A stretch of DNA of 64,000 bases, from assembly GCA_022539475.1 (NCBI GenBank), contig VCMS01000026.1:298530-362529 (forward strand), given 5' to 3'. Shown here one piece after another: positions 1-64,000 of the stretch. The notes beneath the pieces were generated by a model. The model did not search any database, was not told where the DNA came from, and saw only the letters and a program-made list of their open reading frames with translations. The first letter of the stretch is position 1; the number at the start of each line of letters is the position of its first letter. This stretch comes from Gracilaria domingensis. Its lineage: Eukaryota; Rhodophyta; Florideophyceae; Gracilariales; Gracilariaceae. A program made the position numbers and the translations under genes.

Positions 1-57
1 CGTCGCGAAAAGAGACACCGGAGGTTAGCAAACTATGCTCGTCCTTTTGGTCACCTA

Positions 58-1020
<963 letters not shown>

Positions 1021-1113
1021 TGTTTCCCGCCAACTGCGCTGCCCAAAAATTTTGATGCGCTGTTTTCGTGCTTGCGATGATCGTCATGATGACCGTCGGA
1101 TCACGTGTCGGGA

Positions 1114-2902
1114 TTACTGGCTCAGTACGATCACCGCCGCTGGCCTGGCGTCCTCCTCTGACATTGATGCCGCCCCAGAAGATGCAGAACTCATGCCCAA
1201 TTGCGACTCAATGGGTACGAGCCTAGTCTCATCGTTCACCAGCAGCCTTTGTTTGAAAGATTCCAGGTGAGGGTACACCCCTTCCACGTTTTTGGCTTCC
1301 AGGAGACCGATGACCGCGGATACGTCACGGCTGCGATCGAGTTTCATTCCAGGAGTAGAACCTTCATACCGCTCGAACGACGAAAACTGCTCCCCGTTCC
1401 TCACAAACGGTGATAAATTGTGCGATTCGAATCGTTCTAGAATGAAATCACCCAGTGTTGAAATGACAAGAAACAGAGCGAATGGGACGAGGAACAGTAT
1501 GGGTGATACTTCGGATTGAACCATCCCAGAAGAGAGCGCAACGGAGAGCACCAGTCGCACAGAAAGACGGATTATGCGGCTTCTGTTGCGCTGACGTGTT
1601 CGAAACGCCGAAAGAATGGTTGTCATCAACACTGAACAAGCCCAAGCCACCGAAATAAGCTTGCGAGTCGAACAAGTTAGTTGGCCCTTGGGGTCTGAAG
1701 CAGTCGACATTATCTGAGCGCATGCAGTAGAGAACATGAAAACAGACAAGTGCAGTACTGCGAATAGAAACGTGCTCGACACTGATGCAATCATGCTTGG
1801 GTTGAGCGCATTTGATGGTGAAGTGTCAATGTGGTGCATTGTATGAAGTGATATCAATGACACAAAACTCAACACGGCCACTCCATATGTTGGAATCACG
1901 CGTATTGAGGGATCCTGTATAAGATCTTTAGAGGGCCAAGAAGTCCATCATAGAAATCACGCCAATGTCTGGTAAGAAGTTGATTGTTCATTGCTAAGCT
2001 AAGTAGGAAGATGTAGACGTACCAACCCCATGAATTAGTAGTAACAAACAAGCGCCCACAAAACAGCCATGGGACATCATTCGAAACCCTTCATAGTTAC
2101 AGAACAAACGTGGCGGGATATGCATTTGTGCTCGTCTCCTTCCTCGATGGAGCCAGAAGAAGGCAGCGTGAGGGGCGAAGTGCATAAACACAGAAGCAGC
2201 AAACCCGGCCCAATACAAAGTCTTTACTCCAAACATTGAAGACACGAACGTAACCGCAAAGTATGGGGCAGAAACCAGAATGTTCGCAACCGCGATGAGA
2301 GCCAATTGGTTTGCACGATTTGTGACGTCTTGAAGCAGAGGTTCATACCATGAGGTTCGGAATAGAATAACAGATGGAACAAGAATGATAAAGAAAGCTG
2401 ACAATGCTGTTATTACTCTGGTCCGCGAAAATGCAACTGGAACGGTCAGTGCGAAGATGAGGGCAAAGACTGAAACTACAAACTTGTACAAAAGGCTAAC
2501 GCCATCATTCGGAGAAGGCCATAGAGTGTGGAGAGTGATGTGAACCCTCGCAAAAGTTACAAGAGGCCAAAACATGAGCAGAGTTCGTTCAGATAACGGG
2601 TACGAAATTGGCTCTTTTCTGAGTGGTAGAAAGAGGATAAGCTGCGAGAATGATACGATAAGGATATGGAACAAATCTTGAGAAGACAGATGAGATGATG
2701 CTCGGCTGGCGTAATCAACTTTTTCATAGTGATACCTCATCAATTGCCGCGGTTGGTACAATGCATGCTTCAAACTGCGAAACCGAGCGGGATCAACAGA
2801 ATCAACGGGAGCTGGCTCCACAGCCAGAGCTCTGGTCAACGAAGCAGTCTTACCGAGCGGGGTTTCAACAAGGGTAATCTTGCTGGGGGATTGTTCTGAC
2901 AT
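1114..2902 (-). CDS. Diverged LtrA-like multi-pass membrane protein
   Basis: A polytopic membrane protein paralogous to the neighbouring LtrA gene at 3483-5306. I read two exons, 2902-2023 and 1925-1114, joined in phase across a 97-nt intron with a GTACGT donor and an AAAG acceptor, giving about 563 residues. Parallels with the neighbour are clear: EPLLQDVTNRANQLALIAV against EPLLRNPHNRFNQLKAVSAV, the SAPYFAVTFV/LPYFAAAFV helix, LYWAGFAASVFMHF against LYWIPLVAQFFSVHL, and a matching C-terminal helix block ending GDFILERFES. The family signature ELFFDLVLV is degraded here to DLFHILIVS, and the conserved VLGES segment is gone, so it may have lost the ancestral activity. Start chosen at the first ATG (MSEQSPSK). 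The LtrA family is named for the Listeria low-temperature protein; its biochemical role is poorly defined. Confidence 0.75.
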
Positions 2903-3482
2903 TGCGACTGACAAACCCACGCAAATCACTGGCAAAGAAAGTCTGACGTCGTTGAAGATGTTTTACATATCAAAGCATAACGTTAACAAAGCTTTCACCA
3001 CAGTGCACCAAAGAGTCAAATGTATCGGAAGTTCGAGTGCTTCCATCACTATCAGCGTCACATGGACTAACGCATCTCGAAAAACGTACATCCAGGACTT
3101 CGAAACAGCTTCGATGCATCTCGTCGATCCCAGCAGATAGTTGTTCACATAAATATTCACAAAAACGAAACAAACGGTCTTTCTGCCCTTTGGGTATCTA
3201 TTCAAAATTGGACCGTTCGAGCACCAATTGCAGCCCGTGTGAGAGCACCCTCCAGAATCTGTAGCCCAGATGTTCGAAGACGGGAAGCCCTAAGGAAAGA
3301 ATATGACCTGGGCCGAGCATCCTTTGAATCGTTCTTCGTGACATTACCTCAGCGGCACGTTCCACACGAGCCAACGTAACCCATCTTGCATCAGTTGATA
3401 CGCTTCAAAAACTGTTTGGATATCAGCATTTGGTCCAAGACTAGCACGGTTCATCCAGTACATTGAGACCATATATACCATA
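2903..3482. other. Spacer between the two LtrA paralogues
   Basis: About 580 bp without a convincing gene. It should contain the promoter of the diverged paralogue and the 3' end of LtrA. I see no conserved element beyond AT-rich stretches. Confidence 0.5.
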
Positions 3483-5306
3483 TTATACATTGCCGCCGCC
3501 CTCTTTTCCTTCAGGTTTCTTTCTCGTCTTCGGCTGTACTTGGACCATTGGGCAAGAGTGTCCCTTGCACATTCGTTCTTTCAAAGCCCTTGAAATCTCC
3601 TCCGGAAGATCAGAGCTGTGATCGAGCTTCACATCCTCCGGATTCATTGGCGCATTGCGACTTACTTCATCATCTGAATCAAAGGTTTCAAGAGATTCCC
3701 CAGCCAGACTAGTAGCCTTGCTGCTGCCCTCAGACCGGAAGAATCCAAGCCGATCAAAATGAACAAGGATAAACTCTGTGATCCCAAAAAACACGAGAAC
3801 AGCCGTGTGGACCCCAAGATACAAGTCTGCTCGAAGGTCTGTGAATGGGAGACCAATCATAATTGCGAGCACTGCAGTCACGCGAGCCGCAATTCGATAC
3901 GACTTTGATGCCGCGCGTGGTCCGCCCTTGTGCAGCGCCGAAAATACCGCCGAAATGATCATGGACATGCCCCATCCTACCGAGAACAACCATCGCTGCT
4001 TGCGTTCGAAAGTGAATGCTGCGCTCTTGGCTCCCTCTTCCCCAGCACGGACAAGCCAACGCGCGACAGCATCGCTCTTCGGAGGCAAGACAACGTCGTG
4101 TATTGATATTCCTAGTCCCGTTGCAAACAGAATCAGCGCCATGTGGTACAGAGTATGCAACTGACTCCAAGCGATACCGTAGTATGCGTTGTGACGTATC
4201 GCATGCTGTCCTCCCTTCAGAATTGGTGAATCCACGTTGATGTACAAAGTCTGCAAGGAATAAAGCATAGCAGCAGTAGCGGCGGCCACAGCGTACAAGC
4301 GACCCAGTCTTGCCCCTTCACTGGTTACAAACTTGCCCGCTTCGAATAGAATTCCAATCACAGATTCACCCAACACGATCATTGTAAGCACCTCGTACTT
4401 CTCAACCATAAGCTCAATGTTAACCGCCAGACGTGTAGCTGGGCGGTTTCGATGAAGAGCGCGATACAGCGAACCGGTAAGGTGAACAGAAAAGAATTGA
4501 GCGACCAGAGGAATCCAGTACAATATGCGGGTCGCCCGTTCAGATCCAACAAACGCCGCAGCAAAGTAGGGCAGGACTGAAATGATTCCAACAGCCGATA
4601 CGGCCTTTAACTGGTTGAATCGATTGTGCGGATTTCTCAATAATGGCTCTTTACTAGCCCAATAGTACGAGACGGCACTCGGAATTGCTGTCGCCAGGAA
4701 GGAACAGATAGCGACGTAAGGACGAATGCCATCTTGAAAGGCGCCATGTGCTCCCAACGCGATACCAATCAAACAAAAGAAAACTGCATAGATACTAATC
4801 TTCTCAAACAAATCGTTCTTGATGTCCCAGAAGTTCCACATCATAATAATCACTCGCCAGCTACTGTAGATAGCACTAAACAGGAGGAAAAACTTTTCCA
4901 CATCCTTCCACGAGGAGAAATTCTCCCTCAATTCATGTCCCAAAGCAGCAATTCCACCAACAAGCACCAAGTCGAAGAACAGTTCATCCGGGCGGACAGT
5001 CCGAGTATGAGGACTTCGGTACAACGTCTCGGCGTAAAAGTATTGCTGCAGATGTCTCTTGTCAAAGAGCGTTCGAAACGCCTTGTTCTTCAGGTTGCGG
5101 GTTTCTTTACGGTCCCTCTCCCTCAGCGGTGGCGGCGCGGCATCGCTGTGATGAGACTCAACCTCGTGATGGTAAATGTTTTCGACTTCTCCGAATTCTT
5201 CGACGTGATGCGCATGATGATGTGACGCACGGGAGGAGCTAGTGCGTCCGCCACTGCCGCTCGGGGTGGAGTGCTCCGGCAATGAGGAGGAATCTGACGG
5301 CTTCAT
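3483..5306 (-). CDS. LtrA family multi-pass membrane protein
   Basis: A 607-residue polytopic membrane protein with the bacterial low temperature requirement A (LtrA) architecture, also found in fungi and algae. Seen: a charged, His-rich N-terminal tail of about 85 residues, then LRTVRP-type entry with the signature DELFFDLVLVGGIAALGHEL, a run of hydrophobic helices, the EKYEVLTMIVLGESVIGIL segment, more helices, and a polar C-terminal tail rich in acidic and Lys residues. The start is the ATG at 5306 (MKPSDSSS); the frame upstream has no ATG. It is the intact counterpart of the decayed-looking paralogue downstream, so the pair is a tandem duplication. No intron is needed. The substrate or role cannot be told from sequence. 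Confidence 0.85.
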   Translation of the reverse strand: MKPSDSSSLPEHSTPSGSGGRTSSSRASHHHAHHVEEFGEVENIYHHEVESHHSDAAPPPLRERDRKETRNLKNKAFRTLFDKRHLQQYFYAETLYRSPHTRTVRPDELFFDLVLVGGIAALGHELRENFSSWKDVEKFFLLFSAIYSSWRVIIMMWNFWDIKNDLFEKISIYAVFFCLIGIALGAHGAFQDGIRPYVAICSFLATAIPSAVSYYWASKEPLLRNPHNRFNQLKAVSAVGIISVLPYFAAAFVGSERATRILYWIPLVAQFFSVHLTGSLYRALHRNRPATRLAVNIELMVEKYEVLTMIVLGESVIGILFEAGKFVTSEGARLGRLYAVAAATAAMLYSLQTLYINVDSPILKGGQHAIRHNAYYGIAWSQLHTLYHMALILFATGLGISIHDVVLPPKSDAVARWLVRAGEEGAKSAAFTFERKQRWLFSVGWGMSMIISAVFSALHKGGPRAASKSYRIAARVTAVLAIMIGLPFTDLRADLYLGVHTAVLVFFGITEFILVHFDRLGFFRSEGSSKATSLAGESLETFDSDDEVSRNAPMNPEDVKLDHSSDLPEEISRALKERMCKGHSCPMVQVQPKTRKKPEGKEGGGNV

Positions 5307-5850
5307 CGCGATGGCTCTCCCACACGCTGGCCTCGCGGGCAAACTTTTACACCGCTTGCACCAGGCGGGGAGCGCTGAAGTTCAGTCAGTGGCGGCTATA
5401 TGCGCCGGGGGAGGGAGAGAGCTCGTGGATGAAGCGCAGCGGGGCGTGAAGCTGAGGCGACGGAGCCGTTAGCAACTGTCGAAGCTAACGCGTGGGCACG
5501 AATCGATCTCTGATTGGTGGAGCTGAAATAATCACGTCACTGACTCTTAATCTCATGTGATGCGCCAATCAGCAGCGCCCCTATTCTCACGTCAAATGTC
5601 AACTTACGCACGAGCTCAAATCATTTCGACGACACCGCTACACGTTGCGCACAGCCTAGGATGCAGAGCAGCCATTGGCTGAAAGTCCACATCGGTGCCA
5701 AAGCCACGCGTACACGATCTCCGTTGTGTGCCGTCGGAAGCTACGAAGGTATCAGCAACAAAGCAAGACGTGACAAAAGTCACAATTTGTGACCACAAAC
5801 GAGGTTTGATCCATGTACGTGTAGAAAGCGTAGATTCGAGACAAGTGTAA

Positions 5851-5910
5851 GTATCTAGAATATAGCACGGAAACCTTTAATTAAAGGTTTCCGTTCTATA
5901 TTCTAGATAC
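5851..5910. repeat. 60-bp gapless palindrome
   Basis: Positions 5851-5880 and 5881-5910 are reverse complements with a single mismatch and no spacer, centred on TTTAATTAAA. Such a structure can extrude as a 30-bp hairpin. Confidence 0.93.
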
Positions 5911-6924
5911 TTCGCAATGCATATGAATGGATCATAAGGATCATACAGCGATTAATGGTGCGAAAAATGGAGATATTTAGGTGAGAATGATTTCTCTAAG
6001 CAAGTGTGCTAAACTTTCACATACCACTGGGCGCTGTTATGTCGATGAAGTGCACAATCCCAAAGTCCAGGCCCTCGTTGTCTGTATCAGCGCTAGACAC
6101 TTTTTGCTGGTGAGGTCATTCGAAAAAAGGTTTTCTAAAATCTTAGAAATCTACTGCTTTCTTAGAATAGCCATAATGCCCTAGTTTGCGGAACGCGGCT
6201 CCAGAATTTGTACATGATGTCTATGTTTTCAGAAAGTCCTCTAAAAGTGCTGAAGATCCTTTGAGAGCCCCAAAAGATACGAGGAAATAAACGCAGATAT
6301 CCCACATAAAAAATAAAAAGAAGAGGCTAAACTTAACCTAAAGTATGGGCTTAATCAGTGACGATCTCAAAACCGTACAATTCGTCGACTTCTAGTTCTT
6401 CATTGAAACGCAATATGAATCTCAATGACAATCACCCAAATTTCGCTTACTTTTGGAAAGGGGACTTGCCCTCTCGCGGGAGAGAACTTAAGGGATAATT
6501 TTTACATCTTGATATTTTACAAAGATTTTGTGTACCTTTTATTTCAGAATTGTAGAGAAATTATCATTATTTATTAAAGGCCCGAGCAAACAATTAATCT
6601 CAACTGTGCCTTGCACTACCCCATACGGAGGCCTGTACAGAAGCTTCGCTCTCAAGATGAATTTGTTTTACGCAAATTTGGCAAAGCAACAAAATCGCAA
6701 TGACCAGAGTGATATTTTCTTGCTGAACTCTAACAACGGATATACACATGTAGCCCCCTGCATGATTTCCGCATGCATGGGGCATGACATTCCATTAGAC
6801 CACTGCAACTATAAGACTTGAGGCTCTCCGCAGGCAGGGAAGACCCAAAATGGGACAAGTGAGCCGGTAATGCCCCAACTCTACACGACCGAAATTAACT
6901 GAACACAGACGTGTGAAAGACCAG

Positions 6925-6930
6925 TATAAA
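6925..6930 (+). promoter_or_regulatory. TATA box of the secreted-protein gene
   Basis: A TATAAA stands 132 bp upstream of the ATG at 7057, in the context CCAGTATAAAAGATGC. It is the best promoter candidate for that gene and would give a leader of about 100 nt. Confidence 0.55.
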
Positions 6931-7056
6931 AGATGCGCTCTTAAACCCTTCTGTCTGTCAGGAACAGAACTGTCCTATTCAGAATACCGGAGAACAAACA
7001 AAAGCATCCCATGCTATCTTCATACATAACAAATTTCGTACCGCAAAGCATTTGAT

Positions 7057-7677
7057 ATGTGCTTTTCGCATTTTTGGCCATCACTCGCAGCCCTCCTGCT
7101 CTTAACAGCAGCAGTCACAGCTCTACAGGACACACAATGTTGCTCAATGACAGAAGCACAGCTAACTGCTATGATCGGAGAGGCATCATCGTGTCCAAGA
7201 GCCTGGTCGTGTGAGCCCTATGTCTTCGAGAAATGTGCATCCTGTCCACCAGGAAAGTGTGGCTGGCTCCAAGCAAACGGTAGGCAATACTGTCTCTGCC
7301 CTGAAACATTCATCGCTGCACACAAGACGGACCCTCGGAATAAGGCGTGCATCGCAGGGTACGGATCAGCGTGGCCGACGAGTGTTGGAGGGAGCGATGC
7401 GCGACTAAAATCGTGCGGTGGGAAAGAAGTGGAGGTGGTCAGGGATGACAACCAGAATGATGGGTGCGCTGCTGGTGGCAATTCGCCTCTTCCTTCGCCG
7501 AGCCCCAATGGAGACAGTGAAGAAGAGCAGAGTAAAAGCAACTTAGGTGTGATTATTGGTTCGGCAATCACTGGGACAGCGGCTATAGTGGCGGCAATCA
7601 CTGCGGTGAAATGTGCGAGAAAGGATGATGAATCTGAAAAAAACGATAAGAGTTCTGCCGATTCGGCTGGTACGTAA
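7057..7677 (+). CDS. Secreted/type I membrane Cys-rich protein
   Basis: A 206-residue protein I do not recognise. The ATG is followed by a classical signal peptide (LAALLLLTAAVTALQ), then a Cys-rich ectodomain to about residue 125 (CC, CPRAWSC, CASCPPGKCGW, YCLCPETF, CIAGYG). A Pro/Ser linker with acidic residues follows, then a hydrophobic Gly/Ala-rich helix (GVIIGSAITGTAAIVAAI) and a short charged tail ending SADSAGT. The layout fits a type I cell-surface protein with a small extracellular domain. The even Cys spacing suggests disulphides. It stands alone with its own TATA box. Confidence 0.75.
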   Translation: MCFSHFWPSLAALLLLTAAVTALQDTQCCSMTEAQLTAMIGEASSCPRAWSCEPYVFEKCASCPPGKCGWLQANGRQYCLCPETFIAAHKTDPRNKACIAGYGSAWPTSVGGSDARLKSCGGKEVEVVRDDNQNDGCAAGGNSPLPSPSPNGDSEEEQSKSNLGVIIGSAITGTAAIVAAITAVKCARKDDESEKNDKSSADSAGT

Positions 7678-8632
7678 GGCAATCATTCGCTAAAAGGTGG
7701 GCAGCCGGGCATTGTTGATACGAGAGGAGCAGCATTGTTGCGAAGAGTTTCGCTGCACAAACGCTTTTCGTTTTCCAAAAGTGTTACATTCTCGAAGGAC
7801 GAATACTAAACACGTGCTCCCCAACCGTTTTTCACTTTCACTGTCCCGCTTCAATGAACACTGTTCAGATAGCCAGCTCGACTGGGACTCTTGTCTGTCT
7901 TTAACTAACTACCTTCAAGAACCATCATGAGACAATGACTCCAGGCTGGCCGCCATGATATTCCTTCGCCTTGTTCTAAGTATATTTGTACTTTAACATC
8001 GCAGTCCAAACAGGGCGCAAGGATAACCAGTTCGTTGTCGTCAGGACCTCCTCAGGCTCTCAGTCCCCGTCCAGTGCACACTGGTTTTTGCATGATCGGA
8101 CTGCACGGGATTCTTAGGCAAGCGCCCGGCCCCCGCTCCCCCCAGCCTGCGCGCCAAAATGGCCAATTCTCAAAACTAAGAAATTCAATACTGTGCACGT
8201 ACCGGACTCATAAGTTACGGAAAGCACATCACGGCGTCCGGTACGATGCGTCTGTTACGAATCGGAACGGACGCATCGTACCTGACGCCGTGATGTGCTT
8301 TCTAGGAAAGCACATCACGTGAGGTCTAATGTGATCGAAACAACTGAATTTCAGTTACTGTAACATAGTCTAAGCACCTAGGGAAAAATCTATATACGAA
8401 CAATATCAGATGGGGACTCCATCATGGAGTCAGTATGAACAGTTTCCTGGTCAATCGACGCATTCTCTCCTCAGATCCAATTGCATCGATGTCAAGAAAA
8501 CCATTCAATTCTATTTCACTCTACTCTACTCTACTCTGGTAAGAACATGGATACAGTTACACAATCTGGTAAGTATACGGTCTTATGCTAGCAGTACAGG
8601 ACAAATAATTACTTCATATCATCGCTTGACAC
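7678..8632. other. Spacer between convergent genes
   Basis: About 950 bp between the ends of the secreted-protein gene and the collagen-like gene. It contains the long hairpin at 8220-8302 and a TCTAC microrepeat near 8520. No gene is supported. Confidence 0.5.
8220..8302. repeat. 37-bp inverted repeat with 9-nt loop
   Basis: Arms 8220-8256 and 8266-8302 pair at 35 of 37 positions. The arm end GAAAGCACATCACG is repeated once more directly after it, near 8306. It looks like a small foldback element at the meeting point of two convergent genes. Confidence 0.9.
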
Positions 8633-11600
8633 TCACAGGGACACCATCGCTACTTTGTTCCCTGGGCCCCAAGTGGAGAGAAACTCTGATAATGCCTCTT
8701 GGCGTTCCCTGTCCGTCTCGAACAGTCCGGCTTTCATCGATATCACCGGTAGATTTGTTTCTCCGTCCCGCTCTCTCGCAGCAGAAAACTCTTCGAACTG
8801 CATTACGATCGGCGCAACCGTTTTATCTTCAGTACTTGCATCTGCAACCCCAAAACCGTACCTACCTCTAAGAAACGACAAAAGTTTGTCCCCCATTATC
8901 ATCTCATCTCCTTCTGCAAGCCCGCTTTTCATCATCTTAGAAACGCACTTCTCAATAGACAGACCGTCCTCATTTTGCAATTTGTCTGCTTTTTCCAATC
9001 CAACAGCATTCGCAAAGTTTGTTTCCAGTTTTTTAAGCAAGTGATCAGCAGCACGTGCAATCAGTCCTACCCGAGAGACTTTCAACATACGCTGCGTAAT
9101 TGGGACGCCGGAACGTACCATAAATCTTAAACTCGTACAGAGCCGAAATACAGCTTCAAACTTCTTTGTCCCGCTCTTCACAATTCCAATGGCCCCCTCC
9201 TCACATATCGCGGACAAGCAAATCATTCGTCTTGCCCACGATTCAGCCTCGTTCCGTTTCTTTGAAGGCCTCAACGAATGCTGCAGTTTTGAAGACGTGC
9301 TGATACTTCCAAATCGAAAGCACGCTTGCTCATCTGCTACATCCGATAGAATCGCATCAATTAGCAACTCTAAGCAACTGTAAGGCGCAACAACGCCTTC
9401 CAACGTCAAGGTATCGTCCTGTTCAACGTTTTGCAGTATATGAATCTTCGCTGAAATTGGTAAACTCTTTAGAGTACCGTAAACATTATGTCGCGACAAA
9501 ACTCCTGAGTGAATAAATGAATTGCGAGACTGTTCATCTCCTGCATCACAATGGCTCACAACATTGCTATGCCCAAGCGGCAGACCAAGGCGAACAAATA
9601 TATCCCCAATATTGCGTTTGTTGAACATGATACCGGCGTTCCTTTCTTGATCGCATTTCTGCACGTACTTATACACAACCAAGCAAGGATACTCAGGATA
9701 TTGTCCTGCAAGCGATTCGGCAATTTGACATGCTTTGTTCTGCAGCATTTTCTCACTCACATTCATCTGTCTTGTAAGGAATTTTGCCCCACAGTAAAGA
9801 TCGTGACCTAGCGGTTTTCTCGTATCAAAGTCCGGGTTTATGGGTTGAGAACTGTCACGAACTTGATCTTCCACGTTTAAGTCACCAAAATCTGCTTCTG
9901 TCTCTGCAGCGGCTGCCATGGCTTTCGCTGTAGCGATGCCATCGCTGATCTCAGCTTTCCATTCCGCCAAACTAGGACCAACGCAAGCACCCTTGGCGGT
10001 GACTGACGATAGTTTCAACTCTCGTTCTGGAGTTATTACAGTTAGAGTTTCCCGCTGCTTCTTAGTCTCAGAGTCGGGCACATATTCTTCTTCCTCAGCA
10101 GCTAGCGAGCAATGGGCAAGCTCAAAAGTCGCAGAAGGATGCTTGGAGTTCATCTTGCGATAGTAGAGCAACAGACCTCGCTCTTTTCGAAGGGCGAAAA
10201 CTCTTCTCACGCGACAGTTCCCCTTCCGTTTGTTCTTGTACAAAAAGCCCTTCAACGATGATTCCAGCCACGCAGCTGATGAAGAGTTCGGATCGACACG
10301 TTTATTCCCGTCTTTTCCAACACTTAGCAAAGATGCGGGAACGAGTGTCGGAATGGCCGCGCTTAACAGTTGATCGGTATCCTCGAACTCGCAAAGTTTA
10401 TGAGCACCAACTGGGACCCGCATCCTCGCTCTCAACTCCACGCCCGAGTCTCTGCCAGGAATGTACGACGAACAGCCATATATCTTGCAGGCATCTAAAG
10501 GCTCGTGTCTCTTCAAGTGTTGCATTGGGCACGTCTCGCTCGTGTCTGTGCGGACTGCATTTGGGGTACATGAATTGTTGAGAAAGATAACCAGGGAATC
10601 ATCTCCGGAAAACAACGACCCAAGTGACTGCTTGTCGGGTAGCTTCGGTACAGTCACCTTATACGTAAAGGAAAACCCGCCATACAACGAAACATTCCAC
10701 AGGGCGATGCCAGTCTCCTTCGGAACATTCAAAATAACGCTCATCAGTGCCTTCCATTGCGCAATCTCGGTTTCAGTTGTGCGATTGTTAACCACGAGCA
10801 AAACCTTCGTGTCCCCGTGATGAAAGACGAACGGCTCCGCGACTTGCACCTGAAACGGCCTAGTTTGAATTGGTTGCAGCTCTGAGAGCGCCCGAGGGTG
10901 TCCAAGGTCAAGAGTCGCCGTGAGACAAACCTGCGAGTGTGGAGTGGGAGCAGCTTTGCCCCTGTTTCCCTCTAATCGAACGGTGCAGATGAATCCAGCT
11001 TCTTCCCCAGCGTCAATGTTTCTGACAGGTATAATCTCCCCAGGAAAGGGTGACAGATACTCAACCGTCCCGTCGATAGGGCTACATGCTCCGACCTCGA
11101 AGTGCGACGGAATTAATTCCATAGCTTGTTCGATGTGGCCCATTTCGAACATCTGTGTCGAGATTGTTTGTCCTTGGTCGTCTACAATGTCACGCTGTGA
11201 GGGGTCGACAGCCGAGAACCGGACACGAGCCTCCCTTGGAACCGGAGCATATGGGCCAATAGACTGCTCACTGACATTAAGAACTTTCCAAGCCACAAAG
11301 GCCTCTCCGCCGAGGACAGTGCAAACGTTCCCAAACATATGTGAAACCTGCAGAGGAAACGTGACGGCAATGCGGCTTCCCTGATTAGAAACGAGCGGCA
11401 TGCACTGGTTGATTCTGCTGACGAGCGCTCGATGTTGCACATCGACGTTGATGTGTAGCGGATCGCCGACGATGGGGGCGGTAATATCCGTTAGAAGCAA
11501 ACGCAATGGCTCCGGCAGCCGAACGTTTGTCTGCTGCTCGATGGCACAAGGTAAAATGCTCGTTCCGCCCCCTCCCTCGTCTTCATTATCCTTACACGGT

Positions 11601-12616
11601 CTGATCCATCGCCCGCGTTCAACAGACATAAGCACATCTTGATGCAGCGGCGTGGGCATCGCGCCACAATTCTCGACCGAATACCCCATCCACACAAACC
11701 CTCCCGGCTGTAAAATCCCATAGCCCAGCTCGTCCCGCACGGCCACGTCGGGGCAGACCTGCAAGTCGTAGCGCCACGGAAAGGCACCCAAACCATTGAC
11801 GTGGAACACAACTCTCCCGTCTAACCCTCTTACGCCATTCTCCCCATTTCGCCCAGGCGGCCCATTTCGGCCATGGGGCCCGTGCGGAGCGCCTGGCCGC
11901 GACCTGTGAATCGTCCTGGTCATCGGCCGGTTGTCTTGATAGTACGTTTGGTTCTCGACCCACGAGCAGCCCTTCCCACCACGCCCCCCTGGGCCACCTC
12001 TTCCTCCCGGTCCACCCGCACCGCCCGTGCCTGGCCGTCCGGCAACGGCGAGCGGTGGGGTCTTTACGAGCATGAACAAGTCCATGTCGGACACATCTGC
12101 GTCAACCTGAATATTCGCGCCGTTTCCACTGTTGCCTCCTCTCCCACCGTCCCCACCACAACCGCCGTCCTGACCTGGCCCGCCAGCCGTCGCAGAAGAA
12201 TATCTTGTTGCGTCACGCCCGGATGCGCCATACATGCCATTGCCTCCGGGACCGCCTGCGCCGCCAGTTCCGCCGTCCCCGCCCACTGCCTCGAGAAAGG
12301 CGGCGGCATGCGGGTCGGTGATGCGCAGTGTAGACTCGACGGGCGCCTGGTGAGCGATGGAGTGCTTTGCGATGATGACGGCTTCCATGTGTAATTGCAA
12401 GGAGAGGTTGATAGGGGCGGCATCGGCGCCATGCTGACCAGGGGCGCCGTGCATCCCTGACCTGCCAGCGCAGCCGGCCTTTCCTGACTTGCCTGATGCA
12501 CCATGGCACCCAGAGGAAACCAGGCGTACGTGCTGGCCTGGCGTGGCGGGTGTGGTGACTGTTGGGACGGTTACGGCTTGGATTGGGAAGAGTGGGAGGG
12601 GCAAGTTGATCGGCAT
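8633..12616 (-). CDS. Collagen-like Gly-rich protein with PH domain
   Basis: A large single-exon protein of 1,327 residues. Seen, from the ATG at 12616: a short hydrophobic/Pro lead; blocks of collagen-like Gly-X-X repeats at about residues 40-265 (GAPGQHGADA, GGTGGAGGPGGNG, GGRGGPGGRGGKG, GRNGPPGRNGENG) with non-repetitive segments between; a long mixed region with beta-rich character to about 770; a pleckstrin-homology-like domain at about 775-893 (SLKGFLYKNKRKGNCRVRRVF, LLLYYR, then the closing helix Trp in AEWKAEI); and a helical C-terminus. There is no signal peptide, so it is probably cytoplasmic or peripheral at membranes through the PH domain. Similar collagen-like/PH proteins with a conserved domain of unknown function occur in protists. 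The frame is open for 28 residues upstream of the ATG, so an earlier exon cannot be ruled out. Confidence 0.75.
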   Translation of the reverse strand: MPINLPLPLFPIQAVTVPTVTTPATPGQHVRLVSSGCHGASGKSGKAGCAGRSGMHGAPGQHGADAAPINLSLQLHMEAVIIAKHSIAHQAPVESTLRITDPHAAAFLEAVGGDGGTGGAGGPGGNGMYGASGRDATRYSSATAGGPGQDGGCGGDGGRGGNSGNGANIQVDADVSDMDLFMLVKTPPLAVAGRPGTGGAGGPGGRGGPGGRGGKGCSWVENQTYYQDNRPMTRTIHRSRPGAPHGPHGRNGPPGRNGENGVRGLDGRVVFHVNGLGAFPWRYDLQVCPDVAVRDELGYGILQPGGFVWMGYSVENCGAMPTPLHQDVLMSVERGRWIRPCKDNEDEGGGGTSILPCAIEQQTNVRLPEPLRLLLTDITAPIVGDPLHINVDVQHRALVSRINQCMPLVSNQGSRIAVTFPLQVSHMFGNVCTVLGGEAFVAWKVLNVSEQSIGPYAPVPREARVRFSAVDPSQRDIVDDQGQTISTQMFEMGHIEQAMELIPSHFEVGACSPIDGTVEYLSPFPGEIIPVRNIDAGEEAGFICTVRLEGNRGKAAPTPHSQVCLTATLDLGHPRALSELQPIQTRPFQVQVAEPFVFHHGDTKVLLVVNNRTTETEIAQWKALMSVILNVPKETGIALWNVSLYGGFSFTYKVTVPKLPDKQSLGSLFSGDDSLVIFLNNSCTPNAVRTDTSETCPMQHLKRHEPLDACKIYGCSSYIPGRDSGVELRARMRVPVGAHKLCEFEDTDQLLSAAIPTLVPASLLSVGKDGNKRVDPNSSSAAWLESSLKGFLYKNKRKGNCRVRRVFALRKERGLLLYYRKMNSKHPSATFELAHCSLAAEEEEYVPDSETKKQRETLTVITPERELKLSSVTAKGACVGPSLAEWKAEISDGIATAKAMAAAAETEADFGDLNVEDQVRDSSQPINPDFDTRKPLGHDLYCGAKFLTRQMNVSEKMLQNKACQIAESLAGQYPEYPCLVVYKYVQKCDQERNAGIMFNKRNIGDIFVRLGLPLGHSNVVSHCDAGDEQSRNSFIHSGVLSRHNVYGTLKSLPISAKIHILQNVEQDDTLTLEGVVAPYSCLELLIDAILSDVADEQACFRFGSISTSSKLQHSLRPSKKRNEAESWARRMICLSAICEEGAIGIVKSGTKKFEAVFRLCTSLRFMVRSGVPITQRMLKVSRVGLIARAADHLLKKLETNFANAVGLEKADKLQNEDGLSIEKCVSKMMKSGLAEGDEMIMGDKLLSFLRGRYGFGVADASTEDKTVAPIVMQFEEFSAARERDGETNLPVISMKAGLFETDRERQEALSEFLSTWGPGNKVAMVSL

Positions 12617-13102
12617 TGCATCTGGGAAATGATCAGACGAGAAAGATAGTTCGCATCGGACGTCGAGAATACAAAGCCGTTCCGACTCAGCATGTGACAA
12701 AGTGTGTGACTATAGCGAAAGTATAATATGTATGCTCTGTGAAGCTGCGAAGTTGCACGTGCACTGAAGGTGCCAGCGATAATATGAAGGGCTTAACCCT
12801 TACCTGATACGTGTGGTCAAATCAGATTTGTAAGATTCTTACATGCCGGAAGTTATTCATTAGAGGCAGCCAATTGTTTCGATCGCTTCCTACCCACATT
12901 GTTGCCGCACGAGGAGGAGGCGCCCACACGGAAAGCACTCGATAAAATTAGTTAAAACTTTTCAATAGAAGAAACTGCAGAGTAGGAAATCCCTACTAGG
13001 GATGTAACCGGACGGGAAATATCTGCGGACATACAATTATTGTTTTCCTCTCTTTGCCCTTGACGTTAGGCCAGAACATCCACTGCGTGGATAGCTGTGT
13101 AA
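12617..13102. other. Upstream region of the collagen-like gene
   Basis: About 490 bp expected to contain the promoter of the preceding minus-strand gene. An AT-rich TATTATAC lies on the minus strand near 12725. No gene seen. Confidence 0.4.
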
Positions 13103-13274
13103 CTGCTTGACATATAATTCGCACGAACAAATATTAATCGCAAAACGTCCCTTGCGCAGCGATTATGACGACAATTTTTGGAGCCAATCAGAACTCAAAC
13201 CAAAAACAGTGCTTCATACTACTGTTTTTGAAACTACTATTAATATTTGTTCTTGCGAATTATATGATAAGCAG
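13103..13274. mobile_element. 172-bp foldback element (MITE-like)
   Basis: Terminal inverted repeats of 36 bp at 13103-13138 and 13239-13274 match at 33 positions; each begins CTGCTT and ends AATATTAAT. An inner hairpin (CAAAAACAGT...ACTGTTTTTG) lies between. No coding capacity. I see no clear target duplication. Confidence 0.8.
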
Positions 13275-13887
13275 ATAGGTCTTTATTGCTTTCTGCAAAC
13301 ACCCAGATGTTGTCCAAACAACAAAATGGCTGCGGCAAAGATTCCGTACTCACGTCTGCATTGAGAATGTTGACCGTGCGCACGGCATCCCAAATTTGTG
13401 TTACATTGGCGCACAATTTGTTCTGCACTACAGTTTGAACATAAAAATTCAATACGTATTGCGTAGGCATCAATTCTTTTTTGGACTTCTTCCGGTAATG
13501 TTAGCTTCATGATCCATGACCGTCCGTTTGTGATAGTGCATTATTAAATTAATAGATTTTGACCGTCCCTCTATAGCAATTGATTCTGCTGAAGTACCAT
13601 TTAGATATTCATGTAAAGCACCTCCAAATTGGGCAGAACAAAGGGTCCATTCGCAAATTTAAACCCTCGACTGCATATTTGGCTATTTTTAGCTGCCGTG
13701 TAAAACTTTCTGGATTAATTCTGAATAGATGGGATGAACCTGATGCCTTCGGTTGATGCCATTCGTCCCATTAGAACTATTTCATAGTTGTCGAGCACTT
13801 CAACAAAACAAAATAAAAATGACCCGTTTTCATGTCGTTCATGCAACTTCGTGCCGCAAGCAGCCCACAATTACTCATCCAAAAGTA

Positions 13888-15454
13888 CAGTCCGCAAAGT
13901 ACTCATAAGACACCCCCACCGCTTGCTTGTGTAGCGCTCTATCGGCGGATTGTCTAAACTAAAAGCGGGTAAAATGGCGTGTTTTTAAAGGTTAAAAGCA
14001 ACGAACCACAACGTAAGCGCATCAGCAAAGCCAGCGCACAGCAATAAATAATAAAGTAATGTGAAATTTATATACGCCAGCGAAGTTTTACATTGCCAGC
14101 CGCACAATTTGTGCGCTGTACGTCCACTTATTAACCCTTTGTTGCTCCCTTGCGGTCAATTACCTTCAGCAACCTCTGGAAAATAGATTGATACAGCTTT
14201 TGAACATAATCAACTTCAATCTCATCCCAAGCAGTCTTTATTGCGTCCATTTGCTTGTTCTCAGTATTAAACTGACGAAAACCTTCATACACCTTGCTAG
14301 CCATCAGAATCTAGACATTTTCTATAATATTTAGGTCAGAAATTTTAGCTCGCTAGTCCAAGTACTTGAAATTATGCTCGCTTAGAAACGTTTTAGTGTA
14401 TTTTGCGGTTCGCACTGAGACTTTATTGTGTTGAAATGTCCATGTTTTTCCCAATGTTTCAGCGGCAAAAACCAGTAAATCATCACAAACGAGCTTGCAG
14501 TACTTCATTGCACTCAAATTGCCATCGATAACACAGAGTTGTGGCGCACCATAGTAGGACATGCATCCTCGAAACATCACGGAAGCACCACTATTTTTGT
14601 GTTTAGAAAATTAGTGCGGCTCAGTGCAAAGATCATGGCAGTATGATGCCTTACCATCCGGACCATCAAAGTTGAACTTTTTCACCAATGAATATAACCT
14701 TCTTCCAGTCAAATAATCCCCAATTCAAGTGCTTCTTGTCGAATTCCACCCTTCCATTTTTTGACGAGAGCGCGTCATTTGTCCAGTGATCATTTTTTTA
14801 TACATCAGATAGGGAACTTTAGCAAGTATTTGCTGAACACTTCGTACTGAAATTGGTAGTTCGAACTCTTTCTGGATGGTAGAGCCTGATTTGTTCCCAA
14901 GTGTTGCTGCTATGAAGATAGCTCGGGAGGTTGTAGTCGATGGTTTTTTGTTTTTGGGCTTAAAAGAGTTCTGTTGGGCGGGGTGGTGTCAACTTAGAAA
15001 GTTGCGGACGACGCAGCGAGAGCGTTGAAGTGTCCTCGCTATTTCGCTGATGGATATGTGCTGAGCATTAAGGGCTACAATGTGACCCTTTTCGTAGTCT
15101 GTCGGTGCTGAGCCTCGCGGCATATTTGTTTTCTGTTTATAAAGAAATTGGTACCTGCTGATATAGGAAAGCTAGTAGAGTGTGTGCTACTGTTTTGAGC
15201 TTGAATGCTGCTCGTTATGGCGCAAAGTTTGAGTCTTAATGCATGTGTATATATAAAAGTTCGCTGTTTTATGTAAATTGCACTTTTTCTTTATTGCGTA
15301 AGTTCTATTTCTAAGGGAGTTGACGCGCCCGGCGGCCACGTAATTAAAGCAAGTCTATGGCTTTACAGACACTGCTGCTCGTGTCGCTGTTAGACCAGCG
15401 CATGCGCCTGTGGGCGCTAAGCTCTGCAGTGTCTTATGAAAACTTCGTGGGCTG
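13888..15454 (-). mobile_element. Tc1/mariner transposon, complete but dead
   Basis: A 1,567-bp element flanked by TA on both sides (13886-13887 and 15455-15456), the family's target duplication. The ends are inverted repeats starting CAGTCCGCAAAG on the left and CAGCCCACGAAG on the right, both reaching CATAAGACAC, with 21 of 26 positions matching. It encloses a minus-strand transposase pseudogene of the expected length. Confidence 0.88.
14131..15123 (-). pseudogene. Tc1-like transposase pseudogene
   Basis: Reading the minus strand from the ATG at 15123 gives MPRGSAPTDYEKGHIVAL, the standard Tc1 opening, then a helix-turn-helix part (SISEIARTLQRSRCVVRNFL). The catalytic half includes MFRGCMSYYGAPQLCVIDGN, TAKYTKTFLSEHN, and SDLNIIENV, the degraded SPDLNPIENLW motif, ending with DRKGATKG before TAA. 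The 331-codon span fits the usual length of about 340. Several in-frame stops and frame changes are present, for example just after RNFLS and after FKYLD, so it is not functional. Confidence 0.85.
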
Positions 15455-15757
15455 TATCAAGCAAAAACAAAGAATTAAGTGAAGAGAAAGAAAATCTTTA
15501 TTCGAGCAGATGGGCTGCAATGGCCACGGGTTTTACGTCTCCAACAGAAAGGCCTCCAGGGCACCGATGACAGGGCAAGAAGTCCGAAGAACCCAAACTA
15601 GAGCAGCATAGGCGGAATCCGTAAACCGCAGCGTGCTCCTAACCTCTTTCACACACCTGTACGCGAGCTCCGAGCAAGCCCGTATAAGTGACTAACTAAC
15701 TTAGCATCACCGTTACTCATTAGTCAGCCTATTTCCAGCATAGTTAGTCCTAGTACG

Positions 15758-16584
15758 TCACTGGATCGGTTTGCTCTGCTCTGACCAAACCAACGAAGCT
15801 ATAGAGCGCACGATGCGTCTAAAATACTCTCCATTAGAATGCACTAAACCACGTTGGCTTCCGCTGCTCGCCCGCACTTCGTTCGCCACAAACAAACGAA
15901 TCAACTCGCGCATCTCGGATGTGCTTGATAACAGTGATCGACACTGAGACCCTTCCAGACGACCAAGACTACTAAAAAGCCGTTCAGCAGAGGCTGAGGA
16001 TGCTTGAGCACCCAGAAACGCGCGCGCCACCATATTAAAAGGAACTGGACTAAACAAACCATGACTTTCGTTTGTGTTCTTCCAAAACGAAAGTGCCTCA
16101 TTTGGTTCTCTTCGCCCATTGCTCTTGAGTTTTTCTCGCATTTCTTGATGTAGAAGACGAAGCAAAGTCTTCAACGAAGCAGCAGGAACGACCAAAGACG
16201 CATCCAAATACAAAACCTCGCGTATTAAACAATCGTACAACAGCTCAAAGTAACAATCGCGTTCCTCTTGATTGTCTCCTAAAATTTCCAACTCTCACTC
16301 ATTGACATCCAATAAGAATGCCATATGAAATAAAAGAAAGCGACGACCTGCAACATGTGTAACATCTTCTCCAGTGATACCAAAACCCAATTCCTCTCCA
16401 ATAAGCGTCCATGTTGCACCGGAATTTGCGACAGGCTTCCAAGGTGCCCCTAAGCGGCGGTTCAGCGAACTGCACAGCCTCCGGCACAAATCCCGAGTAA
16501 CTGGCTTTATCAAGCGAATCTCACGGGCATGATTCCTGACTACATCAGAACCAGCTATGCTAACTATAGTAGCTCTCGCTGTGA
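15758..16584 (-). pseudogene. hAT transposase C-terminal remnant
   Basis: About 275 codons in one frame with a single TGA at 16295-16297. The C-terminal part carries the hAT dimerisation domain: EALSFWKNTNESHG, PFNMVARAFLGAQASSASAE, RLFSSLGRL, then the SLLSSTSEMRELIRLFV helix. The 5' portion is missing because the LTR at 16585 cuts in, and it does not continue beyond the far LTR at 38363. The catalytic DDE part is therefore absent. Confidence 0.8.
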
Positions 16585-17545
16585 TGTAGAGCAAAACCCC
16601 AGCGATGGGATCGTCTCTCAAGGCGTTTGAGTCCTTGCTCTCTAGACGAGGTAAACTCAGTGGTGAGCCCTCCGAACACGGATAGTGCGGGTGTAAGACC
16701 GCCCGTGGTACGGGATATACCTACGGAGGTTGAGAAGTGAACGGGCCTGATCCAGGAATCCGGCGAAAAGTGACGGAATGGTCGAGGAGGAAGGTACCGT
16801 AGAGCGGTGTAAGCCCTAGGCAAAAAGGGGGAAAAAGAGAGGAATCCCGCGGCGGGACGTGCGGCAAGCAGCAACAGACCCGGCGCCGGGAGATGGCGGT
16901 GTGTATTAAGCCCACGCGGCGTAACTCTACACAGAGACGGCAACGCTACCAATTGTGGTGAAAGCAGTACAACTGCACAAATAAGAAACAAGAACAGTCC
17001 GAAGACACGGAATAAAACAGCCCGAGGGCAAGGCCACAATGGTCAGTATTGCCTGAATGATCCCGAGGGATGAAGCTGAGTCGTACCGTACGCGGTGTTT
17101 CTCCGGAAGGAGTTGTACACTTCGCGATGGCGAAACAGTTCAGAGCCGAACTCGGTTACCCTTTACTGAGGGGCGGAGGTGGCCGCGAGGTCACCTCCTT
17201 ATATCGTAACCGATTACTTAGTTAAACTAAATTAAATAAATAAAGCGCACGCCTGTGCAGGTCCACACACGTGGAAGGTGTGCAACCCGCGGCAGCGACC
17301 AGTAAACTATTCGACTATCATAACACAACATGTTTGAACACACCCAACCCTACACACGCGTACACGCGACCAATATTCATCTGCGCCACGTCATGGCCGA
17401 CCCCTCAGGGTGCCATACCTCAATACTGCCAAAAAGCATCCCATCTGTTGGCCAATATTCATACCTTCCGAGTACCCGGAACCATCCTTACCAGGGGTTT
17501 ATGAAAACAATCCCCGTGTATCGGGCGAGCACGTTCTGCTCTACA
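16585..17545 (-). repeat. 3' LTR of the outer chromovirus
   Basis: A 961-bp copy starting TGTAGAGCAAAAC and ending GCTCTACA on the plus strand, so the LTR ends are themselves short inverted repeats. It matches 37384-38363 along its whole length. A purine run (minus strand AAGGAGGGGGATA) abuts it on the internal side, as a polypurine tract should. Open frames inside it recur in the other LTR and are not genes. Confidence 0.9.
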
Positions 17546-17606
17546 TATCCCCCTCCTTAGCGCAGGAAACATCCGGTTTGCAAGCGGAGACTCATCAGCG
17601 AGCGAG

Positions 17607-17613
17607 TATATAA
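17607..17613 (+). promoter_or_regulatory. TATA box for the antisense gene (outer element)
   Basis: TATATAA lies 62 bp from the inner edge of the LTR and reads toward the antisense gene. The nested element has the same box at the same distance from its LTR. The ATG at 17626 sits too close to it to be the likely start; the next in-frame ATG is at 17743. Confidence 0.65.
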
Positions 17614-17742
17614 GCGCGGTCCACCATGGACATATCCGAGATTCCGGTTCCTCGTCACAACGAGACACACGCGCAAGCGCACTCAACTTCTCTGCACTCA
17701 GACGATTCAGTACTTGAAGTTTCCTCCGCGATCGACGATTCG

Positions 17743-19439
17743 ATGAACCCTCACCAGGGCGACGAGCAGCCTTCCCAAGCCGGGGTTCCGAACGTTTCGG
17801 GTCCCGCAACTCCTGCGACAGGGTATCTCGGCGGTTTCGCCTCCGCTCCTCTGCCTCAGAGTCAACATTACACCTCTACACCGAATCCGGTCGACGTCGC
17901 GGCGTGGAATTCCACTCAGGCGGTACCCTTGCTGGCGACTCCAGCTGGCTGGATAGCGCGTGAATCGCTCCTTGTTCAAGATCCGACTACCGGAGGAAGC
18001 TGGGCCTATTCCAGAGCGCCCTGGTTTCACCTGACAGCGGTTCGCAACAGTGCGTTGATGTATTCATACACCGAGAACGGTATGCTGCCTGGCGGCCTGC
18101 ACCGAGATATGGTGGATTCCTAGGATTGGAGACACCGCGTGGCGGTTGCACCTCACGTGTTGTCACGGAAACGGCGAGGCCGTGGATACGAAACGCTGGA
18201 TGAAGCGCGCGCGGCTATGGCGCGATTGGCATACTTTCGGAAGGATCGAGCCTCGTTCCCCGAGAGGATCCCCGAGTCATACGGGTTCGACCTTTCCCGG
18301 TTCCGAACTTACGGAGAGATCAAGTATGGCGCGAACCTCGCGGACTTCCAAGCGGCGTAAAACTTCCCGGAGTCGATGCCGACGGAAATTCTCCTGTTCA
18401 ACAGGCCTATCCTTCGAGCGGGGTTCCGATATCTACATCGCCCTTCGGGAGAGGGAAGCTTCTTCGACCGATTGCGAAACGAACGCAAGTGGCGATCGCG
18501 GTTCGGGTATCTGATTGCACACCAGAACATGGAGGTTGAACGTTTGCGTCCGGACGCACTAGCGGCTCGATTCGCTCCACTCCATTGTGGTGGGCTCACT
18601 ATGAGGTACCACGCGGGTGTTTCCCGGAATTGCCTCCGTGCATCTCCTATTTGGGGTCGCGCATGATTGCGAATTCGCACTCGGAGTGTTGGATGCTCTT
18701 CATCGCCGAATGGGCCGCTCGCGTTGCCGCGTTTATGCTATGGGAAGCATATGACCAGAACCGTGTTTGGTATTTGCCTCCGAGGTTACGGAATGTGATT
18801 AGATCACTGGACTTATACATCGCGCTCGGTTCGGACGACAACGTCAGCGAGGCCATCAGCCTTATCGATCTCATCGATTCCATTGATTGGAGTACCGTTC
18901 CGGCGGAAAACGTCCCCAGGGGCACTCGTTCGCACTACGACTGTTGGCCAGGGCGAAGACATCCGGTTGCCGGTGACTTCGTGTATTACGATCCCAGGGA
19001 GGGAGCTACCCTCCCGAAGGAGCGGGCTCTCGTCCTACGTGGACTTCATCCAGTGGTTCCGACCGATCACCCTATTGGGTTCAGGTTTTCCGACAACTAT
19101 TACTCTGTAGCGGAGGAGGACGATCCAATGATGGATGACACTGTGGAAGACCCGGCAACGGAAGGCCCGTCGGCGGCTTCCGCAGGAGTTCCGGTTGTCG
19201 GAGGGGCGGCTGCGCCAGTTGCTCCTATCGGTTGGGGCGTGGGCCCTTCGCAGGGAAATATTGACCCTCGCGTGATAGCGATGCGCAACCAACTCCTCGG
19301 ACTTGGGTTGCCGGTTCCACCGGATATGTACGACCTCGGCCAGCTGTTGGCATTAGGCGCGCAGGCTTTCGCGAGTCAGCCTCCCCAAGCGGGGCCGTCC
19401 AACCCTGGAGGTGCCGGTCCTTCGACCGGATGGCAGTGA
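17743..19439 (+). pseudogene. Antisense accessory gene of the outer element
   Basis: An extra gene read opposite to gag-pol, from the LTR side inward. The predicted product is about 565 residues and I recognise no domain. Seen: a Pro/Ser-rich N-terminus, then blocks shared with the nested element's gene, including RFRTYGEIKYG (RYRTFGEVGYG), RPILRAGFRYLHRP (RPILRAEFRFLRRP), ERKWRSRFG, MEVERL, VPRGCFPELPPCISYLGS (VPRGCYVELPPCLTYIGS), a Trp/Ala helix ending EAYDQNRVW, and IDSIDWSTVPA. The C-terminus is Pro/Gly-rich. Damage in this copy: TAG at 18121, TAA at 18358 and a frame change near 18590. The TAG stands where the nested copy has a Trp codon. Confidence 0.8.
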
Positions 19440-19828
19440 TCCCAACAGTGGGTTCCCTCCATGATGGGCTGTAGTAGGCTCTGCGACGAACGCACTCCGC
19501 AATAGCTAGCGGTACAACTTCTCCTTATAATAAAATCGACTTCGATATCACTTCCTTCATAACCGGTTTACGGTTCAACGCTTCTTCGCGTATCGTCGTT
19601 CCAAGACGATGGTCCAAACTGCGTGTAGCTTCACGACATGTTCAGATTGACCGTTAGACGTTAGTTCGCTTCTTTCCGATAAATCGGCGTCCGTTAGACG
19701 GAAATCACCTTTCTTCTTCATCCCTTCGATACTTTCTTCCTTAGGAACAAACCAAACTTCTTGGTAGTACCATCAATGATTCTCCCACAAGTGGGTCCGT
19801 CGATTGCCCTTACGACACGGCGGCACTG
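19440..19828. other. Convergent spacer with micro-hairpins (outer element)
   Basis: Between the end of the antisense gene and the end of the chromodomain reading frame. It holds several tiny stem-loops such as CCGATAAATCGG, CCGTTAGACGG and CCCACAAGTGGG. The matching spacer in the nested element has the same kind of content, so these may be bidirectional 3'-end signals. Confidence 0.5.
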
Positions 19829-22800
19829 TCACCCTACTTGGGCCTTATCCAAGTCTGGAGGCAGCGCTAACCGCTTACGCCGGTAGTAGGCGAGAACCTT
19901 CGATCGAGGTAGATGTTCGATCGGCTCGAAAGTATCCTCCTCAGGGGAGTATCCGTACCAACGGACTTGGTATTCAGTCTCCCCATCCGGGTTCAGGACG
20001 TGACTCACGATGCGTTCGATAACGAATTCCTGTGAGAGCATTCCCGTTCGCGGGCCTCCATGACTTATGGGCCACTCCTGCTGACACAATATCACCTAGA
20101 GAGGTTGTGCAATTGCGCTGGCGTCCCTCAGGTGAGGCTTTCCAAATGTTGGAGACGTGCTTGCTTCCGCGTTCCTCGCCAGATCCCGCTGCGGCGGCCG
20201 TACTGTAACTCGCGTCCTACGCGTCCTGTCCTCGAGCTAGAGGGATATTTGCAAAGCTCTCGAACAGACGAGTACAACGGTATCACGTTATTCGATGATA
20301 GTCGAGAGACCGACAAACGGTAGTACTTCCGATCGACGACTTCCCGGCCTTCACGGGGATAACCGTTTCGGTGACGGAGGTATGTACAACACTCCCTGGG
20401 CAGAGCGGCGGTTCACCCGGTCCACGGGGCATGTGCCATGAGCTCTGATTGGCTCCGCGCAACAGATTGGCGACCACGACAACCGTGTGCGTGCCGTGCT
20501 CGGCCATCCGTTCGCGAAAGGTCGCCAACCGCTCGTTAGGGCATTCCACGCTGTAACGTGCCACCGCGTGGCACGCGCCTGGTTCTGTCAGGGCCCGTGT
20601 CACGGAGATTGCACGCGTGCAGCGGCGATGGAGCGCCAGGGCTCCATTCCACACCCAAGGTGGTGCGCACTGTAGAGTGACGGCTTCCAAGAAAGCGTTT
20701 AAAATCCCACAAGGGAATCCACAATGAATGGTCACATTTTGACACAACTCGTTCACGAGATCTCCCAGTTCAGAGTCGCAGCGCTATTCTTCCGCGTGTT
20801 GCGGCTGGTCCGTATCAGCGGAAACGGTTTTCACAGTTTGACTGTCCTTTTCAACGGGGTTACGCGACTTCGAGCGGTTAGCGATCCCAGGCTCGGCAGC
20901 TGCTTCTGCGGCGACGTTCCGCCTCTCGCGGGGAGTACGGGTATCTTCCGTGATATCGTCGGACGATACGGCGAAGTTTCCGCGATTGGGGCGCGTCGAG
21001 GCGGCCGTGCCACTAGATTCTCCTACGGGAGCGACTGGATTGTCAGTGTGGGTCACATTTCCCGCGGTTTGGGAACCGGGCGACACCGGAGCGTCAGTGC
21101 AAGTTGCAGCAACTGCAGTATCCTCACCCTCCTTAGGTGGCGCCACGGGCTCCATAAGGAGATGGGGTGGGGGGGTGACTCTTCTAAATATTCTTGCAGA
21201 GTCGTTGGGATTCGTCCAAGTAGTAGGAAGTTCAATTCTGTGGTCAGAAGTACCTACTGTAGGTAGATCTCTTAATCCTCGATCCGGGTGCGGAGAATCG
21301 CCGGACGCGATGGCGTAGCATCCGTTGACGTAACTTCTTCCTGTAGAGGATCCCCTGATGAGGTATTGGTTGTAGATTGTCCGGAAGGCGGAGTAGGTGC
21401 CAGTACGACGCGATCACGCGATACACGCTCGTGTTGCTCATCAATGTCGATCACGACGGTATCTGGAGTAACAGAAATAACGTGATACGGTCCGTCGGCG
21501 ATCGGAGACAGCTTACGTCGTCGTTCCTTCTCAGGATTATAATACTCCTTTCGTAGGAAGACGTAATCATTAGCTTTCACCATTGATGTTTTGCCGCGTA
21601 ACCGGCTGTCGAAATTTCGCTTGTACGCGAGTTGAGCCTTCTCCATGGCCTTCCTGGCTACCGGTACCATCTTCTTCAACCAATTTTTTCAGGTGTCCCT
21701 GTACAAACCCGTCGACGGGAAAGACGATAGCGTCGCTTGAGCTTCAATTGCCACAGGTGGCGGAATCCTTGAGAGGACCATTTCAAACGGCGACAGCGAC
21801 GTAACCCGATGTACCTGGGTGTTATATGCGTAAGTTATCTCATCAGTGTACAGGTCCCAATCCTTTGGGTGATCCGCAACGTAGGATCTCAATGCGTTTA
21901 GCATCGTACGGTTAAACCGTTCTACCTGCTCATTACACTGGGGATGATAGGTTGTTGTAAACAAATTCTTGATATCCAAGATACGGCATACGTCCATAAA
22001 GAACTTTGACGCAAACTGCGAGCCATTATCTGAAAGCAGACTAACGGGTGGCCCGTAAGTGAAGACCCAATGCGTCACAAATGCTTGTGCAACTGCTGCT
22101 GCAGTGATCCGCTTCAACGGGACCGTTCGCATTAACTTCGAAAACTTGTCCGTGATAACCAGGAGATACCTGTGACCGCGTGCGTTTCGAATTAATTCGC
22201 CCAGAATGTCGATAGCGACGAACTCCAAAGCAGCCCGGGCTGGGAACAGCGTCATCGACTTAGAATTTCGTCGAAGTTTGACGTTGTTCTTGGCGCATTC
22301 CGTGCATGAACGGCGTACTGCGTAGCAGTTGAATGCCATAGCTGGCCAATAAAAGTCTCTTCGGAGAGTTAGATACAACTTCCTGCCACCACCCAGCCGG
22401 AACTATCTGTCATTAGCTTTTCCATCCAATTCCTATATGTGCCAATTTTTTCTTGGTACTCCAATATCTTTTCAATGGCAATTACATGTCATATTTTTCG
22501 GCTTGCCATCTCTCAATAGAAATTCAACATGTTACCGTTTTCTTCAATTAACAGAGTTCCTAAAGGATTCTTCTTGAAACGTGAATGAAATCTTAATGAC
22601 AGAAGCACTCTAGTATTTCCGCCTGGGCCAGGGTGTCCCCCAATCTTTGCATAGTGGGATATATGAAGCACCCTCCATTGTAGGGAGTGTGGAACCACAA
22701 TTTGAGGGCGTGGCCCAACAATCCTAACAAGGAATCCCTGATCGTTGATTAGAAAGGGTATCTTGAATCCCCCGTTGAGCCGGGCCCTTATCTGAGTACA

Positions 22801-24693
22801 GAAAGGATCCCTGTGTTGTTCACGTATTACCTCTTCACCGGTAATGGGTTCAAATGAACCCGGTAACGGTGTAACCGGTCCGGTGGCGAGTATGTCGTCA
22901 CAGACGTCGTCCAGAAAGTCTGGTTCTTCCTCGAATTCTTCAGCCAAGAAGCAGGGGATGTCGTCGTCATCGACAGGTTCTGCTTCACCAGAAGTTCCCA
23001 AGCGGGAGAGCGCATCTGCCTGCAAGTTCAGGGTTACCCGTTTCTAACGGACTTCGAAATCAAATTCAGACAAGCGGAGACGCCATCTCATAAGGCGACC
23101 TGATGGCTCAGATATCTCCATAAGCCAACGGAGTGGTGAATGATCGGTGTGCACCTGAAAATGGGTTCCAATGAGGTACGGTCTCTAAGTTGAGAGTGCC
23201 CATACAACGGCAAGACATTCTTTCTCGGAAACCGAGTAGTTGCGCCCATGCACATTCAGCGAACGGGACCAGTATCCCACTGGGCGTCGTACGCTATCTT
23301 CCGAAACCTGGAAAAGCGCACAACCAACTTGGTATTCACTTGCATCAATATCCACTTCATAAGGAAGCCCAGGAATGGGTAATGCCAAGACTGGCGGAGA
23401 CGTTACGGCGGCGACAAGCGCCGGAAAGGCGGACGCTTCCGCGTCGCCGAATGGTTCCAGTTTAACTGGCTGTCCTTTCCGGAGGAGAGAATTGAGAGGA
23501 GCTGCAGTATCAGCGAAATTCGGGACGAACCGACGGTAGACATTACACGAACCGAGAAATGATCGGAGTTCCGTTTGAGTTGTCGGATGTTTCGCTTCCT
23601 TCAGCGACTTCACCATTACGTCGTCGACCGAGAGTTTCCCTGGGCGGATAATGTGGCCCAGGTATTTCACGGAGTCGGTAAAGAATTCGCATTTCTTGAG
23701 CTTCAACGTAACACCTGCGTCAAGCAGAACTTGCATCACTTCCTTCACATGGGACATATGTTCATCCATACTTTTGAAAAATACGACAATGTCTTCCAAG
23801 TACACAAGACAAGTCTTCCACTTGAATCTGGCCAACAGAATGTCAACCGCGCGCTGAAACGTAGCGGGAGCATTCGTTAGCCGAAGGGCATCCGTTTGAA
23901 ACGGCACAGTCCTTGGTGACATACAAACGCGGTCTTGTTGCGATCTTCCTTTCGAATTGGAACCTGCCAGTAACCCCAATTGGCGTCAAGGGCGGTAAAT
24001 ACTCTGGCGCTTCCCAGCGAGTCGATGTACTCATCCATCCGTGGAATCGGATACACGTCTTTGACGGTAACGGCGTTGAGTCGCCTGTACTTGATGCAAA
24101 AAAGCCACGATCCATCCGACTTCGGAACAAGTACAACAGGCGATGCCCATGACGATTGAGCTGGCTCAATTACGTCGGCACGTAGCATCTTCTCGACTTG
24201 AGACTTTTCTTCTTCCCGCGCTTTCGGGCCTGCCCGATACGGGTGTTGCGCGATTGGGCGAGTATCTGGGAGCAGATCAATACGGTGCTCCGTAATTCCA
24301 ATTGTTCCAAGGGAACCGTCCCACATGGGAGTAAATTCTCTGAGCATGTCTCGCAACTTCTCGCGATGAGACGCTGGGACATGGTCCAGATTCAACTTCT
24401 CTAATTCCTCAACAGGATTCGTTTGTTCTGTGCCAGGGGTAGCGCTGATTCAACCGAAATGAACGGTCGTTCGAGACCCGAAATTACTAGATTCACCTCT
24501 TCAGTAGCGACTGCTTTCGGTACGGCAGAGTTTCCATTTCTGGAGGAATCCGACAAAACGGAGTTTCCAGGACGCACCTCCCCCTCCTTAGCTTCGGGCA
24601 CACCGAGAGCATCGGACGTTAAGATTCTCGTGTGTAAGAGCGCCTTCCGATGCGGCAGGACCGAACCCAGTACCTGGTGTTTGATTAGTCACT
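19829..24693 (-). pseudogene. Outer pol: RT, RNase H, integrase, chromodomain
   Basis: The second half of a Ty3/gypsy polyprotein. On the minus strand: reverse transcriptase (about 24395-23300; AQSSWASPVVLVPKSDGS, RLTNAPATFQRAVDILLARF, and YLED in place of catalytic YLDD); RNase H (VDIDASEYQVGCALFQ, SEKECLAVVWAL); an integrase zinc-finger region interrupted by a MITE at 22392-22627; integrase core at 22378-21689 with the three acidic residues in VAIDILG, LLSDNGSQF and EQVERFNRT; integrase C-terminus to 21272; a low-complexity linker; and a chromodomain at 20095-19829 (EYQVRWYGYSPEEDTFEPIEHL). A frameshift near 23880, several stops and the changed active site show it is dead. Confidence 0.88.
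22392..22627. mobile_element. 236-bp MITE inserted in the integrase
   Basis: An AT-rich insertion that interrupts the integrase zinc-finger region exactly between GGHPG and the LYLTLRRDFYWP segment, which are contiguous in related copies. Its ends are inverted repeats, CCCAGCCGGAACTA against CCCAGGCGGAAATA (12 of 14). A CCA triplet flanks each end and may be the target duplication. No coding content. Confidence 0.72.
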
Positions 24694-25553
24694 TGTAGAG
24701 CAAAACACCATTTTGTGGGGATGCATCGAGGTGCTTTTCATAGTTTGCTGATCCGTTACCGGCTTCGACACCTCAGGTTATGAGAGGCTACTGTGGTACT
24801 GGCCCTATTTTGGGGTTTGCCTAGGAAGGGTAGTATTTCTGCACACGTGTGCTACGTTGGACCAATAGCCGGTGCGCCGTGGCAAGCCTGCAACGGTTGC
24901 ACACCTGTAGTGTATTGGCCGGCATTGCCGGGTAGTTAGATATTTCAATTGATATTTTCAAGTGCCGTACATAAGTGGCGGCACTTGCGGCCACTGTACG
25001 GGAAGTAAACCTCAACGAGGCCTTTGGCTTTGATCTTCTTGCCGCTTGCGCACGGTCACAAGTCCCATCCTGGGAAATACCGCCGCAATTCCGGGCTGAT
25101 CAACCAACCTCCATCTCTGAGGAGTACTAATCCGTCGTCACGGCACCTTTACTATCTATTCTATTGTTTTTACTTCCGTCTTACGGCTCTTCGATACTCT
25201 GCCCTGTCATACAGGTTTCGCCCATTATTCTCGGGACTTATTCCCGTTTTCTCGAGTCAGTGCTCCGCAGTGCGGCTCGCTTGCTAATCTTTTGTCGTCC
25301 CATACCGTTGGGCTGGATACCTCCACTCGCTGTGGCTCGCCGGAACCATCCGGATACCTACGCCGATTCTACCCGCTCCACCTCCGACTGCACGCCCAGA
25401 TCGGGGCCACCCGGATTTACACCCGGCTCGTGTTGACCCTATCGGAGGGTTCTTTCACTGCGCCTACCCCTGTAGGGAGCAGGGTTTGAACACCCCTGTC
25501 GGTGCTCTTCCGCAACGCGGCGGTTGTTTTCCCGTCACCGGGTTTGCACCACA
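24694..25553 (+). repeat. 5' LTR of the nested element
   Basis: Begins TGTAGAGCAAAAC and ends TTTGCACCACA; equal in length to the copy at 33325. The first 13 bases are shared with the outer family's LTR, though the bodies differ. An 87-codon frame inside is present in both LTRs and is not treated as a gene. Confidence 0.93.
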
Positions 25554-25556
25554 AAC

Positions 25557-25578
25557 TGGTCTCCCGACTTAGAATCGG
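25557..25578 (+). promoter_or_regulatory. Primer-binding-like site (nested element)
   Basis: TGGTCTCCCGAC begins three bases after the LTR. The outer element has the same 12 bases two bases after its LTR (minus strand, from 37381), and the conservation continues with a few differences for about ten more bases. I could not assign the priming tRNA. Confidence 0.6.
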
Positions 25579-25717
25579 CTTAATTGGCCAACAATTGTCG
25601 AAGTTGGTTCGTCTGTTTGGAGCCCCGATAGTTGGGAATATCCATTCTTACGGTTTTCTCATTGTCCGTTTTCGGAAGTTGTTTTGGTTTCCAATTGGCC
25701 GATTTTGTCGGTGAACG

Positions 25718-27724
25718 ATGTCGTCCCGTCGCAAAAGTAGTGCGCCACGTGCCGCTTCTGTACCCGGTTCGTCCGGCTTGCCGGCAAGTCTGCCTCCGTT
25801 GCCGAAGGACACCGTGGAGGTCCCAGGCAATGGCGACCCGGAACTGGCTTCCCGGGGCCTCCGTTCTGATAACGGGACCCCACCCACTCGTGGGCCAACC
25901 GAAACCGCACCTGCGGCTGATGACGCCGCAGCGCTTGATTTTATGTCGTCGCGGTCCGACGAGTATACCCTCCGTGAATTAGAGGCTCAGGTTCGCATCC
26001 TGCAGAACTCCCAAGTGGGCCTCATCCAGGATACTACGAAACTCCGGCAACGGCTCGATGAAGCCGGTGTCCGGGATGTTTCGAGCGACGTCCGTGTTTT
26101 ACGGTCTGATTTCAACCAGATTATGGAACACCGACAGGTGTCGTCTGCCCTGCACGAACAGGCTTCCGCACGCCTGGACCGCCTGGCTACCCGTCTGGAG
26201 ACGGTCGAGCAAATCATCATATCTGATGCTGTTGCGCCGGGAGCGCCGGTTTCTGAGGGTCCTCAGCACTCGCGCCGTTCCCGGGATCGCCCGGCAAAGA
26301 AGAAGGTCAAGGTCGAGTCTGACTCGTCTTCTTCATCCTCTTCTGATGAGGAGGGCCCTCAAAAGGGATCGTCTACCGACTCTTCGGACAGCGCGGAAGA
26401 GCGCTCTCGCTATCGTGCATCCCGTTCGCGGGCTACTGAAGCCACCTCTGGTGTTGCACGAGGCCGTACGAAAGGACGGAGACACCTTGGATTGAAGGAA
26501 TTGAAGCCGACAAACTTACTGTATCGGAAGCTGCTATCGTACCGATATTATCGGCTTGATGACACGACGCCACAGAGAACCCCACGTGGGACTGGCAAGG
26601 TTCGAAATCATCTCCGACAAATGGAGCTCAGGCTAAAGCCCCACAAGTTCTCTGGGGATCCAATTCTTGTCTTGGATTTTTTTAGCCGCTTCGTAGCGGA
26701 AGCCGATGTACTTCGGATGAGTGAGGCACAGGCCTACATCGCGTTGCCGTACTTTTTAACAGGCGTAGCCGAAGATCAGTTCAATTCGGTTCGTGGGTCG
26801 TCTCGCGCCTCCGAAGGAGGAGTTACGTGCTGGCCGGAGGCGGTATAATATTTCCTACGCTCTTACGCGACAGAAAATGCGATACAAGGTGCTATACTCG
26901 CGCTGCGAGACACGAAGCAAGGAGCCGAAAAGTCGGAAACCGTTTATTCGACCCGCCTCAATAAGGCTTTCCACGGATGTGGCAACGTGTTCTCCGCAGC
27001 TGAGCAGTGTACGATGTTTGTTGATGGACTGAATCGATCAATTCGGACGTTGGTAGCCCATTATCGGGAGAACAAACGGCGGATTACCTATCTGGAACTC
27101 GTTCAATTTGCCCAAGCTGAGGGAGATGCAGCTCGAGCACGCGCTGGTATCAAGACGCGCACGCGCCGACTCCTTCATGTAGAAGGCCGGCACTCTTCAC
27201 TGCCTCACTCGCGAGATTCTGTTCAGGGGGGTTATGATAACCTACACCTGTTACAGGACGATGGTTCAATGCCGAGTTCGGAATTGCCAACGACGACGGA
27301 GCAGTCTACAGTAGACGTAGACCGCGCTCTGTACGCCGGACGTCAAGTCCCGGCATTGCCCGTGCCGCACTCTGGCGGATATCGAAGCCAACGCCCTGGA
27401 TGGAGGGACCCGTATCCTCCTCGACAGGAGCGCCGGCCGCCCAACGCGGATCTTCTTCGTCACCTTATTTGTCATACCTGTTACAGGCCAGGGCATATTG
27501 CTCCGAATTGCTTAATGGCCATACGGGATATGGCGAAGATAGTGTCTCAGTATGAGTCGTTGACGCCCGCCGAGCGGGAACGTGTTCCCGACAAATCGTA
27601 CCTTCGTGGGAAGGCGGAGACTCAGCCTGGAAACCAGGAAACGGTGCCATCGAATGGTGGGACTGTAGCCGCCCCTGCGGAGTCGCAACCTTCGCAGATT
27701 GGCGGCGAAGCTCTGAAAAACTGA
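25718..27724 (+). pseudogene. gag of the nested element (one stop)
   Basis: A 668-codon capsid/nucleocapsid gene broken only by a TAA at 26846-26848, where the outer element has CAA. Seen: a basic Pro/Ser N-terminus; a coiled-coil-like stretch around residues 85-165; a Ser/Glu/Asp-rich tract; the conserved LGLKELKPTNLLYRKLLSYR; a capsid core with the VYSTRLNKAF and CTMFVDGL segments; and a zinc knuckle CHTCYRPGHIAPNC (CX2CX4HX4C) near the end. It ends GAA-AAA-CTGA-type with the frameshift motif that leads into pol. Confidence 0.85.
27715..27721 (+). promoter_or_regulatory. Candidate -1 frameshift site, gag to pol
   Basis: GAAAAAC directly precedes the gag stop codon TGA. The protease frame lies at -1 and is open across this point. 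The outer element has the identical heptamer before its gag stop TAA (35075-35081, minus strand) with protease again at -1. It is not a textbook X-XXY-YYZ heptamer. Confidence 0.55.
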
Positions 27725-28796
27725 GCAAGCGAGCCTCCAGCAATGAAGAGGCGCCCCCAGCGACGGGGTTTAGAGCGCCTGAGGCTGGGAAGCCTCGCTC
27801 CCCGGTCACAATCCTTTCGAGGAAAATGGCCACTACAGACGTGGACTCTGAATACCCTGGTGTCTTGCGTCGCCCGTGGGTACGGTCTAAGAATAGCCGG
27901 TCCCCGGATAGAGTCCTGGTCATGGCGAAACGTAACTACAAAGTTTACGCCGACCTAGGTGTTTCCGACTAGTATATGGTTCGGCAGTTTTCTGTCATGG
28001 ATACAGGCGCTAGTCCAAACTTTTTGGTTCAATCGCTCATCCCGCCGCATCTGCGGTCTCGTATTCGCGCTGCGCCGCTTGTTGACATTGCGGATGCCAG
28101 CAATTGGCCACTTTCGACAGTGGGAGTTATCGACCTGCTCTTCAGGCTCGGACGCTACGTGGTGAAGCTCGATTTCTTGGTTTGCAAGCAGCTAGCAGCG
28201 CCCGTTATCTTGGGATGTGACTTCTGCCACCGCTTCGTCGAATCAATTCGACCGCGGGCAAGAACCGTCGAAATGGAAGACGGCACGAGCATACCAATCC
28301 TTCGGCCTCCCCTTAGAAGGGCTTTGAAGAAGCAAGTGCCATTGCCTGCTGCGCAGGAGCCCACCGCCGATGAACGGAAGTCTACAAAGCTCCGAGTAGC
28401 TCGGTCTATTTGAATCCCGCCGTAATCGCAGGCCTGGGTAACTGTGACGTCTCTACAGTGTGGCCTACAAACGGTACAGTCGCTGCCTGCCTTGCAGGAG
28501 AAGCATCAGCTTGCCCCTGCTAATGGGATCTTTTTGTTGAACCCGACAAGCCTTTACAGGTGTTGGTAGCCAACTTCAGCCGTTATCACCAACGGTTGGT
28601 GCGAAGCCAAGTTATTGGTTCATTGCTTCTGCACCCTGCGGCTATAGTGCCTACTCAGGTGTCTACTGCTGAGGTTCTCGGAATCCTCGAAGCTGAGGAG
28701 GGGGAGAGCCACCAAAAAGATTCGGAACAGACCGGCGTACCGGGAAGTTCAATTGCGAAGCCGACTTCATCGGATAAGTAGCGAGAATCACAAGAT
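27722..28796 (+). pseudogene. Protease region of the nested element
   Basis: An aspartic protease of the retropepsin type in the -1 frame. Seen: MATTDVDSEY, VMAKRNYKVYADLG, then the active-site MDTGASPN and the later VILGCDFCHRFV segment, which is the flap-distal hydrophobic-Gly motif. Damage: TAG at 27970-27972 just before the protease core, TGA at 28411-28413, a TAA close behind, and a frame change near 28540 in the linker to reverse transcriptase. Confidence 0.75.
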
Positions 28797-30959
28797 GTGG
28801 ATAAGAAGACAGCTTTAGAAGAGCTTGAGTCTCTGGACCTTGATCACGTCCCAGAGACTCACTGCGATAAACTGCGGCATATGCTCGAAGAGTTCACGCC
28901 CATGTGGGATGGATCCCTTGGGAAGATTGGCATCACCGGACATCGGATTTATTTGCTACCGAATACTCGGCCCATCTCACAGCACTCTTACAGGGCAGGA
29001 CCGACAGCCCGGCAAGAGGAGAAGGCTCAAGTTGAGAAGATGCTCCGCGCTGGAGTTATTGAGCCGGCTCAATCACCATGGGCATCGCCGGTAGTGCTCG
29101 CGCCCAAATCTGATGGGTCTTGGCGATTTTGCATCGACTACCGCAAGTTAAACGCGGCTACGGTCAAGGATGTGTATCCTATCCCACGAATGGATGAATG
29201 CATCGATTTGTTGGGCGACGCGAAAGTATTCACAACCTCAGACGCGAATTGGGGCTATTGGCAAGTTCTCGTGAGGGCTGAAGATCGTGACAAGACAGCT
29301 TTCGTCTGTCATGAAGGATTGCACCGATTCAATCGGATGCCCTTTGGGTTAACGAACGCGCCAGCCACATTTCAACGAGCCGTGGATATTTTGCTAGCCC
29401 GCTTCAAGTGGAAGACCAGCCTGGTTTACCTGGATGACATCATTGTCTACTCCAGCAACCTGGATGAGCACTTGACCCACGTACGGGATGTGATGCGAGT
29501 CCTACGCGATGCAGACATTACGCTTAAGCTCAGGAAGTGTGAGTTCTTTACCGAAACCGTCAGGTATCTCGGCCACGTCATCCGTCCTGGACGGCTATCT
29601 ATCGACGAAGTTCCGGTGAAATCCCTCAAAGAGGCTAGGCATCCACGGACGCAGACTGAACTCCGATCTTTTCTCGGCTTGTGCAACGTTTATCTCCGCT
29701 TCATTCCGAACTTTGCGGATATTGCATCACCTCTGAACGAGCTTCTTCGCAAGGGACACCCAGTACAACTGGAAGCATTCGACGACCACAAGGCGGCGGC
29801 TTTTTCGTCTCTGATCAACGCCGTGACATCGCCACCGGTTTTATCCCTACCTAGGGCTGGTTTGCCGTATGCCATCTACATACGTGATTCGCTGCCGGAA
29901 AGCCGGAAGAGTCGCACAGGTTCGCTGAAGCCTTGGGAGAAGGACGCCGCTCCGTTGACGATCGATACCGGAAGACCGGAAGGGAAGGACGCGCCGTTAC
30001 CACGGAAGCCTGAGTTGGAAGGCACCACTACGGTGATTTGCAAAGCCCGAAGACCGGAAGGAGAGAAGTTAGTGAAGAAAGACCGTGCTGTTACGGCAGA
30101 CCTGACTTCGGGAGATTTTGGTGCGGCACCAAGCACCGAAGCCGTCGAAAATACGGAATTAACCGCCAGTGTGGCAAGCAGTCAAACCACAGCAAGTGGG
30201 CTGCACTCAAGCACCGCCGACGAGCGCACGACGCGCCAACTGTCGAGCTCCGTGGGAGATCCGCCTCCAACCGAGGATTACAGTGCACAAGCCGGGCACG
30301 TGCCAGCAACAGACCTGGCGCCGCCTAAAACCGGTTCAGAAAATTCCGAGTTTGAATCGGCTCTTGACAGCCATGCAAAGGCGCAGGTGTCGCAAACCGC
30401 AGTGCGCAACGAACCGTCGCCACGGCATGTGCCAGAACACCACTCGAAGGCACGCCGCGTTGCGGACCGTTCACCGTCGCAACGGGAGATTATGCCGGAA
30501 TGCCGGAAGCTCGCCATTCGGGAAGAACGAAGTCCGTTTACAGCCCAGCAGCATGAGAAGAAGAACCAGGAAAATGGAAGCCTGACAGTCAGGAAAACAC
30601 CATGGTCAACGTCGCCTTTGCCTGCTGTGCAGGATATGTTGCCGTCAGGACGGAAGCCACCTACATTTGACGATGCCCACGACTTGAACAGGAGCAATGA
30701 TGCCTCGAAAGAGGATTCCTCGACCAAGCCGCATCCTGAGCAGAAGGTCCTCGATGAGGAATATGTTATCGACCGTCTGGTAAGTCACGGCTACGCCCCT
30801 GACGGGGAACTACTGTATCGAGTCCGTTGGTACGGCTATGCCTCTTCAGAGGATACGCACGAGCCTATCGAGCATTTGCCTCGCTCGAAGGTTTTGCAGC
30901 ACCACCGTCGCACACGGACACCGATACCGGCTACGCTGGACAAGGCCCAAGTGGGTTGA
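28797..30959 (+). CDS. Reverse transcriptase fused to polyprotein tail and chromodomain
   Basis: An uninterrupted 720-codon frame. Residues 1-360 are reverse transcriptase (WASPVVLAPKSDGSWRFCID, MPFGLTNAPATFQRAVDILL, intact catalytic VYLDDIIVYS). At about residue 361 (29877-29885) LPYAI runs straight into RDSLPESRKSRTG, a sequence that in the fragment at 54086-56484 lies far downstream of integrase. So RNase H and integrase were deleted with the frame kept. A disordered charged tail follows, then a C-terminal chromodomain (YRVRWYGYASSEDTHEPIEHL). Such a copy could only move with help from a full element. Its upstream protease frame is broken, so this is probably no longer translated as part of Gag-Pol. 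Confidence 0.82.
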   Translation: MDKKTALEELESLDLDHVPETHCDKLRHMLEEFTPMWDGSLGKIGITGHRIYLLPNTRPISQHSYRAGPTARQEEKAQVEKMLRAGVIEPAQSPWASPVVLAPKSDGSWRFCIDYRKLNAATVKDVYPIPRMDECIDLLGDAKVFTTSDANWGYWQVLVRAEDRDKTAFVCHEGLHRFNRMPFGLTNAPATFQRAVDILLARFKWKTSLVYLDDIIVYSSNLDEHLTHVRDVMRVLRDADITLKLRKCEFFTETVRYLGHVIRPGRLSIDEVPVKSLKEARHPRTQTELRSFLGLCNVYLRFIPNFADIASPLNELLRKGHPVQLEAFDDHKAAAFSSLINAVTSPPVLSLPRAGLPYAIYIRDSLPESRKSRTGSLKPWEKDAAPLTIDTGRPEGKDAPLPRKPELEGTTTVICKARRPEGEKLVKKDRAVTADLTSGDFGAAPSTEAVENTELTASVASSQTTASGLHSSTADERTTRQLSSSVGDPPPTEDYSAQAGHVPATDLAPPKTGSENSEFESALDSHAKAQVSQTAVRNEPSPRHVPEHHSKARRVADRSPSQREIMPECRKLAIREERSPFTAQQHEKKNQENGSLTVRKTPWSTSPLPAVQDMLPSGRKPPTFDDAHDLNRSNDASKEDSSTKPHPEQKVLDEEYVIDRLVSHGYAPDGELLYRVRWYGYASSEDTHEPIEHLPRSKVLQHHRRTRTPIPATLDKAQVG

Positions 30960-31657
30960 CCACCCACAACTCAATTGAGCACAGCCGTCTCAGACGGAAT
31001 ATGCCGCCTCATGCGGATAATATTGCATTACGCAAGGATGTGCCGTTTCAAGCGGATGCGACTAAGTTAAGTTGAGATCAGTAAGCCGCCTTAGGCGGAA
31101 CAAGCCGCTCAATGCGGACAGCTTCAAGCTGGGAACACACGCCGCAAAATGCGGAAGCCACTTACAGTGGAGAAGAAGATGAAGAAGAACGAAGCCTAAG
31201 AAGAAGGAGAAGAAGCCAGGACACTGGAAGGAAGACTAAGAAGTTTTATCGCTACAGCCGCTTGTGCGGAAAAGTTACCCCCTCTTTTGGGCCATTCGCA
31301 ACAGCCTCAAACGAGGTATTGCCCACTGAGAAGGGGGAGAACAAGACGAAAAGTTTGAGCCAAGCCAGCAAGGCTGGAGAAGTTTACCTCTAATTATTGA
31401 GTCGCCCCTCATCATCCGGGTCTATCGTGGACTACCGTAGCCCGTCAGGGATCGCTAGCCGGGGAATTACGCGCCGGACGGCCCAGCACCTGGGGTGCTC
31501 CCACTACCGGGAGCCCCGGAGAAGCGCTGTGCCGCTATCGCTTGCAACTCCGACTCGTCGGTCACCGTATCGGGAACGGCCACTCCCACGCCTCGGAGGA
31601 AGTCGCGAATGACCGCCGCTCGCGGAGTGAGAGAGGAACTGCCGCCCCCGGCGGATG
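30960..31657. other. Convergent spacer with CCGC...GCGG micro-hairpins
   Basis: It lies between the chromodomain stop and the stop of the minus-strand accessory gene. At least six short stem-loops of the form GCCGC-N(4-6)-GCGGA are spaced along it, for example GCCGCCTCATGCGGA, GCCGCCTTAGGCGGA, GCCGCTCAATGCGGA and GCCGCTTGTGCGGA. They may end transcription from both sides. Confidence 0.6.
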
Positions 31658-33163
31658 CTACGTCCTGAGCCCACGGCCGGTCGGATCGGGAGCCGCTACA
31701 GCGGGTGGGACAACAACCACGACTTCGTCGTCGTCTCCCATAGCTCCGGGCTCCGGTACAACCTCCACGCGCACTGGTCTCCCATCATCCATGGAGCTTC
31801 CTCCCTCAGTAGGGTCATCACCGTCGTCATCGACGTAAACGAACCCACGCGGGTGCTCTTCTGGGATATGGCGCTCCTCTCGGCGGCGACCAGCCACCTC
31901 AGCGGGGCCAATTATCTCCCAAATCCATGGGTCAAAGTATACGAAGTCGCCGGCAATGACGTTCCGTCCGGGAGAACGGTCCGACTGCCGACGAACCCCG
32001 TCGGAAACCTGACTAGCAGGCACCTCATTCCAGTCAATCTGGTCAATGACGTCCACCAACGCGGTGGCTTCGCGCGCATTGCGGACCGAGCCGAGCACTT
32101 CGGAGAGATCCAAAGCTCGGATCGCTTGCCGGATGAGCTCCGGGATGAACCAAACTCGGTACGAATCATATGCCTCGATGAGGAGGAAAGCCGCAACGCC
32201 GACGGTCCATTCTGTTGCCAGGATGCTCCACACGCCGCGAGGCGGATCGTTCATGAAGTACGAGCCTATGTAAGTTAGGCAGGGTGGTAGCTCTACGTAA
32301 CACCCTCGTGGGACTTTGACCGCAGGCCAGAATGACGGCAGCGGCAGGTATCGCCCAGCGTGGGAGTGACGCGCGATGCGCTCCACCTCCATACACTGGT
32401 ACGGCACCAGTACCCCGAAGCGGGAACGCCATTTCCTCTCGAATCAGAGGCCTTCATGAAATTTAGACCGTCCCGGACGGCGAAGGAACCGGAATTCGGC
32501 GCGAAGAATGGGCCGCGCCCACAGGATCAACTCCTGCTGCGGCTGAACGCTGTCCGAATATCGGTCAATTTTTTCCACCGCGTTGGCTAGATAGTCGCCG
32601 TAGCCGACCTCGCCGAAAGTTCGGTAACGTGCCACGTTGTACTGGTACTGTGCCGGCACCGGATATTCGTTCGGAGCCCGGAAGTGTCGCGCGTACCCAA
32701 TCCGGGACATCTCATTGCGAGCGAACTGTCTCGTCTCGTTTCGACCTACAAACAGGCAACTCGGTATAACCGCAACGCGGGCGATCCAGTCCCATGAACG
32801 GGTAACGTCAGCAAGAAGCCCACCAGGGAGTTGACCATCGACAGCGTACGAGTCAACGAGCTCGGTATCCCGAACGGCCTCGGCGTCAAGCCAGGGAGCC
32901 TGGGCGAAAAGGAAACTGTGCCGGTGCGGATCCCGGATGCGTAACGCGCCTGCGGTAGGCTACCCACCCAGCGTAGCTGGCATCTTGGCGTTGAACCAAT
33001 CCCGCACGGGCGCGGGACCAGCCTGAGCTGGAGCGTGATCCTGTCCAGAAGAGCCCGGTTGAGAAGCAGCCGCTGACTGCGGAAGAGGTACTGACCGGAA
33101 TGGCGGGTTGGACACTTGCATACGTGCCTTCGAGGACGGAGGGCCGTTCGGTGCGTCCGACAT
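31658..33163 (-). pseudogene. Antisense accessory gene of the nested element
   Basis: A 502-codon gene opposite to gag-pol, homologous to the outer element's gene at 17743-19439. It is in one frame from the ATG at 33163 to the stop at 31658, broken only by TAG at 32960-32962 and TGA at 32444-32446. The TGA corresponds to an Arg before FERKWRSRFG. Seen: a Pro/Ser-rich N-terminus (MSDAPNGPPSSK), then LRIRDPHRHS, GQLPGGLLADV, RYRTFGEVGYGDYL, RPILRAEFRFLRRP, VPRGCYVELPPCLTYIGS, EAYDSYRVWFIP, IDQIDWNEVPA, AGDFVYFDP and an acidic C-terminus. No known domain recognised; no signal peptide or zinc-binding pattern. Confidence 0.82.
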
Positions 33164-33257
33164 CGCGGGAGGGCTCGTGATGGCGAGGTTCGCTACTGAC
33201 AACGGAGGTGTTGGTGGCTCCGAACAGTTCTCGGCAAACCCTTCTTGGGAGGCTTCC

Positions 33258-33264
33258 TTATATA
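33258..33264 (-). promoter_or_regulatory. TATA box for the antisense gene (nested element)
   Basis: TATATAA on the minus strand, 61 bp from the start of the 3' LTR and 95 bp before the ATG at 33163. The position relative to the LTR is the same as in the outer element. Confidence 0.65.
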
Positions 33265-33324
33265 CCTCCATCGTGAGGCGTGTCGAGCCGACGGAGTCGG
33301 TGTCTCAGCCTGAGACGGGGGAGA

Positions 33325-34184
33325 TGTAGAGCAAAACGCCCTTTTGTGGGGATGCACAGAGGTGCTTTTCATAGTTTGCAGATCCGTTACCGGCTTCGAC
33401 ACCTCAGGTTATGAGAGGCTACTGTGGTACTGGCCCTATTTTGGGGTTTGCCTAGGAAGGGTAGTATTTCTACACACGTGTGCTAAGTTGGCCCAATAGC
33501 CGGTGCGCCGTGGCAAGCCTGCAACGGTTGCACACCTGTAGTGTATTGGCCGGCATTGCCGGGTAGTTAGATATTTCAATTGATATTTTCAAGTGCCGTA
33601 CATAAGTGGCGGCACTTGCCGCCCCTGTACAGGAAGTAAACCTCAACGAGGCCTTTGGCTCTGATCTTCTTGCCGCTTGCGCACGGTCACAAGTCCCATC
33701 CTGGGAAATACCGCCGCAATTCCGGGCTGATCAACCAACCTCCATCTCTGAGGAGTACTAATCCGTCGTCACGGCACCTTTACTATCTATTCTATTGTTT
33801 TTACTTCCGTCTTACGGCTCTTCGATACTCTGCCCTGTCATACAGGTTTCGCCCATTATTCTCGGGACTTCTTCCCGTTTTCTCGAGTCAGTGCTCCGCA
33901 GTGCGGCTCGCTTGCTAATCTTTTGTCGTCCCATACCGTTGGGCTGGATACCTCCACTCGCTGTGGCTCGCCGGAACCATCCGGATACCTACGCCGATTC
34001 TACCCCCTCCACCTCCGACTGCAAGCCCAGATCGGGGCCACCCGGATTTACACCCGGCTCGTGCTGGCCCTATCGGAGGGTTCTGTCACTGCACCTACCC
34101 CTGTAGGGAGCAGGCTTTGAACACCCCTGTCGGTGCTCTTCCGCTACGCGGCTGTTGTTTTCCCGTCACCGGGTTTGCACCACA
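33325..34184 (+). repeat. 3' LTR of the nested element
   Basis: An 860-bp near-identical partner of 24694-25553. The sequence after its last base (CCGCTGAGTGG) resumes the outer element's protease-RT linker. Confidence 0.93.
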
Positions 34185-35081
34185 CCGCTGAGTGGTTTTG
34201 CCAAAGTTGGAAACCAGTACCTGGAAAGGTTGATCGGGTTCGATAGAAACAACTCCATTAGCTAAAGCGAGCTGTCGCTGATCGTATGACGATGAAGACG
34301 GTTGAACTAGTCGAATTCCATGTTGTTTAGAGACGCACTGCACCCACACCTGGGATTCCGGCGGGATTGAAACGGATTTCGCTTTGCGAAGCTTTGTTGA
34401 TTTCGGATCCACGTTTGGAACCTCCTGAGCCACAGGTAATAGGACGCGCTTCCGGATTGCGCGCCTCAACGGCTTCCGAACAATCGGAATGGTCTTACCG
34501 TCTTCCATTTCCACGGTTTTCGCCCTCGGGCGTATCGTTTCGACAAAGCGGTCGCAAAAATCACAACCGAGTAGAACCGGTGCAGCGAGTGAATCGCAGA
34601 TAACAAATTCAAGTTTCACCACGTATGTTCCAAGTCTCACTGTGAGAGTTAAGTAACCAACCGTGCGCAACGGGTAATTGTTCGCGTCAGCGATATCCAA
34701 GCCTGGATCATAGCGAACGAATTCCCGAAGTGCCAGGGGCACTAACGAAGAGTTAATGAGATTGGGCGCAGCGCCCGTGTCTAACACAGACAGTTGACGA
34801 ACCATAAACTGGTGTGATAAGCCGAGGTCGGCGTAAACCTTATAATTCCTCTTGGCCATCACAAGGACTGTATCCGGGTTACGGAAATTTCGGGACCGTA
34901 CCCACGGACGACGGAGAACCGTTAAAAGCTCTGAGTCCACGTCAGATTGAGCCATCTTCCTCGTAAGGATCTTCCTCGCAAGGAAAGTGAGCTGGGAGCG
35001 AAGCGGCGGCGCCTCGGGCGTCTCCGACTTCGGCTCAGGAGACGCCCTTCCCGCAGGGGGAACTCCCAAGTTTAGTTTTTC
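34185..35081 (-). pseudogene. Protease region of the outer element
   Basis: A retropepsin-type protease in the -1 frame relative to the gag stop at 35072-35074. Seen: KMAQSDVDSELL, VMAKRNYKVYADLGLSH, active site LDTGAAPNL, VLLGCDFCDRFVETIRP and the linker SIPPESQVWVQCV. The frame is intact up to the nested insertion, which cuts it after VSNFGKTTQR. The GAAAAAC shift site at 35075-35081 joins it to gag. Confidence 0.82.
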
Positions 35082-37167
35082 TGGGCGGGGTTGGCCGCCG
35101 ACGGCAAACTCTGCTCAGAGTAGGAAACCGAATTCCCGGGTTCGGGGTTGGTCACAGATACCTGTTCAGCCTGGTTCCGAGGTTGCTCAGTTCGAACGTT
35201 CTGTCCTGTAACAGGATTGCCAAACTTGGCCCTTTGCTCTTCATAATTCTTACTCGGAACATGAGCACGGTGAGCTGGTGACAAGGACTCATACCACCCG
35301 ATAATTTTCGGTAACTTCCGGGCGGGCAACATGCACACAGGTGCAATATGACCGGGTCGGTGACAAATATGACAGATGGTCGTCACCGACTTATCGAAAG
35401 ATCGATTACCGTCTGGCCGTCGTTGCGGTTGCGCATTCACCCATTCTGGGCGTGCGAAACGGCTGCCGTTGGTCGCGTAAGCGAGTGGAGCGGCCTGTAC
35501 TCGTGTTCCTCCCATATAGAGTGCGGAGTCACCTTCCGAGGTCGGAGTCGACAATGACGGAATGTCAGAAGACCCGTACGAATCGGGAGAACTTCCAACG
35601 AAGTGGACGTTATCCAGATCCGGGTTTACGGAGTTTCCACGTTCCAAGGAAAGAGATGGAGATGACTCGTTGACGAGCAACGACCTTGAGTGACGGGGTT
35701 TCGGCGGGCGCCGAGCACGGAGGACTTCGCCTTCAGCCTGAGCGTACTGGACCAATTCCAAATACGTAATCCTACGTTTCTCTTCGCGATATCGCGCCAC
35801 CAAAGCCTTGATAGAACGTTCCAACCCATCCACGAACATCGTGCATCTCTCCTGAGCAGAGTACACATTTCCACAGCGAAGAAACGCTTTATTCAGCCGA
35901 GTTGAGTAAACCGTTTCGGTTTCTTCAGTCTTCTGTTTAGTATCTCGCAGAGCGAGCGTCGCGTTGTGAATCGCGCTTCCTGTTGCATACGACCTCAGGA
36001 GATATTGGGCCGCTTCCGGCAAACAACTGAGACCTCCCTCAGATGCACGGGACGACCCTCGGACCGAGCTAAACTGATCTTCAGCCATCCCTGACAGAAA
36101 ATAGGGTAAAGCGAGAAACGCTTGCGCCTCGTTCACACAGAGAATGTCGGCTTCCTGCTCAAAGCGGGCCAGGAAGGCCAGTACCAGAATTGGATCTTCG
36201 CCATCGAATTTCTTCGTAAAGACGATATTCAGTCTTCTGATGTGGTTCTTCACCTTATCGGTGCTTCGCGAGGTGCGACTTGACGATGAATCGTCCAGTC
36301 GGTAATAACGATACGATAACAGCTTCCTGTAGAGGAGATTCGTTGGTTTGAACTCCTTGAGTCCAAGATGACGTCTACCTTTCTCGCGAGAGCGAATCAC
36401 TCCTTGAGTGGCATGTGTCGCCTTCGACTTCGTTCCGCGGGATCTACTCCCATACCGTTCTCGGTCTTCCTCACTGTCCGAAGAACTGGATGACGTAGAT
36501 TTCGCAGAGCGAACACTAGAATTGGAACTAGACGAATCCGAGTGGTAACGCAGTTCCCTTTTGGATGGTCGATTTCCGTGATACGGAGACTGGCGTGCCG
36601 AGCGCTTAGAGGCTTCTTCCTTAGCATTCTTCGCATCAGATGCGTTATCCATCCGGATGATCTCTTCGAGAGTAGACAACCGAGTGGTTAGGCGATCGAT
36701 TTCAGCTCGATGCTCCTGAATAGAGGAATGGTAAGCTTGAACAAAAGTGGCTGGTGCACCCAGACTTTCCAAAATAGAATTCACGTCTTGACGTAAGACG
36801 CGAATGTCATTGGTCGGATCTCCGATTTCAGCTTTTCAAGCTTTCGTCTGAGATACTGCAGATCCTCGAACAACGAGTTTTGCGCGAGCTGACTGACACG
36901 CAGTTGAGCCTCGAGGTACGAGTATCCAGGGGTTTCAACCACATCGTCTGGTCTCTCCGTGGCCGGAGTACCCGTAACGGGCGGAGCTCCTGCAGTAGAA
37001 GCGGCCATCGGACCCGACGTGACTGACGAAGCTCTCCGAGGTTCCGGGACCTGTTCATTGTCAGGCGACCTTGCAGGTACGGAGGCGCGAGAACGCGGAG
37101 GCCTAGGCGGAGGCACACCAGCATCTCTGGCCACACTGTTTCGAGAGTTCGTCGCAGGTGGCGCCAT
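35072..37167 (-). pseudogene. gag of the outer element
   Basis: Starts at the ATG at 37167 (MAPPATNSRNS) with a Pro/Arg-rich N-terminus and a coiled-coil stretch. A frame change near 36830, found by comparison with the nested gag, separates this from the rest (36784-35072). The rest contains a second coiled-coil part, a Ser-rich tract, LGLKEFKPTNLLYRKLLSYR, the capsid core (VYSTRLNKAFLRCGNVYSA, CTMFVDGLERS) and a zinc knuckle CHICHRPGHIAPVC. Ends AANPAQKN at the shift site. Confidence 0.85.
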
Positions 37168-37360
37168 ACCAACCACGGTGTACAGAACAGCGGTAAGATT
37201 AAATTAACAACGAGAGGTCTCGATACTCCAAAGAGTAAGTAACGAACAACAAATAAAACACTCTAGAGAGTCCACTGTTCCACAGTAGCTTCCCAAAAAC
37301 CATTTGATCACTAATCGTGAGACTCCTCGACAAGAACGAGAACGAAAGAAAGAATCTAAT

Positions 37361-37381
37361 CCGTTTTAGGTCGGGAGACCA
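37361..37381 (-). promoter_or_regulatory. Primer-binding-like site (outer element)
   Basis: On the minus strand, TGGTCTCCCGAC starts two bases after the 5' LTR; it is the same as in the nested element. Confidence 0.6.
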
Positions 37382-37383
37382 CT

Positions 37384-38363
37384 TGTAGAGCAAAACCCCA
37401 GCGATGGGATCGTCTCTCTAGGCGTTCGAGTCCTTGCCCTCTAGACGAGGTGAACTCAGTGGTGAGCCCTCCGAACACGGATAGTGTGGGTGTAAGACCG
37501 CCCATGGTACGGGGTATACCTACGAGGTTGAGGGGTGAACGGGTCTGATCCAGGAATCCGGCGAGAAGTAACGGAATGGCCGGAAGGAAAGGTACCATAG
37601 AGCGGTGTAAGCCCGAGGCAAAAGGGGGAAAAAGAAGGAAAACCAAAGGAGGAAAAGAGAGGAATCCCGCGGCGGGACGTGCGGCAAGCGGCAACAGACC
37701 CGGCCCCGGGAGACGAAGATTTGTATTAGGCCCACGCGGCACAACTCTATACAGAGACGGAAACGCTACCAATTGTGGTGAAAGCAGTACAACTGCACAG
37801 TGAAAGAAACAGAAAGTCCGAAGACACGGAATAAATAAGCCCAAGGGCAAGGCCGCAATGGTCAGTATTGCCGGAGTGATCCCGAGGGATGAATCCTGTC
37901 CGTACCGTACGCGGTGACCCTCCTGAGAGAGTTGTGCACTTCGCGCAGGCGAACTTGGTCCAGAGCCGGACTCGGTTACCCTTTACTAAAGGAGGAGGTG
38001 ACCGGGAGGTCACCTCTTATATTGTAACCGATAAATTAGTGAAACTAAATTAAATAATCTAATGCACACCTAAGCAGGTCCATACACGTGGTGCACGTGA
38101 CAACCCGCGGCAGCGGCCAGTAAAATATCCGACAATCATAACAAGACATGTGTGAACACACCCATTCCTACACACGCGTACACGCGACCAACACTCATCT
38201 GCGCCACGTCATGGCTGACCCTTCAGGGTGCCATACCTCAATACTACCAAAACGTATCCCATCCGTGGGCCAATACTCATACCTTCCGAGTACCCGGAAT
38301 CATCCTTACCAGGGGTTTATGAAAACCATCCCCGTGTACCGGGCGAGCACGTTTTGCTCTACA
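37384..38363 (-). repeat. 5' LTR of the outer chromovirus
   Basis: A 980-bp partner of 16585-17545, with a small extra purine-rich insertion near 37640. Ends TGTAGAGCAAAAC and GTTTTGCTCTACA. Confidence 0.9.
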
Positions 38364-38392
38364 AAACACTTAACATGGAAACCACGACGACA

Positions 38393-38865
38393 CTAGATAC
38401 AAGAGAATTTCGTGTATCCCCGACGCTTTGAGTCTTTGAGGAGACGACAAAGAATGCAGTAAACATTCTTCCTGCCTGATGTTTCAAGCAGAGTATGCTT
38501 GTTGCTTGAGACGCTCTCGTTATTGCTGTGGTCCGTAGAAGTACTACTAACGGCGGATACTGTAGATAACGACGGCCATCGTTGTTTGCACTCCACATGG
38601 TCTTCCACAAGCTGCATAATGATCCGCTGCTTCATAGTATCCATTCTGAGAGGATCTCCGACAGCTGCAGTGATCGCATTCAAGAACGCCTGTGCGTTCA
38701 AGATGTTGGCATCCAGCACGTATATCAAGATACTCATCGTAACGTGTCGCTCTTTGCGAACAGTAGGACAGGTAGACCAAAACTTGTCGAAGCGATCTAT
38801 GGCATACATAAAGATGTTGTACGCTCCAAGTACAGCAGGAACCTGCAGGGTGGTTCGTCAAACGG
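38393..38865 (-). pseudogene. piggyBac transposase, C-terminal part
   Basis: Reads VPAVLGAYNIFMYAIDRFDK, then RKERHVTMSILIYVLDANILNA, equivalent to the conserved YNxYMGGVDRFD and the following helix of piggyBac/PGBD transposases. It ends in a Cys-rich tail (CILCRLLKDSKRRGYTKFSC), the family's C-terminal zinc-binding domain in reduced form. The catalytic part lies at 39680-40728, on the other side of a 785-bp insertion. The outer LTR begins 30 bp beyond its stop. Confidence 0.75.
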
Positions 38866-38892
38866 TTTTATCACCTGTCCAGCACCTCAGTA

Positions 38893-39677
38893 GCCCTTTT
38901 TAAATAAGAAGTTTTCGCCTTAGAGCTAAACCGTTGTTTCTAGACTGTTTCCGAATATTGAAATAAGGTCCAACCTTATAACGTGTACAAGTGCGGCCAA
39001 GAAGGAAAGACACTGCATTTGTGTCAATTCTGTATGAAAGCCTATCTTTCATACAAAATCGAGTGGTCTGTGCTACGAAGAGAACATTGTGTGCAGGGTG
39101 CGCACAATTCTTTCTTGTTCATGCACCTAAATAGTGTCGAGTAGCTTTCTTATGTGGTTAAAGCAAGCCCAATATGCGCGACGTACTTTGCCAAGTGCAT
39201 GAGAATGACTGCTGTTAAACGGCTGATTTAAACGAACAGAGAGCGCGCAGAGCGTATCGCATATGCTTTTGGCTGCGCTGCAAAAACTGTGAACTAATTC
39301 AAAAATTGTGATCGTAAGCTGCTCGTTAGCAGCCGAAACCATTACGACCGTCGTGAGAGGTCGCGGTTATGCCGCTCAGGGTTGCTGAAATTCTGTTCTG
39401 ATGTCGAGGCAGAAGATGGTTACTAGCCAAAAAGATTTAAGAGTCGCAAGCTATACGCTTTTAATTCACCACTAATGCGGTGCTTGTGCGGAATGTAGTA
39501 GTGCTTCGTATAAGCTAAGCCTTTAGGCCCTCGGCTGTGACGGGCACTGTTGTTTCCTTCCTTGGTTTGAAATAAGTCCAAATTTTAACGTTTTGCCGTA
39601 TCTTAATTAAACAGCGCGTTGCTGCAAACCGTCTCTTATTTCAAAAGGAGACTTATTTTTTCTTGTTTAAAAGGAGC
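38893..39677. mobile_element. 785-bp TA-flanked element inside piggyBac
   Basis: Ends match as inverted repeats: GCCCTTTTTAAATAAGAA on the left and GCTCCTTTTAAACAAGAA on the right (15 of 18), each bordered by TA (38891-38892 and 39678-39679). It separates the catalytic and C-terminal parts of the piggyBac transposase. No transposase frame inside; there is a small internal hairpin (TGTATGAAAG...CTTTCATACA near 39031). It looks like a non-autonomous Tc1/mariner-type element. Confidence 0.7.
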
Positions 39678-39679
39678 TA

Positions 39680-40728
39680 GTGGGGTAAGCCCATGGACAC
39701 ACTTTTTCGCTTAATCATCTGCTTAGTGTATTCTTTGGATTGTGGTATCTGCATGATCATTACAATAAAGCGACACAACATAGCCATTCTTAAAAACAAT
39801 GAAACCGGTCCTCTCCGCAATCTCAACAGCATTCTTCCGAGTCCTTCGCTTTTCGAACCTTGTGGAAGTCGCCAATCTTTTCGATGTGCATGGTTTAGAC
39901 TCTTGTCTGCTTCCTTGAGAGTAGGGTGATTCACTCTGTCAATGTTATTGAAACGAACAGTGCCTAGAACGTTGCACTCATTATCGGTAAGTTGTTGCAG
40001 CTGACGAGCAAGCAAGTGCAGTGTGTAGAAGTTGTCCCTAACCATAAGTCTTTTATGCGATTTTGTAGGATGTAGATGCGTCTGATGAGCCATCTGTGCG
40101 CACCACAGAACATACGCTGATGTCTTTGAAAGAAGCTTTCAGTGCAACGTTTTCTCTACGGCACCACGTAATTCTCTGAACAACTTTTTGTATCGATAAA
40201 AAAGAGAAATACCAATCTTGTTACCAGAATCGTTACTTTGAAAGCTGCGAAAGTAAGCGTCGTACGAACCAACTACAAAATACAAACGTTTTCCAAATTT
40301 CATAGGTTTAGATGTTATATAAGAGCTTGCTGCCGTTCGATCCTTGCGGCGAATTTTATTTTCATCTAATGAACTTGAAACAACTGGTACTGCCAATGTA
40401 GCCGGGAACGGCCAAAGTGCTCAAGATTTTTGCGATTATTCCATAGTGGGTATCGCAGAGCTATATCAGCGTTGTACGCTGTTTAGAAGCGCAAATCAAA
40501 ATTAATATTCAAGAAAGCATTTCTGCCCATCAGTTGCTTTAAGAAAAGTATTCTCAACATATTAAACGTTAAATAGTTATTTTTCAAGCGATTGAGCCGG
40601 TGTATCGAAGTTAATATTTCCAGTTCATAAAAGGTTCGCAAATCATCCATCTGGAGTAGCCTGCTGAGTTTGCCGCTGCGCAAAAGTTTCTTATTACTCC
40701 AAACGGTCATGAATTGAATAAGGACCAT
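39680..40728 (-). pseudogene. piggyBac transposase, catalytic part
   Basis: Degraded DDE domain of the piggyBac (DDE_Tnp_1_7) family. Recognisable pieces on the minus strand: FYELEILTSIHRLN and a MGRNAF stretch near 40500-40730; SLDENKIRRKDRTAASSYI with TSKPMKFGKRLYFVVGSYDA (equivalent to DExMxxFKGR and KPxKYG) at 40396-40140; and VRDNFYTLHLLARQLQQL with CNVLGTVRFNNIDRV at 40093-39680 (equivalent to the DNFYTS and GTVRxNR segments). Stops and frame changes break it throughout. Confidence 0.78.
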
Positions 40729-41850
40729 TTAAAAAGAAACGAAATATACTAATTTCTTTATGATTAACATTAGTTTTTGTTATGAGCCTTTCTTATCAAA
40801 GATGTAAACGTCTGCCCATTTTAAACTGTCGGGAGTAAAGAAATATTTAATAAAGAAAATTTTTACAGCTCGCTTTAGCTGAGATGCAGTAAATTTCTCA
40901 TCTACTGCATGGTTGCTATGACTGTGAGAACGACTTTGGCGTTCCATCTAACGTTGTTAGAAGTATGCAAGTCTGTATCGGGAGATGAAATAAAAGTTTG
41001 CGAGATAGGCGGAAGAGAAATTGTGTTTTGTACCTGGGTCATTATTGTTTTGAGAATGAAAAACCAGAGGTGTTCCGTGTTTTTGGCGATTTAACCAGGG
41101 TTAGTACCAACGGTGTGATAACCCTGTGTTGCAATTGCAGCAGTTTGGCCGATCATGCATGCAATGTTGTGGTCTGTTTGGTACAGACAGCAGTGCTGTA
41201 CGAAACGTACGCATTTTGCCAGCATTGAAGGTTGTGATTGAGATCTGTTTAGATGGTTTTGAAGTTTTCAATTGGTTGATGGCATCAAAGAAAATCTAGC
41301 CAGCAAATGCAGATCAACTCTGCTTTATTTCTAACTATTGTAGACATACCCTGACTCAACAGGTAACAGTCTGTGTTCCATCTTTATGTCTTGTTCTTTA
41401 ATCATGTTTCCATGTAAGTCTCTACCGGTAGAGTTAATCTTGCACTGTCAAAAGGGTTAAAAATTACTTTTCAAGACATTCAATTCGCTACATAAACAAA
41501 GGCTGTCGTAGAAATAGAGACGATTGAGAGAGAACGCCTTGTGCAAGGTTTTACGTTGCCGTTGCTCTCTATTCCGACAAATAAAGGTTTCACTTATTTA
41601 TTCATTCCCTTTTCTGCCTAACCTTTATTTTATCTTACACCTTCTGACGGAGCAATATGACAAATACTCGGGCAGGAGGGCAGGGACTGGCTCAACTGCA
41701 CCCGAACAGAGTATTTTTCGAGAAGCAACAGGGCAGCGGTACGTTCGCGCTAAACTACCTCTCTGCGCGCTTAGTCAGCTATTTTTTGCGCTTGATGCGG
41801 TACAGTTTAAAAACCTGTTTCATCACTTCTTAACACTTTTGAGACGGTTT
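40729..41850. other. Probable 5' flank of the piggyBac remnant
   Basis: No convincing gene. At 41450-41460 the sequence GTCAAAAGGGTTAA resembles a piggyBac end (CCCTTT plus TTAA when read on the minus strand); CCAAAAGGGTTAA recurs at 42157-42168. No matching left end was found. Confidence 0.4.
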
Positions 41851-42146
41851 GCTTATGTCTAGTGAGCTAGACATAAGCGGGCAACATGATTGGCTAGCCG
41901 CTATATTCAATCGTTGTCAGCGTGTCACTTGTCAGCTTGGCTTACGTCTAGCTCACTAGAAATAAGCAAAAAATCTTTTCAATTGGCTACAAACTCAATC
42001 GGTTTGAAAGTAAACCAATAACATTCGAGTTCGAGTACCACGTGTATTTCAATCAACATGGTTTGTTACACCGCTCTCCCTCAGCCGCATGATCGAGTCA
42101 TTTCTTTCCTTCTCATTGTCTAATGTCTAGCTCACTAGACGTAAGA
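41851..42146. repeat. Three copies of a GTCTAGTGAGCTAGAC-type palindrome
   Basis: Copy 1 at 41851-41878 (12-bp perfect arms, GCTTATGTCTAG, loop TGAG), copy 2 at 41941-41966 and copy 3 at about 42123-42146, the latter two in the opposite orientation (loop CTCA). Spacing is 80-180 bp. Confidence 0.75.
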
Positions 42147-42442
42147 ACATTTACTCCCAAAAGGGTTAAAACTTTCAATGCGAACAAGCCTGCCGGTGTT
42201 TAGCATGCCTCCTCGCGCATCAAGATGAGGCGTGCGAGATACAAGTATGTGACTGGGACATCTCATACACGTGTCTTTCTTTCGTGGATCGAAGCGGTCC
42301 GATCACGCGGATGAGTCGCGCTCAATTGACACGCCAAACTATAAACCTCATGCCGCAATCACGGACCAAAGCCATGCGGTCCTGCCGGCACTTTCTCCAG
42401 GAGCCGTGGAAGCCGAGACGGTTTGCGACCCAATCGCCGTTC

Positions 42443-43432
42443 TCAGCGCGGTTTACCAAACTCCACGCTGCTATGCAAGAACACCGCATCCTCCCCCAGC
42501 AGCGCATTCTCCTTCGTCATCTGTCCAAACTGCGGAAGCAGGTATCGCACGTATCCTTTCGACGTGAGGTAGTCATCGATTTCCATCACAGTATCCGCCC
42601 TCACTTCGATCGACATCACGTTGATGATCACCTTGTCGAGGTCAAATCCTTTCAGCACCTCCAGTTCATGCCCCTCTACATCCAAGCTGACAAAATCTAT
42701 CACCGTCAACCCTTTTCTCTCCAGCACGTGCTCCATCGTGGTGCAACGCTCGGTCATCGTGGTCAACTGCCACCCTTTGTACTTCAACCTGTCAAAGTTT
42801 TTGAATGTGTCTCCCACGATACCGCCTATTTCATGGTGCAGCCCGAACTGAACAGTCTCGCCGTTCACACTGCCCACGCAAGTTGGAACCAGATGGCATG
42901 ATCGCATGCGATAAAGCTTTTCAAAGTATTCGGGGTTTCCTTCCAAGCAAACGCCTTTCCATCCCAGGCAACGATCGTGAAAGTATGTGTTCGAAATGTC
43001 AATTGGTTCATTCGCCGCAATATCGAGGTAGATTCCAGGACGTTTCAAGTGCTGGAAGTGCTGTGAGTAGAAGAAGTAATCCTGGTGGTACTGTGAGAAC
43101 ATGCGATACGGGGTGCATTCATCACATTTCATCGTCTCCATATCGCGTTTGGAACCATTCAACGGAATTGGTGCTGCAAGCAACGCCTTGCAAAACTCCG
43201 GTAGGTCGTTTCCATTCTCCCAGTCGCCACGACTTCCGACATGTACATTGGTGGCGTTCTCCAGTGGATACCCAAATACTGCCTTGAAAGTTACGTGAAC
43301 CTCAGAGTTGTATGCCGCGGTGCCGAAAACACTTACCAACAACACGAGTAGAATTGGAACGAAACGCAGCTTGGTAGACCGGCAATGCCGTCTGCTGCCC
43401 GGCTTTAGTTCGGCAGTCTTCGCGATGGCCAT
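42443..43432 (-). CDS. FkbM-family methyltransferase, Golgi type II
   Basis: A 329-residue protein with a short basic cytoplasmic tail, one membrane anchor (RFVPILLVLLVSVFGTAAY, about residues 23-41) and a lumenal SAM-dependent methyltransferase of the FkbM type. Seen: GIYLDIAANEPIDISNTYF (SAM-binding start), GWKGVCLEGNPEYFEKL, CVGSVNGE, and the signature VIDFVSLDVEGHELEVLKGFD. These enzymes O-methylate sugars or lipids, so it probably modifies glycans in the secretory path. The ATG at 43432 gives the type II anchor near the N-terminus; the frame is open up to an ATG at 43630, which would add 66 residues. A hairpin at 43670-43708 lies upstream. Confidence 0.85.
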   Translation of the reverse strand: MAIAKTAELKPGSRRHCRSTKLRFVPILLVLLVSVFGTAAYNSEVHVTFKAVFGYPLENATNVHVGSRGDWENGNDLPEFCKALLAAPIPLNGSKRDMETMKCDECTPYRMFSQYHQDYFFYSQHFQHLKRPGIYLDIAANEPIDISNTYFHDRCLGWKGVCLEGNPEYFEKLYRMRSCHLVPTCVGSVNGETVQFGLHHEIGGIVGDTFKNFDRLKYKGWQLTTMTERCTTMEHVLERKGLTVIDFVSLDVEGHELEVLKGFDLDKVIINVMSIEVRADTVMEIDDYLTSKGYVRYLLPQFGQMTKENALLGEDAVFLHSSVEFGKPR

Positions 43433-43669
43433 AGTGCGAATGGGGACAATTACCAAGTTGGATGAGTCATCTCTCTGAGTTGGGGAGTCCCGTAAGATAG
43501 ACAAGTGCTTCGGCCATGCCCTTAAAACATTGGTCCCTTTGGCGGTGTGAGACATAATATGACATATGCAAACCGCCGCAGGAAACAGTGCACGACCTAT
43601 CTTATGAGCCAGAAATTTTACTGTATTCATTCACTGAGCGTTGCGTTTGGACGCCAAGCCGCAACTTTG

Positions 43670-43708
43670 ATGTTCATAGCTTTTTCTTCCAGGAGAAGCT
43701 ATGAACAT
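43670..43708. repeat. 13-bp perfect hairpin
   Basis: ATGTTCATAGCTT at 43670-43682 pairs with AAGCTATGAACAT at 43696-43708. It lies upstream of the FkbM gene. Confidence 0.85.
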
Positions 43709-45039
43709 ATAGGGGCCGTAGGACAGGGCTTCCTCCTGCTATAAAAACTACTAGTTGGTATAATCCGCTTTCGTTTATCATTAAATGCTGGGGCAATGAT
43801 CAGTGTGAAAGCTGAAGTTGTCTTGATTCAGCTCTTTACTTCATGTTCCACGACGTTCTCGAAAATATCCGAAAAGGGTACAAAACAAGGCTAATATGAA
43901 ATTCGTAGTGGTAGTGGTGGGCAAGCAATAACTAAAAGCATTATGCCGAATGTGCGTTTGCACTCGTGACGAGTCTTGTGTCCGCACGCGTGTTCGGACG
44001 CCGCGCTCATTATGCCCGCTGAGCGGCCTGAGGAATCCCTGGGATCCTGGTTCGTGGGTGTGGTTATTCCTTTTAAGCTCGGAAGATAATGTTTTCTCCG
44101 TCATACAGCGCTCCCAAGGACGCTGCAACAGCCATATTTTTGCACCAAAACCGCAATTTGTTGGTACTGCCAGCTGCCGAAGAAGCACATACGTATGAAT
44201 TGTATCAATACGTACTTAAAAGAACGGCTCGAGAGTTCGGATCGCAGTCTGCGAGTACGGTTTCGTATTACGTAAGAAAAATGGTTCAAGACTGGAATTC
44301 CCAGTTCTGCATCAGGACATGGCACGACTGTGTTGACATAAGGTTAATACGACTCACGATACAGCCGTAAAAAGCAGTTTAAAGCCATTGTGGAAAAGTT
44401 CACTGCCGTCTGGATCCCCGGATCTAAGGCGAGTTGTGCGCACTCCCCGCACAACTCGCTTTACCCAGTGCACAATGCCTTTAGGCAAAAAAGGTCCGGC
44501 CTATGGCCGCGAATGTTCCCATATTATGGGATATGGGATATTATGTGACCTCAATTAATTACTCCATAAACGGCTAAAACAAGTTCCCATAATTGGCCAG
44601 TCTTGACAAGTAGTTTATTAAAGTAGGACAAAAAGTGCCAAACTACGCATTGCCTATGTTAAAATGTGTTACAAATAGGAGACGAAACTGATACAGTGTC
44701 AGTGTAAAATTTTAGATCCAGACAAGAAAAAAGCGGCGTTCGGCCGCACGCGGCGCTTCGCGGCGCGGCCGAATGGTTTGTCTGTCACTACAGCAAAACT
44801 TCGTATTGAAAAACAGCAAAACTGTGCGATACCTAAATTATTTGCGTTCTAAATACAGCAGTGAGACATACATTGCTTGTTCTGTCTTCGATGTACTAGA
44901 CGTTCTTATCAATACAGAAATGAAACCTATGACGGTACGCATCATCCAAATATGGCATAATTTAATTTTTTTGTTTGATAATCGCAATCAGTGTACTCAA
45001 GTGCGACGGTAATGTGGGTTCTGAAGTAAACACAACTAC
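43709..45039. other. Gene-poor stretch with two GC hairpins
   Basis: No supported gene; the open frame at 44089-44370 shows no family features. Hairpins: 44429-44459 (12-bp perfect arms, GCGAGTTGTGCG) and about 44737-44772 (a GC-rich imperfect stem, TTCGGCCG...CGGCCGAA). Confidence 0.5.
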
Positions 45040-45910
45040 AGTTTGAGCCATGTTGAAGCAGGGACACACTGTAGACCATCTTGTTCAACTTGCTCAATGT
45101 GCAAGCAAATACGTAAGCATAATGTGATCCATGTAAAAATATTGACTCACTGTAGGCCATTGCGTTGAATTTGCATAGTGTATATAATAACGCACAATAT
45201 AAGCGATTTTGAGGAAGTGACTCAATTGAAAACAATCCGTTCAATTTCCAACGTAGAATACGTAAGCACAATGTGAGTCCGATTGATGTAGTGACTCACT
45301 GTAGACCATTTCTTTGAATTTGCGGAGTGTAATACAGTATAATTTAGAATAATGTGAGGTGTGTTGAAGAAGTCACTCACTGTGGACCACTTGGAATCAC
45401 AGTAGACCATTGCGTTGAATTTGCTTAGTGTAACGGCGTATCCGCACGCACAATGTGAGCCATGTTGAAGACGTGACTCACTCTAAATCATTTCGTAAAA
45501 TTAACTCATTGCAACGGCATATACGTAAGCACGATGTGAGCCATGTTGAATATTCAGCTCACTGTAAACCACTGTTCTGAATTTGTTGAAGGCAACGGCC
45601 TGTACGTTAGCACGATGAAAGTCAGGTTACATGAGAAATTCACTGTAGACCATTTTTTTGACTTTGCTTCGTGTAGCGTCGTTTTAGTTAGCAAAATTTG
45701 AGCCACGTTTCAAAGAATAATCACTGCAGACACTTTTTTGAATTTCCTAACGGTCACGTTGCGTATGTAAGCACAATGTGAGCCAGCCACGTTGAATAGG
45801 AGACTCACTGTATACCATTTAGTTGAATTCGCTTAGAATGAGGTCGTTTAGGTAACACAAATGTGAGCCAAGTTGAAGTGAACACTCATTGTAGACGATT
45901 TTCTTGAATG
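45040..45910. repeat. Degenerate minisatellite, about 80-bp period
   Basis: The phrase ACTCACTGTAGACCAT (with variants) recurs near 45065, 45145, 45295, 45375, 45475, 45555, 45640, 45720, 45800 and 45880, with one more degraded copy near 45220. Linked phrases GTAAGCACAATGTGAGCCAT and TTGAATTTGCTTAGTGTAACG keep the same order in each unit. So there are about eleven diverged tandem units. Confidence 0.85.
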
Positions 45911-46527
45911 TCCCTAGAGTGATTTACAGCTGCAACCTATAATGAGCACTGTTTGATGTCAAAGCTTTCGTGATACATGAATGTTTCTGCTGTGATGTCT
46001 AAAATGGGAACGAATGGATTTGGTTAATGTCAAAGATGCTTGCAGTAGTGTTCAGCTACAAAATACAATTAGAACTTTCTGATTTCAAACCTATCGTGAT
46101 ATATGAAGACTTCTGCCGTGATGCTTTGGAGAATTGAAACTGGTGGATTCCTTTAATGTTGGAGATGTTTGCTTGCAGTTGAAGCACATTGTACATGACG
46201 GCGATAATTATGGATCTAGCTCTTGATAAGATATGTTGTGCTTGTAGACCGCGCTTTGACCACCAACCACCAGCAGTATCAAGCATTTTTTGCATTATAA
46301 AAAGAAGGCTAAGATTGACAACCACTAGATCGATGCCCAAACCTTCTGCACCTCAGCTCTTCAACAACTAAGCATTTTCTCGCTCCGGCCAGGCAGCCCT
46401 TCCGCCCTGCCGACTCTCTGCTCCTCTTCCCCTTTTCCACCCCTTTCCTTCGTACCCCACTCCTTTGCGCACCGCCCTCCTCCCTTCCGTTACCTCTTCG
46501 TTCCGTCGATCACGGAAGATTTTGCCA

Positions 46528-47040
46528 ATGGATAACAATAACGCCGGTGGTCCCCGTAATACGCTCGCTTTTGATATAGCGTATCAGTTCTATGCTCGTA
46601 TCGAACTGGGGGGCCAGAGGATGTTGGTGTGGTTTGACCGCATAACTGACGATCCTACCGAGAAGTATCGTCTGGGTTGGGCGTCTTTTCACATCGTCTT
46701 CGTACTCATGCAGCTCCGTTGGCCGTTCCTAACCGAGGAGCCTGCCCTTCTTCTCAGGAAGCTTTTCATCGCATACGACAACGGAGTCATGGAGGACTTG
46801 CATGACGAGTTCCAACTATATCTGTACGGTTGGATTTTTGCCCAGTTTGGTCATCTAAGTCCAGATCGTGAGGATACGTTCATGGATGAGATCGAAGCCG
46901 CTTTTGTGCACATCGAGGAGTTTCCGGACGACACCGACTTCTCTGTGGAGTTTGAGCCTCGTTCCGATATGAGCCTCTTCCCGAATCCTCCTGGAGTGTT
47001 CGAGAATCATCCCGTGGCAAATGGAGTGCATGAGCACTAA
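46528..47040 (+). CDS. Orphan acidic protein, 170 residues
   Basis: A compact open frame from an ATG in a GCCAATGG context, preceded by a long pyrimidine-rich leader (46380-46510). The product starts MDNNNAGGPRN and is rich in aromatic and acidic residues (VWFDRITDDPTEKYRLGWA, MEDLHDEFQLYLYGWIFAQF, VHIEEFPDDTDF). It has no signal peptide and no membrane segment. Balanced composition and length support a real gene, but I recognise no family. The frame upstream of the ATG is open but lacks another ATG. Confidence 0.55.
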   Translation: MDNNNAGGPRNTLAFDIAYQFYARIELGGQRMLVWFDRITDDPTEKYRLGWASFHIVFVLMQLRWPFLTEEPALLLRKLFIAYDNGVMEDLHDEFQLYLYGWIFAQFGHLSPDREDTFMDEIEAAFVHIEEFPDDTDFSVEFEPRSDMSLFPNPPGVFENHPVANGVHEH

Positions 47041-48482
47041 GCTGTTTGACATTACTTCTATTATCGTTGATCTAATATGGTTAGTGTTTTTGGAAGATAT
47101 TTATTTATTTCGTATTGTGTGGTTAGTATTCTCATCACAATGTGGGATCCTTTGTTTTATGATGGCTTTTAATGTGCCATAATAAACGAATTGTTTATTT
47201 ACTTTGCGTTGTCGTCAAATACAAATGGATGGAAGAGAAAACCGTGTAGTCACTTTACTGTGTTGATGCGTTGTAAAAATCCATGGCCTCTTGCGACATA
47301 GAGTTTAGCATTCGAATACAGTACACTTGAATCTCGAATCCGGAATACTGGTTCAGAGAGAGTCATCATCCCAAGCGGCTTAAGCACTTTCATCCCACAG
47401 GTACAACACACGAAATAATGTACGAGACGAGCTAGCAGGTGGTCTCATCGCTACTCTGTCTAGCTCACCCACTGAAGACTGAAGAGTAGATGTAGTTCCG
47501 GTTGGAGTCGAAGACGCTGGATAAGTTGGAGAAGGCAGATGGGTCTGTAGTGCAGTGAGATGCACCTCCCGATGGGTGTATAATAGTAGTTTGTAGTAGT
47601 CAGTGTGCACATGGTGCACCTCGGGTCCCACACGTGTAGGGTTGTGACAGTTGTCGTGTCGCCCTTCGGGACCCCCCTTATAGGTAGATAGTTTATTATT
47701 TTCGACACGTGGCTACTGCCCGTAGGAGGTGCACTTAAGCATCTCCCGCTGGCAGAGCTCACCGTGGTAAACCTCAAGCAACCCCTAGCCGGTTCTTCCA
47801 TCGTCTAGTTTCCCACAAGGGTCATCCTACCGTCACTACCGGTGCTGCGCGCCTATCTCGCGCCCCGTTGTTAACGTTCGTTGAGTGCTCCTTCGTCCCC
47901 GCTTGGGTGCTACGCAATTTGTTCCTTTATCAGGGCATAGTACGTTGTCACGGCCTGTGGCTGTACTACAGGGTCTATGGCGGCAGCAGCGGAGAAGCGG
48001 ATGGCGGGAGAATAGGCGGTAGCAATTGGGGAGCTGGTGGCGGGAGAATAGTTGGTAGCGGTAGGGGACCGGGTAGTGCCGGAATAGATGTGTGCAGATA
48101 ACACCGCGTAGCAGCAACAGAACCAGAATAAGCGGCCAATCAGCGACGAGCTCTGTTGTTGCTGCTGCTGTTGCTGTTGCTATAACAATAGGAAATGGTG
48201 CAAAGTGCTGAAAGAACTGGGTAATGAGTATTGCTGACGACCCAGTCAGCGTTGTTTTTTACGCGCCAGCGCTTAAAGACCGCAGAGTCCCGGGCGCTCG
48301 TTCGGAACCCGATCGTAGTATTCAACCCACATTAATTGCAGTGTTCACCCGTACCGTTATAGACAGCTACTAAGAACTTGAAAGATGCGCTTCTGGCTTA
48401 TAAAATTAATTCTATTTTAGGTAGTGAAGTGATGCAGTTGTGCTTCGGTCGAATCTCTATCTTAACAGAACACCTCTACGCG

Positions 48483-48680
48483 ATGTTTTGGGATGTCCAA
48501 AACGTTTGATTATCATTCGCCAAAAATTTTGGACGACTCAAATGCTAGGTAGCACTTAATTTTCTTTGTTTTTCTTTTGCGACGTGTCCCCGCCAAAAGA
48601 GGATACTTTTTGATTTGCCTTCATTTTTTGAGGGGCTCGGGCTAATATTCACCCCAATCCTTAGTGCTGGTAGATGATTG
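48483..48680. repeat. Copy 1 of a 200-bp dispersed repeat
   Basis: Starts at GGATGTCCAAAACGTTTGAT and runs to the AATCCTTAGTGC phrase. It matches 49001-49190 in the same orientation throughout (TTTTTCTTTT, CGTG-CCCCGCC, GATTTGCCTT, ATTTTTTGAGGGG). The copies are diverged. Confidence 0.75.
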
Positions 48681-49000
48681 TGTCTTAAAAATGGATTTTT
48701 GTTTAATGAGAAATAAAAGGTGAGATGTTTATCTATCGTAGATAATTGGGTATACATGCGGATGTGAATTACTCTCTTATTGAATTGAACAAAGCAAAGA
48801 ATTTTAGTTCCGGATATCTATTTGGCACCTGAAAGTTGTGGTCGATTTTATGAAAAGTTAATTTATTAAGATGGTGCAGAAAAACTTTGGTTGTTGCCGC
48901 TATTAAAAATTAGTTTATTTACGTACGAAATGACTGCACCAGGTGCAGTTGTACTACGACTGGATATCGTTCTGCACAGGAGCCCTGTGCGCACGTATTT

Positions 49001-49190
49001 GGGAGGTCCAAAACGTTTGATTTTGATTGGCCAAACGTTTTGGACGTCCCATATCCTTGATGGCACTAAAACTTTCTTATTTTTCTTTTCACACGTGGCC
49101 CCGCCGAAACGAAGCCACCTATGATTTGCCTTTATTTTTCGAGGGGGTTCTGCTAGTACCCATCGCAATCCTTAGTGCCTATAGATTAGT
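49001..49190. repeat. Copy 2 of the 200-bp repeat
   Basis: See the copy at 48483. It opens with an inverted repeat, TCCAAAACGTTT...AAACGTTTTGGA, conserved only partly in copy 1. Confidence 0.75.
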
Positions 49191-49352
49191 CGAAGACTGA
49201 ACTGGACGAGTTTCCGCTACAGAGTACTCAGATTTCGGGGAATGTGATTGCATGTCAATGACATCAGTCCTGATGACTCGGATGATGCAATTAATGGCCA
49301 TTATTATTCTTATGCATATTCAGAACAACGTCAGTACAGCCAAGCTCGCAAA

Positions 49353-49540
49353 TTAACGGTAATCAAAGCTATCGGGTAGCTTTGATACCATTAATTCCCA
49401 AGTACCAGGGGTAGCACCGCAGCCGGAGGCTGCAGTGCTACTCAGAGAATCACTGATTCGCAATGGGGCCCCCATTATGGGGCCCCACGATGTGTGGTAA
49501 GTTATCGTACCCTTGGTACGCGAATCAGTGACTCCGCGAG
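49353..49540. repeat. Cluster of hairpins
   Basis: Successive stem-loops: 49353-49394 (about 18-bp arms, TCAAAGCTA/TAGCTTTGA), near 49410-49441 (GTAGCAC-GCAGCC/GGCTGC-GTGCTAC), TGGGGCC...GGCCCCA near 49464-49488, and a wide pair GAATCACTGATTCG/CGAATCAGTGACTC enclosing the latter. It lies about 260 bp upstream of the GT31 gene. Confidence 0.75.
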
Positions 49541-49803
49541 TGCAGGACGCCGAATAAATTATACGAGCTGTGCGATTTCTGGGGAGAAATCGTCATCCAA
49601 CACCGTCAACCTAAGAGGGCTATCATAACCTTGACTTCGGCAGTGATATCCGACTCCTGTGACACTCGTAGGCCGTCCGTGGTTCAATTCCCTGGGGAGC
49701 AACTGATCTCGTTTATCCGTTTGAACATGTCTTAAAGCGAACAAGCTTTGAACTACAGTATTACTATATACCGTGCAAGGGACTCTCGTAGTGCCCTGAA
49801 GAC

Positions 49804-50982
49804 ATGTCTATGGCCCGAAGAGGTCCAAAAGCGAGTATCTCACTCCCATTTCTATGCACTGTGATAACAGCGGCAACTCTGCTTTGGATTTTTCCTACAT
49901 TGATTGAAGTTCCAGCTGTATCTACTCATTTTCGTTGGTCTACTGATTTCATCAACGTGCAACCCGCTACTTCTTCGCGTGTAATGTTCGTCGTTCGCAC
50001 CTGCCCAAAATACTACGAAACCCGTTTAAAAGATGCATTGACCACATACCTCACAAAGGTACCATCAGACCGCATTCTGATAGTAGGAAACACCCCGTAT
50101 GTCATATCCGCTCCGGACGGGACAAGGAAAGAGAATCGGATGCCCATGAGACAAATTCATGTGCATGGTACAGATGGATCTGATCCCCTCAATGGCACAG
50201 TCTGTTTCGACGACCATGCACAGGGCATAACATGCATTGAGGGTCGTGCCCTGTTTTACGCTTATCAGAGAAGAAAAGCGTTCGACTGGCTGTTTGTGGT
50301 TGACGACGACGTGTATGTTCACCGTCACAACCTGGAAATGACCGCAGGCATGCTCGACCCGCTGCGTCGTTTGGTGTACTCAACGCCAGGATGTGCGCCT
50401 AAGGTCGAATGTGCCAACGCGGCAGGTGGTGGCATTTGCAGGGGAGGTGGCTGTACGTGACTTGCTATCATTGCGCTGACAAATAAGCACCGGAAGGTAT
50501 CAGGTTTCGATTCTAACTTGATCTAGTTTGTCCTGTGTGATTTGCTTTTTCATCATGCAGACTTGCTCAGCAGACAGAATCTTGAACGGGCGGTTTTGGG
50601 TGTGGGATGTGAAGAGATCAAAAAGGGTAACGAGTTGATGGAAAACGCGGATGAGCAAACTTTGCTTTCGGGGTGGATGCAGTCATGGATGGATATCGGC
50701 GTGAGCGTGGCACACGATGACGGAAACTGGTTTTCTGACATCACCGCCGGGTGCGCTTTACACATCCGCGGGTGCATCGAAACGCGTCAGATGGCTGGAC
50801 TACATCCCTGGCCGCTGGGTGCTTCCGATGTGATCCAAAAGCTGGCGCATGAAGCGCCTCTCTCTTTCCATTACATTGATCGTGATGGCATGCCGGGAAT
50901 GCAAGCTCTACAAAAGCTCGTCACTGGCACCAATCGAAGGTCCACGGCAAACTGCGACCGGTACGCTGACAACATTGTTTGA
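49804..50982 (+). CDS. Fringe-like GT31 glycosyltransferase
   Basis: A type II membrane glycosyltransferase of 356 residues, in two exons (49804-50452 and 50561-50982) split by a 108-nt intron with GTACGT donor and ATGCAG acceptor; the phase joins GGG to YLLSRQNL. Seen: a basic N-tail and anchor (FLCTVITAATLLWIFPTLI), a VMFVVRTCPKYYETR entry strand, the metal/nucleotide-sugar DxD motif in WLFVVDDDVYVH, the GGG-Y-LLSR segment equivalent to fringe GGAG-x-xxSR, and a C-terminal lumenal part with an acidic DDGNWFSD loop and paired Cys. The reaction should be transfer of a hexose from a UDP-sugar in the Golgi; the acceptor is unknown. Confidence 0.85.
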
Positions 50983-52138
50983 AAACGTCTGCGTGAGGTC
51001 ACCCGTGGCTACTAGTCACTGACTACGTGTAGTAGTGACAGACATTGGTGCTTTCCACTCTCGCAATAGAAGCAGCATGTTATGGTTCCGAATGGTGCCC
51101 TGTCACTCTGACAGAGGATCCTGCGTCGTTCGTCGCGCTCATGACCGCCAGTCTGCTCAGCGAGCAATCTGGCAGTCAGCACATAGCGTAGACCGTCACA
51201 TAAAACTCCTGAACGCCCGCAAGCCATCTGAACGGCTACGCCTCGATTATCTAGCCTCACCTTGGTTACCGACGGTACAAGGCTACAGTACCTTTGGTAC
51301 CGAACACCGAAGGTAACAATGGTATCGCAGGAGGCACGTAACTTACAGAACCTGCGACAAACATTTACGTTTGCTTACAGCAGCTGTATCTACGAGACAT
51401 TATGTCAATGAATCGTTGACATATTGACAATCATGACAATGACGATGATGACCATCGCGGTGATCGTCACCGAGTAGGGCAGGGGAGACCAAAACAACTA
51501 CAGTAACGCACTGTGCCCAAATGTGGATAACAGTCAGTTTTCAGAAACCCACACCTTGTTTGCTGTTCTACAGCTACCTCATCTCTTTGCCAGTGCTGTC
51601 ACCTAACCTCAGCATATTCGTAAGCAGCTCATTACCGTCCTTGTCCACAAGCGCGTGCGGAGCGATTTTCTAACGTGACCTCTACAACGTTTTGAATGAC
51701 GACGACCATCGGAGATGTTGGGCATCGTGCGCGCGCCTGTGAGGCTCACACAGTGTGAGCCGGCGCGTGTTTGGCAAACAACAGTATGTGTACAGGGTAA
51801 AGAAATGTTCAAAAAAAGTCTTGAATGAAATCGTTTTTTCTTAAAAATAGCCAAAAGCTTTGCATGATGAAGCGTAGCAATCGGAATAAAACTATAAACG
51901 ATACGTGTACAGCTTATCACTCCGCTGGAGCTGCCTTTGTGCTGAACGGACAAAATTTTGTACCAAAAAAAGTGAAAGATTTTCGCTTCCTACACTTTTC
52001 GCTCCATTTGGATGATTTCATGAGATTGCTGCGTGATTCAAACAATTCGCTTTCGACGTGAACCAGACTCTAGTTATCCGCTCTGGTGCGTTAACCAACA
52101 CGATTGGCGTCCGTTAGTGTTAACTAACTCCCGAAGCC
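50983..52138. other. Spacer between GT31 and bZIP genes
   Basis: No gene supported. A short hairpin GGCTCACAC...TGTGAGCC lies at 51743-51761. The bZIP promoter should lie in the last few hundred bases; no clear TATA box is seen. Confidence 0.45.
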
Positions 52139-53065
52139 ATGAACTCGTCCTTCCTTCCGTCTACAGTCGCGTCGAGCACAACACCCTCCGCGCTGGAACC
52201 CTCCGTCAATCCTAAGGTTGACCCACCTCCGGCGCCCGACTCGCATCATTTAGAAGATGCGACTGTCTCTGCTGTCGCGTCCATCGAAAAGCTCGAGCAC
52301 GATGTCGTCTCGGCAGTTGAAGCTGACCCCGCACAATCAGCCACACCATCGTCACCGAAGCGCCCACGTGCAAATGACACATCGCCCGTTGTCATCCACA
52401 CCATAAACGAGGTTGTCGGAACATCAGAGCTCGCCAATGGTGTGGAACACATGGAACCAGAGCCCAGCGAAATTGCGAACCACGTCCGAGTGCCGTCGAT
52501 AGAAATGCCATCTGCGGCTGAGACTGAAGATGGTCAGGGAGTGCCAGACGGTCGAACGTTACAACTCGAAACCGCTGTGCATACCGTAGCTCTTATTGTA
52601 GACCCAACCATCGTGCATCAGCAAAACTCGCTTTCAGACCTCATGCCCGCCGCTTCTACCGCTCAGGCGATTGTCAACAGTTCTGATTTGAACTCGGAAC
52701 CACAGCCGCCAGCGAAGAAGAAGCGAAAGACGTATAACACAGAAGAGGAGCGACGGCAAGCGAGAATGCTTAAGAACCGGAGAACGGCGGAAGAGAGTAG
52801 ACAGCGAAGATTGAAACGCATGAAAGAACTGGAAGAGATTGCCGCCAAGGCAGAAACGAGAGAAAGAGAGCTGCTGGATGAAGTTCAACAAGCGAAAGAG
52901 CAGCTGCAAGAAGCTGCAAAGGTAGAGACTTTGTTACGTGCTTCGCTCCAACAAAAAGAAACAGAGATTACGCGACGAGACTCTGAGCTAGCCCGCAGGG
53001 AAGCAGAGCTCTTGCAAAATCATGAGGAGGTGGAACGACTGCATGAAAAGTTGACGCTAAAATGA
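52139..53065 (+). CDS. bZIP transcription factor
   Basis: A 308-residue nuclear protein. The N-terminal two thirds are Ser/Pro/Glu-rich and probably an activation region. Near residue 193 a nuclear-localisation-like KKKRK precedes the basic region ERRQARMLKNRRTAEESRQRR, which has the N-X7-R signature of bZIP DNA-binding domains. A long Glu/Leu-rich coiled coil runs from there to the C-terminus; leucine spacing is regular at first (LKRMKELEEI, ELLDEVQQAKEQL) and the helix extends well beyond a minimal zipper, so dimerisation should be strong. No intron. The target sites cannot be told. Confidence 0.9.
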   Translation: MNSSFLPSTVASSTTPSALEPSVNPKVDPPPAPDSHHLEDATVSAVASIEKLEHDVVSAVEADPAQSATPSSPKRPRANDTSPVVIHTINEVVGTSELANGVEHMEPEPSEIANHVRVPSIEMPSAAETEDGQGVPDGRTLQLETAVHTVALIVDPTIVHQQNSLSDLMPAASTAQAIVNSSDLNSEPQPPAKKKRKTYNTEEERRQARMLKNRRTAEESRQRRLKRMKELEEIAAKAETRERELLDEVQQAKEQLQEAAKVETLLRASLQQKETEITRRDSELARREAELLQNHEEVERLHEKLTLK

Positions 53066-54085
53066 AGCCGTGTTTCTGGATGCATATGTACATACAACAA
53101 TTATAACTCACGTCCTCAATGCTCACTTGAAACCAGACCTGCTTGAAACCACACCGCTTCAGATGAAACACTTCCCATGGAATCTGTTCACCGGCTCGCG
53201 GGTTTCTGGCAAATGTTTATCACTGCCTAACGCAATTTCTGTGAGGTGAAGTTCAACTGCCTGGACTTCGTCACAACACCGTTTACACTACTGTGACAGG
53301 CCTTAAGCTTCGTGGAACGAAACCGTATCTCAACGTGATGTATAAAAGCAAAGCGATATTGCATGATGCTTACAGGCGTTCTCAGGTTACCTGTACCTGC
53401 ACAAGGTATACGAGTCTCGTTTTACGATATTCGACAACCGCAGCAAACTCTAGGATTTGCAAAACGATCCTAAGTAGTGGCGAACAACTCAACCTCGACT
53501 AACATTGTGCGAAACGGGTCTACTTCGCCTGAATAACGACGTGGTCACGCAGATCTCAAAATTGCCCTTCGTTCAGCCAGTTCACGGAAGGACTTGATAC
53601 TTCATACAATCAATGTATCCAAGAGGCATCCTTATATCCTTACCAACGGTAATCCACGAGAAGTTTTGTGCAGGACATGTCAGTGTCGCTACAGAGGAGT
53701 ACTGTAGCTTTGATTATCTAAGATCTCAACCTCTCTGACATTCGGACTGTTTTACACAAGGTCTGGATGTTCCACCACGCAAGAGATGTGCTCCCTTTGC
53801 AGAAAAAGAAATACTTTGCTTCCCTTGGTGGTGCCCATAATCGTCTTGGTGAACCCGCAAAGCTACAACCAACGACCTGAGCCCAACGACCTGAGCCCGA
53901 GCCTGTATCGGTCCCTTCGACAGTGCTTGTTCAAGGAAACAACACCCAATGACAACCGATGCATAAAAACCTTGGTGCTTGCGTTTATTCTCGTCTCAGC
54001 TTTTCTAGCAAAAGCCGTGAAGAAGTGACAACATGGTAAACGCTCTTCAGCACAAATCAGAGGAGGGATGGAAATAGGAATTATT
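53066..54085. other. Spacer after the bZIP gene
   Basis: About 1 kb with only small unsupported frames. No repeat or RNA gene recognised. Confidence 0.4.
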
Positions 54086-56484
54086 CGGCCTTGAGCTGGC
54101 TACTCTCTATTGCAGAGCCATCTGGCCGCTTGATGCGGTGGAGACTTCGCCTGTCGGAATTCGACTTTGGAATCCGCTACAAGAAAGGACTCCTGAACAC
54201 TCAGACTGATGCACTGTCCCGCTTGGAAACAGCGGCTGAGGCCGAGCCAGTTCATGAACTGGAAATACCGTGCTTCCTCGCGGAAGACGGCTCGAGCGAT
54301 GCCGATGAAGAATCGGAAGGGTGGGACATCTACGACGCTGTGTTAGCCGTGTCAGACACGCAACCCGAACCGGGCTCTTTCGTACCAATTACGCCGGAAG
54401 AGCTCATCAGGGAGCAGCATACTGACCGTTTTTGTACGGAGATCCGTAGCCGTCTGAACGGTGGAGCTCAGTTGCCTTTCGTGGAGAACGACCAAAGATT
54501 TCTAATCCAAACTGTCGGAAACAATCCACAGATTGTGGTTCCGCACACTATTCACTCACGAGTACTGCATTTGTCGCATTATGCGAAGCTGTCAGCCCAC
54601 CCTGGTGGTAGGAAGTTGTAATACACCTTGAGAAAGGATTTCTACTGACCAGCGATGGCTTTCGATGCGTATGCCACCGTTCGTGGATGTTCTGACTGTG
54701 CGAAGAACCGCGTCAAATTGCGGAAGTATTCCAAGAAGTTAGTACTATTCCCTGCCAGGGCTCCACTGGAGTTCGTGGTTATTGACTTGCTCGGTGAGTT
54801 TATTCGCACCCGTCAGGGAAACCGGTTTCTACTGGTGATCACCGACCGCTTTTCTAAGCTGGTACGGACTGCGCCTTTGAAGAAGGTTACCGCCAGTGCG
54901 GTCGCTCAAGCTTTCGTCACACACTGGGTTTTTGTCTACGGACCGCCGATTGATTTGTTATCCGACAATGGACCGCAGTTTACGGCTAAGTTCTTTCAGG
55001 ACGTCTGCCGCATCTTGCGGATCCAAAAATGGTTCACGATAACATATCAACCCCAGAGTAATGGGCAGGTTGAACGTTTTAACCACACAATGCTCAATGC
55101 ATTGCGGACGTTCGTTGCCGAGCATCCGTCGGAATGGGATCAATACACCGATGCGGTGACATATGCCTACAATACGCAGGTTCATCGCACTACTCAGATC
55201 TCGCCGTTCGAGCTTGTGCTATCACGCGTTCCACCTTCGGTGGCTATTGAGCCACAGCCAACTTTGGATAAGTTCCCCTTGCCCCGTCTACACAAAGACG
55301 CCTGGAAGGACTGGCTAAAGAACATTATTCCTAAGGTTAGGCAAAACATTGATAAGACACAAGCCGCCTACAAGCGGAATTTCGACGCACGAGTGCGAAA
55401 GAATGCCACTCGGGTCAGGGAAGGTGACCACGGCTTCCTACGGAAGAAGTATTATAACCCGGAAAAGGAGAAGAGGCACAAGCTCTCTCCTATCGCGGAC
55501 GGCCCCTACAGGGTTATTTCTGTTACCGATACAACGGTTGTCCTCGATATCGAGGGGGAGCACGAGCGGTTTTCGCGGGATCGCGTAACGCCTGCGCCTA
55601 AGCCTGTTTCTCAGGAAAAGCCACCGGCAACGCCGGACAGCACTACGCCTACTGTGGAACAAGCCGCAACAGCGGGAGAGCGCATTTCGTTGTCAGTATT
55701 GCCGCATCCTAATCGCGGACTTGCTGATTTGCCAGATAAGCCGGAATCTCACCAGTCAGCCTCGCCTGCCGCACACGTCCACACGCGGATACTGGCCCCT
55801 CAAGGGATACTCACCACCGCCCCCGACGCTCCAACTGAGGAGGGGGAGGAGGTAAGTCGTTCGATTTCGTTGTCGCCGTCGTCGACGGAATCGCCTTTGC
55901 AGGCTTCTGTTTCGCAAGAGCGCGCGACGTCGCGCGACTCGCAGCCGGAAACCCGGAATGAAAAGGACGACGCGCAGGTACCGCGCAAGCCTCAAGAGGA
56001 GGAGCTACGTTTGCAGGCCCGAGAACGGGAGCACAGAACCGATGTGGTACGTGATTCGCTGCCGGAAAGCCGGAAGAGTCGCACAGGTTCGCTGAGGCCT
56101 TCGGAGAAGGACGCCGCTCCGTTGACGATCGAAGCCGGAAGACCGGAAGAGAAGGACGCGCCGTTACCACGGAAGCCTGAGTTGGAAGGCACCACTACGG
56201 TGATTTGCAAAGCCCGAAGACCGGAAGGAGAGAAGTTAGTGAAGAAAGACCGTGCTGTTACGGCAGACCTGACTTCGGGAGATTTTGATGCAGCACCAAG
56301 CGCCGAAGCCGTCGAAAATACGGAATTAACCGCCAGTGTGGCAAGCAGTCAAGCCACAGCAAGTGGGCAGCACTCAAGCACCGCCGACGAGTGCACGGCG
56401 CGCCAACTGTCGAGCTCCGTGGGATATCCGCCTCCAACCGAGGATTACAGTGCACAAGCCGGGCACGTGCCAGCCACAGACCTG
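54086..56484 (+). mobile_element. LTR-less fragment of a chromovirus pol
   Basis: It begins inside the RNase H region (LLSIAEPSGRLMRWRLRLSE) and ends inside the polyprotein tail (GHVPATDL), with no LTR on either side. It contains the integrase and the first part of the disordered tail. Positions 56048-56484 are collinear with 29881-30317 of the nested element without indels and nearly identical, so it derives from the same family. Confidence 0.85.
54091..56484 (+). pseudogene. Integrase-containing pol fragment
   Basis: The frame has TAA at 54619 and a TGA at 54646-54648 in the zinc-finger region (HYAKLSAHPGG ... DCAKN), then is open to its end. Integrase core residues are all present: FVVIDLLGEF, LLSDNGPQFTAKF and NGQVERFNH. 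The C-terminal integrase part follows (LRKKYYNPEKEKRHKLSPIA, GPYRVISVTDTTVVLDI), then a long Pro/Glu/Ser-rich tail. After 56484 the frame runs into unrelated DNA for about 58 codons. This supplies exactly the piece that the nested element lacks. Confidence 0.82.
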
Positions 56485-56911
56485 CGTCTGTCTCTTGCAG
56501 ATGCTAGTTTTTGGCGAGGGTCGTCCAGAAATTGGCAAGGGTCGTCCAGTAAATTTTTTGAAAAAATATCGAGATCAATTATTTCAAAATTTGGAGATAA
56601 TTGCTTGGGTCGTCCAGAATCGCTGTGCAGTAAATACTGGTGGGTTTTCCACTCATGCTAGTTCTTTAGTCGAGGGCTACCTGAACCGTATTTCGCGAAG
56701 TCTAGGTTCAGTTTCCATTAAGGTGCACATTAAACGATACCTTCTGCGGAATGATACCCTGCAACGCATGGAATACTAGTACTAGTACAGATGATGCCCA
56801 TTATGAAATCATACCGTCTTATTCGTATCTATGCTTCTATCGACCGCTTTTGCTAACCACTACTTCGCTATATTACATGTACCATTTCCCCATGATGGAG
56901 CGGATGTAGGC

Positions 56912-57058
56912 GCAATCTGCGGCAGATGCCGCAGACTGCACCTCCACCATAGTGCTGTATCGGTAGAACAAATACGCACTCCGAGAGGATGAGGCGCGAA
57001 GCGCCTCATCCTCTCCGTTCCTCATGTAGGGAACCATGCCCAGATGCATGGTTCCCTA
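56912..57058. repeat. Three hairpins in a row
   Basis: 56912-56939 (GCAATCTGCGGCA/TGCCGCAGACTGC), 56983-57015 (perfect 15-bp arms GAGAGGATGAGGCGC, loop GAA) and 57027-57058 (perfect 13-bp arms TAGGGAACCATGC). The last is enclosed by an outer GTTCCTCA/TGAGGAAC pair. Confidence 0.85.
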
Positions 57059-57109
57059 CTTGAGGAACCTGCACCTGCAACTCGTGAGCTACGTCCGCAT
57101 CAAAAGTCA

Positions 57110-57625
57110 TTTACCTGTATACGCAAGCAGAAAGTATCCATAAGTTAGTCAATGATCCGTTGGATACATTTGAAATGCGATGGAACGTACCATTGATAAA
57201 ACAAAACAGAAACGTTGCACTAGAAAAGTCGAGGGACCTAGTAACTCGCAAACGGAAGAAGAAGCAGGAAAGGGATCGGTTAGATTACCAGCCCACCATC
57301 ATCTTAAAGCGCGAAAGGTGTCGAAGCGAGAACTCACAAGCAACGACACCAAGAATGCCCATGCGGCAAACATACCGCAAGATGCGATAAACGAGAGAGC
57401 AGCCTATGTCCCAACCAAGTACCAGAATCGCCTATCCCGAACAGCCAGAGATCGATCTTGAGAGACGAAATGAAATTGGTCGTTTACCTGTATACGCAAG
57501 CAGAAAGTATCCATAAGTTAGTCAATGCTCCGTTGGATACAGTTGGAATGCGATGGGAGGTACCATTGATAGAGCAAAACAGAAACGTTGCGCTAGAAAA
57601 GTCGAGGGACCTAGTAACTCGCAAA
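57110..57625. repeat. 143-bp direct repeat, 373 bp apart
   Basis: 57110-57252 and 57483-57625 share their sequence with few changes and no length difference (TTTACCTGTATACGCAAGCA ... CTAGTAACTCGCAAA). Confidence 0.88.
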
Positions 57626-57820
57626 AGTAACCCAAAGCCTTTTTCCTGCCGTTTACATGTCGCAGAGCGCGAAGAGACGTGGTGAGGATTGGTTAGTTTA
57701 GAACAAAGATACGTAGAAGGATATTGAAGCACGTACGAAAAGACTGCACGGAAAGACTGCACGGAATACATCCGTGAGATACGGATGCTGTCCGCTTTAT
57801 GGAGGCGTCCGACGAGGGCG

Positions 57821-57901
57821 GAGAAAGAGAATGAGGTACGCTTCATGTCCGCTGAATGTAATCCATGAAGCAGAGATGAAGCGTACTTCATTCTCTTTCT
57901 C
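57821..57901. repeat. 26-bp inverted repeat
   Basis: Arms 57821-57846 and 57876-57901 match at 25 of 26 positions (GAGAAAGAGAATGA...), with a 29-bp spacer. Confidence 0.9.
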
Positions 57902-58319
57902 AGCACGCTACTTCGTAGCGAGTGCGAGGGCGGAAAAAAGTACGACGGAGCGGAGTAGAACGCGAGGATGTGGATGGCACGGATCACGACTGTAACAGAA
58001 CGTCGGACGTCGGACGGGCGGCGGCGGCGGCGGAGGGAAGAGATTTATTTTTGTGGGCGAGATTGGACAGGTGTACAGCGTACAACGTTGCAAAACCAGA
58101 GGTGTATAACCAGTGGTAGATAATACGAGAAGTACACCCTTGTGTTGAGGTCGACGTGTACCTACGTTCCTTTTTGAACGAAAGCACGTGATTTAAACTC
58201 AAAATATATTCTCCGTTCTCAGCATGACGTCGATCTTGACTGTCGCTCGACCTTCTTCTCCCTTCGGAAAACCTTCCCTTGGAGTCTTTGTCGTCGTTTC
58301 TCGTTCATTTCTTCTTCCC

Positions 58320-59219
58320 ATGGTCTACTACTGTACACATAAGAAGCGTGGGTGCCCCTTCGTTACTCGCCGAGGAGTCTTATCTCTTCAACAGCATGTC
58401 AACCATTGCCCGTTTCGTCTGAAAGCAGCGCTGGAAGACGACAATAGGCGGCCCATTCCGAGAAGCAAGCATCTCAAGCTTTCCGCGCCCGCGCCCGCAT
58501 CTTCCGAAACGGTCACTGCCCCTTGTCGCCTTCCCGAGCCTCCGGTGTCCGAGGACATCGTCGACCCCACTCCGTGCGCCCCTCCCATTCCGGACACTTC
58601 GCATTGTGTCTCTCCTTCCCCGGGTCCCGCGTCATTAGAGCGAGAACACGGAAGCAGTTCCCGCCCAGTGCCTTCTGAGGAGGCCCTTGGTGATTTGCAT
58701 ATGGATTATCTCACGGTTTGTCTGGCTTCAGTAGCTTCCAACCTTGGTCATCGTGAGGCCGACGAGCTAATTGGGCTACTTCGGGACCCGCGATTCTCGC
58801 AAAAGCGATTCAACGAGACCATAACAAGTTCCAAGCGCTGTACAGAACTGAAGAACGCCATTTTCGAACGATACGTCTCAAAGGACGGTTTCAATCGCAG
58901 AACTGTCTCGCCAGAAGGATGTAAGTTCAGCGCCACCCTCTACACGAGAGACCCCGGTCAGACACTTGTGAAACAGCTCCAGTTGGCTAACAACGAAAAC
59001 ACATTCTTCCACCCTATACCTCAGACCCACTCCACGAAAATATCTCACCCCATGTCCGGCTCTCTCGCAAGATACGCCACCTCAAAACTTAAGGAAATGG
59101 TCATGGGCTCTTTGGATAGTAGAATAGTGTGGTACTCCCAAAAAATAAGTTACAGTGAATCAGAACCAGATACGGTATCCATCCGTATCTCCGAAGACTC
59201 TATCCAGTTCCTCATCTGA
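58320..59219 (+). CDS. Zinc-finger-like protein of unknown family
   Basis: About 299 residues from the ATG at 58320 (CCCATGG context); an earlier in-frame ATG at 58224 would add 32 hydrophobic residues but lies almost on a TATATT box. The N-terminus carries a Cys/His motif, YYCTHKKRGCPF followed by LQQHVNHC, which resembles a C2H2/C2HC finger. A Pro/Ser-rich linker follows (about 45-130), then an all-alpha-looking part (CLASVASNLGHREADELIGLL, FNETITSSKRCTELKNAIFE). The last 70 nt overlap open sequence on the opposite strand. I do not recognise the protein. Location beside the palindromic promoter suggests it may belong to a mobile element. Confidence 0.55.
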   Translation: MVYYCTHKKRGCPFVTRRGVLSLQQHVNHCPFRLKAALEDDNRRPIPRSKHLKLSAPAPASSETVTAPCRLPEPPVSEDIVDPTPCAPPIPDTSHCVSPSPGPASLEREHGSSSRPVPSEEALGDLHMDYLTVCLASVASNLGHREADELIGLLRDPRFSQKRFNETITSSKRCTELKNAIFERYVSKDGFNRRTVSPEGCKFSATLYTRDPGQTLVKQLQLANNENTFFHPIPQTHSTKISHPMSGSLARYATSKLKEMVMGSLDSRIVWYSQKISYSESEPDTVSIRISEDSIQFLI

Positions 59220-59319
59220 TCAGCCCGTAAGCTATAGAGGCTATCGTGGGTGCATACGGTTTCGAGGTCTGTCAAAAATTCCTTAGCCAGTATTCGGAGG
59301 TTTGTATCGCATTCATCAC

Positions 59320-60207
59320 TCAAGGTCTCCACCGATCCACTAGTACTGCTTTGCGGCACATCCTGTGTGTTGAATCGAGTACTCTGGCTCGGCGGGCATA
59401 ACCAGACTCTCGTGTCTCTAGCGCCGTATACTTCAACGTCTGCATATTCATGTAAATGTATGGTCTCACCATATGCTGAACGTTCGTGTATCCAAGATGA
59501 GCCGCAAAACAACTCCATGCCCATACGACCTCACTGATAGCGAATCCCAGTCGATCACAGTTGTCTTTGGAGAACGACGTAAAAGTGGGTATGTACACAG
59601 ATGGTGCATGGTTCACTTTTCGTTTCTTTTTCGGTTGTTTCTTCTTCATCATTCGGATGTTGTCGTTCTCTCCCATTATGTGGCCGAGGTATGATAAGTA
59701 TATAACGACCTCAAATGGGTTCACAGCTGTTGGTGGGATGAACACTGTCGTCTTCAGAACCTGCTTTCTCCTGGTCATGAAATAACCAACCAGGCATCGC
59801 ACCGGTAGGTATATACCCATATCTATAGAGAGAAGGAAAAAATCGCGCAGTCTCTGGTCCTCATCCCCGTCCTTCTTGTCAAGAAGCTTCGTTACAAGAT
59901 ATCGTTGTTCCACAGGTTTGTTATTCACAACACTCTTTCGCAGCTGTTGCAGTGTCAAGTTCTGGAGGTTCTTGGAGTTAGTGGCCTCCTCAAACATCTT
60001 CCTTGCCTCCGGAATATCCTTATAGTTCTCGGCGCAGAACTCTATTAACCCTCTAAACCCCACGTCCCGTGGCCGATCAGGGCCTCCATCGCTGTTTGCC
60101 AAAGCATCGCGAAGAACCAAGAAAAGTCTGACATATGCATGGAACGCCGGAGGCGGAGCACTCATGTCGATAGGATGTATCTCCTCTCCAACATCGGTGG
60201 AATCCAT
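59320..60207 (-). CDS. Unknown 295-residue protein, left of palindrome
   Basis: A clean open frame starting MDSTDVGEEIHPIDMSAPPP, driven outward from the palindromic region; TTTAAA lies 30 bp before the ATG, so the second ATG (60165) is a possible start. Seen: a helical N-terminal half (AYVRLFLVLRDALAN, LQNLTLQQLRKSVVNNKPVE), hydrophobic strands (VVIYLSYLGHIMGE), a basic cluster KKKQPKKKRKV that looks like a nuclear localisation signal, and a C-terminal part with WAWSCFAAHLGY. Another minus-strand frame at 59150-59400 also looks coding, so a 3' intron or a frame change is possible. No family recognised. Confidence 0.55.
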   Translation of the reverse strand: MDSTDVGEEIHPIDMSAPPPAFHAYVRLFLVLRDALANSDGGPDRPRDVGFRGLIEFCAENYKDIPEARKMFEEATNSKNLQNLTLQQLRKSVVNNKPVEQRYLVTKLLDKKDGDEDQRLRDFFLLSIDMGIYLPVRCLVGYFMTRRKQVLKTTVFIPPTAVNPFEVVIYLSYLGHIMGENDNIRMMKKKQPKKKRKVNHAPSVYIPTFTSFSKDNCDRLGFAISEVVWAWSCFAAHLGYTNVQHMVRPYIYMNMQTLKYTALETRESGYARRARVLDSTHRMCRKAVLVDRWRP

Positions 60208-60556
60208 CGCTTCAGCGCAAACAACGGAGGCGAGCCTTTAAATGGCGACTTACGCTGGGCTCCCCCGCTTTCGGCAGCTCCTCCCAGCGCACTGCCAGTC
60301 TCGTCCGTGTCCGTGTCCGCTCGGTGCGATAGCGTCGCGTGTCGGCCACGTCTCGATTCGGAGCTATTGCAACGGTCCCGTATTGTGCTAAAAGTCGCGG
60401 ATCAAGTGGGTGTGAAGCGCTAGTTTTCTCTAGTTTAATATATGTGCACGGCGTGTGCAGCGAAATCACTGCCGGAAGTGCCGGGAGGAGTGTTTCGGGA
60501 GGTCTCCGGAAGGCGCCGGAATGTGGCCAGAACGTGCCCGCGGGCGGAGGGGGGGT

Positions 60557-60590
60557 CGGTCGTGTTAGGGTAGGTACCCTAACACGACCG
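60557..60590. repeat. Hairpin core 1 (GG centre)
   Basis: CGGTCGTGTTAGGGTA, two central G, then its perfect reverse complement. It is flanked by G- and C-rich tracts and CCCGCGGGC. Confidence 0.93.
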
Positions 60591-60666
60591 GACCTCCCCG
60601 CCCGCGGGCATAAAATCGCACATTTTTCAAAAAATCGTCCAAAACGTGCCCGCGAGCGGGGGGGTC

Positions 60667-60700
60667 CGGTCGTGTTAGGGTAGGTACCCTAACACGACCG
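60667..60700. repeat. Hairpin core 2 (GG centre)
   Basis: Same 16-bp arms as core 1, starting 110 bp further on. Confidence 0.93.
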
Positions 60701-61025
60701 ACCCCCCCCCGCCCGCGGGCACGTTCTGGACGATTTTTTGACACCCTCCGGAGACCTCCCAAAACACTCCTCCCGGCACTTCCTGTACCCACTGCGTCAC
60801 CTCAGTGCACCATCCTGGAAATTAGGGAGTGTCTGGAGGGTGGAGAAGACGGGATGGTCACCTCAGTGCACCATCCCGGAAATTAGGGAGTGTCTGGAGG
60901 GTGAAGATGACGGGATGGTGCACTAAGGTGACGCAGTGGGTACAGGAAGTACCGGAAGGAGCGTTTTGGGAGGTCTTCGGAGGGTGTCAAAAAATCGTCC
61001 AGAACGTGCCCGCGGGCGGGGGGGT

Positions 61026-61059
61026 CGGTCGTGTTAGGGTACCTACCCTAACACGACCG
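61026..61059. repeat. Hairpin core 3 (CC centre)
   Basis: Same arms, with CC at the centre, so in the opposite orientation to core 1. Confidence 0.93.
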
Positions 61060-61135
61060 GACCCCCTCGCCCGTGTGCACGTTTTGGACGATTTTTTGAA
61101 AAATGTGCGATTTTATGCCCGCGGGCGGGGGGGTC

Positions 61136-61169
61136 CGGTCGTGTTAGGGTAGGTACCCTAACACGACCG
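61136..61169. repeat. Hairpin core 4 (GG centre)
   Basis: Same arms, starting 110 bp after core 3. The intervening sequence holds GACGATTTTTTGAAAAATGT, itself a small stem-loop. Confidence 0.93.
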
Positions 61170-61246
61170 ACCCCCCCCCGCCCGCGGGCACGTTTTGGGC
61201 GATTTTTTGAAAAATGTGCGATTTTATGCCCGCGGGCGGGGGGGTC

Positions 61247-61280
61247 CGGTCGTGTTAGGGTACCTACCCTAACACGACCA
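61247..61280. repeat. Hairpin core 5 (CC centre)
   Basis: Same arms with one end mismatch (CGACCA), starting 111 bp after core 4. Confidence 0.9.
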
Positions 61281-61729
61281 ACCCCCCCCCCCCCCCGCGG
61301 GCACGTTCTGGCCACATTCCGGCGCCTTCCCTTGACCTCCCAAAACACGCCGCCCCGCAGTGATTTCGCTACACCGCGCCGCCGGTACGTTGGCGCCGCT
61401 GTCCACGTGTATTTGCGGGAGTAGGCTGTACATGGAAGTGAATGAGTGTACTCTTGACTACTATGCAAAGCATTTGAAGAGCATGATTAGAGAGCCCGAC
61501 CATTGCTCGCGTGAGTCATCATTGCGCGAACTCCACGACTCTAAAGCGTACAATCAGTATGCGAGCGGCCACGGACAGGACACGGACGAGACTGGCAGTG
61601 CGCTGGGAGGAGCTGCCGAAAGCGGGGGTGCCCAGCGTAAGTCGCCATTTAAAGGCTCGCATCCGTTCTTGTATCGTCCAGAGCGAGCGTATTGTTGATA
61701 TACACCTTTCACTGCAATAGCGGTTCAAC

Positions 61730-62416
61730 ATGAAGCCAACTCGTGTTCGAAAGCGTCCGCAAAGCGTGACTCCTCGCACTCGGCGGAGCACTCGATTATT
61801 GCAAGGTGGAATGCGGGTTTTTCTGCAGAAGGATATTGAGAATGAAGGAAAGGTGATAGTCGGGGAAGCGTTCTTGCATGGAATTGGAAGTGTTCTACGC
61901 CGCGAGTTGCACAGGAAGCAATTGGACCCAGGTCTTGTGGTGGTTCATAATATTCTCATCAGTCGAAGCGGTCAGACGTTCTACCCTTACCGGGCGGAGG
62001 GCCTGGATCTTCCACAATATATCCAGGATCTCCGGACGGCCGCTCCTTGGGATGAGAAGATGATGGAACCGGTGGCAGCCAGCATTCCGGCGTCCAAGCG
62101 AGGAACGGTGAGCGCTATGAGTGAGGTGATGACGCCGACAAGCCGCACGAAGCCAATTCGAAGTTCATCAACACCGAGAGTTAGCGCATCAGTAGCACCT
62201 CCGCGGGCAGGTCCGTCGTCTGTTACGAAGCGGTCTATGGAGACGAGCATCCCCAGCTACGAAGCGGACAGGTCAAACAAAGTCTACCTCCGCTACGAAG
62301 CCCACTGCGTCGAAAAGGGCATCTCCTGCGATGAATCAGACCGTCGACACAAGGGGATCTTCTGCGTCGAAACAGACGGTTCAGCAGGGGACGGCTGTGC
62401 AAGAGGAGGAAGATGA
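61730..62416 (+). CDS. Unknown basic protein, right of palindrome
   Basis: Starts MKPTRVRKRPQSVTPRTRRS, a very basic lead, 77 bp after a TTTAAA box. A globular-looking part follows (GMRVFLQKDIENEGKVIVGE, QLDPGLVVVHNILISRSGQT, EGLDLPQYIQDLRTAAPW) up to about residue 120, then a Ser/Thr/Pro/Arg-rich stretch. After about 62250 the more protein-like frame is the overlapping one that continues to 62981, so the true gene may join both through a one-base frame change or an intron. No family recognised. Confidence 0.5.
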   Translation: MKPTRVRKRPQSVTPRTRRSTRLLQGGMRVFLQKDIENEGKVIVGEAFLHGIGSVLRRELHRKQLDPGLVVVHNILISRSGQTFYPYRAEGLDLPQYIQDLRTAAPWDEKMMEPVAASIPASKRGTVSAMSEVMTPTSRTKPIRSSSTPRVSASVAPPRAGPSSVTKRSMETSIPSYEADRSNKVYLRYEAHCVEKGISCDESDRRHKGIFCVETDGSAGDGCARGGR

Positions 62417-62981
62417 GATCATGAAAGGTCCCCTTCCAGACGCGGATGCGCAATCCGCACAAGGAGCTGGTCCATCTGTACCCCAAACTGCACCAGAAAC
62501 TGCGGAGGAGCAGGACGATGACGTTGTGCTTCTGTCCGCAAGAATGGCACGTTCAAGTGTTTCTGGCGAGCGGTCTGGAACACAAGGGACACCTACTCGG
62601 AGCAAGACGTACAGACGAATTCGTCAGAAGGTACCAAAGGTGAACCTCAATCAGTACCGGATGGTTGTTGTTACTGTTGACATCACTCTGGTGGACACTC
62701 CGCCCAATTTACTCCGTGGAGTAAGTAAACGCCACGTTGAAGCCCTTGTGAAGAGTATGGAGGAGCGGGGGATATTGCAGTCGATGGGTTCTCCAGTGGT
62801 GGCCTTACAAGATGCTACTACGGGAGAGAGGGATACTGACAAGGGACGCCTAACGAAGAAGTGCTTCGGCTTAGTTCTTCAGAAATATCACAATTTTGTA
62901 CTTGTTTTGTTACTAGTATCGTGCAATTTAATGATGTGGAATGACCCTTTTCCATCTAGCAAAAACTTAGCCAGGTATTAG
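62253..62981 (+). CDS. Probable continuation, weak ParB-like segment
   Basis: An open frame whose upstream part reads ASPATKRTGQTKSTSATKP, a natural continuation of the Thr/Lys/Ser-rich linker of the preceding frame. It has an acidic stretch (EEEDEIMKGPLPD), then KVNLNQYRMVVVTVDITLVD and LRGVSKRHVEALVKSMEERG, ILQS. The last two resemble the N-terminal motif of ParB/sulfiredoxin-like domains, but the match is by eye and weak. The final 35 residues turn hydrophobic and may be read-through past an unrecognised splice site or truncation. Confidence 0.4.
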   Translation, partial: PATKRTGQTKSTSATKPTASKRASPAMNQTVDTRGSSASKQTVQQGTAVQEEEDEIMKGPLPDADAQSAQGAGPSVPQTAPETAEEQDDDVVLLSARMARSSVSGERSGTQGTPTRSKTYRRIRQKVPKVNLNQYRMVVVTVDITLVDTPPNLLRGVSKRHVEALVKSMEERGILQSMGSPVVALQDATTGERDTDKGRLTKKCFGLVLQKYHNFVLVLLLVSCNLMMWNDPFPSSKNLARY

Positions 62982-63136
62982 TGATAAGGGATGTAGGATT
63001 TAAAGGGGCATATTTGAACCACAGAAGGACGAACAATATAAGTAATGTAATAGGAACAGGTCATTTCGATAAAGTAACTTTTATGTTTAACTATCTCTAA
63101 AAGGTTTACAACACCGAAAAGTCATGTGTTCTAACC

Positions 63137-64000
63137 TCAAAGCTGGGGGAATGGGGAGGGGGATAACTTTTCGTTAACAACGTTGACGTAGTTTGTATGA
63201 AAAGGAGCGGGGTCACCGCCTACAATGTTTCTTTCTTGGCGGGAAAAGTCGTAGAAGTACGCGTTCCTAAAATGAAAGTCGGAGAAAGAAGTAGGGAAGC
63301 CAACGAGAGTTTTTCCATATGCAAGAAGTCGCCCAACGTTCTCTTCCAGGTTGAAAGTAGTACCTGTCTTAAGCGAAACTATCTTCAACAGCTCTTTCAT
63401 TATTGTGAGCACAACCGTACTGCACTCCGTAGCGACTACGTCCATAGGAATGAAACCTCTTGAGGCCCCGACGACGTTGAACGCTGATAGCCACACGAGC
63501 TTCTCATAATAGCTTACGAGAAATGTGTCTTCGTCGACAACCCCGCAAGTGAGACCCATAGACCTAGACCTGTCTGCAACGTTGGAGGCCCACTTTCCTG
63601 TTGCGACAGTGAGACCATCCGGACTTTGAGGAGTGACACCATCCTGCGGAGCTGCGTTTCTTGAGGGGACACCAACGTATAGGACAACTTTTGAACATTT
63701 GTCCACACCGAGCTTCGAAAGCAATGGTATGATGTCTCCATTCTGGAAGAAAACGAGATTCTCTCTGAGAATAAGGGCAAGCCTGAATTACGGTCTCCAG
63801 GGTGTTCGTTCTTCCACAAACTAGTATCGGTACATCAGAAAGATGAGAGGTAGCAGCCATGCTGCAGAATTCGTGTGCGGAAATGACCGTATCTTCTTCG
63901 TTCGCCAGCATGGTACCTATACGCCCCCTTCCAACAATAACGGCCCGAGTCGTTCGGGCGGGCGATGAGGCCTGAGGGACGTCAGAGTATCTGGGACTCG
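63137..64000 (-). pseudogene. Ketopantoate-reductase-like enzyme, partial, frameshifted
   Basis: A protein resembling 2-dehydropantoate 2-reductase (ApbA/PanE), which makes pantoate with NADPH on the way to CoA. Seen on the minus strand: a Rossmann start VIVGRGRIGTML (GxGxxG) near 63920; VPILVCGRTNTLETVIQA; then, in another frame, ENLVFFQNGDIIPLLSKLG; later the C-terminal helical domain YYEKLVWLSAFNVVGASRGF and an FPTSFSDFHFRNA tail before the TGA at 63137. One extra base near 63787 separates the frames, so it is either a recent pseudogene or a sequence error. The frame is open to the right edge, so the 5' end lies outside the window. Confidence 0.65.

What the first reader, a model, noticed from the sequence alone, without database searches (positions are those of the whole stretch)
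17607..19439. Conserved antisense gene inside a chromovirus (outer copy)
Seen: a gene of about 565 codons on the strand opposite to gag-pol, between chromodomain and 3' LTR, with its own TATATAA 62 bp from the LTR. The nested, clearly different element has a homologue in the same place and orientation with similarity across the whole length. Known: a few plant Ty3/gypsy groups carry extra antisense reading frames, usually of unknown function. Inference: this lineage kept an accessory protein under selection, perhaps for regulation of, or targeting by, the element. I recognise no domain.
Basis: partly seen in the sequence, partly recalled or inferred. Interest (0 to 1): 0.88.

Follow-up and report, generated by a model that had tools for sequence, protein, structure and literature searches.

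The report
Antisense gene in algal retrotransposons
A group of jumping genes in a red alga carries an extra, backwards-facing gene for an unknown protein that natural selection has kept intact, much as some plant retrotransposons carry backwards genes whose job is also unknown.

Summary
The gene lies opposite to gag-pol between chromodomain and 3' LTR, with TATATAA 62 bp from the LTR end; this copy is broken by stops and a frameshift. The host is a red alga, not a plant. Its genome holds at least 40 places of this family and 151 matches to the nested homologue; 30 of 85 fetched loci have a long uninterrupted frame. Natural copies show purifying selection: dN/dS 0.09-0.24 in the nested family, 0.23-0.26 in a third, with changes mostly at third codon positions; the other five frames carry 8-28 stops in six tested pairs. 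The outer family is weaker, 0.47-0.76. Five families share the layout; a TATA-like box lies 61-63 bp from the LTR end in four. A relative exists in Gracilariopsis chorda. AlphaFold gives a mostly helical core of about 350 residues without a credible match. It works, at best guess, like the antisense accessory ORFs of plant Grande/Retand elements, but none of 8 relatives matches their Pfam family PF04195. Transcription and a regulatory or nuclear role are inference.

The parts
17743..19439 (+). Antisense accessory gene of the outer element from the inner ATG (565 aa in uninterrupted relatives); broken here by stops and a frameshift
   Evidence: inner Met aligns with the start of P0002
17626..17742 (+). 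In-frame extension from the first ATG; coding status unresolved
   Evidence: two F1 pairs: Sd 1/Nd 13 and 0/5 in these 39 codons; against that, the matching part of the nested family aligns with G. chorda P0003 from residue 1
17607..17613 (+). TATATAA box, 62 bp from the LTR end
17546..17560 (-). Polypurine tract of the outer element beside its 3' LTR
   Evidence: sequence
16585..17545 (-). 3' LTR of the outer element
37384..38363 (-). 5' LTR of the outer element
19871..20038 (-). Chromodomain of the outer element
   Evidence: tblastn
35072..36784 (-). Probable gag of the outer element
   Evidence: position and a CCHC-type knuckle seen in the translation (motif recalled); no Pfam match; 54% identical to the frame in the same place in the nested element
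31467..33163 (-). Homologous antisense gene of the nested element from its inner ATG (first ATG at 33271-33269); broken here
33258..33264 (-). TATATAA box of the nested element, 61 bp from its LTR end
   Evidence: position in the family
24694..25553 (+). 5' LTR of the nested element
   Evidence: 97.4% identical to the other copy
33325..34184 (+). 3' LTR of the nested element
30750..30923 (+). Chromodomain of the nested element

Best explanation
It is a true accessory gene of a lineage of chromodomain-bearing Ty3/gypsy retrotransposons of red algae. It is read on the strand opposite to gag-pol, most likely from its own promoter just inside the 3' LTR. It encodes a soluble protein of about 565-680 residues: a disordered N-terminus, a mostly helical globular core of about 350 residues, and a disordered, acidic C-terminal stretch with short helices near its end. 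Shown here: position, orientation, amplification, the same layout in five families, purifying selection on the protein in two families, and a predicted folded core. Inferred: that an antisense transcript is made, and that the protein acts in trans on its own element, most likely as a nuclear regulatory or pre-integration factor, as proposed for the antisense ORFs of plant elements.
For: Selection: six F2 pairs give dN/dS 0.09-0.24 and three F3 pairs 0.23-0.26; for example Sd/Nd 53.5/34.5 (p 2e-13), 26/7 (p 1e-10) and 55.4/40.6 (p 2e-11), with codon-position counts such as 1,5,27. The other five frames hold 8-28 stops in each of six pairs. 30 of 85 loci (28 of 77 distinct places) have an uninterrupted frame of at least 540 codons, 27 distinct proteins. 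By hand count 64 of the 150 rows listed show an open frame of 587 codons or more and no stop in the match. In all 30 of those loci the chromodomain lies on the opposite strand beyond the gene's 3' end, as in the single loci of two more families. TATA-like box at +61, +62, +63 in three families and +63 in a fourth. Deep retention: F2 groups with the G. chorda protein (65% identical) and F1 with P0002 (57%), both 100/100, while F1, F2, F3 are 40-42% identical to each other. Helical core in two models.
Against: No RNA or protein data. F1 dN/dS is only 0.47-0.76 in ten pairs. Within F1 the TATA block is no better conserved than its flanks (0.905 against 0.92-0.98), and 19 of 40 copies keep TATATAAG exactly; 3 of 26 readable F2 copies lack the box and the one F4 copy has none there. 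In F2 the first ATG lies upstream of the box, and one uninterrupted F1 copy (L026) has lost the inner ATG, so the start is unsettled. No conserved nuclear signal or nucleic-acid-binding motif was found. Models are of moderate confidence (pTM 0.60, 0.58).
Confidence: 0.6

Rival explanations
1. The protein is a structural or particle-associated factor working with Gag (packaging or assembly), expressed from the antisense strand.
For: Helical soluble core; low hydropathy in 10 of 11 proteins and Arg/Glu-rich invariant columns, 9 R and 6 E of 31; protein divergence between the families (40% identical) nearer to gag (54%) than to RT (71-79%).
Against: No credible fold match among solved or viral models; antisense expression makes co-assembly in fixed ratio with Gag awkward (inference).
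Confidence: 0.15
2. The antisense RNA, not the protein, matters: it pairs with genomic RNA and tunes silencing, and the frame is a by-product.
For: Such a role is discussed for other elements (PMC7264820, main text read); TATA-like box at +61 to +63.
Against: It does not explain dN/dS of 0.09-0.26 in F2 and F3 or uninterrupted frames in 30 of 85 loci.
Confidence: 0.07
3. A captured host gene or inserted second mobile element carried as a passenger without benefit to the retrotransposon.
For: Origin unknown; I could not see the genomic context of any relative outside this genome.
Against: Same place and orientation in five families; family splits older than the split from the G. chorda lineage unless elements moved between species; purifying selection. 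A captured origin remains possible.
Confidence: 0.05
4. The similarity reflects constraint on the gag-pol strand or chance, not a protein.
For: One frame of the gag-pol strand also shows a low ratio, 0.12-0.29 in the four F2 and F3 pairs.
Against: That frame shares its third positions with the antisense gene and holds 13-25 stop codons in those pairs; the protein is conserved in other organisms.
Confidence: 0.01

Closest known systems
[quoted passage not shown]
   Same: Same position and orientation; long protein of unknown function in most copies; own upstream promoter reported for Grande (PMC7264820, main text read; PMC11963269, abstract start and passages)
   Different: Those are land-plant elements, and Retand is described as a non-chromovirus lineage (PMC11963269); the present elements carry a chromodomain and sit in a red alga. 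No PF04195 match in 8 of 8 relatives at E up to 10; Grande gene23 itself was not compared
Boty of Botrytis cinerea (antisense ORF between pol and 3' LTR)
   Same: Layout, as stated in PMC7264820
   Different: Fungal; protein not compared here because I had no sequence
Retroviral antisense genes such as HTLV-1 HBZ
   Same: Antisense gene read from the 3' end of a gag-pol element; HBZ is nuclear (PMC11963269, passage)
   Different: HTLV's antisense promoter lies inside the 3' LTR (PMC7264820); here the TATA-like box is in the internal region. No protein comparison was made

Membership tests
Ty3/gypsy chromovirus (host element) | Reverse transcriptase plus chromodomain at the end of pol, LTRs, PPT | tested here: met
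   RVT_1 8e-33 and Chromo 7e-7 in the nested pol; chromodomain hits in 75 of 86 sources; LTRs; PPT seen
Antisense additional ORF between pol and 3' LTR (aORF-3R) | Long frame opposite to gag-pol between pol and 3' LTR, present in many copies of a family | tested here: met
Antisense additional ORF between pol and 3' LTR (aORF-3R) | Transcribed, from its own promoter | not testable with these tools
   only a TATA-like box at +61 to +63 in four of five families; no RNA data
TRP28 / Transposase_28 (PF04195) proteins of Retand-type elements | PF04195 match | tested here: not met
   no match in 8 of 8 relatives at E up to 10; remote homology below HMMER's reach is not excluded
Env-like proteins | Transmembrane segment, sense orientation | tested here: not met
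   antisense; highest 19-residue hydropathy 0.90-1.54 in 10 of 11 proteins, 2.15 only in P0007 at residue 58, upstream of the conserved core

The most novel reading that the evidence does not exclude
An undescribed protein family with a fold not seen among solved structures, carried antisense by a whole lineage of red algal chromoviruses and needed for their spread: an independent invention of antisense accessory genes alongside those of land plants and fungi, with a promoter placed at a fixed distance from the LTR.
Probability: 0.45. Interest if true: 0.7.

Novelty: new variant of a known kind. Interest (0 to 1): 0.57.

Why it matters
Antisense accessory genes of retrotransposons have been described mainly in land plants, and their function is an open question (PMC7264820). 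Here a protein without detectable relationship to the TRP28 family fills the same place in a lineage far from land plants, with clear selection on the protein, many young copies, and a compact predicted core that can be expressed and studied. It suggests that this gene position has been filled more than once, and it gives a tractable case for asking what such proteins do.

Full report
What is there. The window holds two nested chromoviruses. The outer one runs on the - strand between LTRs 37384-38363 and 16585-17545 (86% identical), the inner one on the + strand between LTRs 24694-25553 and 33325-34184 (97.4% identical). Each carries, between its chromodomain and its 3' LTR, a long reading frame on the opposite strand. 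In the outer copy it ends at 19439 and starts at 17626 or 17743; it is broken by stops and a frameshift. In the inner copy it runs from 33271 or 33163 down to 31467 and is broken too.

The host. The genome is 77.9 Mb in 680 contigs. A host FkbM methyltransferase gene in the window has its best named relatives in Agarophyton chilense (58%) and Gracilaria domingensis (55%), with Porphyra umbilicalis at 40%, and the one named relative of the antisense protein is from Gracilariopsis chorda. The host is therefore most likely a florideophyte red alga; the species is not settled.

Copies. A DNA search of the host genome scored 40 places for the outer family (F1), the window's own included: 38 cover nearly all of the query and two cover its first 1323 bases; apart from the window copy they are 92-96% identical. 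A protein search with the nested homologue gave 151 matches, 150 of them listed, 71-100% identical (F2 and relatives). Further searches showed proteins of about 670-680 residues (F3), frames of 660 codons (F4) and of 703 codons (F5). All counts are lower bounds, since only the best candidates are scored. Before the codon work I held 85 loci, which stand for 77 distinct places (six F1 places were fetched twice and one three times). Thirty of the 85 loci, 28 of the 77 places, have an uninterrupted frame of at least 540 codons that contains the RAEF motif, giving 27 distinct proteins; three of these (L024, L057, L084) end differently from their family. L052 has a 611-codon frame too but lacks that exact motif and was not counted. 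In one search, 64 of the 150 listed rows by hand count have an open frame of 587 codons or more and no stop within the match; these are the best-ranked rows, not a random sample.

Layout across families. A chromodomain was found by tblastn in 75 of 86 sources (85 loci and the window). Of the 11 misses, ten are F1 stretches cut short of the domain, and one (L062) was long enough and gave none. In all 30 loci with an uninterrupted gene the chromodomain hit is on the opposite strand beyond the 3' end of the gene (in the short F1 stretches only part of the domain is present). One locus each of F4 and F5 shows the same (the F4 chromodomain has an internal stop). The LTR end and PPT lie upstream of the gene in F1-F5.

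Selection. On natural uninterrupted copies only, 12 copies were compared all against all. Within F2 six pairs give dN/dS 0.09-0.24, within F3 three pairs 0.23-0.26, within F1 ten pairs 0.47-0.76; F1 copies are older, so much of their change may have accrued after insertion. I then took six pairs for a six-frame test. The four F2 and F3 pairs give 0.20, 0.09, 0.14 and 0.24 with Fisher p from 9e-8 to 2e-13, and codon positions 1,2,3 carry 17,14,57; 1,5,27; 4,5,24 and 20,16,60 substitutions; the two F1 pairs give 0.49 (p 0.02) and 0.47 (p 1e-4). The other five frames hold 8-28 stops in each of the six pairs, so none is a coding alternative. One gag-pol-strand frame shows a low ratio too (0.12-0.29 in the F2 and F3 pairs, 0.50 and 0.62 in F1), because its third positions coincide with those of the antisense gene.

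Age. F2 is 65% identical to the G. chorda protein and F1 57% to P0002 from an unnamed contig; each pair groups with support 100/100, while F1, F2 and F3 of one genome are 40-42% identical to one another. The families, with the gene, thus seem to have split before their hosts did, unless elements moved between species. Five of 11 inner branches of the tree are poorly supported.

Promoter. A TATA-like box lies at +62 from the LTR end in F1 (of 40 copies 19 keep TATATAAG, 10 have CATATAAG, the rest differ or lost it), at +61 in F2 (23 of 26 copies whose LTR end was recognised, out of 30) and at +63 in F3 (6 of 6 recognised, out of 7), and at +63 in the one F5 copy; the one F4 copy lacks it. In F2 the box falls within the codons after the first ATG, and in F1 it holds an in-frame stop, so its common position is better explained by a DNA role than by coding. 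Against this, within F1 the box is no more conserved than its flanks. If it works at the usual distance (recalled: about 30 bp), translation would start at the inner ATG, whose Met is followed by Asn/Pro-rich sequence in F1, F3, F4, F5 and P0002; in F1 the 39 codons before it show 1 synonymous to 13 non-synonymous and 0 to 5 changes in two pairs, while two F2 pairs have too few changes to tell. Yet F2 and the G. chorda protein align from residue 1, and L026 has lost the inner ATG. The start is unresolved.

The protein. Two AlphaFold models from the same eight relatives, with P0003 and P0002 as first row, agree in outline: disordered N-terminus, mostly helical core (about residues 90-440 of P0003, block means mostly 73-94 with dips to 52-68), a disordered stretch, and two short C-terminal helices. 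Overall confidence is moderate (mean pLDDT 63.6 and 61.1, pTM 0.60 and 0.58). The C-terminal part is acidic in the three families measured (pI 4.1). No library gave a credible match; the structure tools warn that this does not show the fold to be new. The 31 invariant columns are rich in Arg (9) and Glu (6), without Cys or His; basic clusters occur, such as RKRRGRG in F1, but are not conserved.

How it most likely works. Best reading: a trans-acting accessory protein made from an antisense transcript, acting in the nucleus on the element's own expression or integration. The gene, its selection and a predicted fold are shown; the rest is inference from plant and retroviral parallels. A role with Gag in particles is the main rival.

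What is in print. PMC7264820 (main text read in parts 1-2 of 3; the rest is references) reviews antisense additional ORFs in Grande, RIRE2, Retand, PvRetro13 and Boty. PMC11963269 (abstract start, passages) reports TRP28-bearing antisense ORFs in 97% of Retand clusters. None of 8 relatives of the present protein matches PF04195. Searches of the held library that could have shown a report of this gene (listings only; PMC12477816: passages) showed none. A 2025 red algal genome paper (Petroll et al., Bostrychia), seen only as a reference in PMC12477816, is not held, and most subscription papers are missing, so earlier mention cannot be excluded.

Noticed in passing
window 29881-30317 and 56048-56484: 437 bp at 97% identity shared between the nested element's spacer after RT and a third gypsy fragment (54091-56661), although another pol part of that fragment is only 68% identical to the outer element: looks like recombination between families.
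   Followed up: no
window 16585-17545 and 37384-38363: The outer LTRs begin TGTAGAGCAAAAC and end in its reverse complement (exact in the right copy, one mismatch in the left), longer than the usual TG..CA; no target-site duplication is visible (flanks TGTGA and AAACA).
   Followed up: partly
window 8633-12700 (-): A 1355-aa frame with a Gly-rich, collagen-like part and a DUF7932 match just above its cut-off, probably a host gene.
   Followed up: no
window 15758-16291 (-): Probable remnant of a hAT transposase (C-terminal dimerisation region, 20.4 bits against a cut-off of 21.4) next to the outer LTR.
   Followed up: no
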